From contig NZ_KB891326.1 in assembly GCF_000373385.1 (NCBI RefSeq), forward strand, positions 85,309 through 149,308: a stretch of 64,000 nt of DNA, written 5' to 3'. Position numbers and translations under genes: made by a program. Positions 1-64,000 of the stretch are shown here, one piece after another. How positions within the stretch are numbered: the stretch's first letter is position 1; each line of letters starts with the position of its first letter. The DNA is from Thiobacillus thioparus DSM 505. GTDB lineage: Bacteria; Pseudomonadota; Gammaproteobacteria; Burkholderiales; Thiobacillaceae. A model generated the notes under the pieces. It saw only the letters and a program-made list of their open reading frames with translations. It made no database searches and was not told the origin of the DNA.

Positions 1-3000
1 ATGAATTCGGCTGGCGGCACCAGGCCCATGCGAGGGTGGCGCCAGCGTACCAGCGCCTCGAACCCGACGATGCGGCCGCTCCGGCTGTCGAACTGGGGCT
101 GGTAATGCAGTTCGAACTCTTTGTTTTCCACGGCCACCCGCAAGTCATGGTCCATGGTCAGCCGCTTCATGGCGGCCTGGTTCATCTCGGCCGTGAAGAA
201 CTGGACATTGTTGCGTCCCAGCGATTTGGCGTGATACATGGCGGTGTCGGCGTTCTTCATCAGCGTTTCGCTGTCCTCCCCGTCGTCCGGGTAGAACGCG
301 AGGCCGATGCTTGGCGTCGAATGCAACGCATCTTTCCCGATACGATAGGGCTGGGATAGCGTGTGCAGGATCTTGTCGGCGACGCGGGCCGCGGTCGTGG
401 CGCCTTCCACTTCGGTCAGCACCACCACGAATTCATCGCCGCCGAGACGGGCCACGATGTCGCTTTCGCGTACGCTGTCGCGCAGGCGTTGCGCCACGTC
501 CTTGAGCAATGCGTCGCCCACTGCATGCCCGAGCGTGTCGTTGATGGTCTTGAAGCGATCCAGATCCAGAAAGATCACCGCCAGCGCACGCTGTTCCCGA
601 TGGGCCATGGCGAGTGCCTGCTCGAGTTGACCCTGCAGGCTGAAGCGGTTGACCAGGCCGGTAAGGGCGTCATGGTAGGCCAGCTGACTGATTTGTGCTT
701 CGGCCAGTTTGCGTGCGGTGATGTCCGTGAAACTGGTGATGTAATGGGAAAGGTGGCCGTCGGGATCGCGCACGACCGAGACCGACATCCACTTCGGATA
801 GAGTGAGCCGTCTTTTCGCCGATCCAGCACCTCGCCTTGCCAGTAGCCTGCCTGTTCGAGGGCGGCCGCCATCGCCTGGTCGGTGTCGTCGAGTGCCTGA
901 CTGGCCATCAGGATATGCGGATGCTCGCCTCGAATGTCGTCGATGGCGTAGCCCGTCAGGCGAGTGAAGGCCGGATTCACCGCCAGGATGCGGTTGTGGC
1001 TGTCGCTGATGAGGATGGCTTCGCCGCTGTGTTCGAACACGTTGGCATAGAGCCGCAATGCTTCCTCCGCCTGCTTGCGCTGGGTGATGTCCTGCACGGT
1101 GCCCGTGGAGCGGACCGCGTTGCCTTCAGCGTCGAAATGCATTTCGCATCGTTCGTTCACCCATTTGATGCGGCCGTCCGGCATGCATATCCGATGGCTG
1201 ATCTCGTACGGCTTGCGGTTCGTCAATGAGTCGAGGTAGGCCTGATTGACCCGTTCGCGGTCCTCGGGGTGCACCGCGTCCATGAATGCCTCGTACGATG
1301 CGCCAAAGGTGTTCTGGTCCACCTCGAAAAGGCGGAAGGTCTCGTCCGACCAGGCCAGCGTATTGCTGGCCACGTCGAACTCCCAGCTGCCGACCTGAGC
1401 GATGCGCTGTGCTTCGTTCAGACGCGTTTCGCTTTCCTTGAGGGCGGCTTCGGCCAGCTGTTTTTCCGTCACGTCGGTGCCGATACTCACCATGAATTCC
1501 ATCTCGCCCTGTTCGTCCGGCAATACGGAATTCGACCATTCGATCAGGCGCCGCGCCCCGTCCCGGGCGACCCAGTGGTTGGTGTGTGATCCTCTCAAGG
1601 ATTGCGGATTGCGAACGAGTGCGTCGAACGCCTCCTGGTGCACCCGGTCGCGTTCCTCCCGCGGCAGCAGAAAATCCCAGACGAGCCGCCCCTCGACTTC
1701 TGCGAACGCGTAGCCGGACAATTCCTCGCAGGCGCGATTGAAGCGGCGGATGCGGCCTTCACGGTCGAGCACGACCACCAGCGCTCCGGCCTTATCAAGA
1801 ATCGCGCCCTGCAGCATGGAGAGCTTGCGCAGCTCGTGCGAGCGCGCTTCCACCTGGGCTTCGAGCGTATGGTGGATATTCTCCAGCGCATCCGTCATAT
1901 GGTTGAAGGCATGGGCCAGATGGCCCAGCTCGTCGGGGCCGTCCTGCGGGGCACGCTGCGACAGATCGCCGGCGGCGATGCTGTCGGCCACCCGGGTGAG
2001 GTTCCGGATGGGGCGCGACAGGCCGCGTCCCAGCAGATAGGCCGCGCCGCCTGAGAGGAGCAGGAACAGCGCCAGCGCGACATAAGTGACATGGCGCAGA
2101 TGCGTGGCGGGCGCCAGCGCTTCCGCGCTGTCCATTTTCACTACCATCCCCCATCTCAATTCGGGGAGATAGCGCCATGCCGCCACGCAGTCGACTCCGG
2201 CGTAGTCGCGTACGAACCCATTGCCATGGTCGCCAGCCAGCGCCTTCTGCATCGGCAGCGCGGCTGCCTCGAGCGGTACCCGGTAGCGATAGGCGGCGTC
2301 CCGGATATGGCGGAGCGGTCCCGTGTAAAAAGCCTCGTTGTCATCGCGTTGCGCCAGAACCGTTTCGCCCGTGCGGCCGAGGCCGGTGTGATCGGCCGTG
2401 ACCGATTCCAGCTTGTCCACATCCAGCCGCAGGGCCAGCACGCCGATGACCTTGCCCCCGTCCAGTACGGGTGTAGTCAAGAAGGCGGTCGGCCGATCCC
2501 CCGAAGGCGCATAGGGCGCGAACTCCGAGAGGCGGGTTTGCAGGCTTTGCAGGGTCAGGCTGAAACCTCTTGCCAGCGGCGTATCGCGGTACGCGCCAGT
2601 CAGGAGATTGGTGCCGAGATCGGGCTCGCGCCGCAGGGAAAAAATCACGTTGCCTGCCGTGTCCATCAGCAGGAAATCGTGAAAATTACCGGCCTCGTAG
2701 GAAATGCTCAGGTCGTTTTGCAACGGGCGTGCAGCGGCCTGGTAGAGTGGGGAGTGCAGTCCATCTGCATGGTAAGCCTGCTCCAGCTGGGCCAGTCCAT
2801 GACGGATCAGGTTTCTCTGGCCGAGCAAGCGGGCGTCCGCCCGCCGCTCTATCATGTAACGATCGATCTGATCGGCTTTTTTGTCCGCGATGGTGACCAT
2901 GGTTGCCAGCACGCTCTCATGTAGCGACGCTTCGAACGATGCCAGGTAGAACGCGGCCAACCCTGTCAGCGGCAGCACGGCCACCAGCAGGTAGCTCAGC

Positions 3001-3032
3001 AACAGGCGCCTCGATATGGAAAGCCCCTTCAT
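1..3032 (-). CDS. Cache-HAMP-PAS-GGDEF-EAL c-di-GMP turnover protein (partial, 3' end outside window)
   Basis: The first 1010 codons are present; the gene runs off the left edge inside the EAL domain. In order: an N-terminal membrane segment, a periplasmic Cache-like sensor region (about residues 30-290), a second membrane segment near 310-330, a HAMP region, three PAS-type domains, a GGDEF domain and the start of an EAL domain. The GGDEF motif (864-868) is intact and is preceded by an RxxD inhibitory site (RESD) five residues upstream, so product feedback is likely. The EAL signature EALVRW begins at residue 992. The family makes and/or degrades cyclic di-GMP at the inner membrane in response to a ligand. 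The EAL catalytic residues lie outside the window, so phosphodiesterase activity cannot be judged. The ATG is chosen because the membrane segment follows directly; the Shine-Dalgarno sequence is weak. Confidence 0.93.
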
Positions 3033-3483
3033 GGCCTGGCGGTCAGCGAATGTCCCAGCGCCGTACGCAGGGTAAAGAGGACAACAACCCGGTATCCACG
3101 ATGGGGGCTCATGGCCGAATTGTAGCCGGATAAATATGCCGTCAACACATCAGTGGATGATCCGGACGAGCGGAATTTTCGATCAAGATCGGATGGTGCG
3201 ATAGCCGGGGCCGAGTTCGAGCAGTCGGGTTCCCGACGACGGGATTTTACCGTTTGACGGAATATGAAGGCCTTCCTGTCGAACAGGCAAGGTATTGATT
3301 TTTAGGCAGAGGAGGTGGCCTGTGTACCTGGCCAGTCCGTCTGGGCATTGGGAGGATCGATCGGTTCATCATGGCCAGCGCGGGACAAAGCGTATGCGAT
3401 ACCGCAACGGGACGAAACTCGGCCAAAGCAGTCAGGATACCGTCATCGCCGTTCGCGATACGAAGGCGGGATTTTTCGGCCGA
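3033..3483. other. Intergenic region, no gene recognised
   Basis: About 450 bases between the start of the c-di-GMP gene and the stop codon of the 53-residue membrane peptide gene; both genes are on the reverse strand. It should hold the promoter of the c-di-GMP gene. Open frames here are short or overlap the neighbouring genes antisense. I see no convincing promoter, riboswitch or terminator. Confidence 0.6.
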
Positions 3484-3645
3484 CTAGGCCTTGCGCTCCA
3501 TGGCGATTCCTGCCAACTCGATGCCGATGCCCACTGCAAGGGCGAGCAGCCCTTCCCATATTTCGGGCGCCAGGGCCATCAGCAGACCACCCAATATCAC
3601 CAGGGATATCGCCACTACACGCCGGACGCCCCGGTTTTTCAGCAT
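3484..3645 (-). CDS. Small two-helix membrane protein, 53 aa, unknown function
   Basis: A 53-codon frame starting MLKNRGVRRVV and ending in MERKA. It has a basic N-terminus and two hydrophobic stretches (about residues 10-26 and 33-48) separated by a short PEIWEG turn, so a small inner-membrane hairpin protein is likely. A good Shine-Dalgarno (GGGAGA) lies just before the ATG. It sits 30 bases after the stop of the 166-residue gene on the same strand, so the two are probably co-transcribed. I do not recognise a family and infer no function. Confidence 0.6.
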   Translation of the reverse strand: MLKNRGVRRVVAISLVILGGLLMALAPEIWEGLLALAVGIGIELAGIAMERKA

Positions 3646-3675
3646 GCGGGTGTCTCCCGGATGCCGGGTGGGCCG

Positions 3676-4176
3676 CTACTCATAGCGCAGGAAATCCTCG
3701 GCGAGCGTATCGGCACCGGATTGTTCGATCAGCGCTTCGATCTCCGACAGCAAGGTCTCGCCTTCATCGTCTTCCAGCGTGCCGTCGCCCACCAGCCGGG
3801 CGCCCAAACCGGCCAGGATGGCATCGCGGACGGCCGCCAGCGTAGGCGGGTTTTCGCGGTTCTCGTCGTTCACGACCGCCTCGATCGCGCGCGAGAGCGG
3901 CTCACTGGCGCTGGCCTGAATGAAATCCACGGCAAGTGCGGTCGCCCCGAATTCCTCGATCAGGGTATCCAGTTCGTCGAGCAGCGATTCGCTCACGTCG
4001 ATGCGATGCAGCTGTTCGGCTTCCTTGAAGTCGGCGGGCAGCAGGTCGGCCAGGAAGCGGCGTACGGCCTTGAGCGTCACCGGCTGTTCGCATTCCGGGT
4101 TATTGACCCGGCTGTTGAGCAACGCCGACAGGGAAGGGCTGACGCGGCTGGCGATATCGATGGAATTGCGTGTCAT
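3676..4176 (-). CDS. Acidic internally duplicated protein, 166 aa, unknown function
   Basis: The start is set at the ATG giving MTRNSIDIASR, which has AGGACA about 8 bases upstream; the frame stays open further upstream, but that part lies in the presumed promoter. The protein is acidic, predicted helical and lacks a signal peptide or membrane segment. It consists of two similar halves, about residues 14-87 and 93-164: both contain a PVTL/PPTL-x-AVR segment followed by an LLDELDTLIEE or LLSEIEALIEQ helix and end in VDFI or EDFL. This suggests a tandem domain duplication. It is followed by the 53-residue membrane peptide gene. I recognise no known family. Confidence 0.72.
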   Translation of the reverse strand: MTRNSIDIASRVSPSLSALLNSRVNNPECEQPVTLKAVRRFLADLLPADFKEAEQLHRIDVSESLLDELDTLIEEFGATALAVDFIQASASEPLSRAIEAVVNDENRENPPTLAAVRDAILAGLGARLVGDGTLEDDEGETLLSEIEALIEQSGADTLAEDFLRYE

Positions 4177-4549
4177 GGCGTGTCCTGTCCTCTCCGGATG
4201 CAGATGGATCACGAATGGGTGATCGCGCTGCCTATATCGATATATAGCAGATGGTTTGGCCTGTCTCGCACCATGCGACGAATCGCTTCGATGTACCGAA
4301 AAATCCGGGCCCCTGAACTTTGGATGACGGGGCGCTGTCTTCAATGGCAGTGAAGCACGGGTGTGCCGGCCAATCCGAATGGGGGAGGCAGCGAGGCATG
4401 GCACAATGGGATGGCCGGTTTTCGGCATGTCCCCCGGGGACGCTGCGACAATGCGGGCTGGCCGGCCGGTTCCTGAACGGGATGGCCGCGCGGCTCGAGC
4501 GCGCCCAGGAAAGCCTGGACGATTTCATGCGTCGTACAAGAGGTAAGCA
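4177..4549. promoter_or_regulatory. Divergent intergenic region before pgm and the 166-aa gene
   Basis: This 373-base stretch separates two divergently transcribed genes and must hold both promoters. The only AT-rich spot is a 12-base perfect palindrome TATATCGATATA at 4233-4244, close to the reverse-strand start. I see no gene that can be supported. No specific regulator site is assigned. Confidence 0.4.
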
Positions 4550-6205
4550 ATGGAAACAAGCCCACTTGCAGGGAAGCCCGCCCAGCCTGCCATTCTGGTC
4601 AACGTGCCCAGACTCGTCACGGCTTATTACAGCAACCGGCCCGACCCTGCGGTGCCTGCGCAACGGGTCGCATTCGGTACCTCGGGGCATCGCGGTTCCG
4701 CATTCGAGAACAGTTTCAACGAATGGCATGTGCTGGCCATCAGCCAGGCCATTTGCGATTACCGCATGCAGCAGAGCATCGATGGCCCGCTGTTTCTGGG
4801 CATCGACACGCATGCGCTGTCGGAACCGGCATTTGCCAGTGCGCTCGAAGTGCTGGCGGCCAATGGCGTGGAAGTCATGCTCGCGGACAAGGACGACTAC
4901 ACGCCCACTCCGGTGATCTCCCACGCGATCCTCACCTACAACCGCGGCCGCGACAAAGGATTGGCGGACGGGATCGTCATCACGCCTTCACACAACCCGC
5001 CCGACAGCGGCGGCTTCAAGTACAACCCGCCCAACGGCGGGCCGGCGGACAAGGATGTCACGGGATGGATGGAAGCCCGTGCCAATGCGCTGCTGGAAAG
5101 CGGCCTCAAGGGTGTGAAACGAATCCCGCTCGAGCAGGCCCGCCGCGCGGCGACCACGCATCGACATGATTTTGTCACGGCCTATGTCGGCGATCTTGGC
5201 AGCGTGCTCGACATGGAGGCGATTCGCGGCGCGGGTATCAGCCTGGGCGTGGATCCGCTGGGTGGGGCCGGTGTGCATTACTGGGGCCCGATCGCCGAGC
5301 GCTATGGATTGAATCTCGCGATCGTGAACGATACTGTCGATCCGACCTTCCGTTTCATGACAGTCGACTGGGATGGCCGCATACGGATGGATCCATCCTC
5401 GCCCTATGCCATGCAGAGCCTGATCGGCCTGAAGGATCGCTTCGACATTGCCTTTGCCTGCGACACCGATCATGACCGGCACGGAATCGTCACCCGTAAC
5501 GCGGGTCTGCTGCCGCCCAATCATTATCTTTCGGTGGCCATTCATTACCTGTTCCAGCACCGGCCGCACTGGCGCAGGGAGGCGGCAGTCGGCAAGACCG
5601 TCGTCAGCAGCCAGATGATCGATCGCGTCGCCGCGAAGCTCGGCCGCACGCTGGTCGAAGTGCCGGTCGGTTTCAAATGGTTTGTGGATGGCCTGTACGA
5701 CGGCTCGCTGGGCTTCGGCGGAGAGGAGAGTGCGGGCGCCTCGTTCGTCCGGCAGGATGGCAGCGTCTGGACCACGGACAAGGACGGCATGGTGCCGGCC
5801 TTGCTGTCGGCGGAGATCACCGCCCGCATGGGGCGCGACCCCGGCGAACTCTATCGCGAACTGACGCGCGAGTTCGGCGAGCCGGTCTACGACCGCATCG
5901 AGGCGCCGGCGACAGCGGAGCAGAAACAGAAGCTCGCCCAACTCTCGCCCCGGCAGGTCCGGTCTGCCGAACTGGCCGGCGAGCCCATCCAGACCATCCT
6001 CACCCAGGCGCCGGGCAACGGTGCATCGATCGGCGGCCTCAAGGTGATTGCCGAGAACGGGTGGTTCGCGGCGCGCCCCTCCGGTACCGAGGACATCTAC
6101 AAGATCTATGCGGAAAGTTTCCGCGGCATGGATCATCTGCACCGTATCCAGGTCGAGGCCCAGGCCATCGTCAGCGATGCATTGGCCGCCGCTTCGCAAC
6201 AATGA
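4550..6205 (+). CDS. pgm: Phosphoglucomutase, alpha-D-glucose-specific
   Basis: Interconverts glucose 1-phosphate and glucose 6-phosphate, linking glycogen to central metabolism. The 551-residue length matches the E. coli Pgm type (about 546). The phosphoserine loop TPSHNPP is present with Ser147, the metal-binding loop DTDHDRHG begins at residue 305, and the C-terminal phosphate-binding segment [12 protein letters not shown] is intact. The ATG has AAGAGG upstream. It is read in the same direction as the glgP-glgX-ackA-xfp genes 6 kb downstream, separated from them by an RND efflux operon. That fits a role in channelling the glucose 1-phosphate released by glycogen phosphorylase. Confidence 0.96.
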
Positions 6206-6345
6206 AGGAACCCCTGGCCTGGGTGTAGATTGAACCAAATCCTGCGCGCACCGCTCCATCAGCCATTCCTGGCAGCGTCCTTCATCGAGAGATGATGAAG
6301 GCGTCGCGGTCCAGGCTGGCCAAGCCAATCAACCGGGTACGATCG

Positions 6346-7827
6346 ATGCCGTCTTTCAACCTGTTGCCGCAGCGCTATGTCGGGTGGCTGGCCCTTACCG
6401 CGATGGTGGCGGGCTGTGCTGCGGTGGGCCCCGATTTCAAGACGCCGGATGCCCCCGCGGTCGCCCGCTACACGCGAGAGGCGCCGCCACAACGTGTCGT
6501 GATGGGCGAGGCCGTGGCGCCCGAGTGGTGGACGGCCTTCGGCTCGCCCCGACTCGACGATCTGGTGAAGCAGGCGCTGCATGACAGCTTCACCCTGGCC
6601 GCTGCCGAGGCCACGCTGCGCCAAGCCCGGCAACTCCATGCGGCGCAGGCCGGCTCCACCCTGTATCCGACCGTCAACGCCAGACTCGGCGCCAGCCGTA
6701 ACCAGGCCAACGCGGCCGGCCGCGGCGAGAGCGGAAACCAGCAGACGCTCTACAGCCTGTACAACGCCGGGGTTGTCATCAACTACAACCTCGACCTGTT
6801 CGGCGGCAACCGCCGTGCGCTCGAAGCGCTCGCGGCGCAGGCCGACTATCAGGCCTACCAACTGGCAGGCGCGCGCCTGGTCCTGGCGGGCAACATCGTG
6901 ACCACGGTCTTCGGACAGGCCCAGCTGGGCGAGCAGATCGCGGCCACCGAAGCCATCCTGCAGGCCCAGCAAGACCAACTCGACATCGCCCGCAAGCGCT
7001 TCGAACTGGGCGCTACCGCCAGGACGGATGTGCTGGCCCTGCAAACCCAGGTGGAACAGACCCGCGCCAGCCTGCCGCCCCTGCGCAACAAGCTGGAGCA
7101 GGCCGACCATCTGCTGGCCGTGCTGACAGCCCGTGCGCCGGGCGCGGCCGACATTCCGCGTTTCACCCTGGCCGATTTCACCCTGCCCGAGCGCCTGCCG
7201 GTGGTGGTGCCGTCGGATCTGGTGCGCGAGCGGCCCGACATCCAGGCGTCCACCGCCTTGCTGCATGCGGCCACGGCCCAGTACGGCGTGGCTGTGGCCA
7301 ATCTCTATCCGCAAATCGATCTCAGCGCCAGCCTGGGCACGCAAGCCTTGACCACCGGCGCGCTGTTCGGTCCCGGATCGATGATCTGGACGCTGGCCGG
7401 GCAACTCGCCCAGCCGCTGTTCAACGCCGGTCTGAAAGCCGGTGCGAACGCCGCCGAAGCCAGTTTACAGGCGGCGGGCGCCAACTATCAGCAGACCGTG
7501 CTGGAGGCGTTGCGCAATGTGGCCGATACCTTGCGCCAATTGGACAACGATGCCCAGGCCCTGCAGGCGCAGGCTGCAGCCGACACCTCGGCGCAGGCGT
7601 CGCTCGATCTGGTACGGCAGCAATACCGCCTGGGGGCGGCGAGTTACCTGCAGCTCCTCACGGCCCAGCAGCAGGCGCAACAGACCCGCATCGGCCTGAT
7701 CGCCGCACAGGCCGCCCGTCTGGCCGACAGCGCGGCCTTGTACCAGGCCATGGGGGGCGGGGTGCTTGACACGCCAAAGGCGGCAGCAGCGGCGACTCCT
7801 GCTGTGACCTCTGCCACGATCCCTTGA
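6346..7827 (+). CDS. RND efflux outer-membrane lipoprotein, OprM/NodT family
   Basis: Outer-membrane channel of a tripartite efflux pump. The family-typical beginning after the lipobox is visible (VAGC-AAVGPDFKTP), as is the long periplasmic helical barrel with two repeated halves. An in-frame ATG at 6292 would add 18 basic residues before the signal peptide; I prefer 6346 because it gives a normal 23-residue lipoprotein signal ending at Cys24. Neither start has a strong ribosome-binding site. The adaptor and inner-membrane pump genes follow at once, so the three form an operon. Substrate cannot be read from the sequence. Confidence 0.92.
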   Translation: MPSFNLLPQRYVGWLALTAMVAGCAAVGPDFKTPDAPAVARYTREAPPQRVVMGEAVAPEWWTAFGSPRLDDLVKQALHDSFTLAAAEATLRQARQLHAAQAGSTLYPTVNARLGASRNQANAAGRGESGNQQTLYSLYNAGVVINYNLDLFGGNRRALEALAAQADYQAYQLAGARLVLAGNIVTTVFGQAQLGEQIAATEAILQAQQDQLDIARKRFELGATARTDVLALQTQVEQTRASLPPLRNKLEQADHLLAVLTARAPGAADIPRFTLADFTLPERLPVVVPSDLVRERPDIQASTALLHAATAQYGVAVANLYPQIDLSASLGTQALTTGALFGPGSMIWTLAGQLAQPLFNAGLKAGANAAEASLQAAGANYQQTVLEALRNVADTLRQLDNDAQALQAQAAADTSAQASLDLVRQQYRLGAASYLQLLTAQQQAQQTRIGLIAAQAARLADSAALYQAMGGGVLDTPKAAAAATPAVTSATIP

Positions 7828-7882
7828 CGGCCGCTACCTGCAAATCGATTCCTCTCAGGCAAACCGCACAACGGAGTATGCG

Positions 7883-9025
7883 ATGACCCAAGGTACAACC
7901 AAGCGCATGATCATCATGCTCATTCTCGCCGGCGTGATCGTGGGCGGCGTGGTGGCGTTCCAGAGTTTCAAGAACACCATGATCGGCAAGGCGATCAAGG
8001 GCCAGGCCAACCCGCCGCAGACGGTTTCGACGACGGTCGCGCAGACGAGCACCTGGCAACCGACCGTCGAGGCATTGGGCAGTTTCAGCGCGAGCCAGCA
8101 GGCGGCCTTGAGTGCCGAAGTCAGTGGGCAGGTCACGGCCATTCATTTCGATTCGGGCCAGAGGGTACGTACCGGCCAGCCTCTGGTTGAACTCAACCGT
8201 GAGCCACTGATGGCCCAACTGGCCCAATTCGAAGCCCAGGCGGCACTGGCCGCGACCACGCTCAAGCGCGACGAGGCGCAGCTTGCAGTGCAGGCCATCA
8301 GCCAGTCGGTGGTGGATACCGACAAGGCCACACTCAAGAGCGCACAAGCCCAGGTGGCGGCACAAAAAGCGTTGATCGCGCAGAAGACGATCAGCGCGCC
8401 GTTCTCCGGCCAGCTCGGTATCCGCCAGGTGAACCTGGGCCAGTATCTGGGGCCGGGCGCGACTGTGGTCACGCTGCAGAAGCTCGACCCGATGGAAGTC
8501 GATTTCACCGTGCCGCAAAGCCAGATCGATCTGGTCCGCGTGGGCATGAAGGCCCAGGTCGAGACCAGCGCGGTGCCGGGCCAGGCCTTCAATGGCACCG
8601 TGACCGCGATCGAGCCGCAGATCGATACCGCCACGCGCAATCTCAAGGTGCGCGCCCGCGTGCCCAATCCCCGCAATACCTTGCTGCCGGGTGCGTTCGC
8701 CACAGTGCGCATCGGCCAGGGCCAGCCTGCGCAATACGTCACCCTGCCCAACGCCGCCATCACCTACAACCCCTATGGCGCCACCGTGTTCATCGTGACG
8801 GATCATGGCAAGGGCGCGAACGGCAAGTCCGGGCTGACGGCGGAGCAGCGCTTCATCTCGACCGGGCCGACGCGCGGCGACCAGGTCGCCATCCTCAAGG
8901 GCCTGAAGGCGGGCGAAACCGTGGTGACCGCCGGTCAGCTGAAGCTGCGCAACGGCTCTCCTGTCATGGTGAACAACAGCGTCCAGCCTTCGAACAATCC
9001 GAATCCGAACGTGCCCACCCCCTGA
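7883..9025 (+). CDS. RND efflux periplasmic adaptor (membrane fusion protein)
   Basis: A 380-residue protein with one N-terminal membrane anchor (about residues 9-26), then the lipoyl/barrel-sandwich halves flanking a short alpha-hairpin and a beta-barrel domain. The segment SGQVTAIHFDSGQRV is the family-typical lipoyl half and FSGQLGIRQVNLGQYL the second. It bridges the inner-membrane pump and the outer-membrane channel. GGAG lies 7 bases before the ATG. The stop is 11 bases before the pump gene, consistent with translational coupling in one operon with its two partners. Confidence 0.93.
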   Translation: MTQGTTKRMIIMLILAGVIVGGVVAFQSFKNTMIGKAIKGQANPPQTVSTTVAQTSTWQPTVEALGSFSASQQAALSAEVSGQVTAIHFDSGQRVRTGQPLVELNREPLMAQLAQFEAQAALAATTLKRDEAQLAVQAISQSVVDTDKATLKSAQAQVAAQKALIAQKTISAPFSGQLGIRQVNLGQYLGPGATVVTLQKLDPMEVDFTVPQSQIDLVRVGMKAQVETSAVPGQAFNGTVTAIEPQIDTATRNLKVRARVPNPRNTLLPGAFATVRIGQGQPAQYVTLPNAAITYNPYGATVFIVTDHGKGANGKSGLTAEQRFISTGPTRGDQVAILKGLKAGETVVTAGQLKLRNGSPVMVNNSVQPSNNPNPNVPTP

Positions 9026-9036
9026 AGGCCGCCGCG

Positions 9037-12000
9037 ATGAACACGAAATTCACGGATATCTTCATCAGGCGCCCGGTGCTGGCCACCGTGGTCAGCTTGG
9101 TGATCCTGGTGCTCGGGCTGCGTTCGATCGGCTTGCTGCCGGTGCTGCAGTATCCCTACACGCAAAACGCCGTGGTCACGGTCACCACGGTCTATCCGGG
9201 GGCCGACGCCAACCTGGTGGCGAGCTTCATCGCCACGCCGCTGGAAAACGCCATCGCCCAGGCCAACGGCATCGACTACATGACGTCGAGCAGCGTGCAG
9301 GGAATGAGCACCATCACCGTCAACCTGCGGCTGAACTATGCGCCCGACAAGGCGCTCACCGAGATTACCGCCAAGGTCAACTCGGTGCTCAACCAGCTGC
9401 CGCCGCAATCCCAGACGCCTGTCCTGTCGGTGAGCATCGGCCAGACCATCGACGCGATGTACATCGGATTCAACAGCGACGTGCTCAAGCCCAACCAGAT
9501 CACCGACTACATCAACCGCGCGGTGCAGCCCAGGCTGCAGGCCGTGGACGGCGTACAGACCGCCGAGATACTGGGCGCGAAGAACTTCGCCCTGCGCGCC
9601 TGGCTCGACCCGCAGAAACTCGCCGCCCACGGCCTGACGGCATCCGACGTGTATTCGGCCCTGGCCGCCAACAACTACCTCTCTTCCACGGGCAATGCCA
9701 AGGGCCAGATGGTGCAGGTCAACCTGGCGGCCAATACCAACCTGAACTCGCTCGACGGGTTCAAGAACCTGATCGTGAAGACGGTCGACGGACAGGTCGT
9801 CCGGCTGACGGACGTGGCCAATGTCTCCCTGGGCGCCGACGATTACGACACTGCGGTCGCCTTCGACGGCAAGTCGTCGGTGTTCGTCGGCATCCAGGTC
9901 GCGCCGGGCGCCAATCTGCTCGACGTCATCGCCCGCGTGCGCAAGGTCATGCCCGACATCCAGTCGCAACTGCCGACCGGGCTGCAGGGCGGCATCATCT
10001 ACGACTCGACCAAGTTCGTGGATTCCTCGATCAACGAAGTGATCAAGACGCTGGTGGAGGCCGTGCTCATCGTCACGGCGGTCGTATTCATCTTCCTCGG
10101 CTCGCTGCGCTCGGTGATCATCCCGCTGGTCGCCATCCCTCTGTCCATCGTGGGGACGTTCACCGTGATGCTGGCGCTGGGCTATTCCATCAACCTGCTC
10201 ACGCTGCTGGCGATCGTGCTGGCCATCGGCCTGGTGGTCGACGACGCCATCATCGTCGTGGAAAACGTCAGCCGCCATCTCGAGAACGGCATGTCGCGGA
10301 TGGACGCAGCCTTGCGTGCCGCGCGCGAGCTGGCCAATCCCATCATCGCGATGACCATCGTGCTGGTGGCGGTCTACGTCCCCATCGGCTTCATGGGCGG
10401 GCTGACGGGCGCGTTGTTCACCGAGTTCGCCTTCACCCTGGTGGGGACGGTTGTCATGTCGGCGGTGATTGCGCTGACCTTGTCGCCGATGATGTGCTCG
10501 CGCCTGCTGAAAGCGCCCAATCCGCAGAGCCGCAACTGGCAGGACCGGCTGGTGCTGTTCCTCGACCGCAGCTTCGAGCGCCTGCACGCACGCTACGAGC
10601 GGCTGCTTCAAGGCTCGCTCAATCACCTGCCGGTCACGGCAGTGATGTCGGCCATCATCCTCGGCTCCATCTTTTATCTGTATTCGACCTCGATGTCGGA
10701 GCTGGCGCCGCAGGAAGACCAGGGCGTGCTGATCAGCATCGCCTTCAACAATCCCACGGCCACCATCGATCAGCGGCAGCTCTACGCCAGCCAGATCTAC
10801 GACGTGTTCAAGGGCTTCCCGGAAACCGACCATGTCTTCCAGGTCAATTCGCCCGCCCAGGTCATCGGCGGCATGGTGCTCAAACCCTGGGATGCGCGTA
10901 CCCAGACCGCCACGGATTTGCAGCCTGCATTGCAGAAGAAACTGAGCCAGATCGCCGGCTCGCAGATCGCGGTGTTTCAGCCGCCGCCCCTGCCGGGCGC
11001 CCGTGGCGTGCCGATCCAGTTCGTCATCACCACCTCGGAGTCGTTCGACAAGCTCTACGCGGTATCGCAGCAGTTTCTGCAGGAGGCGCAGAAGACCGGG
11101 CAATTCATTTTCCTGCAGTCCGACCTGCGTCTCGACCTGCCGCAGACCCGCATCGAGATCGACCGCAACATGGCCGCGCAGCTGGGCCTGAACATGCAGG
11201 ACATCGGCTCGGCGCTGTCGGCCATGCTGGGCGGCGGCTACGTGAATTTCTTCGAACTGGACGGGCGCGCCTACAAGGTCATCCCCCAGGTCGACCAGCG
11301 CTACCGCCTGAATCCGGATCAGCTCATGCACTACTACCTGCGTACCGCAAGCGGCAGCATGGTGCCGCTGTCCACCGTGGTGCATTTCAACACCGTGGTG
11401 CAGCCCGAAACGATCAGCCATTTCCAGCAGGCCAACTCGGCCACCATCCAGGGCGTGGCTCTGCCCTTCGTGGCCCAGGGGCAGGCGCTGGACAGCTTGA
11501 AACGGCTGGCCCTGCGCACGCTGCCCGCCGGCTACACCTTCGACTACGCCGGCCCTTCCCGCCAGTTCGTCCAGGAGTCGGGCGGCCTGGTGCTGACCTT
11601 CTTCTTCGCCCTGGTGATCATCTTCCTGGCGCTGGCCGCACAGTTCGAGAGCTTCCGCGATCCCATCATCATCCTGGTGTCGGTCCCCATGGCCATCTCG
11701 GGCGCGCTCCTGTTCATCAACCTCGGCATCGGCCATGCCACGCTGAACATCTACACTGAAGTGGGTCTGGTCACCCTGATCGGCCTGATCTCCAAGCATG
11801 GCATCCTGATCGTGGAGTTCGCCAACAACCTGCAGCGTGAAGGGCAGAACAAGCTCGACGCCATCAAGCATGCCGCGGGCCTGCGCCTGCGGCCGATCCT
11901 GATGACTACCGCGGCCATGGTGTTCGGCGTGATGCCCTTGATCACTGCCAGCGGCGCGGGTGCGGTGAGCCGCTTCAACATGGGCCTGGTCATTGCGACC

Positions 12001-12120
12001 GGGCTGGCGATCGGCACGCTGTTCACCCTGTTCGTGGTACCGGCCATGTACATGATGCTGGGCGCCGATCATGGCGGCGCCGCGAAACGAGCTGAAGAAC
12101 AGGCGTCTCCTGTTGTATAG
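9037..12120 (+). CDS. RND efflux inner-membrane transporter, HAE1/AcrB type
   Basis: A 1027-residue proton-driven export pump, the usual length for hydrophobe/amphiphile RND transporters (AcrB about 1049). The start IFIRRPVLATVVSL is typical. Twelve membrane segments are expected, with two large periplasmic loops. The proton-relay Asp pair is present in GLVVDDAIIVVEN (Asp402-Asp403). The pore-domain and docking-domain repeats appear complete, with no frameshift. It is the last gene of the efflux operon; the glycogen phosphorylase gene starts 45 bases downstream with its own good ribosome-binding site. Whether it exports drugs, metals or metabolites is not visible. Confidence 0.95.
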   Translation: MNTKFTDIFIRRPVLATVVSLVILVLGLRSIGLLPVLQYPYTQNAVVTVTTVYPGADANLVASFIATPLENAIAQANGIDYMTSSSVQGMSTITVNLRLNYAPDKALTEITAKVNSVLNQLPPQSQTPVLSVSIGQTIDAMYIGFNSDVLKPNQITDYINRAVQPRLQAVDGVQTAEILGAKNFALRAWLDPQKLAAHGLTASDVYSALAANNYLSSTGNAKGQMVQVNLAANTNLNSLDGFKNLIVKTVDGQVVRLTDVANVSLGADDYDTAVAFDGKSSVFVGIQVAPGANLLDVIARVRKVMPDIQSQLPTGLQGGIIYDSTKFVDSSINEVIKTLVEAVLIVTAVVFIFLGSLRSVIIPLVAIPLSIVGTFTVMLALGYSINLLTLLAIVLAIGLVVDDAIIVVENVSRHLENGMSRMDAALRAARELANPIIAMTIVLVAVYVPIGFMGGLTGALFTEFAFTLVGTVVMSAVIALTLSPMMCSRLLKAPNPQSRNWQDRLVLFLDRSFERLHARYERLLQGSLNHLPVTAVMSAIILGSIFYLYSTSMSELAPQEDQGVLISIAFNNPTATIDQRQLYASQIYDVFKGFPETDHVFQVNSPAQVIGGMVLKPWDARTQTATDLQPALQKKLSQIAGSQIAVFQPPPLPGARGVPIQFVITTSESFDKLYAVSQQFLQEAQKTGQFIFLQSDLRLDLPQTRIEIDRNMAAQLGLNMQDIGSALSAMLGGGYVNFFELDGRAYKVIPQVDQRYRLNPDQLMHYYLRTASGSMVPLSTVVHFNTVVQPETISHFQQANSATIQGVALPFVAQGQALDSLKRLALRTLPAGYTFDYAGPSRQFVQESGGLVLTFFFALVIIFLALAAQFESFRDPIIILVSVPMAISGALLFINLGIGHATLNIYTEVGLVTLIGLISKHGILIVEFANNLQREGQNKLDAIKHAAGLRLRPILMTTAAMVFGVMPLITASGAGAVSRFNMGLVIATGLAIGTLFTLFVVPAMYMMLGADHGGAAKRAEEQASPVV

Positions 12121-12165
12121 GGCGAGAAGACATGGCGAGGCGATATCGATTGATAAGGAGCGAGC

Positions 12166-14712
12166 ATGAATGACCCCACCCCATCCGGCCATCCGAAGGA
12201 ATTTCTGCTTCCCACGGATATCGAGGGGTTCGACTCCCTGGCCGAACTGGCCCTGGATATGCGTTCGTCGTGGAACCACGCCACCGACTCTGTCTGGAGA
12301 AAGCTGGATCCCGAGCTCTGGGCGCTGACGCGGAATCCCTGGGTTGTGTTGCAGACGGTGTCGCGCGAGAAATTGCAGGGCGTGCTGGCCGATCCCACTT
12401 TCCGCAAGAATCTTGACGAGCTCGTGCAGACGCGACGGAATGCCGGCGAGGCGCCGGCGTGGTTTCAGCAGACTCACCCGCACGCGCAACTCAACTGTGT
12501 CGCCTACTTCAGCATGGAATACATGTTGAGCGAAGCTTTGCCCATTTATTCGGGCGGGCTCGGCAACGTGGCGGGTGATCAACTCAAGGCGGCCAGCGAT
12601 CTGGGCATTCCGGTCATCGGCGTGGGGCTGCTCTACCAGCAAGGCTATTTTCGCCAGGAGATCGACAAGGACGGCATGCAGCAGGCCCGGTTTCCCTACA
12701 ACGATCCCGGACAACTGCCCATCACGCCCCTGCGCAAACCGGATGGAGAGTGGCTACGGCTGGAGATCGCGCTACCCGGATACTCGGTCTGGCTGCGGGC
12801 CTGGCAGGTCCAGGTCGGCCGCGTGAGGCTTTACCTGCTCGACAGCAACGACGCCGCGAACTATCCCGCGCATCGCGGCATCACGAGCGAGCTATACGGC
12901 GGCGGCCCCGAGTTGCGGCTCAAGCAGGAAATGCTGTTGGGGATCGGCGGCTGGCGGCTGCTCCAGGCGCTCGGCATCCAGCCGGAAATCTGTCATCAGA
13001 ACGAAGGGCATGCGGCCTTTGCCGTACTGGAACGCGCCTGCAGCTTCATGCAGGCGAACGGGCAGCCATTCGAAGTCGCGCTCGCCGTCACCCGCGCAGG
13101 AAATCTCTTCACCACCCACACGGCGGTCGCAGCCGGATTCGACCGTTTCGCGCCGGCCCTGATCGAGCAATATCTCGGTGGATACGCCGAGCAGAAGCTC
13201 GGCATCGCGCGCCATGATTTGCTGGCCCTCGGCCGGCAGAACCCGAACGACGCGTCGGAACCTTTCAACATGGCGTACCTGGCGATTCGCGGAAGTGGCG
13301 CAGTGAACGGCGTCAGCAGCCTGCACGGCCGGGTGAGCCGACATCTGTTCGCGCCGCTCTTTCCGCGCTGGCCCGTGGACGAAGTGCCCGTCGGCCACGT
13401 GACCAACGGCGTCCATATGCCGACCTGGGACTCGGCCGCGGCCGACATGCTGTGGACGGAAGCCTGCGGCAAGGCTCGCTGGCTGGATGGATCGGGCACC
13501 CTGGAGCAGGACATGCGCTGCGTGTCCGACGCCAGGCTCTGGGAATTCCGCACGGCCGCCAGCGCGTCCCTGGTCGACTACGCGCGCGAACGCCTGTCCC
13601 GGCAGCTTACGGCATCCGGCGCGCTGCCCGAAGCCATCGCCGAGGCGAAACACCTGTTCGACTGCAATACCCTGACGCTGGGTTTTGCCCGCCGTTTCGC
13701 CAGCTACAAACGGCCGAACCTGCTGCTCCACGATCCGGAACGCCTGCTGCGCCTGCTGGCCAATCCGCAACGCCCGGTGCAACTCATCATCGCCGGCAAG
13801 GCCCATCCCGCCGACCTGACGGGACAGGCCCTGATCCAGCAATGGATCCATTTCATCCGCCGCCCGGCAGCACGCCCGCACGTGATCTTCCTCAGCGACT
13901 ACGACATGCATCTGACCGAGCACCTGGTACAGGGCGTGGACGTCTGGCTCAACACACCGCGCCGCCCCTGGGAAGCGTGCGGAACGAGCGGCATGAAGGT
14001 GCTGGTCAATGGCGGCATCAATCTGTCGGAACTGGACGGCTGGTGGGCCGAAGCCTACACGCCGGAAGTGGGATGGGCGCTGGGGGATGGACGGGAACAT
14101 GATGACGACCCGGCCTGGGACGCAGCCGAAGCCGAAGCACTCTACGACCTGCTCGAGCGCGAAGTGATCCCCGAATTCTACACGCGCGACGAGCAGGGCA
14201 TTCCTGGCGCCTGGGTGGCGCGGATGCGGGAAAGCATGGCGCAATTGACGCCGCGCTACTCCGCCAACCGCGCGGTACGCGAATACACCGAGCAACATTA
14301 TCTCCCGGCCGCCTCGGCCTATCTCGCCCGCGCCGCCGGACAGGGCGCGCTCGGTGCGCAGCTGGTGAAAATGCGGCACACGCTGGAGCAGGATTGGGCG
14401 GCCCTGCGGTTCGGCGAAGTGAAACTGGACAGTGCGGACGGACAACACGTGTTCGAGATCCAGCTGTATCTCGACGACGTCGATCCCGATGCGGTTCGGG
14501 TCGAACTGTATGCCAACGGGATGGACGGTGCGCCCTCCGAGCGGGTGGCGATGCAGCGGGTGCGGCAACTGGTGGGGGCGGCCAACGGCTATGCGTATCA
14601 TGCCGCGGTCCCGGCAACCCGCCCGGCGACAGACTACACGGCGCGCCTCATTCCGTACCACGACCGCCTGGCGGTGCCGCTGGAAGATGCGCATATCCTC
14701 TGGCAACGTTGA
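12166..14712 (+). CDS. glgP: Alpha-glucan (glycogen) phosphorylase
   Basis: Phosphorolyses the ends of alpha-1,4-glucan to glucose 1-phosphate with pyridoxal phosphate. The 848-residue protein belongs to the bacterial/archaeal alpha-glucan phosphorylase branch: it has the N-terminal NPWVVLQTVSREKL region, the SMEYMLSEALPIYSGGLG substrate loop and the PLP-lysine segment CGTSGMKVLVNGG, with Lys611 the predicted Schiff-base residue. AAGGAG precedes the ATG. The debranching-enzyme gene begins 12 bases after its stop, and acetate kinase and phosphoketolase follow, so polymer breakdown and fermentation-type energy recovery are encoded together. Confidence 0.95.
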   Translation: MNDPTPSGHPKEFLLPTDIEGFDSLAELALDMRSSWNHATDSVWRKLDPELWALTRNPWVVLQTVSREKLQGVLADPTFRKNLDELVQTRRNAGEAPAWFQQTHPHAQLNCVAYFSMEYMLSEALPIYSGGLGNVAGDQLKAASDLGIPVIGVGLLYQQGYFRQEIDKDGMQQARFPYNDPGQLPITPLRKPDGEWLRLEIALPGYSVWLRAWQVQVGRVRLYLLDSNDAANYPAHRGITSELYGGGPELRLKQEMLLGIGGWRLLQALGIQPEICHQNEGHAAFAVLERACSFMQANGQPFEVALAVTRAGNLFTTHTAVAAGFDRFAPALIEQYLGGYAEQKLGIARHDLLALGRQNPNDASEPFNMAYLAIRGSGAVNGVSSLHGRVSRHLFAPLFPRWPVDEVPVGHVTNGVHMPTWDSAAADMLWTEACGKARWLDGSGTLEQDMRCVSDARLWEFRTAASASLVDYARERLSRQLTASGALPEAIAEAKHLFDCNTLTLGFARRFASYKRPNLLLHDPERLLRLLANPQRPVQLIIAGKAHPADLTGQALIQQWIHFIRRPAARPHVIFLSDYDMHLTEHLVQGVDVWLNTPRRPWEACGTSGMKVLVNGGINLSELDGWWAEAYTPEVGWALGDGREHDDDPAWDAAEAEALYDLLEREVIPEFYTRDEQGIPGAWVARMRESMAQLTPRYSANRAVREYTEQHYLPAASAYLARAAGQGALGAQLVKMRHTLEQDWAALRFGEVKLDSADGQHVFEIQLYLDDVDPDAVRVELYANGMDGAPSERVAMQRVRQLVGAANGYAYHAAVPATRPATDYTARLIPYHDRLAVPLEDAHILWQR

Positions 14713-14724
14713 GGCCATACGATC

Positions 14725-16869
14725 GTGAGCGATTCCGAACGCCCGCTGCACGACTATGCCACCGAGGTGTCCGAGCGCACCGACATACGGCGGGGCGTGC
14801 CTTTGCCCCTGGGCGCCCACGAATCCGAAGGGGGCGTGAACTTCGCCCTGTTCAGCCGTCATGCCAGCCGTGTTCGGCTGGAGCTGTTCGATCGGGCGCA
14901 TGACACCGCGCCGGCCCGGGCCATCGACCTGGATCCGGCACGCAACCGCACCGGCGACGTCTGGCATGTCTGGGTGCAGGGGATACGGACGGGCCAGTTG
15001 TATGCCTACCGGGTGGATGGTCCATACCGGCCCTGGGAAGGCCACCGTTTCAATGTCAACAAGCTGCTTCTGGACCCCTTTGCGACGGCGATCACCGGGC
15101 ATCCTCACTGGGACTTCGGGTCGGCGCGCGGATATGACTCGGCGTCCTCCGAACCGGACCGGACGCGCTCCCCGCTGGACGATGCCGGCGCCATGCCGAA
15201 ATGCGTGTTCATCCACGAGCCGTTCCACTGGCAGGACGACCTGCCGCCCAGACATCCCTGGTCGAAGACCGTGATCTACGAAATGCATATCCGGGGATTC
15301 ACTGTCCATCCCAGTGCCGGCGTCGCGCATCCCGGCACCTACCGCGGCTTGATGGAAAAGATCCCTTATCTGAAGGAGCTGGGCGTGACGGCGGTGGAGT
15401 TGATGCCGGTGCACGAATTCAACGAATGGCAGCTTCCGGTCAGCAATCCGCAAACGGGCGCGCCGCTCAGAAACTACTGGGGCTACGATCCCGTGGCTTT
15501 CCTGGCGCCGAAGGCCGCCTACAGCAGTGCGGGCGGCCAGGGCCAGCAGACGCTGGAATTCAAGGAGATGGTGAGGGCGCTGCATCAGGCCGGGATCGAA
15601 GTGATCCTGGATGTCGTCTTCAACCACACGGCGGAAGGCAACGAGCTGGGGCCGACCTTGAGTTTTCGCGGGATCGACAACGCGATCTTCTACATGCTGA
15701 CGCCGGACCTGCGCCATTACAGGAACTACGCGGGCACCGGCAACACCATCAACGCCAATCATCCCGTGGTGCGGGATCACATCCTGGGAGCCTTGCGCCA
15801 CTGGGTGGTGGAGATGCACGTGGACGGGTTCCGCTTCGACCTGGCGTCGATTCTCGGCCGTGACGGCATGGGCAGACTGCTGGCCAGCGCGCCGCTGCTC
15901 GAACGGATCGCCGAGGATCCGATCCTGCGCGACGTGAAGCTCATCGCCGAGGCGTGGGACGCCGCCGGCGCCTATGAAGTGGGCAGTTTTTCCGAACGAC
16001 GCTGGGCAGAATGGAATGGCCGCTACCGGGACGACGTCCGGCGCTTCTGGCGCGGCGATGACGGGATGCGCGGCCTGTTCGCCAGCCGCCTCTGCGGCAG
16101 CGCCGACATCTATGCCCAGTCGGGCAAGGGTCCCGAGGCCAGCATCAATTTCATCACCTGCCACGACGGCTTCACCCTGAACGACTTGGTGAGCTATCGC
16201 GCCAAGCACAACGCGGCGAACGGCGAGGACAACCAGGACGGGACCGATGCCAACTTCAGCGACCCTTGCGGCATCGAAGGCGAGTCGACGGATCCTGCGA
16301 TCGAGGCGATGCGCAGCCGCCAGATCAGGAACTTCCTGCTGACGCTGTTGATCTCGCGCGGCGTGCCGATGCTGCTGGGCGGGGATGAGTTTCGTCGCAC
16401 CCAGAGCGGCAACAACAATGCCTGGTGCCAGGACAACGAGACGAGCTGGGTTGACTGGCACCTGCTCGAACGGAACCGGGAGCTCCACCGTTTTGTGAAC
16501 GAGATGCTCGCCTTTCGCCGAGCGCATCCGGTCTTGAGCCGGGAACAGTTCTATACGGAAGCGGAGATCCAGTGGTTCGGTCCGGACGGCAAGGTGCCCG
16601 ACTGGTTCGAGCCGTCGGCCAAACAGCTGGCTTGCCGGATACATGAAGACGCGCATGACAGCCTGTTCCTCATGTTCAACGCCGGCAGCGAGCATGTCGA
16701 TTTTCGCGTGCCCACGGCGCCGGATAATCGGCACTGGCATCGGGTGGTGGATACGCATCGTCCGGCGCCCGAGGATATCGCTTCGCTGGGCATGGCACCG
16801 CGTCTGGATGCGCTCGGGACCTATCGGGTCGAGCCACGCGCCGGTGTCATCCTCGCGACGCGAGGATGA
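14725..16869 (+). CDS. glgX: Glycogen debranching enzyme, isoamylase/GlgX family
   Basis: Hydrolyses alpha-1,6 branch points left by glycogen phosphorylase. The 714-residue protein has an N-terminal CBM48-like module (about residues 25-160), a GH13 catalytic barrel and a C-terminal beta domain. The catalytic triad is intact: nucleophile Asp372 in FRFDLAS, acid/base Glu409 in IAEAWD and Asp481 in CHDGFTL. The start codon is GTG, with GAGG about 12 bases upstream, just past the glgP stop. Family members act on partly trimmed glycogen. It is co-oriented with glgP and ackA. Confidence 0.95.
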   Translation: MSDSERPLHDYATEVSERTDIRRGVPLPLGAHESEGGVNFALFSRHASRVRLELFDRAHDTAPARAIDLDPARNRTGDVWHVWVQGIRTGQLYAYRVDGPYRPWEGHRFNVNKLLLDPFATAITGHPHWDFGSARGYDSASSEPDRTRSPLDDAGAMPKCVFIHEPFHWQDDLPPRHPWSKTVIYEMHIRGFTVHPSAGVAHPGTYRGLMEKIPYLKELGVTAVELMPVHEFNEWQLPVSNPQTGAPLRNYWGYDPVAFLAPKAAYSSAGGQGQQTLEFKEMVRALHQAGIEVILDVVFNHTAEGNELGPTLSFRGIDNAIFYMLTPDLRHYRNYAGTGNTINANHPVVRDHILGALRHWVVEMHVDGFRFDLASILGRDGMGRLLASAPLLERIAEDPILRDVKLIAEAWDAAGAYEVGSFSERRWAEWNGRYRDDVRRFWRGDDGMRGLFASRLCGSADIYAQSGKGPEASINFITCHDGFTLNDLVSYRAKHNAANGEDNQDGTDANFSDPCGIEGESTDPAIEAMRSRQIRNFLLTLLISRGVPMLLGGDEFRRTQSGNNNAWCQDNETSWVDWHLLERNRELHRFVNEMLAFRRAHPVLSREQFYTEAEIQWFGPDGKVPDWFEPSAKQLACRIHEDAHDSLFLMFNAGSEHVDFRVPTAPDNRHWHRVVDTHRPAPEDIASLGMAPRLDALGTYRVEPRAGVILATRG

Positions 16870-16896
16870 CACCCTCCCACCCGGGGAATTCGAACT

Positions 16897-18096
16897 ATGC
16901 TGACACCTGAAAAAGCCTTCGTCCTCTCGGTCAATGGTGGTTCGTCCAGCATCAAATTCGCCTTGTTCGACACGGGAACGTCGCTGCATCGGGTTCTGCA
17001 GGGCAGGGTCGAGCGGATTGGCATGCCGGCCGCCACGTTTACGGTGCAGGGGACGGATCGTGCCGATGCCTTTTCGCGTTCCGTGTCCGCGCCGGATCAT
17101 ACGGCGGCGGTCGGCGTGTTGATGGATTGGATCGAGGAACGGATCGCAGGCGGGGCGCTGTCCGCCATCGGTCACCGCGTGGTGCATGGCGGGCCCGCGT
17201 ACTGGGAAGCGCAGCGGATCACGCCGGCGATGATCGAAACCCTGCATCAGTTGAGCCCGTTCGACCCCGAGCATCTGCCTGAAGAGATTCTTCTGACCGA
17301 GGCTTTCCATCGCCGTTTTCCGGACGTTCCGCAGATCGCCTGCTTCGATACCGCCTTCCACCATGACCTGCCGCGCGTGGCCCGCCTGCTGCCGATCCCG
17401 CGGCGCTACGATGCGCAGGGTGTCCGGCGCTACGGCTTTCACGGCCTCTCCTGCGCCTACCTCATGGAAGAACTTGCGCGGCTGGAGGGCGCTCAATCGG
17501 CGCAGGGACGAGTGATCCTGGCCCATCTCGGCAATGGTGCGAGCGTGACGGCCGTGCGTGAAGGAAAAAGCATCGACACGAGCATGAGCTTCACGCCGAC
17601 GGCGGGTCTGCCGATGAGTACCCGCAGTGGTGACCTGGACCCCGGGCTGGCTTGGTATCTGGCGCGTACCGAGGACATGACGGCGAAGCAATTCCACCAT
17701 ATGGTCAACCATGAATCGGGATTGCTCGGCGTATCGGAGACCAGCGCCGACATGCAGGACCTGCTCGCGCGCGAAGCGGACGATGTCCGCGCGGCGGAGG
17801 CGGTGGCGCTGTTCTGCTATCAGGCGAAGAAGCAGATCGGCGCCCATGCCGCCGCGCTGGGCGGCCTCGACATGCTGGTCTTCGCCGGCGGCATCGGCGA
17901 AAACGCGCCGGCCGTTCGCGCGCGCATAGGCGAGGGACTCGGCTTCCTCGGCATCGAGCTGGATGCGACGCGCAACGCAGCGCACGCGGATGTGGTTTCC
18001 ACGGACGCCAGCCGGGCACGGGTTCGCGTCATCCGGACCGACGAAGAGCGGATGATTGCCCGATCGGCCTGCCGCGTCCTCGACCTTGATGCATAA
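16897..18096 (+). CDS. ackA: Acetate kinase
   Basis: Converts acetyl-phosphate plus ADP to acetate plus ATP, reversibly. The 399-residue length is typical. The N-terminal phosphate-binding NGGSSSIKF motif, the RYGFHGLS segment and the late GGIGENAP motif are all present. It lies 27 bases after glgX and 12 bases before phosphoketolase, whose product acetyl-phosphate is its substrate. With no phosphotransacetylase gene beside it, the natural reading is ATP formation from phosphoketolase-derived acetyl-phosphate. The reverse direction (acetate activation) cannot be excluded. Confidence 0.96.
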   Translation: MLTPEKAFVLSVNGGSSSIKFALFDTGTSLHRVLQGRVERIGMPAATFTVQGTDRADAFSRSVSAPDHTAAVGVLMDWIEERIAGGALSAIGHRVVHGGPAYWEAQRITPAMIETLHQLSPFDPEHLPEEILLTEAFHRRFPDVPQIACFDTAFHHDLPRVARLLPIPRRYDAQGVRRYGFHGLSCAYLMEELARLEGAQSAQGRVILAHLGNGASVTAVREGKSIDTSMSFTPTAGLPMSTRSGDLDPGLAWYLARTEDMTAKQFHHMVNHESGLLGVSETSADMQDLLAREADDVRAAEAVALFCYQAKKQIGAHAAALGGLDMLVFAGGIGENAPAVRARIGEGLGFLGIELDATRNAAHADVVSTDASRARVRVIRTDEERMIARSACRVLDLDA

Positions 18097-18108
18097 GAAG
18101 GAGCCAAC

Positions 18109-20487
18109 ATGAATGACACGTCGGACACCCTTTCGCCGGATCTGCTGCACAGGATGGATGCCTATTGGCGTGCGGCGAACTATCTCGCGGTCGGCCAGAT
18201 CTATCTCTACGACAACCCGCTGCTGAGACGGCCGCTGGCGATGGGCGACGTGAAGCGCATGCTGCTGGGACACTGGGGCACGACGCCGGGCCAGAACTTC
18301 ATCTACACGCACCTGAACCGGATCATCAAGAAGTACGACCTCGACATGATCTATGTGTCCGGCCCCGGGCACGGCGGCCCGGCCCTCGTGGGCAATACCT
18401 ATCTCGAGGGCACGTACAGCGAGATCTACCCCGACATCAGCCAGGACGAAGCCGGCCTTCAACGGCTCTTCCGGCAATTCTCGTTTCCCGGCGGCATCCC
18501 CAGCCACGTCTCGCCGGAATGCCCGGGCTCGATCCACGAAGGCGGCGAACTGGGCTATTCGCTCAGCCATTCCTTCGGGGCGGTGTTCGACAATCCCGAT
18601 CTTGTCGTCGCCTGCGTCGTCGGGGACGGCGAGGCGGAGACGGGGCCACTGGCCACCGCATGGCATTCGAACAAGTTCCTCGACCCGATCACCGATGGCG
18701 CCGTCCTGCCCATCCTGCATCTCAATGGCTACAAGATCGCCAACCCCACTATTTTCGCCCGCATCGAGCCGGAGGAACTGGAACAGTTCTTCCGTGGCTG
18801 CGGCTGGACGCCCTATTACGTCGAGGGGGATGAACCGGCACGGATGCACGAGGCCATGGCGACGACGCTCGACATCGCGATGGAGGAGATCCGACGCATC
18901 CAGCACGATGCGCGCGTCAACGGCAACACCATGCGCCCGCGCTGGCCGATGATCGTGCTCAAATCGCCCAAAGGCTGGACAGGGCCGAAGATGGTCGACG
19001 GGCTGAAAAACGAGGACACCTTCCGTGCGCATCAGGTGCCGATCGCGGTAGATGCCGAGCATCCCGGGCACCTCAGGCTGCTGGAAGACTGGCTGAGAAG
19101 CTATCGTCCGGAAGAACTCTTCGATGCGCGGGGACGGCTGAAGCCCGAACTGGCCGAACTGGCGCCAACGGGCGAGCGGCGCATGGGGGCGAATCCCCAT
19201 GCCAACGGCGGCATGCTGCTGCGCGACCTGGCGATGCCGGACTTCCGGGACTACGCGGTGAACGTGCCATCTCCCGGAGCGGTGACGGCGGCCGACACGC
19301 ACGAACTCGGCGTCTTCCTGCGCGACGTCATCAAGCTCAACCAGACGCAGCGCAATTTCCGCATCTTCGGCCCCGACGAAACGCTGTCCAACCGGCTGAA
19401 CGCCGTCTTCGAAGTCACCAGCCGGCAATGGGACGCCCGCACGCAGGCCAACGACGAATTCCTAACCCACGAGGGCCGGGTCATGGAGATGTTGAGCGAG
19501 CATCAGTGCCAGGGCTGGCTGGAGGGATACCTGCTCACGGGCCGACACGGGATGTTCAACAGCTACGAATCGTTCATCCATATCGTCGACTCGATGTTCA
19601 ACCAGCATGCCAAGTGGCTGAAGGTCACGGCAGGCCTGCCGTGGCGGCGGAAAATCGCGTCGCTGAACTACCTGCTTGCGTCCCATGTCTGGCAGCAGAT
19701 GCACAATGGTTTCACCCACCAGGATCCGGGTTTCATCGACCATGTTGTCAACAAGAAAGCCGCCATCGTGCGTGTCTATCTGCCGCCGGATGCCAACTGC
19801 CTGCTCTCGGTCTCGGACCATTGCCTGCGCAGCCGTCATTACGTCAATGTCGTGATTGCAGGCAAGTACCAGGCGCCACAGTGGCTGACTATGGACGCGG
19901 CCGTCAAGCATTGCACCCAGGGCGTCGGCATCTGGCAATGGGCCAGCAACGATCAGGCCGTTGCGCCCGACGTGGTGATGGCCTGCTGCGGCGACGTGCC
20001 TACGCTGGAAACGCTGGCCGCCGTCTCCATCCTGCGCGAGCATCTGCCCGAGCTGAAAATCCGGGTGGTGAACGTCGTCGACCTCATGAAGCTGCAGCCG
20101 CAGGCCGAGCATCCGCATGGCCTGAGCGACACGGATTTCGACGAGTTGTTCACCCGCGACAAGCCGGTGATCTTCGCTTTCCACGGCTACCCGTGGCTGA
20201 TCCACCGGCTCACCTACCGCCGTACCAATCACGCCAACTTCCACGTCCGTGGCTACAAGGAAGAAGGCACTATCACCACGCCTTTCGACATGACGGTGCT
20301 GAACGACCTGGATCGCTTCCACCTCGTGATGGATGCCATCGATCGCCTGCCACAGACTGGCGACAAGGGTGTCTACCTGAAGCAGCAGCTCAAGGACAAG
20401 CTGATCGGGCACAAGCAGTACATCGACAGGTACGGCGAGGACATGCCGGAAATTCGGGAGTGGAAGTGGAACGTCCCGCAACCATGA
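18109..20487 (+). CDS. xfp: Phosphoketolase (xylulose-5-P / fructose-6-P)
   Basis: Thiamine-diphosphate enzyme that cleaves xylulose 5-phosphate (and often fructose 6-phosphate) with phosphate to acetyl-phosphate and glyceraldehyde 3-phosphate (or erythrose 4-phosphate). At 792 residues it has the standard family length. The N-terminal [12 protein letters not shown], the histidine-rich SGPGHGGPA loop and the ThDP-binding [15 protein letters not shown] segment are visible. AAGGAG precedes the ATG, 12 bases after the ackA stop. With AckA it gives one ATP per acetyl-phosphate. In an autotroph it may also drain Calvin-cycle or glycogen-derived sugar phosphates to C2 units; that role is inference. 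Confidence 0.96.
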
Positions 20488-20578
20488 ACTTCGGGGTCGA
20501 ACCGGGCGGCGAGGTTCGAGGCTGGCAGCTATCCCTGCGCAACGCAACGACGGTCGCGCACGGATAGACCGGGCCGGC

Positions 20579-21724
20579 TTACGGTGCCGGCGGCAACGTC
20601 TGGACCATGCGCTTCCAGCTGAATGGTCCGAAGCTGTTCGCGCTGGCGCGGCCATCGCTGTCGCCCGGCTTGACCATGAGCTTGACCCATTCCATCGGGG
20701 CGACGCTGCCATGCACCACGATGCGGTGGAAGTTCTTCACGTCGTAGCCGTTGGGATGGCTGTCATAGGCGTCATCGCTGCAGGCCGTTTCCAGGGCGCC
20801 ACTCTCGGCGGCGCAGGGCGCACCCTTGACCAGCGGGTTGTCCGAACGATAGCCGTGGGAGTCGCCGTTCAAAAGCAGAACCGGCTTGCCGAATGCGGTC
20901 GTGTGCAGCGCGATGCTGTCGATGAACTGCCGGTAGTTGGCGATGTGCAGGTCCTTCAGATCATGCCCGTCGAGATCCCACATGTCGGCCTGGATCTGGA
21001 TCACCACGGCCCGGGCGTGATTCGTCCTGGCGGTGGCGAAGGCCTTGTCGAGCCAGCGCAGGTCGGCGCTGGTGCGCTTGAGGATCTCGTCGGTCTGCGC
21101 TTGCGTGCGGTCGAGGCCGAACCAGTTGTCTTCATCGTTGTTCGAGCCGCCCGGAACGTTCAGGGTCACGAACACGACACCGGACTGCTCCCACATCACA
21201 TTCTCGACGTATTCGGCGTCAGTCGGATAGTTCGCATCGTAGGCCTGGGCCTGCGAGAGCAGCGGCTTGTCGACGGCGATGGCATTGCCGGGCGTGGCAA
21301 AGAAGATGTCGCGGACGTATCCCAGGTTTGCGAGCGGGTCGAGACCGCCTTCCTTGCTCTTGTGGCAGTCGGTCCATTCGTTGTCGCCGGGGGTGTACAC
21401 CACGGGCGACTGGAAGGCGGTCCAGAGATCGTAGATCGACTGGTCGTAGGCCTGGGAGCAGGTTTGCTTGCCGGAATGAATGTCGCCGACGTTGAGAACC
21501 AGCGAAACATCGCGATCGTCATTGATCGTCTTGATGAACGCCGGGGTGGCATCGAACTGGGCCGTGTCGGCATCCTTGGTGCCGTAAGGCGAGTCGCCGA
21601 ATACTGCAATGGCGAGCGTGCCACGTGCATCATGGGATGCCTTGTCGTGGAACGAATGGGCCTGGGCTGTGGTGGCTCCAAACACGCTGGCGCTCAGCAT
21701 CAGGGGAAGAATGAGTTTTCGCAC
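20579..21724 (-). CDS. Secreted calcineurin-like metallophosphoesterase
   Basis: A 381-residue protein with a signal peptide (cleavage predicted after AQA at residue 22) and the scattered metal-ligand motifs of the calcineurin-like phosphoesterase fold: FGDSPYG, VGDIHSG, GDNEW and GDSHGY in order. The last replaces the usual GHxH, so the metal site is atypical at the C-terminal side. It probably acts in the periplasm or outside the cell on an unknown phosphoester. The start is GTG with GGAG 9 bases upstream. It converges with xfp; the 91-base gap shows no clear terminator. Confidence 0.8.
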   Translation of the reverse strand: MRKLILPLMLSASVFGATTAQAHSFHDKASHDARGTLAIAVFGDSPYGTKDADTAQFDATPAFIKTINDDRDVSLVLNVGDIHSGKQTCSQAYDQSIYDLWTAFQSPVVYTPGDNEWTDCHKSKEGGLDPLANLGYVRDIFFATPGNAIAVDKPLLSQAQAYDANYPTDAEYVENVMWEQSGVVFVTLNVPGGSNNDEDNWFGLDRTQAQTDEILKRTSADLRWLDKAFATARTNHARAVVIQIQADMWDLDGHDLKDLHIANYRQFIDSIALHTTAFGKPVLLLNGDSHGYRSDNPLVKGAPCAAESGALETACSDDAYDSHPNGYDVKNFHRIVVHGSVAPMEWVKLMVKPGDSDGRASANSFGPFSWKRMVQTLPPAP

Positions 21725-22077
21725 GGTTTGATTCTCCGGTGGTCATGAGGAGGGCGACGTCCCGTTCATCACAACGACTGGATTTGAAAGACGCCGGGTC
21801 GGCAATCGAAATTGCTGCCCGGATTGTTGGATTCACAGATGACATCGCCATGACAAAGGATCATCGTTGCGAAAAAATCGGCACGTGGCCGGCAGGCTGG
21901 CCTGCGTGTTCGAGCGCGCAGGAAACCGCGATCCTGGCGCGACCCCGCCGCCGAAGCGTGCGCGCGAACACGGTCAAGGCCAGAGGATCGGAAAAAAGAA
22001 CGCGCCGTGAAGCGGTTGCCGAGGGGGGGGGTTCTAGTGCAGAGTGTTGCGCGGGATCCCCGCCGGCTGCCGATCGG
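21725..22077. other. Intergenic region with a G9 tract, no gene recognised
   Basis: About 350 bases between the metallophosphoesterase start and the DUF488 stop, both on the reverse strand. It should contain the promoter of the phosphoesterase gene. A run of nine G lies at 22023-22031. No supported coding frame, RNA gene or terminator is seen. Confidence 0.5.
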
Positions 22078-22428
22078 TCAACGCCGGGAAAGCAGGAATG
22101 CCCTCAGTGCGACGGCATCGTTGAACCGTTCTTCCCGTGCCGCGAACAGCAGGGTCACCGGCCCGGCTCCAAGGGCCTCGACCGCATGTGTCAGCGCTGC
22201 GGGCTGCTGCTGCAATTCCTGCAGGTAGCGACGCTGGAATTCATCCCACTTCGCTGGCTCGTGATTGAACCATTTGCGCAGTTCCGTACTGGGGGCCAGT
22301 TCCTTGAGCCACAGGTCGATGCGGGCTTTGTCCCGGGCAAGCCCGCGCGGCCACAGCCGGTCGACCAGGACCCGCATGCCGTCTTCAGCGGAGGGGGGGT
22401 CGTAGACCCGCTTGACGCGGATATCCAT
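22078..22428 (-). CDS. DUF488 family protein (YeaO-like)
   Basis: A 116-residue protein with the family signature in VKRVYDPP and VLVDRLWPRGLA near the N-terminus and W-x-K-E-L-A-P-S further on. No catalytic function is established for the family. A run of seven C in the coding strand encodes part of YDPPS near residue 10 and could be slippage-prone. It follows the superoxide dismutase gene by 9 bases on the same strand, so they are probably co-transcribed, which hints at a stress context only. Confidence 0.85.
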   Translation of the reverse strand: MDIRVKRVYDPPSAEDGMRVLVDRLWPRGLARDKARIDLWLKELAPSTELRKWFNHEPAKWDEFQRRYLQELQQQPAALTHAVEALGAGPVTLLFAAREERFNDAVALRAFLLSRR

Positions 22429-22437
22429 CCGCAGGCC

Positions 22438-22959
22438 CTATGGCGTGATGCCGCACACCACGCGTGCGCCGCCGCCGCCCAGCGGGGCCGGATGGTCGGC
22501 GTGGTTGTCGCCGCCGGCATGGATCATCAGTGAACGTCCTTTCAGGTCCACCATTTTCAGGCGCGGGGCGAGCACTGGCTGGGTTGCGCTGCCGTTCGGG
22601 TCGACGTAGAGCGGCGGCAGGTCGCCCAAATGCCCATCACCCCAGGGGGTGCCATGGCGATTGGTCTTTTCAGGGTCGTAATGCCCGCCTGCGGCAAGTG
22701 CGGCAACCGCTTTTCCATCCTTTTCCTTCGGACCGCAATCGGGATTCTGGTGTACATGGAATCCATGCAGGCCGGGCGCCAGACCCTTGAGATCGGGCGT
22801 GAACACCAGGCCGTAGCGGGATTCCGAGACGGTGACCTGGCCGACCGACGGGCCGATACCTTGTTCGTTCACGCTGTGCATCGGGACCACCATGTCGGCG
22901 ATGGCGCTCCAGGATGCAAGGCTGGAAACGAGGGCACATACCAATAACCTGGCTTTCAT
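22438..22959 (-). CDS. sodC: Cu/Zn superoxide dismutase, periplasmic
   Basis: Dismutates superoxide in the periplasm. The start is set at the ATG at 22959, which has GGAGGAACTGAC directly upstream and begins a signal peptide ([13 protein letters not shown]). The 173-residue precursor contains the metal ligands in [12 protein letters not shown], in the [13 protein letters not shown] zinc loop, and in [13 protein letters not shown]. Two cysteines (in PDCG and VVCGI) can form the conserved disulfide. Length and motifs match bacterial SodC. It heads a pair with the DUF488 gene. Confidence 0.94.
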
Positions 22960-23113
22960 GTCAGTTCCTCCGGGGGAAATACAGGGTAAGTGTCCGCGGC
23001 CGGCAAGCGGCATGCCTGTCGCGGATCATCTGGAAGCGTAGGCCATGTTCCATCCTTGGCAAGCGCGTATTTCGAGGCCGGGTGCCGCTCACGCCCGCGT
23101 CCTGTGCCGGGTC

Positions 23114-23584
23114 TTACTCCCATCTGCAATCCCTCAGGAATACGGGAGCCTTGTCCACCCGTTGGCCGGATGCCACCGGCAAATCTGATCCCTCGTGCAG
23201 CATCCGAACGCGCGCGTTGTCGGGATCCTCTTCGAGGACATAGCGTGCACCTCGTTCGAAACGTGCGCTCAGAACATAGCAGCGGATAGTCTGGGGCAGG
23301 AGAGGGTGTCCGTAGGGCACGCTGCTTATCCACAGGACATGCGGGCCCGGCGACAGCAGGTAGATCGTGTCCCGGAATGCATTCGGAATGCGGATCGCGG
23401 ACACGGGCCTCTGGTCGACGCCACGCAGCAACACGGGGTGCCGCGAATGGTCGCTCAACACGGCCACCTGGGAAGTGTCGTCGGTCATGGAGATATCGAG
23501 CGGGACGACAGAATGGGATAGCGGCGCACATCCGCCAATCGATAGGACAGCAAGCCAGAGAAGAGGTGGGCGGATCACTCGCAT
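23114..23584 (-). CDS. Hypothetical lipoprotein
   Basis: A 156-residue protein with a lipoprotein signal (MRVIRPPLLWLAVLSIGGC) and Cys19 as the predicted lipid-modified residue. The mature part is beta-rich, with LLSPGPHVLWISSVPYG resembling surface or PEGA-like lipoprotein folds, and ends in DCRWE. I recognise no family. It starts 18 bases after the stop of the EamA transporter gene on the same strand, so it may be co-transcribed with it. Confidence 0.7.
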   Translation of the reverse strand: MRVIRPPLLWLAVLSIGGCAPLSHSVVPLDISMTDDTSQVAVLSDHSRHPVLLRGVDQRPVSAIRIPNAFRDTIYLLSPGPHVLWISSVPYGHPLLPQTIRCYVLSARFERGARYVLEEDPDNARVRMLHEGSDLPVASGQRVDKAPVFLRDCRWE

Positions 23585-23602
23585 CGAGGCACGGACTGTC
23601 GT

Positions 23603-24475
23603 CTACGGGCGGCTTGCCGGGATGGCGTGCGGGCGTAAGGTCGGTTTTTCGAGAATGACCAGCGCAATCCCGCCGAGAATGGCGGCCGACGCCAAGGCCA
23701 GCCGCAGGGTGAGTGATTCGCCAAGAAACAGGATGCCGCCCAGCGCGGTAATCACGGGGACGCTGAGCTGCACGATCGAAGCCTGGGTGGCCTTCAGTGC
23801 CGGCAAGACCATGTACCAGATGGCATAGCCCATCCCGGACGCCAGCGCGCCCGACAGGATCGCATAGCCGATCCCGGCATAATCCAGTGGCGTGCCATGC
23901 ATCATGAACAGGCTCAATGCGGCTGCTATGGGCGTTGCTCGCAGGAAGTTGCCCGCCGTGACCCGGAGGGGGTTCCCTGCACCTTTCCCGCGCAGGGAAT
24001 AGATGCCCCATGCAATCCCGGCGCCCAGCATGAATACCGAGCCCAGCAGCGGCGGTGCCGAGAGGCCCGGGAGCAGGAGGCCGATCAGCCCCCCGAAGGC
24101 GAGGATGAACCCGGCAAGCTGCATGCGTCCCAGACGTTCGCCTGTCCACATGCCGTGGCCGATCATCGTCGCCTGGACGACGCCAAACAGCAGCAGCGCA
24201 CCCGTTGCCGCCGGCAGACTTACATAGGCAAAAGAAAAGCCCGCCGCATAGGCAAACAGCGCCAGCGCGGATAGCCAGTTGCCGCGTCCGGCCGTGGTGC
24301 CTTGTCTTGCCTTCACCAGCAGCCAGAGTGTGAGCGCGCCGGAGGCCAGCCGGAGGGTCGTGAAGCTGGCCGGGTCGATGCTGGTGTGTTTGAGCGCAAT
24401 CCGGCAGAACAGGGAATTGCCCGCAAAGGCCAGCATGGCGAGCGACGTCAGGGTGAGGGTACGGGTAGGGGACAT
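23603..24475 (-). CDS. EamA/DMT-family transporter
   Basis: A 290-residue, ten-helix inner-membrane protein of the drug/metabolite transporter superfamily, built of two EamA repeats; the second ends in ITALGGILFLGESLTLRLAL, a typical position for the conserved GE motif. The start is placed at the ATG at 24475, which begins directly before the first membrane helix; the frame extends upstream to 24553, which would add 26 polar residues. Substrates in this family are amino acids, nucleosides or other metabolites and cannot be predicted here. Confidence 0.88.
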   Translation of the reverse strand: MSPTRTLTLTSLAMLAFAGNSLFCRIALKHTSIDPASFTTLRLASGALTLWLLVKARQGTTAGRGNWLSALALFAYAAGFSFAYVSLPAATGALLLFGVVQATMIGHGMWTGERLGRMQLAGFILAFGGLIGLLLPGLSAPPLLGSVFMLGAGIAWGIYSLRGKGAGNPLRVTAGNFLRATPIAAALSLFMMHGTPLDYAGIGYAILSGALASGMGYAIWYMVLPALKATQASIVQLSVPVITALGGILFLGESLTLRLALASAAILGGIALVILEKPTLRPHAIPASRP

Positions 24476-24617
24476 GGCAGGTTTCTTTCGATCGCCATCT
24501 GAAGGCCAGGCGACGTTGGGCGACAGGGTATCCGCCTTCAGCGTTGCCTCCAAGCCCTTCGCTGGAGGGCTGTTTCATGAAACCCCAGGCTGTCCTGGAA
24601 ACGGTACGGGGCCGGTG

Positions 24618-25040
24618 TCACGCATCCAGGACCCATTGGGGATTCCAGGCCACTTCCCAGAGATGCTGGTCCGGATCCAGGAAGTAGCCTGCGTACCCGC
24701 CCCAGAAGGTATCGTGGGCAGGCTTGACGATGCGGGCGCCTGCGGCGGCGGCCTGGGCCATCACCGCATCGACGTCGGCCCTGGACGCAACGTTATGCGC
24801 AAGCGAGATGTCGGTGGCATTGGGGGGACCTGCAGCCAGGCCGGTATCGTGGGCGAGGCTTTCCCGAGGCCACAGCGCCAGCTTCAGGCCGCCCTGGAGT
24901 TCGAAGAATGCGACGGCACCGAACGCAAACTCCCGTCCCACGATGCCTTCGGTCTTGAGGCCCATGCCTTCGGCATAGAATGTCACCGCACGGTCGAGAT
25001 CGTCCACGCCAAGGGTAATCAAGCTGACACGCGGTTGCAT
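24618..25040 (-). CDS. VOC (glyoxalase/bleomycin-resistance fold) family protein
   Basis: A 140-residue protein with two beta-alpha-beta-beta-beta halves typical of the vicinal oxygen chelate fold: TLGVDDLDRAVTFYAEGMGL near the start and GYAGYFLDPDQHLWEVAWN near the end, with Glu in LWEVAW as a probable metal ligand. The start at 25040 is preferred over an upstream ATG because GGAGA sits 8 bases before it and the fold begins immediately. Family members include glyoxalases, dioxygenases and binding proteins; the reaction is unknown. Confidence 0.85.
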   Translation of the reverse strand: MQPRVSLITLGVDDLDRAVTFYAEGMGLKTEGIVGREFAFGAVAFFELQGGLKLALWPRESLAHDTGLAAGPPNATDISLAHNVASRADVDAVMAQAAAAGARIVKPAHDTFWGGYAGYFLDPDQHLWEVAWNPQWVLDA

Positions 25041-25094
25041 AGGTATTTTCTCCATAAAGCATGAGGTGTTATCCAAGACCCGTTATGCGGCTGC

Positions 25095-25790
25095 TCAAGC
25101 CAGCGTGCCAAACAAGGCCCCGACGCCGGCCGTCACGCCCATGGCCAACGCGCCCCAGAACGTGACGCGCAGGGCGCCCATCGCCACCCGCGAACCGCCG
25201 GCACGGGCCGCCACGCCGCCCAGAAGTGCCAGGAACACGAGCGAGGTTGCCGAGACGAGCGGGATCAAGTCCGCTTCCGGTGCGAATACCGTGACCAGAA
25301 GCGGCATGGCTGCGCCGACGGAGAAGCTGGCAGCCGAAGAAAGCGCCGCCTGGATCGGCCGAGCAGTCAGCGCCTCGGATATCCCAAGTTCGTCGCGTGC
25401 ATGCGCGCCGAGCGCGTCGTGCGCCATGAGCTGGTCGACGACCTGCTTCGCCAGTGTCGGATCGAGTCCGCGGTTGACATAGATTGCCGCCAGTTCCCGG
25501 TGTTCGCCCAGATCGTTCGTCTTCAGTTCCTGTCGCTCGAGTTCGAGGTCGGCCTGCTCGGTGTCCGCCTGGGAGTGCACGGAGACATATTCGCCGGCTG
25601 CCATCGACATGGCACCCGCGACCAGGCCGGCAAGCCCGGCGACGAGAACGCTGCTGTGGCCGCCCTGTGCCGATGCAACGCCGAGGATCAGACTGGCCGT
25701 GGAAACAATGCCGTCATTCGCCCCCAGCACCGCTGCGCGCAGCCAGCCGATACGGTCAGTGCGGTGTCGTTCCTTGTGACGTCGCGGCAT
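25095..25790 (-). CDS. VIT1/CCC1-type transporter (iron/manganese)
   Basis: A 231-residue protein with the family start WLRAAVLGANDGIVSTASL, a second hydrophobic segment with AGAMSMAAGEYVSVHSQ, a cytosolic helical segment rich in Glu (about residues 75-145) that in the family binds metal, and three C-terminal membrane helices. Homologues move Fe2+ or Mn2+ out of the cytosol. It stands alone on the reverse strand between the VOC and ABM-like genes. Confidence 0.9.
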   Translation of the reverse strand: MPRRHKERHRTDRIGWLRAAVLGANDGIVSTASLILGVASAQGGHSSVLVAGLAGLVAGAMSMAAGEYVSVHSQADTEQADLELERQELKTNDLGEHRELAAIYVNRGLDPTLAKQVVDQLMAHDALGAHARDELGISEALTARPIQAALSSAASFSVGAAMPLLVTVFAPEADLIPLVSATSLVFLALLGGVAARAGGSRVAMGALRVTFWGALAMGVTAGVGALFGTLA

Positions 25791-25896
25791 GTTCCTTTTC
25801 TCTATCGGCTGCGGTCACGCACGTGCTGCGTGGCCAGGGGTTGGGATGAGCCGGGGGTTGTGGACAGCCTCCATCAGACCCAAACAAGCCCTCATG

Positions 25897-26148
25897 TTAG
25901 CGAGATCGCCTCGCGCTCGGCAAGGCATCCGCCACGTATCGATGGCGCTCCAGTACACCCTGTTCAATCTCATGCAGATAGAGGAACTCGGGCGCCTTGA
26001 CGCCGGCTCGCCGTCTGATTTCCACCCGTTCCGGAGATTCGAAGAATCGCCGAGCGGCATCAAGCGAAGACCATTCGGAAAAATGGACGACGCGGTTTGC
26101 ATCACGGTCGAAGCGCAGCAACCGATAACTGATTTCGTCAGTATCCAA
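25897..26148 (-). CDS. ABM-like (antibiotic biosynthesis monooxygenase fold) small protein
   Basis: An 83-residue protein with the short ferredoxin-like pattern of ABM-type proteins: an opening beta-strand SYRLLRFD, an HFSEW strand, a helix SLDAARRFFESPE and a final strand FLYLHEIEQGVL. The only usable start is TTG, overlapping the last 11 bases of the gamma-glutamyltranspeptidase gene, which implies translational coupling as the last gene of that transcript. No cofactor residue can be assigned. The C-terminal basic tail extends past the fold. Confidence 0.6.
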   Translation of the reverse strand: MDTDEISYRLLRFDRDANRVVHFSEWSSLDAARRFFESPERVEIRRRAGVKAPEFLYLHEIEQGVLERHRYVADALPSARRSR

Positions 26149-27913
26149 CCCGAATCACCGTCCCCTCGCGCCGCCTGTCGGCAGCCCCGTGATGCAGGCC
26201 GGTCGCGGGATCGACGACGACGGCCTGGACCGAGCCGATGGTTTCGCGGCAGCCATCCGTTCCGGATTCGCCCAGGCCGGTATGCCCGAGTGTGCGCAGC
26301 GTGTCCTGCGTGGCGGGACTGAAGGGCGGCTGCATGAAGGCCTGGCCGCCTTCGCAGCTCACCTTGCCCGTTGCGTTGGTAACAGACAGGCGCGGTGCAT
26401 CGATGGCCTGCTGCATCGTCATGCCGTGGTCGATGAAGTTGAGCGTGACGTTGAGCACCGAGTTGATGATGGTGGCGCCGCCGGGCGAGCCGTAGGCGGC
26501 GACGGGCTTGCCGTCCTTCAGCAGCAGCAGCGGCGCCATGCTGGAGCGCGGACGTTTGAATGGCGCGACGTCGTTGGTGCCAGGATTGCCTTCGGCGGGG
26601 TCGGCGCTGGGCAGGAAATTGAAATCGGTCAGTTCGTTGTTGAGCAGGAAACCATAGCCCGGCACGGTGATGCCGGAACCCCAGGTGTACTCGATGGTGG
26701 TGGTATAGCTCACCATGTTGCCCCAGCGGTCGACGATGGCGAAGTGGGTGGTGTGGAGGCTTTCCGCCCGCGTGCGGGCCGGTTTTGGCTGCACGGCATG
26801 CCACGGCGTGAGGTCGCCTGCCTGCGGCGTGTCCATGCGGCGGTCGGGCCGGATCAGGGCGGAACGTGCCGTCAGGTAGCCGGGGTTCAGCAGGGCGCGT
26901 TGCGCCGCCGGCGCGGCATCGTCGTCGCCGATCCACACCGCGCGGTCGGCAAATGCCAGGCGCATGGCCTCGGTCATCACATGCAGGGTCTTGGGGCTGC
27001 CGAAGCCATAGCCCTGTGCGACGTCGCCGAGCGGAAAGCGCTCGAGCAGCTTCAGGATTTCGAAGAGCGTGAGGCCGCCGGAGGAGGGGGGCGGCATGCC
27101 GGCGAGGATCCAGCCGCGATAGTGGCCGACCAGCGGCCGGCGGATCGCCACCCGATACTGCGCCAGATCGGCGAGCGTCATGCGGCCCTTGCCCGCGTCG
27201 CCGAGTTCGCTGCGCCCGCGCTGCTGCGCCTTGACGATGGCGCGCGCGATCGGGCCGCGGTAGAAGGCATCGGGGCCTTGGGATGCAATCAGCTTCAGGG
27301 TCTTCGCCAGGGCGGGCTGGACCAGCCAGTCGCCCTCGGCCAGCGGCACGCCGCCGGGACGAAAGGTTGCCGCGGTTTCCGGCTGGATCTGGGTGCGGCC
27401 GTCGTCGTTCGCGATGTCCTCCGCCAGGAAACGATTGACGCGAAAACCGTGCTCGGCGAGTTCGATCGCGGGGGCCAGCGTGTCGGCCAGCTTCATCGTG
27501 CCCCAGCGGCGCAGTGCAGTGTCGACGCCGAGGAGCGTGCCCGGCACGCCCACCGCGAGGCCGCTGGTCGAGGCGAGCGGAAAGGCCATCGGCAGGCCGC
27601 CGGGGGCGAACATGTCGGCGCTGGCGTGCGCCGGGGCGCGTTCGCGCGAATCGACGAAGAAGGTCTCGCCGGTCTTGGCCACATGGACCAGCATGAAGCC
27701 GCCGCCGCCGATGCCGGACGATTGCGGCTCGACGACGTTCAACGCGAATTGCACCGCGGCGGCGGCATCGATGGCGTTGCCGCCCTGCGCCAGGATGCGT
27801 GCGCCGGCCGCAGCGGCGGCAGGCTGCGAGACCGCCACGATGCCGTCGGGCGAGGCGGCCAGCGCAGAGGCCGACAGCAGACAGAGGACGAACCAGCGCG
27901 CAATACGGGTCAT
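26138..27913 (-). CDS. ggt: Gamma-glutamyltranspeptidase
   Basis: Cleaves gamma-glutamyl bonds, typically of glutathione, in the periplasm. The start at 27913 begins a signal peptide (MTRIARWFVLCLLSASALA); a longer frame upstream only adds residues without a signal. The precursor has 591 residues. The autoprocessing Thr388 opens the small subunit in LHTTHF, and the substrate-binding segment SSMAPLLLL and the late YGSPGG motif are present. It lies 85 bases after nnrS at the tail of the nitrate-respiration gene block. Sulfur recovery from glutathione would suit the neighbouring sulfur-protein homologues, but that link is inference. Confidence 0.93.
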   Translation of the reverse strand: MTRIARWFVLCLLSASALAASPDGIVAVSQPAAAAAGARILAQGGNAIDAAAAVQFALNVVEPQSSGIGGGGFMLVHVAKTGETFFVDSRERAPAHASADMFAPGGLPMAFPLASTSGLAVGVPGTLLGVDTALRRWGTMKLADTLAPAIELAEHGFRVNRFLAEDIANDDGRTQIQPETAATFRPGGVPLAEGDWLVQPALAKTLKLIASQGPDAFYRGPIARAIVKAQQRGRSELGDAGKGRMTLADLAQYRVAIRRPLVGHYRGWILAGMPPPSSGGLTLFEILKLLERFPLGDVAQGYGFGSPKTLHVMTEAMRLAFADRAVWIGDDDAAPAAQRALLNPGYLTARSALIRPDRRMDTPQAGDLTPWHAVQPKPARTRAESLHTTHFAIVDRWGNMVSYTTTIEYTWGSGITVPGYGFLLNNELTDFNFLPSADPAEGNPGTNDVAPFKRPRSSMAPLLLLKDGKPVAAYGSPGGATIINSVLNVTLNFIDHGMTMQQAIDAPRLSVTNATGKVSCEGGQAFMQPPFSPATQDTLRTLGHTGLGESGTDGCRETIGSVQAVVVDPATGLHHGAADRRREGTVIRVGY

Positions 27914-27998
27914 GGGCCACGGCCGGGAGCGGCGGAAAAAGGAGCAGGGCAGAGCCTGCACCGGTTTGGCCGCGCGCGTCAATGCGCGGACCGGGAGT

Positions 27999-29195
27999 TC
28001 AGCCGGGTTTGCCGTCGACGCGCGGGCGCAGCAGCATCGGGGCATACACTGCCACGAACAGGCCGAATGCGGCGATCCACACCAGTCCGGCCACGGCCAT
28101 GCCTTGCGTATACGCCGCAGGAAAAAGCAGCGGCAGCGCGACGCGGGCCAGCGCGGCGAGGTTGATCGCCACGAAGGCCAGCGTCATGATCGGTAGTGGT
28201 TCCAACTGACGGCCGGTGTGGCCGAGCGAGACGCGCGCCATCATGCCCAGGGTCAGGGCGCCGATGGCGCCGGCGGTGAAGGCATGCAGCGCGCTGCCGG
28301 CGGCGGCGTTCCATCCGGCCGCCGACAGTGCCAGCAGCGCGAAGCCGAGCGGTATCCACGCATAGCCCAGATGGAGGATCCACAGCAGCGGCACCGACCA
28401 GAATTTTGGGGTATACCAGCCCGCCAGGCGGATCGCGTGGGCCGCCGCCGCTACAGCGGCAAGCAGGGCCGTAGCGGGCGAGGCCGGCGCGACCAGCGCG
28501 GCAATCAATGCCAGCAGGGTGGCGGCCGGTACCAGCCATTCGATGATTTTCCAGCGGCGCGCGCGGGTGTGCAGCTTGTTGTCGGTGAAGCTGGGGATCA
28601 CCCGTCCGCCCATCGCCGTGATCATCATGATCACCACATAGACACCCAGATGCAGCCCCGGTCGTGCCGTGCCGGACGTCCAGTGCAGGGCGTCGGCGTG
28701 TACCAGCGCATTGGCTGCAGCCAGCGCCAGCAGCAGGATGGGGAAGGGATAGTTGTGCAGCTGCTTCGCCTGCAGGATCGGCCACGCCAGTACGATTGCC
28801 AGCGCTGGCAGGAACGCCAGGTCGACCAGCGCGACCAGCCCGGCCGGCAGGCCCGGAATCAGGAAGCCCAGGCGCCCCGCCAGCCACAACAGGAACAGCG
28901 CGGCCAGCGGGCGGCCCGACGGGGTGCGGAGGCCGGTCCAGTTCTGTGCCGCGGTCAGCAGAAAACCGGCAATCACCGATACGGCGAAGCCGAACACCAT
29001 TTCATGACCGTGCCACACCAGCGGGAGCAATTCGCCCGGAATGATGACGCCGCCCAGAACAAGCAACCACAGCGCCATCATCAATACGGCATAGAGGCCG
29101 GCCGCCAGGAAGAACGGCCGGAATCCGAGCGCAAAGGGCGCCCAGCCGGTGGGCGGCGGACGCTTCGCTCGATCGTCGATGGGCAGCATGGCCAT
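27999..29195 (-). CDS. nnrS: NnrS family heme/copper membrane protein
   Basis: A 398-residue, roughly twelve-helix membrane protein. The conserved WHGHEMVFGF segment (residues 61-70) supplies the histidines thought to bind heme and copper in this family. NnrS proteins accompany denitrification genes and relieve nitrosative stress. Here the gene lies 62 bases after the DsrC-like gene, in the reverse-strand block downstream of narGHJI. That position and the family role suggest protection against NO or related species made during nitrate respiration. No strong ribosome-binding site precedes the ATG. Confidence 0.92.
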   Translation of the reverse strand: MAMLPIDDRAKRPPPTGWAPFALGFRPFFLAAGLYAVLMMALWLLVLGGVIIPGELLPLVWHGHEMVFGFAVSVIAGFLLTAAQNWTGLRTPSGRPLAALFLLWLAGRLGFLIPGLPAGLVALVDLAFLPALAIVLAWPILQAKQLHNYPFPILLLALAAANALVHADALHWTSGTARPGLHLGVYVVIMMITAMGGRVIPSFTDNKLHTRARRWKIIEWLVPAATLLALIAALVAPASPATALLAAVAAAAHAIRLAGWYTPKFWSVPLLWILHLGYAWIPLGFALLALSAAGWNAAAGSALHAFTAGAIGALTLGMMARVSLGHTGRQLEPLPIMTLAFVAINLAALARVALPLLFPAAYTQGMAVAGLVWIAAFGLFVAVYAPMLLRPRVDGKPG

Positions 29196-29257
29196 GCGGT
29201 GCGGGTGGGATCAATCAGGTTGAGAAGTGCCACCCTGCGCCGTTCGCAGGTCGTCGA

Positions 29258-29578
29258 TCAGCCCGTACTCCAGGCTCGCGGACGTTTCATGCCGGCGATC
29301 TTGCAGGCCTGCTTCACATAGCCATAGGGAAACAGTTCGAACAGCTTCTTCTGCGCATCCCTGCCCATGCGTTCGGCCAGATGCTTGATGACGAAGCGGG
29401 CATCGGCTGCGATCTGGTGCTCGTCATAGTATTCGCGCATGAAACGGATGGCATCCCAATGGTCGTCGGTGAGCTGGATGTTCTCGCCTTCGGCCAGGAC
29501 CTGGGCTATTTCCTCATTCCAGTCTCCCGGTTCGATCAGATAACCTTCCGCGTCGCGTTCGGGCAAATCGATGGCCAT
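29258..29578 (-). CDS. DsrC/TusE-like sulfur-relay protein with a single tail cysteine
   Basis: A 106-residue protein of the DsrC/TusE/DsvC family: EGYLIEPGDWNEEIA at the start, the helical middle DHWDAIRFMREYY and the C-terminal arm. DsrC proper ends with two redox cysteines (CysB in ACK-x-AG and a penultimate CysA); here Cys92 in QACKIAG is kept but the tail reads KRPRAWSTG, so CysA is absent. It thus cannot form the intra-arm disulfide or trisulfide of DsrC, and resembles the regulatory-type (RspA-like) members. A strong ribosome-binding site (AGGAGA) precedes the ATG. It lies between an SQR-like gene and nnrS downstream of narGHJI. Confidence 0.85.
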   Translation of the reverse strand: MAIDLPERDAEGYLIEPGDWNEEIAQVLAEGENIQLTDDHWDAIRFMREYYDEHQIAADARFVIKHLAERMGRDAQKKLFELFPYGYVKQACKIAGMKRPRAWSTG

Positions 29579-29678
29579 GGTTTTCTCCTGTTCCGATTAC
29601 GTTGCTTAATAATTCATTTTGCATATATGTTTACATGTTCTGCCGATGCGATCAAGCCGGGACCGGAAGCACATCCCG
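29579..29678 (-). promoter_or_regulatory. AT-rich leader of the DsrC-like gene, possible promoter
   Basis: In an otherwise GC-rich block the 100 bases before the DsrC-like gene contain an AT-rich stretch (about 29600-29635) with the short palindrome CATATATG. It may be an internal promoter that lets the DsrC-like gene and nnrS be expressed apart from nar. No defined -35/-10 pair can be given. Confidence 0.3.
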
Positions 29679-31229
29679 TCATGTCCCTCCGCCGTGGAAT
29701 TCGACACCCGGCTGGCGTTCCGGCAGGGCTTCCACCAGCAGTTCGCGCCGTGCCAGCGCCATGGCCTCGACGCCCGGTTCGTTCAGATACGATTTGGCGT
29801 CGGACACCGCGGCAGCCAGCAGGTCGGCTGCCAGTGCGTCGGGATCGCGACCGACCGATTTGGCCAGCGCCCTGAGCTCGATGCAGGGATCCTGCGGCAG
29901 CCGGATTTCGAGAGGCTTGCCGCCACTGGCCGCCATCAGCGGCGGGTGCGGTTCGCCGCTTTTTCCGGCCAGCACTCGGCTCATCACGCCGGCGATGTGC
30001 GAAGCGACGGAAGGAGTGTGGCCAGCAGGCTGCAGACGGATCCGGTTGACGAAGTACTTCTCGAAATCGACCTTGGCCTGATGCACCCAGCGCCCCTGGC
30101 GCATCCAGTTGATGTCGCGCAAGGGCACCTGGGGCTCCGACAGGTAGGCTGCGCCGGTGTTGCCCATGTCGCTCAACCACTTGGCGCGTTGCGGGACATA
30201 GCTCGTCAGCGGCGCATCGCCGAGTTGGGCCAGGATGTTGTGCACCGCGATCTCGCCGGCTTTCTGGATCGCGTATACCGAGTCGGGGGAGCCCACCGGC
30301 ACCGGGGTGTGGGTTACTGCCGGTTGCGCCACGCAGGCGCCCAGGGCGAATACGTTGGGGTAGTCCGGATTGCGCAGGTATTCATCCACGATCACGAGTC
30401 CATGCCTGTCGACCAGGCCGGCGGCACTGCGTACGCCGGGCACGCCGCCGAAAGCCGGCCAGTAGACCGAATAGGCGTAGGGCAGGGTATGGGTCTGCTT
30501 GGTGCCACCGGCGGCATTGAGTTCGGCGATGTGGAGGACGTCCGCGTCGACGCGCGTCGTGATGGCGTTGCAGATCACACTGATCTTGGTGTCGACCAGC
30601 GCGGCAGTCACCGCGCCCCGGCTGGCGCCTTCGCCGCCGAGGCCGAGATGACCGGGCCAGGGTTCGGGCGTGACGAGGGTGATCGGCACCCGCTCGCGGA
30701 TGTTGCGGCGCTTGAGGTCTGCATCGATCAGGAAGGCATATTCGTAGAGCGGTCCCAACACGCTGGCGCCCGGCGCCGCGCCAATCACGATCGGTCCGGG
30801 ATGGCGCACGAATTCGCGGTAGGCTGCCAGCGCGCGCTCGGCCTGGTCGATGTGGATCACCGAATACGTATGGTCGGCGAGACCGGGAATCGCGTCGGTC
30901 ATGCCGCTTGCGCCTGTGGCGATCAGCAGCGCATCGTAATACAGCACGTCGCCGTTCTCCAGGTCGACCTGGATGACGTCGGGGTGGATGCGCTCGACGG
31001 CGCTGTGGATGAACTTGATGCCGCGCGATTCCAGATAGGGCGCGATGGGGAAGGCGATATCGGCGCGTTCGCGCCAGCCCATGGCAATCCAGGGATTGGA
31101 CGGCACGAAGTGAAAATAGGGCTTGTCCGACACCACCGTCACTTCGTCGTGCGGACCCAGTTGGGCTTTCAGGGCATAGGCCGCGGTCACGCCCGCGATG
31201 CCGGCTCCCAGGATGACAACATGCGTCAT
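29679..31229 (-). CDS. Sulfide:quinone oxidoreductase-like flavoprotein lacking catalytic cysteines
   Basis: A 516-residue FAD protein of the SQR family: the N-terminal Rossmann motif VILGAGIAGVTAAY, the FVPSNPWIAMGW segment and the second dinucleotide region are clear. Against the Acidithiobacillus SQR as I recall it, all three catalytic cysteines are replaced: Ile125 (for C128), Val157 in GASVLG (for C160) and Trp351 before SDMGNTGAA (for C356). Sulfide oxidation by the known mechanism is therefore unlikely. A C-terminal extension beyond about residue 430 contains EIRLPQDPCIEL and SVGRDPDALAADLL, a ribbon-helix-helix-like pattern. AAGGAGA precedes the ATG, 33 bases after narI, so it belongs to the nar operon. 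It may pass electrons to or from quinone; its substrate is unknown. Confidence 0.85.
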   Translation of the reverse strand: MTHVVILGAGIAGVTAAYALKAQLGPHDEVTVVSDKPYFHFVPSNPWIAMGWRERADIAFPIAPYLESRGIKFIHSAVERIHPDVIQVDLENGDVLYYDALLIATGASGMTDAIPGLADHTYSVIHIDQAERALAAYREFVRHPGPIVIGAAPGASVLGPLYEYAFLIDADLKRRNIRERVPITLVTPEPWPGHLGLGGEGASRGAVTAALVDTKISVICNAITTRVDADVLHIAELNAAGGTKQTHTLPYAYSVYWPAFGGVPGVRSAAGLVDRHGLVIVDEYLRNPDYPNVFALGACVAQPAVTHTPVPVGSPDSVYAIQKAGEIAVHNILAQLGDAPLTSYVPQRAKWLSDMGNTGAAYLSEPQVPLRDINWMRQGRWVHQAKVDFEKYFVNRIRLQPAGHTPSVASHIAGVMSRVLAGKSGEPHPPLMAASGGKPLEIRLPQDPCIELRALAKSVGRDPDALAADLLAAAVSDAKSYLNEPGVEAMALARRELLVEALPERQPGVEFHGGGT

Positions 31230-31262
31230 TTCAGTCTCCTTGATTCGTTGAGGCCACGTTGC

Positions 31263-31946
31263 TCAGCCACGCGGGCGCACCAGTTGCCAGGCGCGCACGG
31301 CGTAGGTCGTCGCGGCAAAGCCGCTCCACACATGCACCAGACGCGTGAACGGGAAGACGAGGAAGATCGTCATGCCGAGGAAAAGGTGCGTCTTGAATAC
31401 CCAGCCAGCGCTGGCCAGCAGTTCGACCGCATCGCCACGGAAGGTGACGATGCGCTGCGCCCATTCGGCCAGCCGGATCATCATGCTGCCGTCCAGATGC
31501 TGGGCCGACAGCGGGATAGTCGCCAACCCGAGCAGCAGTTGCAGCCACAGCAGCAGCAGGACCAGGATGTCGCTGAACTTCGAGGTGGCGCGGATGCGCG
31601 GCTCGGTCAGGCGGCGGTGCAGCAGCAGGCTGAGGCCGGCGAAGGCCAGCACACCTGCCGTGCCGCCCGACACCATGGCCAGCACCTGCTTGGCGCCTGC
31701 GCTGATGAAAGGCTCGTAGACGAAATGCGGCGTCAGCATGCCGAAGAAGTGGCCGAAAAACAGGAACAGCACGCCGACGTGGAACAGGTTGCTGCCCAGC
31801 CGCAGCTGGCCGCGCCTGAGCAGCTGCGAGGAATCGCTCTTCCATGTGTACTGTTCGCGGTCGAAGCGGATCAGGCTGCCTAGCAGGAATACCGTCAGGG
31901 CGATGTAGGGATAGATTCCAAACAGGAAGGTTTGCGAGTAGGACAT
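31263..31946 (-). CDS. narI: Respiratory nitrate reductase gamma subunit, cytochrome b
   Basis: A 227-residue, five-helix membrane subunit that oxidises quinol and passes electrons to NarH through two b hemes. The four heme histidines fall at His56, His66, His187 and His205, the same numbers I recall for E. coli NarI. The start at 31946 has CAGGAGAAT directly upstream; the frame extends further but overlaps narJ. It is the fourth gene of narGHJI, 17 bases after narJ. Confidence 0.95.
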   Translation of the reverse strand: MSYSQTFLFGIYPYIALTVFLLGSLIRFDREQYTWKSDSSQLLRRGQLRLGSNLFHVGVLFLFFGHFFGMLTPHFVYEPFISAGAKQVLAMVSGGTAGVLAFAGLSLLLHRRLTEPRIRATSKFSDILVLLLLWLQLLLGLATIPLSAQHLDGSMMIRLAEWAQRIVTFRGDAVELLASAGWVFKTHLFLGMTIFLVFPFTRLVHVWSGFAATTYAVRAWQLVRPRG

Positions 31947-31963
31947 TTCAGATTCTCCTGTGA

Positions 31964-32620
31964 TTAGATCGCTGCCTGCCGGCGCGAGGCCGGCATCTGC
32001 ACCACGGATACCTGCGGACCGGGTTTGAGCAGCGGTTCGACGCCGTCGATCGACGGGCCGAACAATTCCATCGCCTCGTCCATGTCGCGCACCGGCGGCT
32101 CGGCCAGTTTCTGCGCGGCCACCGGCGACAGCGCTTCCAGCACCTGGAAGGCGGTGGCGTAGGGGCTGCCGTTGGCATCGAGCTTGCGGCCAATGGTGGC
32201 GATCACGTGCACGGCGTCGCCGAGCAGTTCGATGGCTTCCTCTGCCGACAACAGCGACAGGAATTCGAGGAACAGCGGCACGTAATCCGGTAGTTCGGCG
32301 GCGCTGGCGTCGAAGTCGTGCTTCCAGTACTCCTCCAGCAGATCGATCATCGCCGAGCCGCGGTCGCGCGATTCGCCGTGGATGTGCTCGAACAAGTGCA
32401 GCGAATGCGAGGGATTGCGATCGAAAGTGGCGACATAGTTTTCCTGCAGCGCGATCAGTTTCGACTCGTGCAGCAGATCGAACAGTGGCGCGAGTCGGGC
32501 TGGTGCACCGCCATTGAAGTCGGCTTCGTCCTCCAGCGCGGCGTGCATCTCGGGTAGCGCCGCCAGCCACTCGGATTCCGGGTAGCACAGCAGCAAGGAC
32601 AGGACTTTGAAGGTTTTCAT
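31964..32620 (-). CDS. narJ: Nitrate reductase assembly chaperone NarJ
   Basis: A 218-residue cytoplasmic chaperone needed for molybdenum-cofactor insertion into NarG and assembly of the NarGHI complex; it is not part of the final enzyme. The TorD/DmsD-like helical pattern is visible, with LSLLLCYPESEWLAAL at the start, ENYVATFDRNPSHSLHLFEH in the middle and ELPDYVPLFLEFLSLL after it. It starts 12 bases after narH and is followed 17 bases later by narI, in the usual GHJI order. Confidence 0.95.
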   Translation of the reverse strand: MKTFKVLSLLLCYPESEWLAALPEMHAALEDEADFNGGAPARLAPLFDLLHESKLIALQENYVATFDRNPSHSLHLFEHIHGESRDRGSAMIDLLEEYWKHDFDASAAELPDYVPLFLEFLSLLSAEEAIELLGDAVHVIATIGRKLDANGSPYATAFQVLEALSPVAAQKLAEPPVRDMDEAMELFGPSIDGVEPLLKPGPQVSVVQMPASRRQAAI

Positions 32621-32632
32621 CGTGCGGGCTCC

Positions 32633-34180
<1,548 letters not shown>

Positions 34181-34198
34181 GTTGTAACTCCTTGCCTG

Positions 34199-34219
34199 AC
34201 AGGGGCGGCATGCCCCTGT
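34199..34219 (-). repeat. Stem-loop between narG and narH
   Basis: A perfect 8-base inverted repeat (ACAGGGGC / GCCCCTGT) with a 5-base loop in the 117-base narG-narH gap. There is no T-run, so a factor-independent terminator is unlikely. It may act as an mRNA processing or stabilising element that sets NarG against NarH levels. Confidence 0.45.
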
Positions 34220-34297
34220 GCGTTGTAAAAACCCCGCACCGGAGAGAGGTGGCGCGGGTAAGAGGGGCGGGAGACACCCTTCTTGAAACGTTTCATT

Positions 34298-37200
34298 TCA
34301 GCGCTCGACCAGCGGACCTTCCATCCAGTCCACCTTCTTCATCTTGCGCACGATCACGTATTCGTCACGGTTGGAACCCACCGTGCCGTAGTAGTTGAAA
34401 CCGTAGGCCAGCTGCGCGTAGCCGCCGATCATGTGGGTCGGCTTGGTAATGGTGCGCGTCACCGAGTTGTGGATGCCGCCGCGGAATCCGCTCACCTCTG
34501 CACCTGGCACGTTGACGATTTTTTCCTGTGCGTGGTACATCAGGCACATGCCCTTGGGCACCCGCTGGCTGACCACGACGCGCGCGGTCAGCGTGCCGTT
34601 GACGTTGAACACCTCGACCCAGTCGTTGTCGACCAGGCCCGCCTGCTTCGCCTCGATCTCCGACACCCAGACGTGCGGGCCGCCGCGCGACAGCGTGAGC
34701 ATGCGCAGGTTGTCGGTGTAGGTGCTGTGGATGCCCCATTTCTGGTGCGGGGTGATCCAGTTGAGCACCAGTTCGTGGTGGCCGTTCGGCTTCTTGCCCA
34801 GCAGCGGCGCGATCGTCTTGGTGTCGACCGGCGGCTTGTACACGCACAGGCCCTCGCCGAAATCCAGCATCCACTGATGGTCCTGGTAGAACTGCTGGCG
34901 GCCGGTGAGGGTGCGCCAGGGGATCAACTCGTGCACGTTGGTGAAGCAGGCGTTGTACGACACGTGCTCCGATTCCAGACCCGACCAGGTCGGCGAGGAG
35001 ATGATCTTCCTCGGCTGCACCTGGATGTCGCGGAAACGGATCTTGTCGTCCTCGCGCGAACTGGCCAGATGCGTGTGGTCGCGGCCGGTGATCTTGGACA
35101 GCGCCTCCCACGCCTTCACCGCCACATGGCCATTGGTTTCCGGCGCCAGCATCAGGACCACTTCGCAGGCATCGATGGCCGATTCGATCCTAGGCATCCC
35201 CTTGCTGATGCCTTCCTCGGTAACGGTGTAGTTCAGTTCGGCGAGTTGCTGCACTTCGACTTCGGTATTCCAGCTGATGCCCTTGCCGCCGTTGCCGACC
35301 TTGGTCATCAGCGGGCCCAGCGCGGTGAATTTCTTGTAGGTGTCGCCGTAATCGCGCGTCACCACCGTCATCGTCGGCATGGTCTTGCCGGGAATCGGAT
35401 CGACCTCGCCATTCTTCCAGTCGCGCACGCCCAGGCTCTGCCCTAGTTCGGACGGCGTGTCGTGCATCAGCGGCGTCAATACCAGGTCCTTCTGCGTGCC
35501 CAGATGCGTGGCGGCGAGCTCGGAGAACTTCTTCGCGATGGTCTTGTAGATTTCCCAGTCCGATTTCGATTCCCACAGCGGCTGCACCGCTTCGGAGAGC
35601 GGGTGGATGAAGGGATGCATGTCCGAAGTGTTGAGGTCGTCCTTCTCGTACCAGGTGGCCGACGGCAGCACGATGTCGGAATACAGGCAGGTGGTCGACA
35701 TGCGGAAGTCGAGCGTCACCAGCAGGTCCAGCTTGCCTTCTGCGCCCTTGTCGTGCCACACGACTTCCTTCGGCTTGGCCTCGCCCAGCTCGCCGAGATC
35801 CGGTCCCAGCACCGCGTTCTGCGTGCCGAGCAGGTACTTGAGGAAATATTCGTGGCCCTTGCCCGAGGAACCCAGCAAGTTGGAGCGCCACACGAACAGG
35901 TTGCGCGGGAAGTTCTTCGGGTTGTCCGGATCCTCGCAGGAGAACTTGAGCGCGCCGCTCTTGATCTGCTCGACCGCATACTTGACCGGGTCGATGCCGG
36001 CGGCGTCAGCCGCCCGCGTGATGTCCAGTGGGTTGGTTTCCAGCTGCGGTGCGGACGGCAGCCAGCCCATGCGCTCGGCGCGCACGTTGAAATCGATCAG
36101 CCGGTAATCGCCCAGATTCTTGTTCGCGGTGGGCGACAGGATCTCCGACGCGGCCAGCTTCTCGTGGCGCCACTGGCTGGTGTGGGCATAGAAGAATGAG
36201 GTGGAGTTCATCTGCCGCGGCGGACGATGCCAGTCGAGACCGAACGCCAGCGGCGCCCAGCCGGTCTGCGGCCGCAGCTTTTCCTGCCCGACGTAGTGCG
36301 CCCAGCCGCCGCCCGACTGGCCGATGCAGCCGCACATCATGAGGAGGTTCATGATGCCGCGGTAGATCATGTCGTTGTGGTACCAATGGTTGAGCGCGGC
36401 GCCAAGGATGACCATGGACTTGCCGAGGGTCTTGTCGGCGTTGTCGGCGAATTCGCGCGCCACCGTGATGATGTCGGCACGCGGCACCCCGCAGTGTTTC
36501 TCGGCCCAGGCCGGGGTGTAGGGCACGTCGTCGTCGTAGCTCTCGGGCACGTTCGGCCCGCCGAGGCCGCGGTCGACGCCGTAATTGGCCAGCGTCAGGT
36601 CATAGACGGTGGCCACATACACGTCCTTGCCGCCGACGCTGATGAGCTTGACCGGCATATTGCGGACGAGCAGGTCGTTGTGGTCGTCGCCGCCGAAATA
36701 GGGCATGGCGACTTCGACAATCTCGTCGTGGTTGCTCAGCAGGCTCAACTGCGGCTTCACCTCTTTATTGGAATAGCCGTCGCGCATTTCCAGGTTCCAC
36801 GCACCGGACTGGCCCCAACGGAAACCGATCGATCCGTTGGGCGCGACCAGGTAGCCGGTGTTCTCGTCGTACACCACGGTCTTCCATTCGGGATTGTTGT
36901 CCTGTCCCATGTGGCCGGTGAGATCGGAGGCGCGCAGGTAGCGGTCGGCGATCAGCTTGTCTTCGTGCGCCTTCAGCATGACCAGCATCGGCATGTCGTT
37001 GTACTGACGGCAGTAGGTATCGAAATATTGGCTCTTGCTCTTGTTGTGGAATTCGCTGAGGATGACGTGGCCCATCGCCAGCGCGAGCGCGGCATCGGTG
37101 CCCTGCCGGGGCGCCAGCCAGATGTCGCCGAACTTCACCATCTCGCCGAAGTCGCTTGATACCGCCACCGTCTTGGTGCCCTTGTAGCGCACCTCGGTGT

Positions 37201-37999
37201 AGAAGTGGGCGTCGGGGGTGCGCGTCTGCGGCACGTTGGAGCCCCACACCATCAGATAGGTCGAGTTGTACCAGTCGGCCGATTCAGGCACGTCGGTCTG
37301 CTCGCCCCATACCTGCGGGCTCGACGGCGGCAGGTCGCAGTACCAGTCGTAGAACGAGCCGCACACGCCGCCGATCAGCGACATGTAGCGGCTGCCGGCG
37401 GCGTAGCTCACCATCGACATGGCGGGAATCGGCGAGAACCCGTAGATGCGGTCGGGGCCGAATTCCTTGATGGTGAAGACGTTGGATGCGGCGATCATTT
37501 CCGTCACCTCGTCCCACTTGGCGCGCACGAAGCCGCCCTGGCCGCGCACCGACTTGTAGCGCCGGGCCTTCTCGGGGTCCTGGCTGATCGATTTCCAGGC
37601 TGCAACCGGGTCCATGGTCTCGCGCGCCTCGCGCCACATTTCCATCAGGCGGCCGCGGATCAGCGGGTATTTCACGCGCTGCGCCGAATACACGTACCAG
37701 GAGTAGCTGGCACCGCGCGGACAGCCGCGCGGCTCGTGGTTGGGCAGGTCGGGGCGGGTGCGCGGATAGTCGGTCTGCTGGATTTCCCAAGTGATGAGAC
37801 CATTCTTGACGAAGATCTTCCAGCTGCACGAACCGGTACAGTTCACCCCGTGGGTGGAACGGACCACCTTGTCCTGCTGCCAGCGGTTGCGGTAGGCGTT
37901 CTCCCAGCTGCGGTCTTCGTTGCTGACGACGCCATGGCCATTGGAATAACTGGCGATGTTCTTCTTGAAGAAGGTCAATCGGTCGAGAAAGTGACTCAT
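34298..37999 (-). CDS. narG: Respiratory nitrate reductase alpha subunit, molybdenum catalytic subunit
   Basis: Reduces nitrate to nitrite at a bis-MGD molybdenum site on the cytoplasmic face. The 1233-residue length matches NarG. The FS0 [4Fe-4S] ligands are His50, Cys54, Cys58 and Cys93, with the His ligand typical of NarG. The molybdenum-ligand Asp lies in ESADWYNS, and the WGSNVPQTRTPDAHF segment follows. No twin-arginine export signal is present, which fits the Nar (not Nap) type. It follows narK2 and heads narGHJI. Confidence 0.97.
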   Translation of the reverse strand: MSHFLDRLTFFKKNIASYSNGHGVVSNEDRSWENAYRNRWQQDKVVRSTHGVNCTGSCSWKIFVKNGLITWEIQQTDYPRTRPDLPNHEPRGCPRGASYSWYVYSAQRVKYPLIRGRLMEMWREARETMDPVAAWKSISQDPEKARRYKSVRGQGGFVRAKWDEVTEMIAASNVFTIKEFGPDRIYGFSPIPAMSMVSYAAGSRYMSLIGGVCGSFYDWYCDLPPSSPQVWGEQTDVPESADWYNSTYLMVWGSNVPQTRTPDAHFYTEVRYKGTKTVAVSSDFGEMVKFGDIWLAPRQGTDAALALAMGHVILSEFHNKSKSQYFDTYCRQYNDMPMLVMLKAHEDKLIADRYLRASDLTGHMGQDNNPEWKTVVYDENTGYLVAPNGSIGFRWGQSGAWNLEMRDGYSNKEVKPQLSLLSNHDEIVEVAMPYFGGDDHNDLLVRNMPVKLISVGGKDVYVATVYDLTLANYGVDRGLGGPNVPESYDDDVPYTPAWAEKHCGVPRADIITVAREFADNADKTLGKSMVILGAALNHWYHNDMIYRGIMNLLMMCGCIGQSGGGWAHYVGQEKLRPQTGWAPLAFGLDWHRPPRQMNSTSFFYAHTSQWRHEKLAASEILSPTANKNLGDYRLIDFNVRAERMGWLPSAPQLETNPLDITRAADAAGIDPVKYAVEQIKSGALKFSCEDPDNPKNFPRNLFVWRSNLLGSSGKGHEYFLKYLLGTQNAVLGPDLGELGEAKPKEVVWHDKGAEGKLDLLVTLDFRMSTTCLYSDIVLPSATWYEKDDLNTSDMHPFIHPLSEAVQPLWESKSDWEIYKTIAKKFSELAATHLGTQKDLVLTPLMHDTPSELGQSLGVRDWKNGEVDPIPGKTMPTMTVVTRDYGDTYKKFTALGPLMTKVGNGGKGISWNTEVEVQQLAELNYTVTEEGISKGMPRIESAIDACEVVLMLAPETNGHVAVKAWEALSKITGRDHTHLASSREDDKIRFRDIQVQPRKIISSPTWSGLESEHVSYNACFTNVHELIPWRTLTGRQQFYQDHQWMLDFGEGLCVYKPPVDTKTIAPLLGKKPNGHHELVLNWITPHQKWGIHSTYTDNLRMLTLSRGGPHVWVSEIEAKQAGLVDNDWVEVFNVNGTLTARVVVSQRVPKGMCLMYHAQEKIVNVPGAEVSGFRGGIHNSVTRTITKPTHMIGGYAQLAYGFNYYGTVGSNRDEYVIVRKMKKVDWMEGPLVER

Positions 38000-38045
38000 G
38001 TATTCGCTCCTTTGTCGCTCATTGCTGAGCGGTTGGCAGTGAGCA

Positions 38046-38095
38046 GTAAGCGGTGAGTGAGACTGAGGCTTTTCCGCTCCCTGCTCACCGCTTAC
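38046..38095. repeat. Inverted repeat between narK2 and narG
   Basis: Two 12-base arms, GTAAGCGGTGAG (38046-38057) and CTCACCGCTTAC (38084-38095), can pair with a 26-base loop. Neighbouring sequence repeats the same AGCGGT and GCAGTGAGC units, so this resembles a REP-like intergenic element. It lies directly after the narK2 stop and before narG and could limit read-through or protect the mRNA end. Confidence 0.55.
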
Positions 38096-38098
38096 CGC

Positions 38099-39709
38099 TT
38101 ACGGATTCTTGACGTAGGCGTTCTTGCGCAGATAAAACCACCAGTTCAACAGCAGGCACACGGCGTAGAAGATGGCGAAGCCGTACATGGCGTTTTGCGG
38201 GGTTCCCGCCTTGATCTGGTTCTTGATCACCTCTGGGGCAATAAATGAACCATAGGCTGCAACGGCGGAAGTCCAACCCAGAACGGGCCCGGCCTGCACG
38301 CGGTCGAAGATCACGCCGACGGTGCGGAAGGTGGAGCCGTTGCCCATGCCGGTGGCGGCGAACAGCACCACGAACACCACCAGGAACTGGGTGAAGTAGA
38401 TCTCGGGCGTGGCCGACTGATAGGCCTGCATCAGAACCCAGCCGGCGTAGACCGAGGCGGCGACCATCACCGCCGAGATGATCTGGGTGACGATGGAGCC
38501 GCCGACCTTGTCGGAAATCCAGCCTCCCACCGGGCGGATCAGCGCGCCGACGAAGGGGCCGATCCATGCGTATTGCAGGGCGGAGGGGGCATGCGGGTTT
38601 TTCGCATGCGTCCAGACGCCGGTGGCGGCATCCAGGACATGGCTGTTGCCGAAGATGACCGTGATCGACAGCGGCAGCGCCATCGAGAAGCCGATGAACG
38701 AACCGAAGGTGACGAGGTAGAGCGCCGTCATCGACCAGGTGTGCTTGTTGTTGAAGATGGCGAACTGCTTGGCGATGTTCTCCTTCATCGGACCGAAGGC
38801 GGCCAGCTTCAGGATCACCAGCGTGACGACGATGATGAGCGGCATCGCCACCCACATGTTGAGCATCCCCAGCCCGGTGGGGGCGGGCAGATAGAGGTAG
38901 AGGCCGCCGATGGCGGGGACGAATACCAGGGTATAGAGCCAGGTGACCTTGAAGAAGGCGGAGACGGCGTTGCCCGCATCCGGCGACACTGGCAGCAGAT
39001 TGTTCATGCCGAACCAGGCGATGATCCCGAGCGGCACCAGCGACAGCACCCAGGTGAGGCCGGCGTTCTGGATGTAGGTGGGGGTGCCGGCGAGGATCTT
39101 GCCGAAGATCCAGCCGCTGTCCTTGACCAGTGTCATCGGCTCGCCGCCCAGTGCGCCGAACACGCTGACCGTCATCACCAGCGGGATGAGGATCTGCATG
39201 GTAGTGACACCGAAATTCCCTAGGCCTGCATTGATCCCCAGTGCCGTGCCCTGCAGACGCTTGGGAAAGAAGGTGCTGATATTGGACATCGAACTGGCGA
39301 AGTTGCCGCCGCCGACGCCCGACCACAGCGCCATCAACTGGAAGCTCCACAACGGCCAGTCGGGATGCTGCAGGACGATGCCGGTGCCAATCGCCGGCGC
39401 CAGCAGCATGGACGTGGTAAGGAAGATGACGTTGCGCCCGCCGGCCAGCCGGATGAAGAAGGAAGACGGGATGCGCATCGTCGCACCGGCCAGCCCCGAG
39501 ATCGCGGTCAGCGTGAACAGCTCGTCCTGGCTGAACGGGAAGCCCAGATTGGACATCTGCACGGTGATGATGCCCCACATCAGCCACACGGCGAATCCGC
39601 ACAGGAGGGCCGGCACCGAGATCCACAGGTTGCGGTAGGCAATCTTCCTGCCGGTCGTTTCCCAGAAAGTGGGATCTTCCGGATTCCATTCTTTGATATT
39701 GGTGGACAT
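38099..39709 (-). CDS. narK2: NarK-type nitrate/nitrite transporter, long form
   Basis: A 536-residue major-facilitator protein with twelve predicted helices and a 30-residue hydrophilic N-terminus (MSTNIKEWNPEDPTFW). Nitrate-signature glycine-rich segments occur in helices 5 and 11 (for example GNFGVTTMQ and FAATGMGNGSTF). By family it is the NarK2-like type, often a nitrate/nitrite exchanger needed because Nar uses nitrate inside the cell. It starts 27 bases after narK1 and precedes narG, so transport and reduction are co-expressed. Confidence 0.9.
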   Translation of the reverse strand: MSTNIKEWNPEDPTFWETTGRKIAYRNLWISVPALLCGFAVWLMWGIITVQMSNLGFPFSQDELFTLTAISGLAGATMRIPSSFFIRLAGGRNVIFLTTSMLLAPAIGTGIVLQHPDWPLWSFQLMALWSGVGGGNFASSMSNISTFFPKRLQGTALGINAGLGNFGVTTMQILIPLVMTVSVFGALGGEPMTLVKDSGWIFGKILAGTPTYIQNAGLTWVLSLVPLGIIAWFGMNNLLPVSPDAGNAVSAFFKVTWLYTLVFVPAIGGLYLYLPAPTGLGMLNMWVAMPLIIVVTLVILKLAAFGPMKENIAKQFAIFNNKHTWSMTALYLVTFGSFIGFSMALPLSITVIFGNSHVLDAATGVWTHAKNPHAPSALQYAWIGPFVGALIRPVGGWISDKVGGSIVTQIISAVMVAASVYAGWVLMQAYQSATPEIYFTQFLVVFVVLFAATGMGNGSTFRTVGVIFDRVQAGPVLGWTSAVAAYGSFIAPEVIKNQIKAGTPQNAMYGFAIFYAVCLLLNWWFYLRKNAYVKNP

Positions 39710-39736
39710 AGATCGCTCCTGGCTTGAAAGAGGGGA

Positions 39737-40990
39737 TTACTCGAGAGGGTCGGCGCCTGTAGTTCTGATCATCGGCAGCTTGCGAACCTCGGTCAGGTAC
39801 ATCCAGATCAGCGATACCCAGGTGATGCCGTACATCAGCATGAAGATGCCGCTGTTGATGCCGGTGAGATCGACGATGGCGCCGAACAGGATGGGCAGGA
39901 CGAAGCCGCCGAGGCCGCCCATCAGCCCGACGATGCCCGAAATGACGCCGATGTTGTCGGGGTATTCGTCCGAGATGTACTTGAATACCGAGGCCTTGCC
40001 GAACGCCCAGCACAGGCCAAGCACGAACAGCAGCGCAGTGAATACCCAGACGTTGAGGCCGATATGCAGCGCGAATTCACCCTTGGTGGTCTGGATCACC
40101 ATGTCGGTCTGCGGATAGGACAGCAGGAACAGGCAGATCCACGACACCCACATCACCCACCAGGTGAGCCGGTGCGCGCCGACCTTGTCGGAAATCCAAC
40201 CGCCCACCGCGCGCATTACGCCGCCCGGCAGCGAAAAGCAGGCTGCCATCAATGCCGCGGTCTTGATGGAGAAGCCGTACTCGGTGATGAAATACTTGGT
40301 CAGCCAGAGCGACAGGGCCACATAGCCGCCGAACACGATCGAGTAATACTGGGAAAGCTTCCAGACGTTGGGATCCTTCAGTGCGGCGAGCTGTTGCCTG
40401 AACGTGATGTGGCTGGGCACGTGATGCGCCGTGTCGGTGTAGGTGAAGATCCAGAACAGGATGGCCATGAGCAGCATGGCCACCGCGTACACGTGCGGCA
40501 CGGCCTGCCAGCCGTAGGCGACGACCAGGGTGGGTGCGACGAACTTGGTCAGCGCCGCCCCCGAGTTGCCGGCGCCGAAGATGCCCATGGCAAACCCCTG
40601 CCGTTTTTTCGGGAACCAGCGGGCCACGTAGGCGATGCCGACCGAGAAGGACCCCCCGGCCACGCCGACGAACAGCGCCAGCAGCAGGAAATGCCAGTAT
40701 GCGGTGGCGTAGCCGATCAGCCAGATCGGCACGACGGTCGCCAGCATCAATACGAAAAAGACGATGCGGCCGCCCAGCTTGTCGGTCCACATGCCGAGCG
40801 GCAGCCGGATGAGCGAACCCGTCAGCACCGGCGTGGCCACCAGGATGCCGAACTCGGTCTCGTTCAGGCTCAGCATCTTCTTGATAGGGATGCCGATAAT
40901 GGCGAACATCATCCATACGGCGAAGCAGGCGGTGAACGCCAGCGTGCTCATCGTGAGCACGGAAATCTGCTTCTGTGTCTGGGTCGCCAT
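39737..40990 (-). CDS. narK1: NarK-type nitrate transporter, short form
   Basis: A 417-residue major-facilitator protein with twelve helices; the glycine-rich GIFGAGNSGAALTKF segment is the nitrate signature. By family it resembles NarK1, the proton-linked nitrate importer that fills the cell before exchange starts. In some bacteria the two types are fused into one protein; here they are adjacent separate genes. AAAGGATG precedes the ATG. It is the first gene of the nar operon, downstream of a region with NarL-type heptamers. Confidence 0.91.
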   Translation of the reverse strand: MATQTQKQISVLTMSTLAFTACFAVWMMFAIIGIPIKKMLSLNETEFGILVATPVLTGSLIRLPLGMWTDKLGGRIVFFVLMLATVVPIWLIGYATAYWHFLLLALFVGVAGGSFSVGIAYVARWFPKKRQGFAMGIFGAGNSGAALTKFVAPTLVVAYGWQAVPHVYAVAMLLMAILFWIFTYTDTAHHVPSHITFRQQLAALKDPNVWKLSQYYSIVFGGYVALSLWLTKYFITEYGFSIKTAALMAACFSLPGGVMRAVGGWISDKVGAHRLTWWVMWVSWICLFLLSYPQTDMVIQTTKGEFALHIGLNVWVFTALLFVLGLCWAFGKASVFKYISDEYPDNIGVISGIVGLMGGLGGFVLPILFGAIVDLTGINSGIFMLMYGITWVSLIWMYLTEVRKLPMIRTTGADPLE

Positions 40991-41101
40991 GATGCATCCT
41001 TTGCAGAGACTTCAAGACTGGTTTATCTGAAATATTGATCGCAGTGTATGCCTATGGATGTAGATGAAAAGGGTGAAATTTGTATGTTTTGAGACGCTTT
41101 C

Positions 41102-41117
41102 TACCTCCAAAGAGGTA
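41102..41117. promoter_or_regulatory. NarL/NarP-type 7-2-7 binding site
   Basis: TACCTCC-AA-AGAGGTA: inverted heptamers two bases apart, as in NarL/NarP 7-2-7 sites (TACYYMT / AKRRGTA). The right heptamer is a full match; the left differs in its last base. It lies about 112 bases before narK1 and about 232 before the cytochrome c gene. A NarX/NarL pair is encoded about 10 kb away. Confidence 0.6.
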
Positions 41118-41118
41118 G

Positions 41119-41213
41119 TGGGAGTAGCTTGTCAAGCTGATGTTTTGTAATGGGTATTTTGGTGTTTGCTTAACGCGGACCGGGAGAATGGATATATTGG
41201 GAGTAGCTCTTCA
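41119..41213. repeat. 16-base direct repeat pair in the nar control region
   Basis: TGGGAGTAGCTTGTCA (41119-41134) and TGGGAGTAGCTCTTCA (41198-41213) agree at 14 of 16 positions and start 79 bases apart, about 7.5 helical turns. Each contains GGGAGTA, which matches the NarL heptamer AKRRGTA at six of seven positions. They are candidate additional regulator sites. Confidence 0.5.
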
Positions 41214-41348
41214 GCGGTGAAGACTGGCCGGAAGTGAGGTGCTATATTTTGAATCGTAACGAGGTGGCCTGTCCGATGTGATGTGCAGGCCGCCTGGGCC
41301 GGACGCTTTAGAAATCACACCCCTTTACCAGCACAACAGGAAACTCAA

Positions 41349-41777
41349 ATGAAAAAAACATCGCTTATCCTCGCCATCTCACTCGCAACGCTGTTGGGCG
41401 CCTGCGGGAAACAGGAAAGTGCGCCTGAGGCCGCTGCGCCGGCAGCGCCCGAGGCGGTCGCACCGGCACCAGCCGTCATGGAGAAGCATGACGAAGCCGC
41501 AAACAAGCCTGAAGAGGCCGCGAACGACGTGGGCAAGAAGGTGTTCGGCGCCGTCTGCTCGATGTGCCATGCGTCCGGCGCGGCGGGCGCGCCGAAGTTC
41601 GGCAATAAGGAGGAGTGGGGACCGCGTATCGCCCAGGGCATGGACGTTCTGTACAAGCATGCACTCGAAGGCTTTACCGGCGCAAAAGGCATGATGCCTG
41701 CGCGCGGCGGCTCCACCACACTGTCGGACGACGACGTCAAGGCTGCGGTGAACTACATGGTGGATAAAGCTAAATAA
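41349..41777 (+). CDS. Lipoprotein cytochrome c, c5-like
   Basis: A 142-residue monoheme cytochrome. The start at 41349 has AGGAAA upstream and begins a lipoprotein signal with lipobox LGAC (Cys19). An Ala/Pro-rich linker (about residues 22-45) follows, then the heme site CSMCH (Cys70, Cys73, His74) and the probable axial Met in GMMPARGG. The class I fold ends in a typical VNYMVDKAK helix. It is probably a membrane-tethered periplasmic electron carrier. It is divergent from narK1 and shares its control region, so it may serve denitrification; partners are unknown. Confidence 0.88.
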   Translation: MKKTSLILAISLATLLGACGKQESAPEAAAPAAPEAVAPAPAVMEKHDEAANKPEEAANDVGKKVFGAVCSMCHASGAAGAPKFGNKEEWGPRIAQGMDVLYKHALEGFTGAKGMMPARGGSTTLSDDDVKAAVNYMVDKAK

Positions 41778-41810
41778 GAATCGAATTCGAGCCTTCGGGC
41801 TTGCTGGGAA

Positions 41811-41840
41811 ACGGGGGCGAGCGATCGCCCCCGTTTTTTT
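41811..41840 (+). terminator. Factor-independent terminator after the cytochrome c gene
   Basis: A perfect 10-base stem (ACGGGGGCGA / TCGCCCCCGT) with a GCGA loop followed by seven T. It lies 34 bases after the cytochrome c stop. It could also stop reverse-strand transcription from the nos operon, although the T-run on that side is short. Confidence 0.9.
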
Positions 41841-41876
41841 GGGCGGGTTCTATCGCGAGCGTCCGATCTGCCCGGG

Positions 41877-42476
41877 TCAGTGTCGGTGATGGCCGTTGCG
41901 GCTCAGGGATGCCAGCAGGCGGGGCGTCATGTCCGGGGCGGTCAGCACGGTACCGCGATACTGTCGGATAAAGGCATCCGCAGCCGCGCGGCTGGCGAAG
42001 GCGGGCAGGTCGGCGGTGCGCATCGGGCCGGTGACTGCGGAGCCGTGGACGAAATGGGCCTGTCCGGCCTCGATCCATCGCCCGCTTTCGAGATCGCGCA
42101 CATAGCTCACGGCAACGTCGTCGGAAGTGTAGCGCCGATCGTAGCGATCGACCTTGTGGAGAAAATCGAACAGGTTGACCGGCGAGTCGAAGTAATGGGC
42201 AGCCCCATCCTTGAAAATGATCTGGGCAGCCCAGCGCGGATAACGGGCGGGATACATGCCGCACACCGGGCAGCGTGCATCGGCGGGTATCGGCCGCGGC
42301 GCGTACATGGGCAGGCCCGACGCTGGGTCGTAGGGTGTGGCGGGGGCGACGATGCACAGCGCATTGTTGAACGGGGCGATGTCGCGTGCCGGTTGCCCAT
42401 CGGCGAACAGCAGCAGGGAGATGGTGAAGGCGATCGTGAGGCCACCCGACGACAGCAGTCTGGATGGCCGTGGCAT
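41877..42476 (-). CDS. Second NosL-like copper protein
   Basis: A 199-residue protein with an N-terminal membrane segment or signal (about residues 11-26) and a NosL-like core: CPVCGMYPARYP (Cys69, Cys72, Met74) followed by FKDGAAHYFDSPVNLFDFL. The C-X2-C-G-M motif is a plausible Cu(I) site, and the tail ends in a His-rich HHRH. NosL proteins deliver copper for NosZ maturation. The gene overlaps the stop of the preceding small gene by one base (TGATG) and ends the nos operon. It differs clearly from the first NosL in this operon and may handle a different step or metal source. Confidence 0.82.
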   Translation of the reverse strand: MPRPSRLLSSGGLTIAFTISLLLFADGQPARDIAPFNNALCIVAPATPYDPASGLPMYAPRPIPADARCPVCGMYPARYPRWAAQIIFKDGAAHYFDSPVNLFDFLHKVDRYDRRYTSDDVAVSYVRDLESGRWIEAGQAHFVHGSAVTGPMRTADLPAFASRAAADAFIRQYRGTVLTAPDMTPRLLASLSRNGHHRH

Positions 42477-42841
42477 CAGCCGATGTCCTTGGCGCCTAGC
42501 ATGGGGTCGTCGAGCAGGGCGCGGATCAAATGGCGCAGGTTCTCTTCCGGCGAGGCATCGGGGTGCGTGATCGGGTCGGCCACGATGCGGTTTGCCGCAT
42601 CGTGGAAATGATTGGGGAAGGTTGCCAGGCCGGGATGCAAGGGCGCCGTGTCGATGCCGGATTCGACCTCGCCGTAAACCCAGCGCAAGGAATAGGCATC
42701 GGACGCGGCATAACGCACTTCCAACGTCACGCCATTCCTCAGGCGGACGCTGAGCGCGTCCTGCCGGTGTTCGATCGCCCCATCCAGATCGTTCTGGAAT
42801 GCGTGCTCGATTGCTTTGCCGAGTTCGAGGTGCAGGCTCAT
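42476..42841 (-). CDS. Small protein in nos operon, TumE/DUF6516-like
   Basis: A 121-residue protein without signal or membrane segment. The second half, HPGLATFPNHFHD followed by a Pro/Asp turn and a long helix (ASPEENLRHLIRALLDD), resembles TumE/DUF6516 proteins, a family annotated as toxin-antitoxin components; this is a pattern judgement only. The gene overlaps the upstream 90-residue gene by four bases (ATGA) and the downstream NosL-like gene by one base, so translation is probably coupled. It could be a nos accessory gene rather than a toxin. Confidence 0.65.
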   Translation of the reverse strand: MSLHLELGKAIEHAFQNDLDGAIEHRQDALSVRLRNGVTLEVRYAASDAYSLRWVYGEVESGIDTAPLHPGLATFPNHFHDAANRIVADPITHPDASPEENLRHLIRALLDDPMLGAKDIG

Positions 42842-43110
42842 GTCCTGTTGGCCTCTTTCACGCGCTCGGCCAGCGCAGCCCGGGCCGCTTCGCGGGTGTC
42901 CTCGAGAATCCGGGCCGCCAGATAGTGTTCATAGGCCGGATGCTCGGCTACCTCGCCGGCCTGGATTTTCTGCAGCAGTGCCGCCTCGTCCGCGACCTGG
43001 TGGAACTGCAGGATGGTCTGGCGGTTCTCGCGCAGTTCGTAGGCCAACCGGGCCAGTTGTTCGATTTCGGTTGCCGTCTCGAACGCGACGCTTTCAAAGA
43101 ATTCGGGCAT
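42838..43110 (-). CDS. Small helical protein in nos operon, unknown function
   Basis: A 90-residue, strongly helical, charged protein (EIEQLARLAYELRENRQTIL; ILEDTREAARAALAERVKE) with no signal peptide or cysteine. It starts 7 bases after nosL and overlaps the next small gene by four bases. The tight coupling to a TumE-like protein would suit an antitoxin, but no DNA-binding motif is visible. I recognise no family. Confidence 0.65.
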   Translation of the reverse strand: MPEFFESVAFETATEIEQLARLAYELRENRQTILQFHQVADEAALLQKIQAGEVAEHPAYEHYLAARILEDTREAARAALAERVKEANRT

Positions 43111-43117
43111 GGGGTCC

Positions 43118-43642
43118 TTACATATGGCTGTCGTTAAGCACGCCGCCGTTCAGCACGACCATGGCGGGCTGGATATCGGCAAACCGGTAGATCTTGCCGC
43201 CGTATTCGGCAACGAATTTCGTCGCATCCCGTTCCAGCGCAAAACTGGCGATGGTCGGTCCCATCGACCCCTCGCGCTTGCTGCCGTAGACGTAGTAGGC
43301 GGATTTCGCGTCGATCCAGTGGCCGTGCGGTTCGTCCCAGGCCGTCTTGCCCATGTCCTGTACGAAAATGCCGCGTACATCCCTGACCTGTTCCGGGGTG
43401 AGATAGACATGGAACATCTCCACGGTGTCGCAGAAGAAGTCCGGCTCCGCCTGCCCAGCGTAGAAGATCTGCGCCTTGGGGCCGGGATAGTCGGCCAGCA
43501 GCATGCCGTCGAGGGAGCAGGATGTGTCGCGGGTGATTTCCAGCGGCGCCACCGTGGCCGGGCCGGAGGACTGTCCGCAGGCCGCCAGCAGGGTTGTTGC
43601 CGTAAGCGCGACAAGGATGAGCGTACGTCTGATTGAAGTCAT
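43118..43642 (-). CDS. nosL: NosL copper chaperone lipoprotein
   Basis: A 174-residue lipoprotein (lipobox LLAAC, Cys22) that in the family carries Cu(I) to the nitrous oxide reductase maturation machinery. The metal-site region reads SCSLDGMLLADYPG (Cys42, Met47), and EPHGHWIDAKSAYYVYGSK is typical. The start at 43642 overlaps the nosY stop by four bases (ATGA), which sets the start. It follows nosDFY in the standard order and precedes two small unknown genes. Confidence 0.93.
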   Translation of the reverse strand: MTSIRRTLILVALTATTLLAACGQSSGPATVAPLEITRDTSCSLDGMLLADYPGPKAQIFYAGQAEPDFFCDTVEMFHVYLTPEQVRDVRGIFVQDMGKTAWDEPHGHWIDAKSAYYVYGSKREGSMGPTIASFALERDATKFVAEYGGKIYRFADIQPAMVVLNGGVLNDSHM

Positions 43643-44454
43643 GTGCGGAATCTCCAGCTTGCGATACCCAATGGCACCACGATCCAGGCGAGCATCACCA
43701 GGCCGAGTAGCCAGGGATTGGCCAATGCAGGGGGAAAAACGGTCGTCAGTCCGTACAGGGTGCGGACGTCGTCCAGGGAAAAAATGTTGAGGATGCGGAA
43801 CACGTCGGCAGGGTTCGCCAGCAGCAGGTAGGGAAAGATCTCGCCACCCCACTGGCCGCCGGTGACGACCAGCGCGCCGAGCAGGAGCAGGTCGAACACC
43901 AGTACGAAGAAGAACCAGGTGGCGATCGCGAGCCCCGAGGCACGGGTGCGGTCGGCGGCGAACACCGACAGCATCACCGCCAGGCTCAGGAAGGCGCAGC
44001 CCAGCAGCACCGAACTGAGCATGAAGCCGAAGTAGTGGTACAGGGCGTTGAGATCGAGCCGGGTCGACAGCACGATCGCCACCAGGCCGAAACCGGCGAT
44101 GGTCGAGAAAGCCAGCGCCGCGGCCAGCCCCACGTATTTGCCCAGCAACAGTTCCAGGCGCGTGATGGGCATCGAGAGCAGGAGGTCGAGCGATCCCCGC
44201 TCGCGCTCGCCGACGATGGCGTCGAAACCCAGGACCAGCGCGATCAGGGGAATCAGGTAGATGACCAGGCTGACCAGGCTGGCGATGGTGATGTCGATCG
44301 AGCGGAAGCCGACGGAGCCCTGCTGCGCCGCACCGAAGTAGGCGATGACCAGCGCGAAGGCGGTGAATACCAGCGCCACGGCCAGCACCCAGCGGTTGCG
44401 GATACGGTCCCAGAATTCCTTGCTCGCGATGGTGGCGATCTGTGCGATTTCCAT
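43639..44454 (-). CDS. nosY: NosY ABC transporter permease
   Basis: A 271-residue, six-helix membrane protein, the permease of the NosDFY complex needed for CuZ maturation of nitrous oxide reductase. The DAIVGERERGSLDLLLSMPI segment after the second helix is typical of the ABC-2 permease group. It starts 9 bases after nosF and overlaps nosL by four bases. Confidence 0.94.
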   Translation of the reverse strand: MEIAQIATIASKEFWDRIRNRWVLAVALVFTAFALVIAYFGAAQQGSVGFRSIDITIASLVSLVIYLIPLIALVLGFDAIVGERERGSLDLLLSMPITRLELLLGKYVGLAAALAFSTIAGFGLVAIVLSTRLDLNALYHYFGFMLSSVLLGCAFLSLAVMLSVFAADRTRASGLAIATWFFFVLVFDLLLLGALVVTGGQWGGEIFPYLLLANPADVFRILNIFSLDDVRTLYGLTTVFPPALANPWLLGLVMLAWIVVPLGIASWRFRT

Positions 44455-44463
44455 GTCGCCCTC

Positions 44464-45405
44464 TCAGTCCGAAAAACCGAAGAACACGTCTTCAAGCGAG
44501 GGCTCGCGCACCGTGAGGTCGCGGACCCGGCCATCCAGCCGGGCGAGCGCCTCGATCACGGCCATCTTCGCCTCGCGCCGGCACCGCACCTTCACATGGT
44601 CGTCGTGCGCCTCGATCGCGTCCACCTGCAGATGGGAAAGCGCTGAACGCACCGCCTCGAAATCCTCCTTCGCGACGCGCACGCTGAACCACAGCGGCAG
44701 GTCCACCTGTTCGCGCAAATCCTGCACCGTGCCGCGGGCCTGTACCTTGCCGGCGGTCATGATCGCAATGCGATCCACGCGTTCCTGGATCTCGGCAAGG
44801 ATGTGGGAAGTGATGACCGTCGTCACGCCTTCGCTTCTGAGCTGTCGGAGCGTCGAGTAAAAACTGCGGATCGCCTCCGGGTCCAGTCCGGTGGTGGGCT
44901 CGTCGAGAAACAGGATGCGCGGCTTGCCGAGCAATGCCTGGGCAAAGCCGAGACGCTGGCGCATGCCTTTGGAGTATTCGCGCACGCGCCGTTTGGCCGC
45001 GTGTGCAAGGCCTACGCGTTCGAGCGTCGGCGCCGCCTCCGCCGGCGAGACGCCTTTCAGCCTGGCAAAGAACCAGAGCGTCTCGAGGCCGGTGAGATTG
45101 TCATACAGCACCACGTTTTCCGGCAGGTAGCCGACCGTGCGCCGTACGGCACGGAAATCGCGGCCGGTGACGAGCGCGCCGCCGATGCGGATATCGCCCG
45201 CGGTAGAGGGGAGCAGGCCGAGCATCATCTTGAATAGCGTGCTCTTGCCGGCACCGTTATGTCCGATGAGGCCGAACAGTTCGCCGGAACGGATGTCGAG
45301 GTCGACGCCGTCGACCGCGTGGATGTTTCCGTAGTGCTTGCGCACCCCGTGCGCGACGATCAGGGACGCGCCGGCGTCATTGAGGGTGGGAAGGGAAGAT
45401 TCCAC
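44464..45405 (-). CDS. nosF: NosF ABC transporter ATPase
   Basis: A 313-residue ATP-binding subunit of NosDFY. The Walker A motif GHNGAGKST, the signature region YSKGMRQRLGFAQALL and Walker B ILFLDEPTTGLD are intact. A C-terminal segment of about 90 residues follows the nucleotide-binding domain. The ATG overlaps the last 29 bases of nosD. NosDFY uses ATP to deliver a sulfur and/or copper component to the NosZ active site. Confidence 0.95.
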   Translation of the reverse strand: MESSLPTLNDAGASLIVAHGVRKHYGNIHAVDGVDLDIRSGELFGLIGHNGAGKSTLFKMMLGLLPSTAGDIRIGGALVTGRDFRAVRRTVGYLPENVVLYDNLTGLETLWFFARLKGVSPAEAAPTLERVGLAHAAKRRVREYSKGMRQRLGFAQALLGKPRILFLDEPTTGLDPEAIRSFYSTLRQLRSEGVTTVITSHILAEIQERVDRIAIMTAGKVQARGTVQDLREQVDLPLWFSVRVAKEDFEAVRSALSHLQVDAIEAHDDHVKVRCRREAKMAVIEALARLDGRVRDLTVREPSLEDVFFGFSD

Positions 45406-46702
45406 GCCATTGTCTCCAGTCGGGGTTGTGCGGCTGCATCCGCGGTTGGGGGTCGACGATGCTCGTGGCGCGTAGCAGCGGGAACTGCTGGCTGACCATG
45501 CGCAGCGTCTGCACGGCCGGGCTGGCCAGCAGCAGCTTCATCATCGGGTGGCGCCAGGACAGGTAGTCGACCATGTCGTTCGCTTCGTAGGGCACATCCC
45601 CGATGCCGTCGCCGTTGCGGTCCCAGCCCACATAGTTGCTCCAGTAGTTGCCGGGCCAGATCTCGTCCCGGCTGGCCACGTACTTGATCTGGGTCCGGTT
45701 CAGGATGAAATCGTTGCCTTCCGCCTTGTTGTGATAGGAGCCCGCCCACAGATGCACGCCGACCGTGTTATCCATCACGAGGTTGTTACGAATGGTGTTG
45801 TACTCGGCATCGTAAATGAAAAATCCCCGGCCATTGCCGGCGACGATGTTCCCCTCGATCACTGAATCCTGAATGGTGCGCAGCATGATCCCGTGGTCGG
45901 AGTTGCCCCAGGCGCGGTTGTTTCGCACGATCTGGTTGCGTACTTCCATGAGTGCCAGCCCCCCCCGGTTGTGGTACGAGTCGTTGCCTTCCCACACGTT
46001 GTAGTAGGAGTTCATGTAATGCGATCCGTAGCGCACATCGTGAATGCGATTGTTTCGGAAGATTGCATGGTGGGACACATCCACGTAGATACCGTCGCGC
46101 ACGAAGCTGATCTGGTTTCCGACGATGCGCGCCCGTTGCGTGTTGTAGAGCTGGATGCCATTGCCACGCGAGGCGGATCGGTAGTCGCGCTTGCCGGTAA
46201 TCAGGTTGTTCTCGACATGTACGTCATTTGCCTTTTCAATCCACAGGCCGAAAAGATTGTAGGTCAGGTCACAGTTGTGCACGGTCGCACGATTCGCGCC
46301 CGGCCGGATGTAGATGCCGGCATTCTGCTCGACCAGGCTGTCGCCGGAATCGCGCACGATCAGTCCGTCGATGGTGACATCCTCGGCGGTGATGCGGATG
46401 GTGTCGCCCTTGAGGCCGCCGCTCAGCGTGGGCCGGTCGATTCCCTTCAGCGTCAGGGGCTTGTCGATCAGCAGGTTTTCCCGGTACAGGCCACGTTCCA
46501 CCCGAACTTCGTCTCCCGGGCGGGCCTGGTCGATGGCCGCGCCGATGGACTGGCCCGGGTGCACCGTCAGGATGTCGGCGAACGCCAGCCTTGCGACCGG
46601 CAGGCAAGCCAGCAGGCCAGCGAGGGCGAGCAGCACGGCCGGCCTGATTGGCCATGCGGCGTGCGCCCACCGTGCTGTCGTCCTGACGGCTAGTAAAACC
46701 AT
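45377..46702 (-). CDS. nosD: NosD periplasmic copper-site maturation protein
   Basis: A 441-residue periplasmic protein with a signal segment (about residues 12-35) and a right-handed parallel beta-helix made of carbohydrate-binding/CASH-type repeats, seen as recurring patterns such as VENNLITGKR, IVGNQISFVRDG, IFRNNRIHDV and IVRNNRAWGN. It partners NosF and NosY in CuZ assembly. The start at 46702 gives a normal signal and overlaps the nosR stop by 13 bases; the longer upstream frame lies entirely within nosR. Confidence 0.93.
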   Translation of the reverse strand: MVLLAVRTTARWAHAAWPIRPAVLLALAGLLACLPVARLAFADILTVHPGQSIGAAIDQARPGDEVRVERGLYRENLLIDKPLTLKGIDRPTLSGGLKGDTIRITAEDVTIDGLIVRDSGDSLVEQNAGIYIRPGANRATVHNCDLTYNLFGLWIEKANDVHVENNLITGKRDYRSASRGNGIQLYNTQRARIVGNQISFVRDGIYVDVSHHAIFRNNRIHDVRYGSHYMNSYYNVWEGNDSYHNRGGLALMEVRNQIVRNNRAWGNSDHGIMLRTIQDSVIEGNIVAGNGRGFFIYDAEYNTIRNNLVMDNTVGVHLWAGSYHNKAEGNDFILNRTQIKYVASRDEIWPGNYWSNYVGWDRNGDGIGDVPYEANDMVDYLSWRHPMMKLLLASPAVQTLRMVSQQFPLLRATSIVDPQPRMQPHNPDWRQWRGIFPSHPQ

Positions 46703-49332
46703 TGCAGCGCCGGCAGGCCTTGCAGGAAATCCAGTATCCCCGTGCCCTTCATGATCAGGAACAGCACGACGGCAATCAGCAGGTTCTTGAATGCCACGTA
46801 GGAGGCCATGTCGGCCCAGGAGGCTGGACGCAGGTTGCGCCCCCACCATGGGCCATCCTTGACGTAGGGCTTGCAGCGCATGCGCACCACCAGTTCGTAG
46901 GCACTCCAGCCCAGCCACCAGCCGAGCACGATGCCGGGGCCGATCTGGCCCGCTGCGCCGAGCACCCAGACCCAGGTCACCAGCACGGTCAGCGCGAACG
47001 TGGTCGCCTGCAGCAGGATAGGCTGTTGGAAGACCTTACGGCTCCAGGGGAACAGATGGTCGAAGAACTCCTGTCCGATGAAGGCGGGCAGGCTTTGCCG
47101 CACGGCGGTGGCTGGCGAGGCGGCAGCGGCAACAGGCACGATGGGGATGTAGTAGCCGTCCGCCCCGATGGCCGTCAGCGGCTCGCCGGCCTTGGTGCGG
47201 CGCTTGCGTTCCTGGGCCAGCGGCGGGCAGGCATGGGTGTCGTAATAGAGGACCTGGCAGTCGAGACACAGCAGGCATTCGCGCTGGTCGATGCGGCCGG
47301 CGTCGTCGATCGCCTGCGAGCCGCACCCGACCTGGCAGGCCGCACACGGGCCGCATTCCTTCTTGCGCTTAAGCCCCCACCAGCGGAAGGTCGAAGGCAC
47401 CGCAAGTGCCGCGCCGAGCGGGCACAGATACTTGCAGAATGGGCGTTCGAAGAAAGCCGACGCGACGATCAGGATGGTCCAGAAAGTCACGAAAGGCCAG
47501 GAGCGGTTCCACACCCCGACCAGGAAGGTGGTTTTGAACGGTTCGACTTCGGCGAGCTTTTCCGCCAATCCCATGGAATAGAAGGACACGGCGAGCAGGA
47601 TTGTAAAAATGCCGTACTTGATCCATTTCAGCCGATCATGCCAATTCTGCGGCAGCAGGTGGCGCTGGTAGCGCTTCAGTCCCAGCTTGCCGGCCACATG
47701 GTAGACCAGTTCCGCGAGCGACCCGTAGGGGCACATCCAGCCGCAGAACATCCCGCGCCCCCAGAAGAACGTGGTGACGATGATGAAGATCCAGAACAGG
47801 AAGACGAAGGGGTCGGAAAGGAACAGTTCCCAGCGCCACTCGAACAGGATGGCGTGAAACCAAGTCAGCACCTGGGTGATCGAGGGCACGGCCAGCAGGT
47901 AGAAGCCGACGAAGCCGATCGACGAGACCCACAGCAGGTAACGCGGGATTTCCTTCCAGCGCGTGTCCTTCATCGTCGAGCGCCGGACCAGCTTGTCGCG
48001 CAATGCATAGACGGTGCCCGCAGCGACGAGCCATAGCAGGAACAGCGCGACCTCGATCTTGCGCGACTTCCATACTTTTACCCAGGTCGCCTCCGGCTTG
48101 ACGATTTCCGGGCGCCCGCCTTCGAGGTAGCGGGCGGGCAGCCAGTATTCCCGGTCGAAGCTGGCGAAGGTCTTGGTGCCGGTCTGCCGGTCTATCTTGT
48201 TGGCGAGGTACACCAGGCTCCAGGGATAGGCCGCACTGAAGGTCGGCGAGCGGATGATGAAGATGGCCGACTCCCTATAGTGGGGCGCGCCGGCCGCCTC
48301 GATGCCATACAGGTTGAGATAATCGAGGTCGCGGAAGGTGAATGAATCAATATCCTGGGACACCAGCACCCGGTCATAGATGCCGCCGCGCACGAAGCCC
48401 GAGCCCTTGAAGGATCCCGTGCCGTCGGCGATCAGGAAGATCGCGTGTTCGCCCGGCTTGAGCTTGGACATGAGCGCGGCATAGCCATGCTCGCCCAGTA
48501 CGCTGCGCCCGATCGTCGGGGCGTTGAGGTAACCGAAATAGATGTCGATGTAGGGTTGTCCGCCGGATCCCTGGCCGATTTCATCTGCCTTGACCTTGAG
48601 TTCCTGGACGCTGCCTTCATTGAGCAGCGCTTGCCAGTCCAGCGTGCCCGGCACGTCCCTGAACTTCGCCTGGGGCCGGATCGTCGGCTTGACGATGCCC
48701 ACCTGCCGGGCGACTTCAAGACCGCTGCGCAGGATGACCTGGTTCTCCGCGATCACGGTCACGGTGGCACCGGAAATCGCGTCGACCCCGATCATGCCTT
48801 CGCCCGGCCGGGACGAGCCGACTTCGATTTTGGAGCCGACGAACTTGCCGAGGTACTGCTTGACGAACTTGGTGAGCTGCGACTCAGGAATGCCCACCAG
48901 CAGGATGGGCTCGGAGTGCTTCAGAACCCGGACACCGGTGATGATGCCTTTGGTATCCATACCGATCAGCGTCACCACGGGCTTGCCCGAGTAGGCGGGA
49001 ATATCCACGACGTCGGTGGACAGAAATACGTAGCCGATCAGCTTGCGGTCATTTTTCCTGTCGCTGTCGTCCGCATCGTGATGGTCCTCCTCGCCATGGC
49101 CGTCTTTCCGTCTCTGGTAGGCCTCGACATAGGCCGGTTTACCCATGCGGGGGGAAAAGCTGTCGGCGCCGGGCATCACGTCCTTGCAGGGTACGTACGC
49201 GCACAGATCGGGATCGGTGGAGAGTTGCACCGGCAGCGGCGCTTCATAGCTGCCGGCGGCGGCCAGTCCCGGGACGCAACACAAACAGAGTATCGTCAGG
49301 AAGCGGACGATAGGGCAGGCAAGATAATTCAT
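46690..49332 (-). CDS. nosR: NosR regulatory/electron-transfer flavo-iron-sulfur protein
   Basis: An 880-residue membrane protein required for N2O reduction. It has a signal peptide, a periplasmic FMN-binding domain (about residues 60-330; covalent-flavin region DAISGATVTV), five or so membrane helices with CGWMCP and CKYLCP motifs, and two C-terminal cysteine clusters CGPCAACQVGC and CLLCLDCQ. Two features are unusual: a charged, His/Asp-rich insert near residue 80 (HGEEDHHDADD) and about 130 residues with further membrane helices after the ferredoxin-like part, making it longer than the roughly 720-residue Pseudomonas NosR I recall. It follows nosZ by 143 bases; nosR more often precedes nosZ. 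Confidence 0.93.
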   Translation of the reverse strand: MNYLACPIVRFLTILCLCCVPGLAAAGSYEAPLPVQLSTDPDLCAYVPCKDVMPGADSFSPRMGKPAYVEAYQRRKDGHGEEDHHDADDSDRKNDRKLIGYVFLSTDVVDIPAYSGKPVVTLIGMDTKGIITGVRVLKHSEPILLVGIPESQLTKFVKQYLGKFVGSKIEVGSSRPGEGMIGVDAISGATVTVIAENQVILRSGLEVARQVGIVKPTIRPQAKFRDVPGTLDWQALLNEGSVQELKVKADEIGQGSGGQPYIDIYFGYLNAPTIGRSVLGEHGYAALMSKLKPGEHAIFLIADGTGSFKGSGFVRGGIYDRVLVSQDIDSFTFRDLDYLNLYGIEAAGAPHYRESAIFIIRSPTFSAAYPWSLVYLANKIDRQTGTKTFASFDREYWLPARYLEGGRPEIVKPEATWVKVWKSRKIEVALFLLWLVAAGTVYALRDKLVRRSTMKDTRWKEIPRYLLWVSSIGFVGFYLLAVPSITQVLTWFHAILFEWRWELFLSDPFVFLFWIFIIVTTFFWGRGMFCGWMCPYGSLAELVYHVAGKLGLKRYQRHLLPQNWHDRLKWIKYGIFTILLAVSFYSMGLAEKLAEVEPFKTTFLVGVWNRSWPFVTFWTILIVASAFFERPFCKYLCPLGAALAVPSTFRWWGLKRKKECGPCAACQVGCGSQAIDDAGRIDQRECLLCLDCQVLYYDTHACPPLAQERKRRTKAGEPLTAIGADGYYIPIVPVAAAASPATAVRQSLPAFIGQEFFDHLFPWSRKVFQQPILLQATTFALTVLVTWVWVLGAAGQIGPGIVLGWWLGWSAYELVVRMRCKPYVKDGPWWGRNLRPASWADMASYVAFKNLLIAVVLFLIMKGTGILDFLQGLPALQWFY

Positions 49333-49475
49333 GAAAAACACCGCAAATGTCGGAACCAGGATGCACGCGACGAATCCGCAGCATACCGCAGTCGCGTGTT
49401 TGTCCGCCGGCAAGCCGGCGGACTCGGAACCTGATCGTCCGTTCCGTCCCATCAGGAACGGAACAGCGCAACCGG

Positions 49476-51440
49476 TCAGGCTTCGACGAGCATGCGGCTG
49501 CGCATCTCCAGGTGCAGCGCATGGCAGAAATTGGTGCAGTAGCACCAATAGACGCCCGGCTTGTCGGCGACAAAGGTCACCGATTTGGTCTCCTGCGGGT
49601 TGACGATGAACTGGATGTTGTACTTCGGAATGGCGAAGCCGTGAGTCAGATCCTCGACCTTGTCGTGGTTGGTCAGGATGATCGTCACCTCGTCACCTTT
49701 CTTGACCTTGAATTCCCGCAGGCTGAAGGCCGGCGCCTGGCTGGTGAGCTTGATGGTCACCTTCTTGCCGTTGCGGAAGACGCCCGAGTCCTTGGGATCC
49801 TTCACCGCCAGCGGGAACTCGTCCATGTTGTACACCTGGCGCGTCTTGATGATGTCGCGGCGGACGATGATCGAGTCGTGCGGCTCCGAATACACCGAAT
49901 GGTCGGCCACCAGCTTCATCTTGTCGCCGCTGATGTCGATCAGCTGGGCCGTCTCGGCATGCAGTGGACCCACGGGCAGGAAGCGGTCCTTGGAGAACTT
50001 GTTGTCCGAAATGAAGTAGCGGCCATCCGATTCCTTGGTCTCGCCCATCGAGGTGAAGCCATGGCCGGGCTGGTAATGGACGTCGATGCGGTCAAGCACC
50101 ACCTTGGCCTGCTTGTCGCCCTTGAATGCCTTGATCGCCGCTTCCACGTTCCACTTCACGATCTGGCTGTCGAGGAACAGGGTGGTGTAGGCGTTTCCCT
50201 TATTGTCGAAGCCGGTGTGAAGCGGCCCAAGGCCGATCTCGGGTTCGCCGACCACTGCGTCGCGGGGATTGGCCAGGCCGCCATCGAACCACTTCAGTAC
50301 CAGGGCATGCTCGATGACCGAGGCGGTTGGCGAGAGTTTGCCCGAGCAGACGTAGTACTTGCCGTCGGGGCTGATGTTTACCCCATGGGGATTCTTCGGG
50401 ATCGGCACATAGCACGTCAGCGCGGTTTTTGGATCCTGGTTGGATTCCATCGTGCCATCCACCACGGGAACCTTGGAGCTGCCGATATAGCGCACCTTGC
50501 CCGCCTTCACAGCCTCTTCGATGCGGGCCACGTTGAAGAACAGGCAGGCATCCATCTCCTTGGCCATCATGTCTTCGTAATGGAGGCCTTTCTCCGTGTT
50601 GTACTGGTTGGTCGCCGCCAGCTTGCCGTCGTAGGAGGACGCCACCAGGTCACAGTTGCCGTCGATCAGCACCTGCCAGCGCATCTCCATGGAGTTGGAA
50701 TCGACGCAGCTGAAGATCGATTTGTACTTGCTGCTGTCGTCCAGATCCCGCCCGTCATTGGGTAGGGGTATCGCGAATTCGGCGCCGCAGAACACGCGGG
50801 TGGTGTGATTGACGCTGGAGTCGACCGGGTCACGCTTGTCGGGGAAGGTGCCATGAAAACCCTGGACATTCGGCAGTTCGATGATCTTGTCGCACTCCAT
50901 GGTGTCCATGCGGACGCGCGCCAGGCGACCATGGATCTTGTCGTTCACGAACATGTACTTGCCGTCGTAGACGCCGTCAGTGTAGGACTGGTGCAGGTGG
51001 TGGGTGTCGCCGGTGGTGTATCTGGGGGTGCCGTCCGCCTTGGTACCCAGGATCGCCTTGGATTCGTTGGTGACGCCCCAGCCAACCAGGGCATCCATGT
51101 TGAAGACCGGGATGCGCTTCAGTTCGCGGCCGGATGGAATGCCGTAGATGCGTACTTCGCCCGAATGGCCACCGCTGGAAAAAGAATAGTACTCATCGAG
51201 CTGGCCCGGCGGAACTTCGTATTTGCTGTAATCGACACTGCTGGCCTGGGCCGCGGGGGCACCCGCGCCGGCGCCTTTATCCGTCGCCGGCGCCGATTTC
51301 TTGTTGCATGCAGACAGGCCCAGCGAAAGCCCTGCGCCGGAAAGCCCGACCAGGGCGGCGGTGTTCATGAATTTTCGGCGGCCGAGATCGGGTTGGGTAT
51401 CGGATAGTTTGCTATCGTCCTGCGTATGGTCCTGTGTCAT
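49476..51440 (-). CDS. nosZ: Nitrous oxide reductase, clade I
   Basis: Reduces N2O to N2 in the periplasm using CuA and CuZ centres. The 654-residue precursor has a twin-arginine signal (GRRKFMNTAALVG, Arg21-Arg22), so it is of the Tat-exported clade I type. The first CuZ histidines lie in DTHHLHQSY and the CuA site is the C-terminal CTNFCHALHLEM (Cys635, Cys639, His643, Met646). The signal ends in a perfect lipobox LSAC (Cys45) followed by a Lys/Ala/Gly/Pro linker to about residue 68, which suggests a membrane-anchored lipoprotein, unlike the usual soluble NosZ. It is the first gene of the nos operon. Confidence 0.96.
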   Translation of the reverse strand: MTQDHTQDDSKLSDTQPDLGRRKFMNTAALVGLSGAGLSLGLSACNKKSAPATDKGAGAGAPAAQASSVDYSKYEVPPGQLDEYYSFSSGGHSGEVRIYGIPSGRELKRIPVFNMDALVGWGVTNESKAILGTKADGTPRYTTGDTHHLHQSYTDGVYDGKYMFVNDKIHGRLARVRMDTMECDKIIELPNVQGFHGTFPDKRDPVDSSVNHTTRVFCGAEFAIPLPNDGRDLDDSSKYKSIFSCVDSNSMEMRWQVLIDGNCDLVASSYDGKLAATNQYNTEKGLHYEDMMAKEMDACLFFNVARIEEAVKAGKVRYIGSSKVPVVDGTMESNQDPKTALTCYVPIPKNPHGVNISPDGKYYVCSGKLSPTASVIEHALVLKWFDGGLANPRDAVVGEPEIGLGPLHTGFDNKGNAYTTLFLDSQIVKWNVEAAIKAFKGDKQAKVVLDRIDVHYQPGHGFTSMGETKESDGRYFISDNKFSKDRFLPVGPLHAETAQLIDISGDKMKLVADHSVYSEPHDSIIVRRDIIKTRQVYNMDEFPLAVKDPKDSGVFRNGKKVTIKLTSQAPAFSLREFKVKKGDEVTIILTNHDKVEDLTHGFAIPKYNIQFIVNPQETKSVTFVADKPGVYWCYCTNFCHALHLEMRSRMLVEA

Positions 51441-51547
51441 GTCGTGGTGCTACCCATCTTGAAAATAATCGGCATTTCCATTCGGATTGGCGCTAGACAA
51501 TCCGGATCGTTCGAATCCGGCAGGCGGTCATCCCGACCACTTGCCGC

Positions 51548-51564
51548 TGCGACATAATGTCGCA
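51548..51564. promoter_or_regulatory. Palindrome resembling a RegA/PrrA/RoxR-type site
   Basis: TGCGACATAATGTCGCA is a perfect 8-1-8 inverted repeat about 110 bases before the nosZ ATG. Its GCGAC...GTCGC outline is like that described for redox response regulators of the RegA/PrrA/ActR/RoxR family. The regulator is not in this window, so the assignment is inference. Confidence 0.5.
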
Positions 51565-51612
51565 TTTGGAATCTAGCATATAAAGAAAATCCGATCTCTA
51601 GGTCTGCAAATA

Positions 51613-51626
51613 TTGATTTGAATCGC
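51613..51626. promoter_or_regulatory. FNR/DNR-like site
   Basis: TTGAT-TTGA-ATCGC matches the FNR palindrome TTGAT-N4-ATCAA at eight of ten positions (left half perfect, right half three of five). It lies between nosZ and narX and could serve either promoter. Confidence 0.45.
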
Positions 51627-51742
51627 GGTGTTGTCGGCATGCTGCGCCGACCAAAAGATGTATGGCGGAAGATTGTTAAGCCTATGTTTTCACAACAAAT
51701 CGGCAGATCGTTGCTAGCATGATCATGAATAAATGGTACTTT

Positions 51743-51754
51743 CGAGGTACCTCT
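51743..51754. promoter_or_regulatory. Overlapping NarL-type heptamers before narX
   Basis: TACCTCT (51748-51754) is a full match to the NarL heptamer TACYYMT, and CGAGGTA (51743-51749) matches the opposite orientation at six of seven. They overlap in the palindrome GAGGTACCTC, 36-46 bases before the narX start, and suggest autoregulation. Confidence 0.4.
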
Positions 51755-51789
51755 TTATTTTCGGACGCCGAACCGGCCCTAAGGCGGAT

Positions 51790-53712
51790 ATGAACGAGAA
51801 ACGTGGCTTCCTGCAGCATTCGCTGCTGCTGAAACTGGGTGGGGCGCTGGCGCTGATCGCCTGTTTCGCCATCCTCGGCATGGCCAGCTCGGGCATCATC
51901 GCCGAATCGGTGCAGGGCAGCGGCGAAGCGATCAACCTTGCAGGCAGCCTGCGCATGCAGACCTACAAGATGAGCAGCCTCGTACTATCGGACAGGCAGT
52001 CGACAGACGGGAATGCTGCCGCCCGGCTTGGCGATGCGATCGACACGTTCGAATCTACTCTGGCCGACCCCCGCATCAGGGAATTGATGCCACGGCAGGC
52101 CGAAACCGAACTCTCGCGCAGCTATGCGACCGTGCTGCAGGCCTGGCAGAAGATGAAACCGCGTTTCAGAGCAGAGTTGAATGGCAGCGCGTCTGCAATG
52201 GCAAACCAGGCTCCGCTGATCGCGGAGGTCAATGGGTTCGTCGACAAGATCGATCACCTGGTCAAGCAGATCGAACGCGATACCGAAGCGAAAATCCTGG
52301 TCCTGCGCATGGTGCTCGGGGCCGCCTTGCTGATGACACTGCTGGTCGGTTCACTCACGCTGTATCTGGCACGCAACGACCTGATCCTACCCCTGCGCGA
52401 CCTGTTGTCATTTGCAGCCAATGTCGGCCGGGGCAATCTCGCGGTGCGCACCGAACACACCGGCAGCGACGAACTCGGACGGCTGGGCCAGGCCTTCAAC
52501 CACATGGCCGAGGACCTTTCCAGGATGTATCAGAACCTGGAAGCGCGGGTGGAGGAAAAGACTGCCGAGCTCACCATCGCCAACCGCTCGCTGGAATTGC
52601 TCTATCACTCCATCGCCCGGCTCTACAACGGGCCGGTGGCAGCGAACACCTATGCCATCCTGCTGAACGATCTGGAGAATGTCCTCGGCGTCGGACACGG
52701 CCTAGCTTGTCTGGTGGAGGCCGGCGAGACCCGTGCGCGAGTGATCGCCAGTACGCTGCGCCCAGACGGCGGCGATCCCAATCAGTGCGGTCTGATGAGT
52801 TGCGCCGAATGTCTCGCCCACCGGACGCTGGCCGTCCATGCGCTGCAGGATGGCCGTCGCATGCTGACGTTGCCGCTCAAGGATACCGAACATCATTATG
52901 GGGTGCTGCAACTGGAGATGCCTCCGGGCAAGGAACTGGCGCAATGGCAGACCCAGCTGCTTGAGGCCTTATCGCGCCATATCGGCATCGCCATCGGCAC
53001 CGCGCGCCGTACCGAGCAGACTCGCCGGTTGTCGCTGCTGGAAGAGCGCGCCGCGCTGGCGCGCGAACTGCACGACTCGCTGGCGCAGTCGCTCGCCTAC
53101 ATGAAAATCCAGGTCAGCCGGTTGAAACCATTGTTGCCTGCTGCGGACCCGGCGTCACAGCCCGGCGCAGGCAACGAGGCCCATGAAGTTCTGGCCGAGT
53201 TGCGCGAAGGCCTCAACAGCGCCTACCGCCAGTTGCGCGAACTGCTCACCACTTTCCGCCTACGTATCGAAGGAGAAGGCCTGGGCGCCGCCTTGCAGGA
53301 CACCGTGAATGAATTCACCGCCCGTGGCGGCATTCCCATCAGGCTGGACGTGCATCTGACCGGCTGCACGCTCACGCCCAACGAGGAAATCCACGCCCTG
53401 CAGATCGTGCGCGAGGCGCTCTCCAATGTACTCAATCATGCCCGGGCGCAACAGGCGGAAATCAGCGTTCACTGCAACAGCGACGGGTCGGTGTCGGCGA
53501 TTGTGACCGACGACGGCATCGGTGTCCGTCAGGCAGCAGGGGCGCATCATTATGGAATGACGATCATGGAAGAGCGGGCCAGAAATCTGGGCGGCCAGTT
53601 GAGCGTCGAGAACCTTCCTGCCGCCGGCACCCGCGTCACCCTGCACTTCATGCCGGCCGCGCGGCGCGACATTCTTTCTCTTTCTACCGAACAATTGCCC
53701 CCATCCTTATGA
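51790..53712 (+). CDS. narX: Nitrate/nitrite sensor histidine kinase, NarX type
   Basis: A 640-residue inner-membrane sensor. In order: a first membrane helix (about 14-36), a periplasmic PilJ-like sensor with the nitrate P-box (INLAGSLRMQTYKM, residues 48-61), a second membrane helix near 175-195, HAMP, a central GAF-like region with several cysteines (CGLMSCAEC), and the HisKA_3/HATPase module with phospho-acceptor His428 in ARELHDSLAQ. The start at 51790 follows AAGG; an upstream in-frame ATG at 51733 would overlap the NarL-type heptamers and add 19 residues. The stop overlaps the narL start by four bases. Confidence 0.92.
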   Translation: MNEKRGFLQHSLLLKLGGALALIACFAILGMASSGIIAESVQGSGEAINLAGSLRMQTYKMSSLVLSDRQSTDGNAAARLGDAIDTFESTLADPRIRELMPRQAETELSRSYATVLQAWQKMKPRFRAELNGSASAMANQAPLIAEVNGFVDKIDHLVKQIERDTEAKILVLRMVLGAALLMTLLVGSLTLYLARNDLILPLRDLLSFAANVGRGNLAVRTEHTGSDELGRLGQAFNHMAEDLSRMYQNLEARVEEKTAELTIANRSLELLYHSIARLYNGPVAANTYAILLNDLENVLGVGHGLACLVEAGETRARVIASTLRPDGGDPNQCGLMSCAECLAHRTLAVHALQDGRRMLTLPLKDTEHHYGVLQLEMPPGKELAQWQTQLLEALSRHIGIAIGTARRTEQTRRLSLLEERAALARELHDSLAQSLAYMKIQVSRLKPLLPAADPASQPGAGNEAHEVLAELREGLNSAYRQLRELLTTFRLRIEGEGLGAALQDTVNEFTARGGIPIRLDVHLTGCTLTPNEEIHALQIVREALSNVLNHARAQQAEISVHCNSDGSVSAIVTDDGIGVRQAAGAHHYGMTIMEERARNLGGQLSVENLPAAGTRVTLHFMPAARRDILSLSTEQLPPSL

Positions 53713-54368
53713 ATCCATCCGATACCTACACCATCCTGGTCGTTGACGACCATCCCCTGTTCCGCAAGGGCGTGATCCAACTGATCCAGGCCACCCCCGA
53801 ATTTCGCTTTGTCGGCGAGGCCCCCAGCGGCAAGGAAGGCATCCAGCTGGCGCAGCGCCTGCATCCCGACATGATCCTGCTCGATCTCAACATGAAGGAT
53901 ATGAACGGCGTCGAGGTACTGAAGGCGATCAAGGACGAAGGCTCCGATTCCCGCGTCATCATGCTCACCGTGTCCGACCAGGCGGAGGATTTGATGGCAG
54001 CGCTGCAGGCCGGCGCCGACGGTTATCTGCTGAAGGACATGGAACCAGAGGATCTGATGCAGAAGCTGGTCGAGGCTGCGCACGGCAAGATCACCATCAG
54101 CGAGCGTCTGACACAGTTGCTGGTCGCCTCGCTGCGCGAGAAAAGCCGTCCGACCGGTCTTGCCGAAGCCGGCCTGACCGAACAGGAAAGCCGTATTCTC
54201 GATCACCTCGTCGGCGGCAAGAGCAACAAGCTGATCGCCCGCGACATGAATATCGCCGAAGGTACGGTGAAGGTCCACGTCAAGCACCTGCTGAAGAAGC
54301 TCAACCTGCGTTCGCGGGTGGAAGCGGCCGTATGGGCAGATCGCTGTCGCAGACAGGCCAAATCCTGA
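53709..54368 (+). CDS. narL: Nitrate/nitrite response regulator, NarL type
   Basis: A 219-residue response regulator: receiver domain with phospho-acceptor Asp59 (ILLDLN) and the acidic pair in VVDDHP, a linker, and a LuxR/NarL-type helix-turn-helix (about residues 155-212, with GKSNKLIARDMNIAEGTVKV). Phosphorylated NarL binds TACYYMT heptamers. Candidate sites lie before narX itself and before narK1. It overlaps narX by ATGA, so the two are translationally coupled. Confidence 0.94.
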   Translation: MNPSDTYTILVVDDHPLFRKGVIQLIQATPEFRFVGEAPSGKEGIQLAQRLHPDMILLDLNMKDMNGVEVLKAIKDEGSDSRVIMLTVSDQAEDLMAALQAGADGYLLKDMEPEDLMQKLVEAAHGKITISERLTQLLVASLREKSRPTGLAEAGLTEQESRILDHLVGGKSNKLIARDMNIAEGTVKVHVKHLLKKLNLRSRVEAAVWADRCRRQAKS

Positions 54369-54555
54369 CAGCTGTCGGTTTCCTCAGTCGAGGATGATGG
54401 GGTTGAGAACTATCGGGCGTCGGATGAAGATCTGGAAAGGCACGACATACTCTCCGATGGCGGCGATGCAAGAAAAATCGAGTGCTTGCCCGACGCGCAA
54501 GAAGAGTCACCACTTTCATTGTGCGAACGATGGGCGGGCTCGATACGGCGATTCC

Positions 54556-55956
54556 TCAATGCGTCTGGCCAAGCTGCTCGCGCAGACTGTCCAGAACCGC
54601 CTGCTCGCCCCGCACGCTGAAGAACGCGCCTTCAGCGTCGGCACGCTCGGCCAGGACCTCGCAGCGCGCGAATATTTCCCCGCGCAGTTGCTGGGCCGAC
54701 CAGGGCAGGAAAAGCTCGGCCTCGACCAGGTCGCGCTGGAAAAAAGCAACGATCGCCTGGTGTAGTTTGGCGACATCGTCGGGACGGCGCGCGCTCATCA
54801 CGATGCAGCCGGGATACGCGGCACGCAGAGCGGTTTCGCGTTCGGCCTGTGCCGCCGTGTCGCCGACGTGGTCGATCTTGTTGAAAATCCGGATGCGCGG
54901 CACATCCTGCGCTTCGATCTCGTCCAGCACGTGCTCGGTGGTTTCGATCTGCCGTTCGAACCCGGGGTCGCTGGCGTCGATGACATGAAGCAGCAGCGAG
55001 GCATCCAGCGCTTCTTCGAGCGTGGACTTGAACGACGCGACCAGTCCGTGCGGCAGGTTCTTGATGAAACCAACTGTGTCGCTGACCAGCACGCGCGGGA
55101 CGCTCTCGGGGTACAGGGTGCGCACGGTGGTGTCGAGCGTGGCGAAGAGCTTGTTGGCGACCAGCACCTCGCTGCCGGTGAGTGCGCGCATCAGCGTGGA
55201 CTTGCCTGCATTGGTGTAGCCGACGAGCGCCACGCTGGCGAGCCCCTGGTGCGCTTGCCGCCGGGCACGCTGGGTCTTGCGGTCCGCATCCATCGCGGCG
55301 ATCTCCTTCTGCAGCTCGGCGATGCGGTCGCGGATCTTGCGCTTGTCCAGTTCGGTGTGCGACTCGCCGGCCCCGCGTCCGCCGACGCCGCTGCGTTGCC
55401 GCCCTTGTGGTCCCGCGAGCTTCGCCGCCTCGCGCAGACGCGGCGCCAGGTAACCCAGACGCGCGATTTCCACCTGCGCGCGCGCAGCGGGGGAACGTGC
55501 GTTGCGGTGGAAGATCTCGAGAATGACCATGGTGCGATCCATCACCTGGCAGCCGACTTCGTTTTCGAGGTGGCGCGCCTGCGACGGGGAAATCTCGTGG
55601 TCGACGAAGATGACGTCGATCGGGTCGGGCGAGACCGGCGCCGTGTCGTCCATTCCCTCGACAACCGTGTCGAGGCGATACAAGGGGTTCAGCGAACGAA
55701 CGCCGGGCTCGGTTTTGTCGTCCGGTTTGCCCTGAACAAAATGGTGGATCTCCCGCCGCTTGCCTACGCCCAGATAGGCCGTCGAGTCGAAGCCGGACCG
55801 TTTTTGCGTGAACGTGCGGGTAACAGTGAATCCCAGTGTCTTGGCCAGCTCGCGCAGTTCAGCCAGCGAGGCTTCAAATTCCATGTCGCTCACCCCTGGG
55901 AGCTGAACCGACGCCACGACGGCGTACTGAGGGGCTTCTTGGACTTCTTTTTGCAT
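54556..55956 (-). CDS. hflX: Ribosome-associated GTPase HflX
   Basis: A 466-residue cytoplasmic GTPase that rescues or splits stalled ribosomes, especially in stress. The N-terminal HflX domain (including the glycine-rich GPQGRQRSGVGGRGAGESHTE region cut across residues about 190-210) precedes the G domain with G1 GYTNAGKST, G3 DTVGFI and G4 NKID. A C-terminal extension of about 60 residues follows the G domain. It is a single gene between narL (convergent) and hypE; no link to denitrification is evident. Confidence 0.94.
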   Translation of the reverse strand: MQKEVQEAPQYAVVASVQLPGVSDMEFEASLAELRELAKTLGFTVTRTFTQKRSGFDSTAYLGVGKRREIHHFVQGKPDDKTEPGVRSLNPLYRLDTVVEGMDDTAPVSPDPIDVIFVDHEISPSQARHLENEVGCQVMDRTMVILEIFHRNARSPAARAQVEIARLGYLAPRLREAAKLAGPQGRQRSGVGGRGAGESHTELDKRKIRDRIAELQKEIAAMDADRKTQRARRQAHQGLASVALVGYTNAGKSTLMRALTGSEVLVANKLFATLDTTVRTLYPESVPRVLVSDTVGFIKNLPHGLVASFKSTLEEALDASLLLHVIDASDPGFERQIETTEHVLDEIEAQDVPRIRIFNKIDHVGDTAAQAERETALRAAYPGCIVMSARRPDDVAKLHQAIVAFFQRDLVEAELFLPWSAQQLRGEIFARCEVLAERADAEGAFFSVRGEQAVLDSLREQLGQTH

Positions 55957-56060
55957 GCGGCTTGGTTTCTGTGGGGTGAGCGAAGCCGGGTATTATCCGT
56001 CAATGCAATCGGCACAAGTGTTGAAACTGCATTTTGTCGTGAGTGTCGTTACACTGCGCT

Positions 56061-57065
56061 TCAGCAGATCCGTGGCAGCGGGTCGTCTTCCAGTTCGTCC
56101 AGTACGCGCCGGCCGCCAAGGCCGGTTTCCAGGATCACTCGTGTGCCGCCTGTTTCGACGCGGCCGATGATGCAGGCATCCCGCCCTTCCGGCAGGGCGT
56201 GCCAGCGGGCAAGTACGTCGTCGGCTGCGAAGGGGTCGACGATGGCGACGACCCGGCCTTCGCAGGCCAGGAAATACGGGTCGTAGCCCAACATTTCACA
56301 GACCGACACGACTTCCGGACGCAGCGGTACCGCGTTTTGGTCGAGCACCACGCTGTGGCCGCTGGCGCGCGCGATTTCGTGGGCCACCGTGGCGAGTCCG
56401 CCGCGCGTCGGGTCGCGCATGAACTTGAGATGGGGAAAGTCGCGCACCGCGCGCGTCAGCGGCAGCACCGAGGCCGAATCGGAACGCAGCTCGCCGGACA
56501 GGCCGAACTGCTCGCGTGCCAGCATCACCGCGATGCCGTGATCGCCGACCGGACCGGATACCAGCACCACGTCGTCCGGTGCGATGCGGTCCATCGCCAG
56601 CCGGGTGGATGCGCGCCGCACGCCGATGCCGGCGACGGAGAGATACAGGCCGCTGCCTTCGCCCCGGCGCACCACCTTGGTGTCGCCGGCCACGACGACA
56701 ACATGGTTCTGTCGCGCAGCCCGCGCAAAGCTGGAGATATAGCGATCGAGCGCACTGATTTCCAGTCCTTCCTCGATGAGTGCGGACACGGTGAAATAAA
56801 GCGGGTCGGCCCCGGCTACAGCCAGGTCGTTGACCACGCCATGCACGGCGAGCGAGCCGATGTCGCCGCCGGGAAATTCAAGCGGCTCGACAGTGAAGCC
56901 ATCGGTGGTGACCATGAGCTCGCCGTCCACGTGCGGTAGCGTGACGGCATCGGCGTCGGTGTCGAGCAGCGGGTTGCCGAGATGGCGGGCAAAGACGTCG
57001 GTGATGAGTTCGCGCATCAGGCGGCCGCCGTTGCCATGTGCGAGAAGGATGCGGGTGTCGTCCAT
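56061..57065 (-). CDS. hypE: Hydrogenase maturation protein HypE
   Basis: A 334-residue PurM/AIR-synthetase-like enzyme that dehydrates the carbamoyl group on its own C-terminal cysteine to cyanide for the NiFe active site. The chain ends in PRIC, supplying the essential terminal Cys. The N-terminal LLAHGNGGRLMREL segment and the central ATP-binding VVAGDTKVVRRGEG motif are typical. It is the last gene of the hypCABDFE transcript, 12 bases after hypF. Confidence 0.96.
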   Translation of the reverse strand: MDDTRILLAHGNGGRLMRELITDVFARHLGNPLLDTDADAVTLPHVDGELMVTTDGFTVEPLEFPGGDIGSLAVHGVVNDLAVAGADPLYFTVSALIEEGLEISALDRYISSFARAARQNHVVVVAGDTKVVRRGEGSGLYLSVAGIGVRRASTRLAMDRIAPDDVVLVSGPVGDHGIAVMLAREQFGLSGELRSDSASVLPLTRAVRDFPHLKFMRDPTRGGLATVAHEIARASGHSVVLDQNAVPLRPEVVSVCEMLGYDPYFLACEGRVVAIVDPFAADDVLARWHALPEGRDACIIGRVETGGTRVILETGLGGRRVLDELEDDPLPRIC

Positions 57066-57077
57066 GGAGAGTCTTTA

Positions 57078-59342
57078 TTATTGATGAAGGAATTCGATGA
57101 CCTGGCCGAAGCTTAATCCGGCATCGTTGACGGGAACACGTTGGGGCAGATGAGCGTTGAAGCCTGCGCGCTCAAGCAGGCCGATCGCGGCTTCCGCAAG
57201 CACGCGGTTCTGGAACACGCCGCCGGTGAGGCCGACCGACCGGATGCCGGTTTGCGTGCGCAACTGTTTCGCCTGTTCGACCAGCGCCTGCGCCAGGCTC
57301 AGATGAAAGCGGGCCGCGCGCTCGGCGGCGGGGCGGGCCGTGTCGCCGAGCATGGGCAGCAGCGGCGCCCAGTCGGTGCGCCATAGGCCGAGCGGGTCGC
57401 GCGCGAGCGGCAGCTCGACGGCATCGCCAGTGGATGCGGCCGCGGCCGCATCCAGCCGCATCGGTGCCTCGCCCTCGAAACTGGCGTGGGTGCAGACGCC
57501 ACACAAGGCCGCGGCGGCATCGAACAGGCGCCCGACGGCGGAGCTGGCGGGGCTGTTGAGCCGGGCCGACCATGCCTGATGCAAGGGTTCGGGCGCAAAA
57601 GGTACCCGCTGTCCCGTTTCCCACAGTAGTGCCGCCGCGGCGCGCCACGGTTCGCGCCCGGCCTTGTCGCCGCCAGGCAGCCGAAAGGGTCGGAACGAGG
57701 CGGCATGCTTCCAGCGGGCGGGCGCGCCTGTGAAGGCCTCGCCACCCCACAGCGTGCCGTCCTCGCCGAGGCCGACGCCATCCCACGCAAACACGATCCA
57801 GTCGGCGACATTCGGGAATTCCCAGGCCAGCGCGGATGCGTGGGCGTGGTGATGCCAGACCTCGAACACAGGCAAGCCGCCAGCGCGGGCATAACGGCGC
57901 GTGCCGTAGCCGGGATGACGGTCGACGATCAGACGTGTTGCCCGCACCTGATACAGGTTTTGCAGATCGGCCGCTATCTGCGCCAGCGTGTCCTGGCTGC
58001 GTGCGGTGCCGAGTTCGCCGATATGCGGCGAGATGACGGCGCGCGATCCCCAGGCGAGACAGAGCGTGTTCTTCATGTGGCTGCCGAGCGCCAGCACGGG
58101 TTCGGGCAAGGAAGCAGGCAGTTGGAGTTCCAGTGGCGCATTGCCGCGTCCCAGGCGCAGCGGCCGCGTCACGCCGGCGATGACGCGATAAACCGGGTCG
58201 TCGGCCGGCCGCACGATGGGCCGGTCGTGGTGCAGGAAGGCGTCGGCAAGGTGGGCGAGCCGGGTTTGCGCTTCCATGTTGTCGGTCAGTACCGGTTCGC
58301 CGGAGAGATTGCCGGACGTGGCCACCAGTGGCCCGCCGAAATCGGCGAGCAGAAGATCGTGCAGCGGCGAGTAGGGCAGCAGGCAGCCGATTTCCGCGAG
58401 ACCGGGTGCGATGAGGTCGGAGAGGCCGGATTCTGCCTGTTCCGGCAGCAGCACGATGGGGCGTTGGGCCGACGCCACGAAATCCGCCAGTTCCGGTGTC
58501 ATATGCAAGGCACGGCGCAGGGTATCGGGATTGCGGAACATCACCGCCAGCGGTTTGGCCGGGCGCGACTTGCGTGCACGCAATGAAGCGACGGCGACAT
58601 CGTTCGCGGCATCGCACATCAAATGGTAGCCGCCGACGCCTTTCACCGCGACGATCTTTCCGGACTGCAGTGCGGCGACGGCTGCGGCCAGCGCGGCCTC
58701 GTCGCCGTCGGTCGTCTTATCTCCCGAGACGAACTGCAGGTGCGGACCGCACGCCGGGCAGGCGATGGGTTCGGCATGAAAGCGGCGGTCGAGCGGATTC
58801 TCGTATTCCTGCCGGCAATCCGCGCACAGCGCGAAGTCGCGCATCGCCGTGTTGGGGCGATCGTAGGGCAGGGCGGTGATCAGCGTGTAGCGCGGCCCGC
58901 ACTGGGTGCAGTTGATAAAGGGATAACGATGGCGGCGGTTGGTGGGGTCGTGCAGTTCGGAGAGGCAGTCAGCGCAAACGAAACCGTCGGGGGGTAAGTG
59001 GATGGACCCTGCATCGGCCGTTTTTGAGGATGCATCATTCAGGCAGGCCTGGGTCGATGCTGCGCTGTCGAGGATGGAAAATCCCTGAATCTGTTCCGCT
59101 GCACAGTCCCGGATGGTGAGCGGCTCGGGCGCCGCCAGTGGTGGTGCTTCGCTCAAAAGCGCGTTGCTGAATTGAAGGAGTTGCGCGGGACGACCTTCGG
59201 CGTGGATCTCCACAGCGCCATTGGCGTTGCGCACCCAGCCTGTGATGTCGTGCTGGTGTGCGAGCCGGTAGACGAAGGGCCGGAAGCCTACGCCCTGCAC
59301 CCGTCCGCTGATCGTGATGTGTTGAGCTGCGCGCTCAGGCAT
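57078..59342 (-). CDS. hypF: Carbamoyltransferase HypF
   Basis: A 754-residue multidomain enzyme that makes carbamoyl-AMP and transfers the carbamoyl group to HypE. Domains in order: acylphosphatase (SGRVQGVGFRPFVYRLA, residues 12-28), two zinc-finger pairs (CADCLSELHD, CTQCGPR; CADCRQEYE, CPACGPH), a YrdC-like domain and a Kae1-like domain with the metal-binding HHHAHASALA motif. The start overlaps the hypD stop by 8 bases. Confidence 0.96.
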   Translation of the reverse strand: MPERAAQHITISGRVQGVGFRPFVYRLAHQHDITGWVRNANGAVEIHAEGRPAQLLQFSNALLSEAPPLAAPEPLTIRDCAAEQIQGFSILDSAASTQACLNDASSKTADAGSIHLPPDGFVCADCLSELHDPTNRRHRYPFINCTQCGPRYTLITALPYDRPNTAMRDFALCADCRQEYENPLDRRFHAEPIACPACGPHLQFVSGDKTTDGDEAALAAAVAALQSGKIVAVKGVGGYHLMCDAANDVAVASLRARKSRPAKPLAVMFRNPDTLRRALHMTPELADFVASAQRPIVLLPEQAESGLSDLIAPGLAEIGCLLPYSPLHDLLLADFGGPLVATSGNLSGEPVLTDNMEAQTRLAHLADAFLHHDRPIVRPADDPVYRVIAGVTRPLRLGRGNAPLELQLPASLPEPVLALGSHMKNTLCLAWGSRAVISPHIGELGTARSQDTLAQIAADLQNLYQVRATRLIVDRHPGYGTRRYARAGGLPVFEVWHHHAHASALAWEFPNVADWIVFAWDGVGLGEDGTLWGGEAFTGAPARWKHAASFRPFRLPGGDKAGREPWRAAAALLWETGQRVPFAPEPLHQAWSARLNSPASSAVGRLFDAAAALCGVCTHASFEGEAPMRLDAAAAASTGDAVELPLARDPLGLWRTDWAPLLPMLGDTARPAAERAARFHLSLAQALVEQAKQLRTQTGIRSVGLTGGVFQNRVLAEAAIGLLERAGFNAHLPQRVPVNDAGLSFGQVIEFLHQ

Positions 59343-60432
59343 CGACGGCTACGCGCACGCCGCCCGCCCACCAGATGCGGCAGGCGCCTTCGTCCGACAC
59401 CATGCAGGGGCCGACCGGATTGCGCGGGGTGCAGGCCTTGCCGTAGATGCGGCACTGGTTGGGGTAGATCTTGCCAAGTACCACCTGCGCGCAATCGCAG
59501 CCGGGTGGCATTTCGCCGGCGCGGCGGCGGCCGGGGTCGGTGTGGTCGGGAAACAGCAGGCGCGCGTCGTGTTGTGCAAAGGCAGGCCTCAGCGCGTAGC
59601 CGGAGTTTGGAATGATGCCGATGCCGCGCCAGTTGGCGTCGACGACCTCGAGTGTGTGATCGAGCAGGCGGCGGCCGGTCGGATTGCCGCCCGGGTGGGC
59701 GACTTCGCGATAGCAATTGTCGAGAAAGCGCTCGCCGGTTTTAAGCTGGCGCAGCACGGAATAAAACGAGGCGAGCAGTGACTCCGTGCCAAAGCCGGCC
59801 ACTGCGGCCGGAATCTCGTGCCGGTCGATGACGAAAGACCATTCTTCCGGCCCCATGACCGTGGAAACATGGCCGGGTGCGACCAGCGCGTCGAAGCCGG
59901 GGCTACCAGAATCAAGCAGCATCGCGACTGCCGGCCAAGTCAGGCGGCCGGACAACAGGATGCTGAGGTTGTCGGGAATCCCTTCGGCCAGCATGGCGGC
60001 TGTCGGTGCCGTGGTAGTTTCGAATCCGGCGGCGAAGAACACCACTGGGCGATCGGGATTGTCTTGCGCGATCCGGCGCGCATCGATGGGGCTGGCGATC
60101 GGACGGATATCGGCGCCGGCGGCCTGCGCCTCGGCCAGAGAGCGCACCTCGCCTTTTTTTACATTGACCGGCACCCGCAACATGTCGCCGAATGCAACCA
60201 GGATGACCTTGTCATGCAACGCCAGCCGGATCGCCTGGTAGACGTCTTCCTCCGGGCACACGCATACCGGACAGCCGGGGCCCGGCACCAGTTCGAGCCA
60301 CTTCGGCAGTGCGCCGCGCATGCCGGCGTGGGTGATCGAACGCTCGTGGCCGCCGCACACGTTCATGATCTTGATCGGGCGGTCGAATTCGAAGGCATGG
60401 ATCTTGTCCAGCCAGGCGCGGGCGTTGTCCAT
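59335..60432 (-). CDS. hypD: Hydrogenase maturation protein HypD
   Basis: A 365-residue iron-sulfur scaffold on which the Fe(CN)2CO unit is built together with HypC. Conserved motifs are MNVCGGHE, GPGCPVCVCPEED and the C-terminal cysteine group CDCAQVVLGKIYPNQC with later GKACTPRNPVGPC, which binds [4Fe-4S]. The ATG overlaps the hypB stop by one base (TGATG) and its own stop overlaps hypF. Confidence 0.96.
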   Translation of the reverse strand: MDNARAWLDKIHAFEFDRPIKIMNVCGGHERSITHAGMRGALPKWLELVPGPGCPVCVCPEEDVYQAIRLALHDKVILVAFGDMLRVPVNVKKGEVRSLAEAQAAGADIRPIASPIDARRIAQDNPDRPVVFFAAGFETTTAPTAAMLAEGIPDNLSILLSGRLTWPAVAMLLDSGSPGFDALVAPGHVSTVMGPEEWSFVIDRHEIPAAVAGFGTESLLASFYSVLRQLKTGERFLDNCYREVAHPGGNPTGRRLLDHTLEVVDANWRGIGIIPNSGYALRPAFAQHDARLLFPDHTDPGRRRAGEMPPGCDCAQVVLGKIYPNQCRIYGKACTPRNPVGPCMVSDEGACRIWWAGGVRVAVDA

Positions 60433-61238
60433 CAGGCCGTGGCGCGGTGATATTTCATGCCGTCGCTCTGAATGGCAGGGCGGCGCGATTGCCCGATGGC
60501 GACGCGCGCGCGTTGTGCCGCAAACTGTTCGCGCAACCAGGTCAGCCAGGCGTCCATACCCATGTCCTTGCGTGCCGACAGCCGCATTACCGGCGCCGGG
60601 TTGGCGAGGTTGCGCAGATGCGCCTCGGCCTTGTCCGGGTCGAAATCGTCGAGCACGGCCAGCAGGTCGGTCTTGGTCAGCAGCATGGCATCGGCGGCGC
60701 GGAACATCACCGGGTACTTGGCTGGCTTGTCGTCGCCTTCGGTGACCGAGAGCAGGGTGACGTTGAGATGCTGGCCGAGGTCGAAGCTGGCGGGACAGAC
60801 CAGATTGCCGACGTTCTCGATGAAGAGGATGTCGACGCCGTCGAGATTCATGTGATGCAGCGCATCGTGCACCAGGTGGGCATCGAGATGGCAGGCGGTG
60901 CCGGTGACGATCTGGTGTGCCTGCACGCCCTTGGCGCGGATGCGTTCGGCGTCGTTCTCGGTTTCCAGGTCGCCCTCGATCACGGCGCAGGTGAATTCGT
61001 TTTTCAGTGCGGTGAGCGTGGCCTCCAGCAGCGCGGTCTTGCCGGAGCCTGGCGACGACATCAGGTTGATCGCGAGGATGCCGTGCTGATCGAAATGCGT
61101 ACGGTTATGCCTGGCCTGGTCGTCGTTCTTTGCCAGCAGGTCCTTGAGCACGGAGACGGCGGTCGCGCCCTTGGAAACGGGCTTGAATGCGAGGTGCTTG
61201 TTGCCGGGAGTGAGGTTGCAGCCGCAGGTATCACACAT
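60432..61238 (-). CDS. hypB: Hydrogenase nickel-insertion GTPase HypB
   Basis: A 268-residue GTPase that with HypA inserts nickel into the hydrogenase large subunit. The N-terminal nickel site MCDTCGCN is present but there is no His-rich nickel-storage stretch after it. The G1 loop SSPGSGKT, the metal-binding CHLDAHLVHDAL segment and the NKxD-equivalent LLTKTDLL are intact. A C-terminal tail of about 30 residues extends past the usual end. It follows hypA by 17 bases. Confidence 0.95.
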   Translation of the reverse strand: MCDTCGCNLTPGNKHLAFKPVSKGATAVSVLKDLLAKNDDQARHNRTHFDQHGILAINLMSSPGSGKTALLEATLTALKNEFTCAVIEGDLETENDAERIRAKGVQAHQIVTGTACHLDAHLVHDALHHMNLDGVDILFIENVGNLVCPASFDLGQHLNVTLLSVTEGDDKPAKYPVMFRAADAMLLTKTDLLAVLDDFDPDKAEAHLRNLANPAPVMRLSARKDMGMDAWLTWLREQFAAQRARVAIGQSRRPAIQSDGMKYHRATA

Positions 61239-61255
61239 TTTTCAGAGGCCAGGAG

Positions 61256-61624
61256 TCAGGATTCGAGGGGCAGGGCGGGCGCCGTTTCGAGTTCGACGCT
61301 TTCGAGCAGCAGCTCGTCGCCGGACAGGATTCGAGTATGCCAGTCGCCGCAGGCGCCGCAGAGCAGGCGATTCATCGCGGCCTCGGTCTCGGCGCCGCAG
61401 GTCTGGCAATGTACCCGGATCGGCGCATGGGTGAATTCGAGTTCGGCGTGATCCATGCGGCGGCCGGCCGCCGCGAGTGGAAAAGCCGTAGCCAACAGGT
61501 CAGGCACGACGCCAGCCAGCGGGCCGATGCGCACGCGGATCAGGATGGCGCGGCTTGCCTGATGCTGATCGATCACGGCATCCACCTGTTCGACGAGCGC
61601 CTGGGCGACAGCCAGTTCATGCAC
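61256..61624 (-). CDS. hypA: Hydrogenase nickel chaperone HypA
   Basis: A 122-residue nickel-delivery protein. The start is GTG at 61624, chosen because it yields the invariant N-terminal Met-His-Glu (His2 is the nickel ligand) and has GGAGGAAAAC directly upstream; longer frames lack this. The zinc site is formed by CQTCGAE and LLCGACGD. The start overlaps the hypC stop by 8 bases, so hypC, hypA and hypB are one unit. Confidence 0.93.
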   Translation of the reverse strand: MHELAVAQALVEQVDAVIDQHQASRAILIRVRIGPLAGVVPDLLATAFPLAAAGRRMDHAELEFTHAPIRVHCQTCGAETEAAMNRLLCGACGDWHTRILSGDELLLESVELETAPALPLES

Positions 61625-61847
61625 CGTTTTCCTCCAGGATCTGGTCGAGCAGCTCCCAGGTCGTGCGGGCGTCCGACTCGTCGATCTTCTGGATGGCGTA
61701 GCCGACATGCACCATGACGAAGTCGCCGACGACCGGCAGCGTGTCCTGCATCATGAACAGGCTGACATCACGCCATACGCCCTTGGCCTGGCAGCGGGCG
61801 GTAAAGCCGTCGATCGATTCGATCTGCATCGGAATGGCGAGACACAT
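61617..61847 (-). CDS. hypC: Hydrogenase maturation chaperone HypC
   Basis: A 76-residue chaperone beginning MCLAIPMQIE; Cys2 carries the iron-cyanide-carbonyl unit from HypD to the hydrogenase large subunit. The VGDFVMVHVGYAIQKI segment is typical of the family. It is the first gene of the hypCABDFE transcript, divergent from the hydrogenase genes. The ribosome-binding site is weak. Confidence 0.95.
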   Translation of the reverse strand: MCLAIPMQIESIDGFTARCQAKGVWRDVSLFMMQDTLPVVGDFVMVHVGYAIQKIDESDARTTWELLDQILEENGA

Positions 61848-61996
61848 GGGCGGTAACCAGAATCTACATTCAAACCAGTATATGTGATTTGCCGGCCCTG
61901 TGCCGGATCGGAAATATTACAAAATAATGATGGAGAATCAGAAGCTTGAGTGAATTACTTGGTTGTTATTCTAATTTTAAATGGTAGATTAAATCG
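61848..61996. promoter_or_regulatory. Divergent control region of the hyp and hydrogenase operons
   Basis: A 149-base region between hypC and the maturation protease gene. The forward side is very AT-rich (61910-61995) and has no ribosome-binding site before the protease ATG. The reverse side contains a possible sigma-54 element (61891-61904). Confidence 0.5.
61891..61904 (-). promoter_or_regulatory. Possible sigma-54 promoter for hypC
   Basis: Read on the reverse strand, GGCACAGGGCCGGC has the GG-N10-GC spacing of -24/-12 promoters. The -24 half (CGGCAC) is good but the -12 half (CGGC for TTGC) is poor. It would give a leader of about 30 bases. Hydrogenase genes are sigma-54 dependent in some relatives. 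Confidence 0.3.
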
Positions 61997-62470
61997 ATGA
62001 AAACGCTTGTACTCGGCATCGGCAACACCCTGCTCACCGACGAAGGCATTGGCATTCATGTCCTGCAGGCGCTTGAACCCGAGCTGGCAAACTGGCCCGA
62101 TGTGACCCTGCTCGATGGCGGCACACTTTCGTTTACCCTGGCGGGACCGATCGAGGAGACCGATGCGCTGATCGTCGTCGATGCCGCCAATATCAAATCG
62201 AAACCAGGTGACTGGGCATTGCTGGAGGGGGAGGAGATGGATGCATTCCTGATGAGCAATCGCAAGGCCTCGGTGCATGAGGTGGGGCTGACCGATCTGC
62301 GCGTCATCGCCATCCTGGCCGGGCACTGGCCCGAGAAGCGCGCCATGCTGGCTATCCAGCCGCAGACCATCGACTGGGGCGAGCATCCTACCCCTGCCGT
62401 CGCGGCCGCCATTCCCCCCGCCTGTACGGCGATCCGTGACTTGATCCGGGCATGGCGCCATGTCATTTGA
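61997..62470 (+). CDS. hupD: Hydrogenase maturation protease
   Basis: A 157-residue endopeptidase that removes the C-terminal tail of the NiFe large subunit after nickel insertion. The GIGNTLLTDEGIG motif at residues 7-19 supplies the acidic metal ligand, and DAANIKSKPGDW and the SVHEVGLTDL motif (with the conserved His) are present. The stop overlaps the start of the HupH-like gene by 11 bases. It is the first gene of the hydrogenase operon here, ahead of the small subunit. Confidence 0.93.
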   Translation: MKTLVLGIGNTLLTDEGIGIHVLQALEPELANWPDVTLLDGGTLSFTLAGPIEETDALIVVDAANIKSKPGDWALLEGEEMDAFLMSNRKASVHEVGLTDLRVIAILAGHWPEKRAMLAIQPQTIDWGEHPTPAVAAAIPPACTAIRDLIRAWRHVI

Positions 62471-62870
62471 TTCCATTCCCATACACGTCGTTCCGCCGGG
62501 TGAACCGGGCCTCACCGGCAATGCGCCGCCGCTTCTGCGCGAATTGCTTGAGATGGTGCGGCGCCTGCTTGAGACTGGCGAGCCATCCGCCATCGATCTG
62601 TCCGCGCTGCCGCTGACGCCAGCCGATCTGGACTGGCTGCGCGACAAGCTCGGCACCGGTGAAATCGGCGTCACCCTGCAGGCCAATGGCGAATCCACAC
62701 TGAACGAAACCGCGTGCCCCGGCGTGTGGTGGGTCACGCATCACAACGAACAAGGCGCGGTGACGTCGCAATTCATCGAAGTGGCATTCGTTCCCGATCT
62801 GGTCAAGGCTCATCCCCGGGATGTGGAAATTGGATCGGAATATCTTGAACTGCTGGTATCCGACCTCTAA
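62460..62870 (+). CDS. HupH/HyaF-like hydrogenase expression protein, short form
   Basis: A 136-residue protein that matches one domain of HupH/HyaF: the segment ALPLTPADLDWLRDKLG, then GEIGVTLQANGES, ETACPGVWWVTH, and the late FVPDLVKAHPRDVE with a leucine-rich end. Full-length HupH and HyaF are about twice as long, so this is a single-domain version. The family assists hydrogenase assembly, possibly iron-sulfur protection of the small subunit. It overlaps the protease gene and precedes the small subunit by 45 bases. Confidence 0.8.
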   Translation: MSFDSIPIHVVPPGEPGLTGNAPPLLRELLEMVRRLLETGEPSAIDLSALPLTPADLDWLRDKLGTGEIGVTLQANGESTLNETACPGVWWVTHHNEQGAVTSQFIEVAFVPDLVKAHPRDVEIGSEYLELLVSDL

Positions 62871-62915
62871 GGTGTAGGAGAGTTCGGGAATGTTTCTTGT
62901 CAGGAGGCACGCATC

Positions 62916-63995
62916 ATGCAGGGTCCGTTGATCGATACGCTTGCGCGGCGAGGGGTGACTCGCCGTACCTTTCTCAAGTATTGCGCGACGCTGGCCTCGA
63001 TGATGGCCTTGCCGCCGACGGCGGGCCGCGCCATGGCCGAGGCGATGGCGGCTGCGCGACGGCCGTCGGTGATCTGGCTGCCGTTCCAGGAATGCACCGG
63101 GTGCACCGAGTCGATCACGCGTTCGCACTCCCCCACCATCGAAGGCATGATCTTCGACATGATCTCGCTGGACTATCAGGAGACGCTGATGGCCGCAGCC
63201 GGCCACCAGGCCGAGGAAGCCCGGCAGAACGCGATGAAGGACAACGCGGGCAAATATCTGCTGATCGTCGACGGCTCGATTCCGCTGGGACACGATGGCG
63301 CCTATTCCTGCATCGGCGGACGCTCCAATGTGGACATGCTGAAGGAGGCGGCTGCTGGTGCAGCCGCCGTCATCGCCGTGGGCTCCTGCGCCTCTTTCGG
63401 TGGCATCCCGAAGGCCAACCCGAATCCGACCGGCGCCGTCTCGGTGTCCGATCTCGTCAAGGACAAGCCCATCGTCAACATTCCCGGCTGCCCGCCCATC
63501 CCGGTGGTGATGACCGGCGTGCTGGCGCATTACCTCACCTTCGGCAGCCTGCCGGAGCTTGACGACAAGGGGCGGCCCAAATCCTTCTATGGAAACACCA
63601 TCCACGACCGCTGCTACCGTCGCCCGTTCTACGACCAGGGCAAATTCGCCAAGACCTTCGACGACGAAGGCGCTCGCCAGGGCTGGTGCCTGTTCGAACT
63701 CGGCTGCAAAGGGCCGGTGACCCACAACGCCTGCGCCACGGTGAAATGGAACGGTGGCACCTCGTGGCCGGTGGAATCGGGACATGGCTGCCTGGGCTGT
63801 TCCGAGCCCGATTTCTGGGACGGCGGCAGCTTCTACAAGGCGTTGTCGGCGCCGGCCGACCCGCTTAAATTCGCCGCTGCCGCCGCGGTCGTTGGCGCCG
63901 GCGCTGGAGTGGCGGTCAGCGTCGCCAACCGGGTCAAGAAAAATACCGCCAAGGCGACGCATGAGACCACCACGCTGGCCGACCTGGAGAAATAG
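62916..63995 (+). CDS. [NiFe]-hydrogenase small subunit, group 1
   Basis: A 359-residue precursor with a twin-arginine signal (TRRTFLK, Arg16-Arg17). The proximal cluster motif is ECTGCTES (Cys60, Cys63) with Gly62 where oxygen-tolerant enzymes have an extra Cys, and the second supernumerary Cys position is also Gly (SFGGIPKA); a standard, oxygen-sensitive [4Fe-4S] proximal cluster is predicted. Distal and medial cluster residues lie in HDRCYRR, GWCLFELGCKGP, HNACATVKWN and GHGCLGCSEP. A C-terminal hydrophobic helix (about 315-333) anchors it to the membrane. GGAGG precedes the ATG. The type recalls Isp-type (HynS) hydrogenases, which cannot be confirmed without the next genes. Confidence 0.95.
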   Translation: MQGPLIDTLARRGVTRRTFLKYCATLASMMALPPTAGRAMAEAMAAARRPSVIWLPFQECTGCTESITRSHSPTIEGMIFDMISLDYQETLMAAAGHQAEEARQNAMKDNAGKYLLIVDGSIPLGHDGAYSCIGGRSNVDMLKEAAAGAAAVIAVGSCASFGGIPKANPNPTGAVSVSDLVKDKPIVNIPGCPPIPVVMTGVLAHYLTFGSLPELDDKGRPKSFYGNTIHDRCYRRPFYDQGKFAKTFDDEGARQGWCLFELGCKGPVTHNACATVKWNGGTSWPVESGHGCLGCSEPDFWDGGSFYKALSAPADPLKFAAAAAVVGAGAGVAVSVANRVKKNTAKATHETTTLADLEK

Positions 63996-63997
63996 GC

Positions 63998-64000
63998 ATG
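63998..64000 (+). CDS. Start codon of the next hydrogenase-operon gene (cut by window edge)
   Basis: An ATG lies two bases after the small-subunit stop and is cut off by the window edge. By context it should begin the large subunit or an Isp1-type cytochrome b. Only the start codon is visible. Confidence 0.35.

Follow-up and report, generated by a model that had tools for sequence, protein, structure and literature searches.

A cysteine-less homologue of type I sulfide:quinone reductase encoded behind narI in Thiobacillus and its relatives

The nar operon of Thiobacillus thioparus DSM 505 contains, directly behind narI, a gene for a homologue of type I sulfide:quinone reductase (SQR) that has lost all three catalytic cysteines, evolves under purifying selection and ends in a domain absent from SQRs. 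We refer to this protein as SQRx and consider it, with a probability of about one half, to be a type I SQR paralogue that was re-employed, in a sulfide-dead form, as an accessory flavoprotein of NarGHI. Judged by its sequence, SQRx is a homologue of the type I enzymes, yet it must not be classified as an SQR: defining catalytic residues were tested for and are absent. In the open-licence papers, to which our literature search was confined and outside which an earlier description could be missed, we found neither a cysteine-less SQR nor one linked to nar.

Loss of the catalytic cysteines

SQRx is encoded on the minus strand at 29679-31229 of the window, i.e. the whole stretch of 64,000 nucleotides analysed here (contig NZ_KB891326.1, positions 85,309 to 149,308), and comprises 516 aa from an ATG start. 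It matches Pfam Pyr_redox_2, and its best solved relatives are entries of the A. ferrooxidans (Af) SQR (3kpk, phmmer E 7e-106, residues 1-399), with the Aquifex SQR 3hyv at E 5e-79. The first fold match of the predicted structure (mean pLDDT 79) is the Af enzyme with bound quinone, 3t31 (Foldseek E 5e-47), and both by sequence and in the tree SQRx groups with the type I SQRs. A residue-by-residue alignment places Af C128, C160 and C356 in gap-free blocks opposite Ile125 (codon 30855-30857), Val157 (30759-30761) and Trp351 (30177-30179; all minus strand), the paired blocks reading SICTVD/SVIHID, GASCFGP/GASVLGP and AVCFADMG/AKWLSDMG. The initial annotation, which had claimed a preserved SQR fold and the loss of all three cysteines at exactly these residues, is borne out on both points. 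The model has low confidence at residues 349-382, so that Trp351 cannot be placed in it.

Cys220, Cys299 and Cys449 had been named as positions to which the catalytic cysteines might have been displaced, and the alignment shows that none of them is such a residue. Cys220 matches no catalytic position, SQRx proteins do not conserve Cys449, and Cys299, although present in all 44 SQRx rows of our alignment, is not a displaced catalytic cysteine because 74 of the 78 SQRs that possess all three cysteines have it too.

This alignment of 122 rows comprises 44 SQRx, a few of which are the same gene drawn from two collections, and 78 cysteine-bearing SQRs. At the catalytic sites the SQRx rows (49-100% identity) are free of cysteine in 44 of 44 cases and read I, L, V, M or T at the C128 position, V, I or M at the C160 position and invariably Trp at the C356 position; the comparison SQRs, at most 47% identical to the protein of the window, carry all three cysteines in 78 of 78 cases. 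Intermediates between the two forms are absent from the 122 aligned rows. The dN/dS of the SQRx gene of the window against 13 relatives is 0.07-0.21 and resembles the values obtained for narI and narJ with these relatives, one locus (L033) excepted. Because the cysteines are missing from every SQRx row, Trp351 is invariant and dN/dS is this low, SQRx is under purifying selection and the cysteine loss is due neither to chance nor to decay; a pseudogene or a sequencing error is rejected by the same dN/dS values and conservation.

Four matches were found in the genome of the window, SQRx and three SQRs (44-46% identity) with the full set of three cysteines; located elsewhere in the genome, these three can cover sulfide oxidation. 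By hand count, 35 of 56 genomes of the genus have an SQRx orthologue (at least 75% identity). A scan in which each bacterial or archaeal species was represented by a single genome yielded 38 loci of the cysteine-less form, among them those of Thiobacillus denitrificans RG, Betaproteobacteria bacterium SCN2 and Sulfuriferula multivorans TTN. The hosts are Thiobacillus, Hydrogenophilaceae, Sulfuriferula and one family outside the order, a more distant family (G271) having come from a class-wide search. In a phylogenetic tree, in which SQR types II-VI are only partly included, all SQRx form one clade (UFBoot 100, SH-aLRT 99) on a long stem. Long branches affect its deep placement, either beside type I SQR as a sister group or within it, and only the clade itself is firm. 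Two outgroup SQR-like proteins have, as judged by eye, cysteines at the apparent C160 and C356 positions, which makes a loss within SQRx the simpler reading. A second, short cysteine-less SQR paralogue, 59% identical, was observed in Thiobacillus sp. 63-78 (L117:8001-9191, the same locus as L032); it is devoid of the C-terminal domain and has no nar genes nearby.

Nar linkage, C-terminal domain and the DsrC-like neighbour

The genes on the minus strand of the window follow each other as a narK1-like nitrate/nitrite transporter gene (39737-40990, TIGR00886), a narK2-like one (38099-39709, TIGR00886), narG (34298-37999, TIGR01580, 2180 bits), narH (32633-34180, TIGR01660, 944 bits), narJ (31964-32620, TIGR00684), narI (31263-31964 as searched, with an approximate start codon; PF02665, 9e-77), SQRx, a gene of the DsrC/TusE family (29258-29578; PF04358, TIGR03342) and nnrS (27999-29195; PF05940, 6e-121). 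SQRx is co-directional with narGHJI, its ATG following the narI stop after 33 bases, and is probably expressed from the nar operon. Elsewhere in the window, inspection by eye revealed an ORF with a NosZ-like Tat signal sequence (49479-51449, minus strand) and apparent hydrogenase and hydrogenase maturation genes (54559-63992).

The linkage to nar extends over several families. Where the contig extends far enough, almost all full-length copies of SQRx have narI immediately upstream, with or without an intervening ppiC, the former arrangement being found in a Sulfuriferula-like branch. The genus contains two NarG lineages, scoring about 2180-2207 and about 1900 bits, and SQRx normally accompanies the first; in two cases (L033 of genome G011, and L112) it is attached to the second, divergent one, and SQRx is thus associated with two distinct nar operons. 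At L033 (G011 C1:1484783-1493091, with SQRx at 1491544-1493091) the module of SQRx, DsrC-like gene and nnrS follows nar genes of the divergent NarG lineage, an arrangement that looks as though the nar genes next to the module had been swapped. Among nearly complete genomes of the genus, SQRx presence scored by nar lineage amounts to 21/24 versus 1/6 (Fisher p 0.002), a hand-scored comparison that ignores relatedness and is indicative only. An exception is L231, where no nar genes were detected beside SQRx and the C-terminal tail is degenerate. In genome G036, SQRx has decayed to a fragment of its C-terminal domain (L223:6570-7046); the DsrC-like gene and nnrS remain there, and nar genes were not found upstream of the remnant.

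The initial annotation missed the C-terminal domain of SQRx, whose stand-alone homologues also occupy nar operons. All full-length SQRx end in about 80 residues that are absent from SQRs (residues 437-516 in the window, 29682-29921, minus strand), in most cases with the tail LPExQPGxEF. In three other genomes (G091, G542 and G501), narI-ppiC is followed by stand-alone homologues of about 107 aa, which amounts to gene-fusion evidence that this domain acts in the service of Nar; gene context and fusion are what tie it to this complex. These proteins (L077:11857-12177, L222:6746-7066 and L224:6619-6948) share the domain including its tail, here LPENQPGTxFVAGGT, and differ in having an N-terminal part of their own, with the motif EYSCDxxSSxVR, and in being unfused to a flavoprotein. 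More distant stand-alone copies (L225-L227) were seen with no nar genes nearby. The C-terminal domain of SQRx returned no Pfam, NCBIfam or fold match, nor did the one stand-alone protein tested match Pfam or NCBIfam. A ribbon-helix-helix DNA-binding domain, considered on account of the pattern IRLP...LRALA...DPDALAADLL, is not claimed, as no Pfam, NCBIfam or fold match was obtained and the domain is modelled as three helices without any strand. When the hydrophobic moment of these C-terminal helices was scanned, the result was not decisive on membrane anchoring.

DsrC has two redox cysteines at its C-terminus, and TusE has the penultimate one. The DsrC-like protein of the Thiobacillus nar operon possesses a single conserved cysteine, the upstream one (KQAC), and ends in RPRAWSTG without a penultimate cysteine, a replacement shared by the full-length copies of this type within Thiobacillus. 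The second nar lineage carries a cysteine-free variant, which is also what stands beside two SQRx genes (L109 and L112), and in the Sulfuriferula-like branch no DsrC-like gene was detected at the SQRx/nar locus. A redox partnership of SQRx with this neighbour, as suggested initially, is therefore not supported as a rule, and its absence or exchange among SQRx loci excludes an obligate partner. In the Thiobacillus nar operon two proteins of sulfur metabolism, both stripped of redox cysteines, adjoin each other, and this pairing is not general.

Residues around the flavin

Sulfide oxidation by SQR needs C160, C356, C128, H132 and H198 (PMC6335251). At the position of H132 (SQRx 129), which is His in 78 of 78 normal SQRs, SQRx has Gln, Asp or Glu, and at that of Af F161 Leu or Ile. 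Invariant in both SQRx and normal SQRs are F41, E163 (Af E166), H194 (Af H198), K386 (Af K391) and F389 (Af F394); Af Y323 is kept, and the FAD motifs G8xG10xxG13 and A104-T105-G106 are conserved. The quinone head group of SQR is lined by V355, F357 and F394, the first two flanking C356 (PMC9666304). In SQRx the V355 position is occupied by Lys, Arg or His (42 of 44 rows) and that of N353, at the channel entrance, by Arg (41 of 44); the F357 position is Leu in 43 of 44, likewise in all 78 comparison SQRs, and the F394 position is Phe throughout (44 of 44). SQRx resembles type I SQR (SqrA; 3kpk/3t31, 3hyv) in homology over residues 1-399, fold, FAD motifs and the residues equivalent to H198, E166, K391 and F394, and differs from it by the absence of C128, C160, C356 and H132, by Trp and Lys/Arg at the C356 and V355 positions, by the extra C-terminal domain and by its place in the nar operon.

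For NDH-2, a quinone reductase without the catalytic cysteines of SQR, Glu172-Lys379 has been proposed as a proton wire to the quinone, a proposal extended to SQR (PMC5299459). SQRx shares the superfamily fold (Foldseek 5kmp, E 2e-25) and may share the Glu and Lys relay; Gly379 and Lys386 are spaced by 7 residues as are Gly372 and Lys379 of NDH-2, while the equivalence of E163 and K386 to Glu172 and Lys379 is putative, our alignment being one of SQRx and SQRs. The sulfide side of SQRx is gone apart from H198, the putative proton relay kept and the quinone pocket modified. This pattern supports a quinone-linked flavoprotein and is not proof of one. The original proposal, a quinone-linked flavoprotein without sulfide chemistry and tied to nitrate respiration, stands with respect to the missing known sulfide chemistry and the tie to nar, and its quinone link is plausible only, given that E163, K386 and F389 are kept and V355 is replaced by Lys or Arg.

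Possible roles of SQRx

Given its conserved motifs, SQRx would retain FAD, and the conserved Glu163-Lys386 relay would probably allow both electrons and protons to pass between SQRx and the quinone pool. On the other face of the flavin the sulfide site appears dismantled by the replacement of C128, C160, C356, H132 and F161, and the invariant Trp351 would sit where Cys356 attacked sulfide, filling the donor side. Because the donor face would be filled in this way, the redox state of the flavin would most likely follow the quinone/quinol pool and be reported to the Nar complex, or stabilise it, and the C-terminal domain would probably tie SQRx to NarGHI or to its assembly. A donor might also enter by another route. 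In its fullest form, which we advance tentatively and at less than even odds, SQRx would be an accessory subunit of respiratory nitrate reductase that has not been described before. This flavoprotein of SQR fold, closed to sulfide, would sense the quinone pool or exchange electrons with it and would influence NarGHI via a nar-specific C-terminal domain.

Alternatively, SQRx might be a dehydrogenase that actively reduces quinone and so supplies NarGHI with electrons from a non-sulfide donor, which could be a protein, a nucleotide or a small organic compound. The invariant proton-wire residues E163 and K386 and the quinone-pocket residue F389, the position in an operon for a quinol oxidase and the presence of SQRx in many nar-bearing sulfur oxidisers agree with this, but the invariant Trp on the donor face at the Cys356 position does not, and no dehydrogenase partner subunit was seen near SQRx. 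Neither has an NADH motif been gained: unlike NDH-2, to which identity is about 20%, SQRx does not possess GxGxxGxE in the second dinucleotide domain, where the turn keeps the SQR form GAxxGASxLGPxYE. SQRs exclude NADH by a loop (PMC5299459), and the GHLGLG segment with H194, invariant as in SQR, may correspond to it. We regard an active dehydrogenase as doubtful.

It is less probable still that SQRx is a pseudo-enzyme which, without catalytic activity, helps to assemble Nar or to attach it to the membrane. Like PpiC and NarJ, SQRx is positioned around narI, among genes that include maturation factors, with ppiC separating narI from SQRx in the Sulfuriferula-like branch, and is co-inherited with nar; both of its substrate faces are remodelled, and its C-terminal domain occurs alone at the same operon position. 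Unlike those proteins, it is a flavoprotein derived from a respiratory enzyme and by homology no chaperone. The FAD motifs and the proton-wire and pocket residues are invariant down to 49% identity, which is beyond what a scaffold would be expected to need, and genomes with the other nar lineage are mostly without SQRx. That SQRx retains sulfur chemistry by means of the invariant Cys299 or of the DsrC-like protein, whose gene follows in Thiobacillus, is very improbable even though the named hosts are mostly sulfur oxidisers, as Cys299 is common to normal SQRs, the neighbour is missing in one branch and elsewhere without a penultimate or any cysteine, and H132 is also lost.

Should the accessory role of SQRx in NarGHI be true, it would represent a clear case of a sulfur-oxidising enzyme that lost its chemistry and was recruited to nitrate respiration, and this recruitment would have occurred in organisms whose sulfur oxidation is coupled to denitrification. 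SQRx also marks a gene that adjoins narI, ends in a conserved domain of no known family and is amenable to genetics in a tractable species; knockout methods are established for T. denitrificans ATCC 25259 (PMC3753534). As a natural cysteine-free type I SQR, SQRx offers a means of separating the residues for sulfide from those for quinone.
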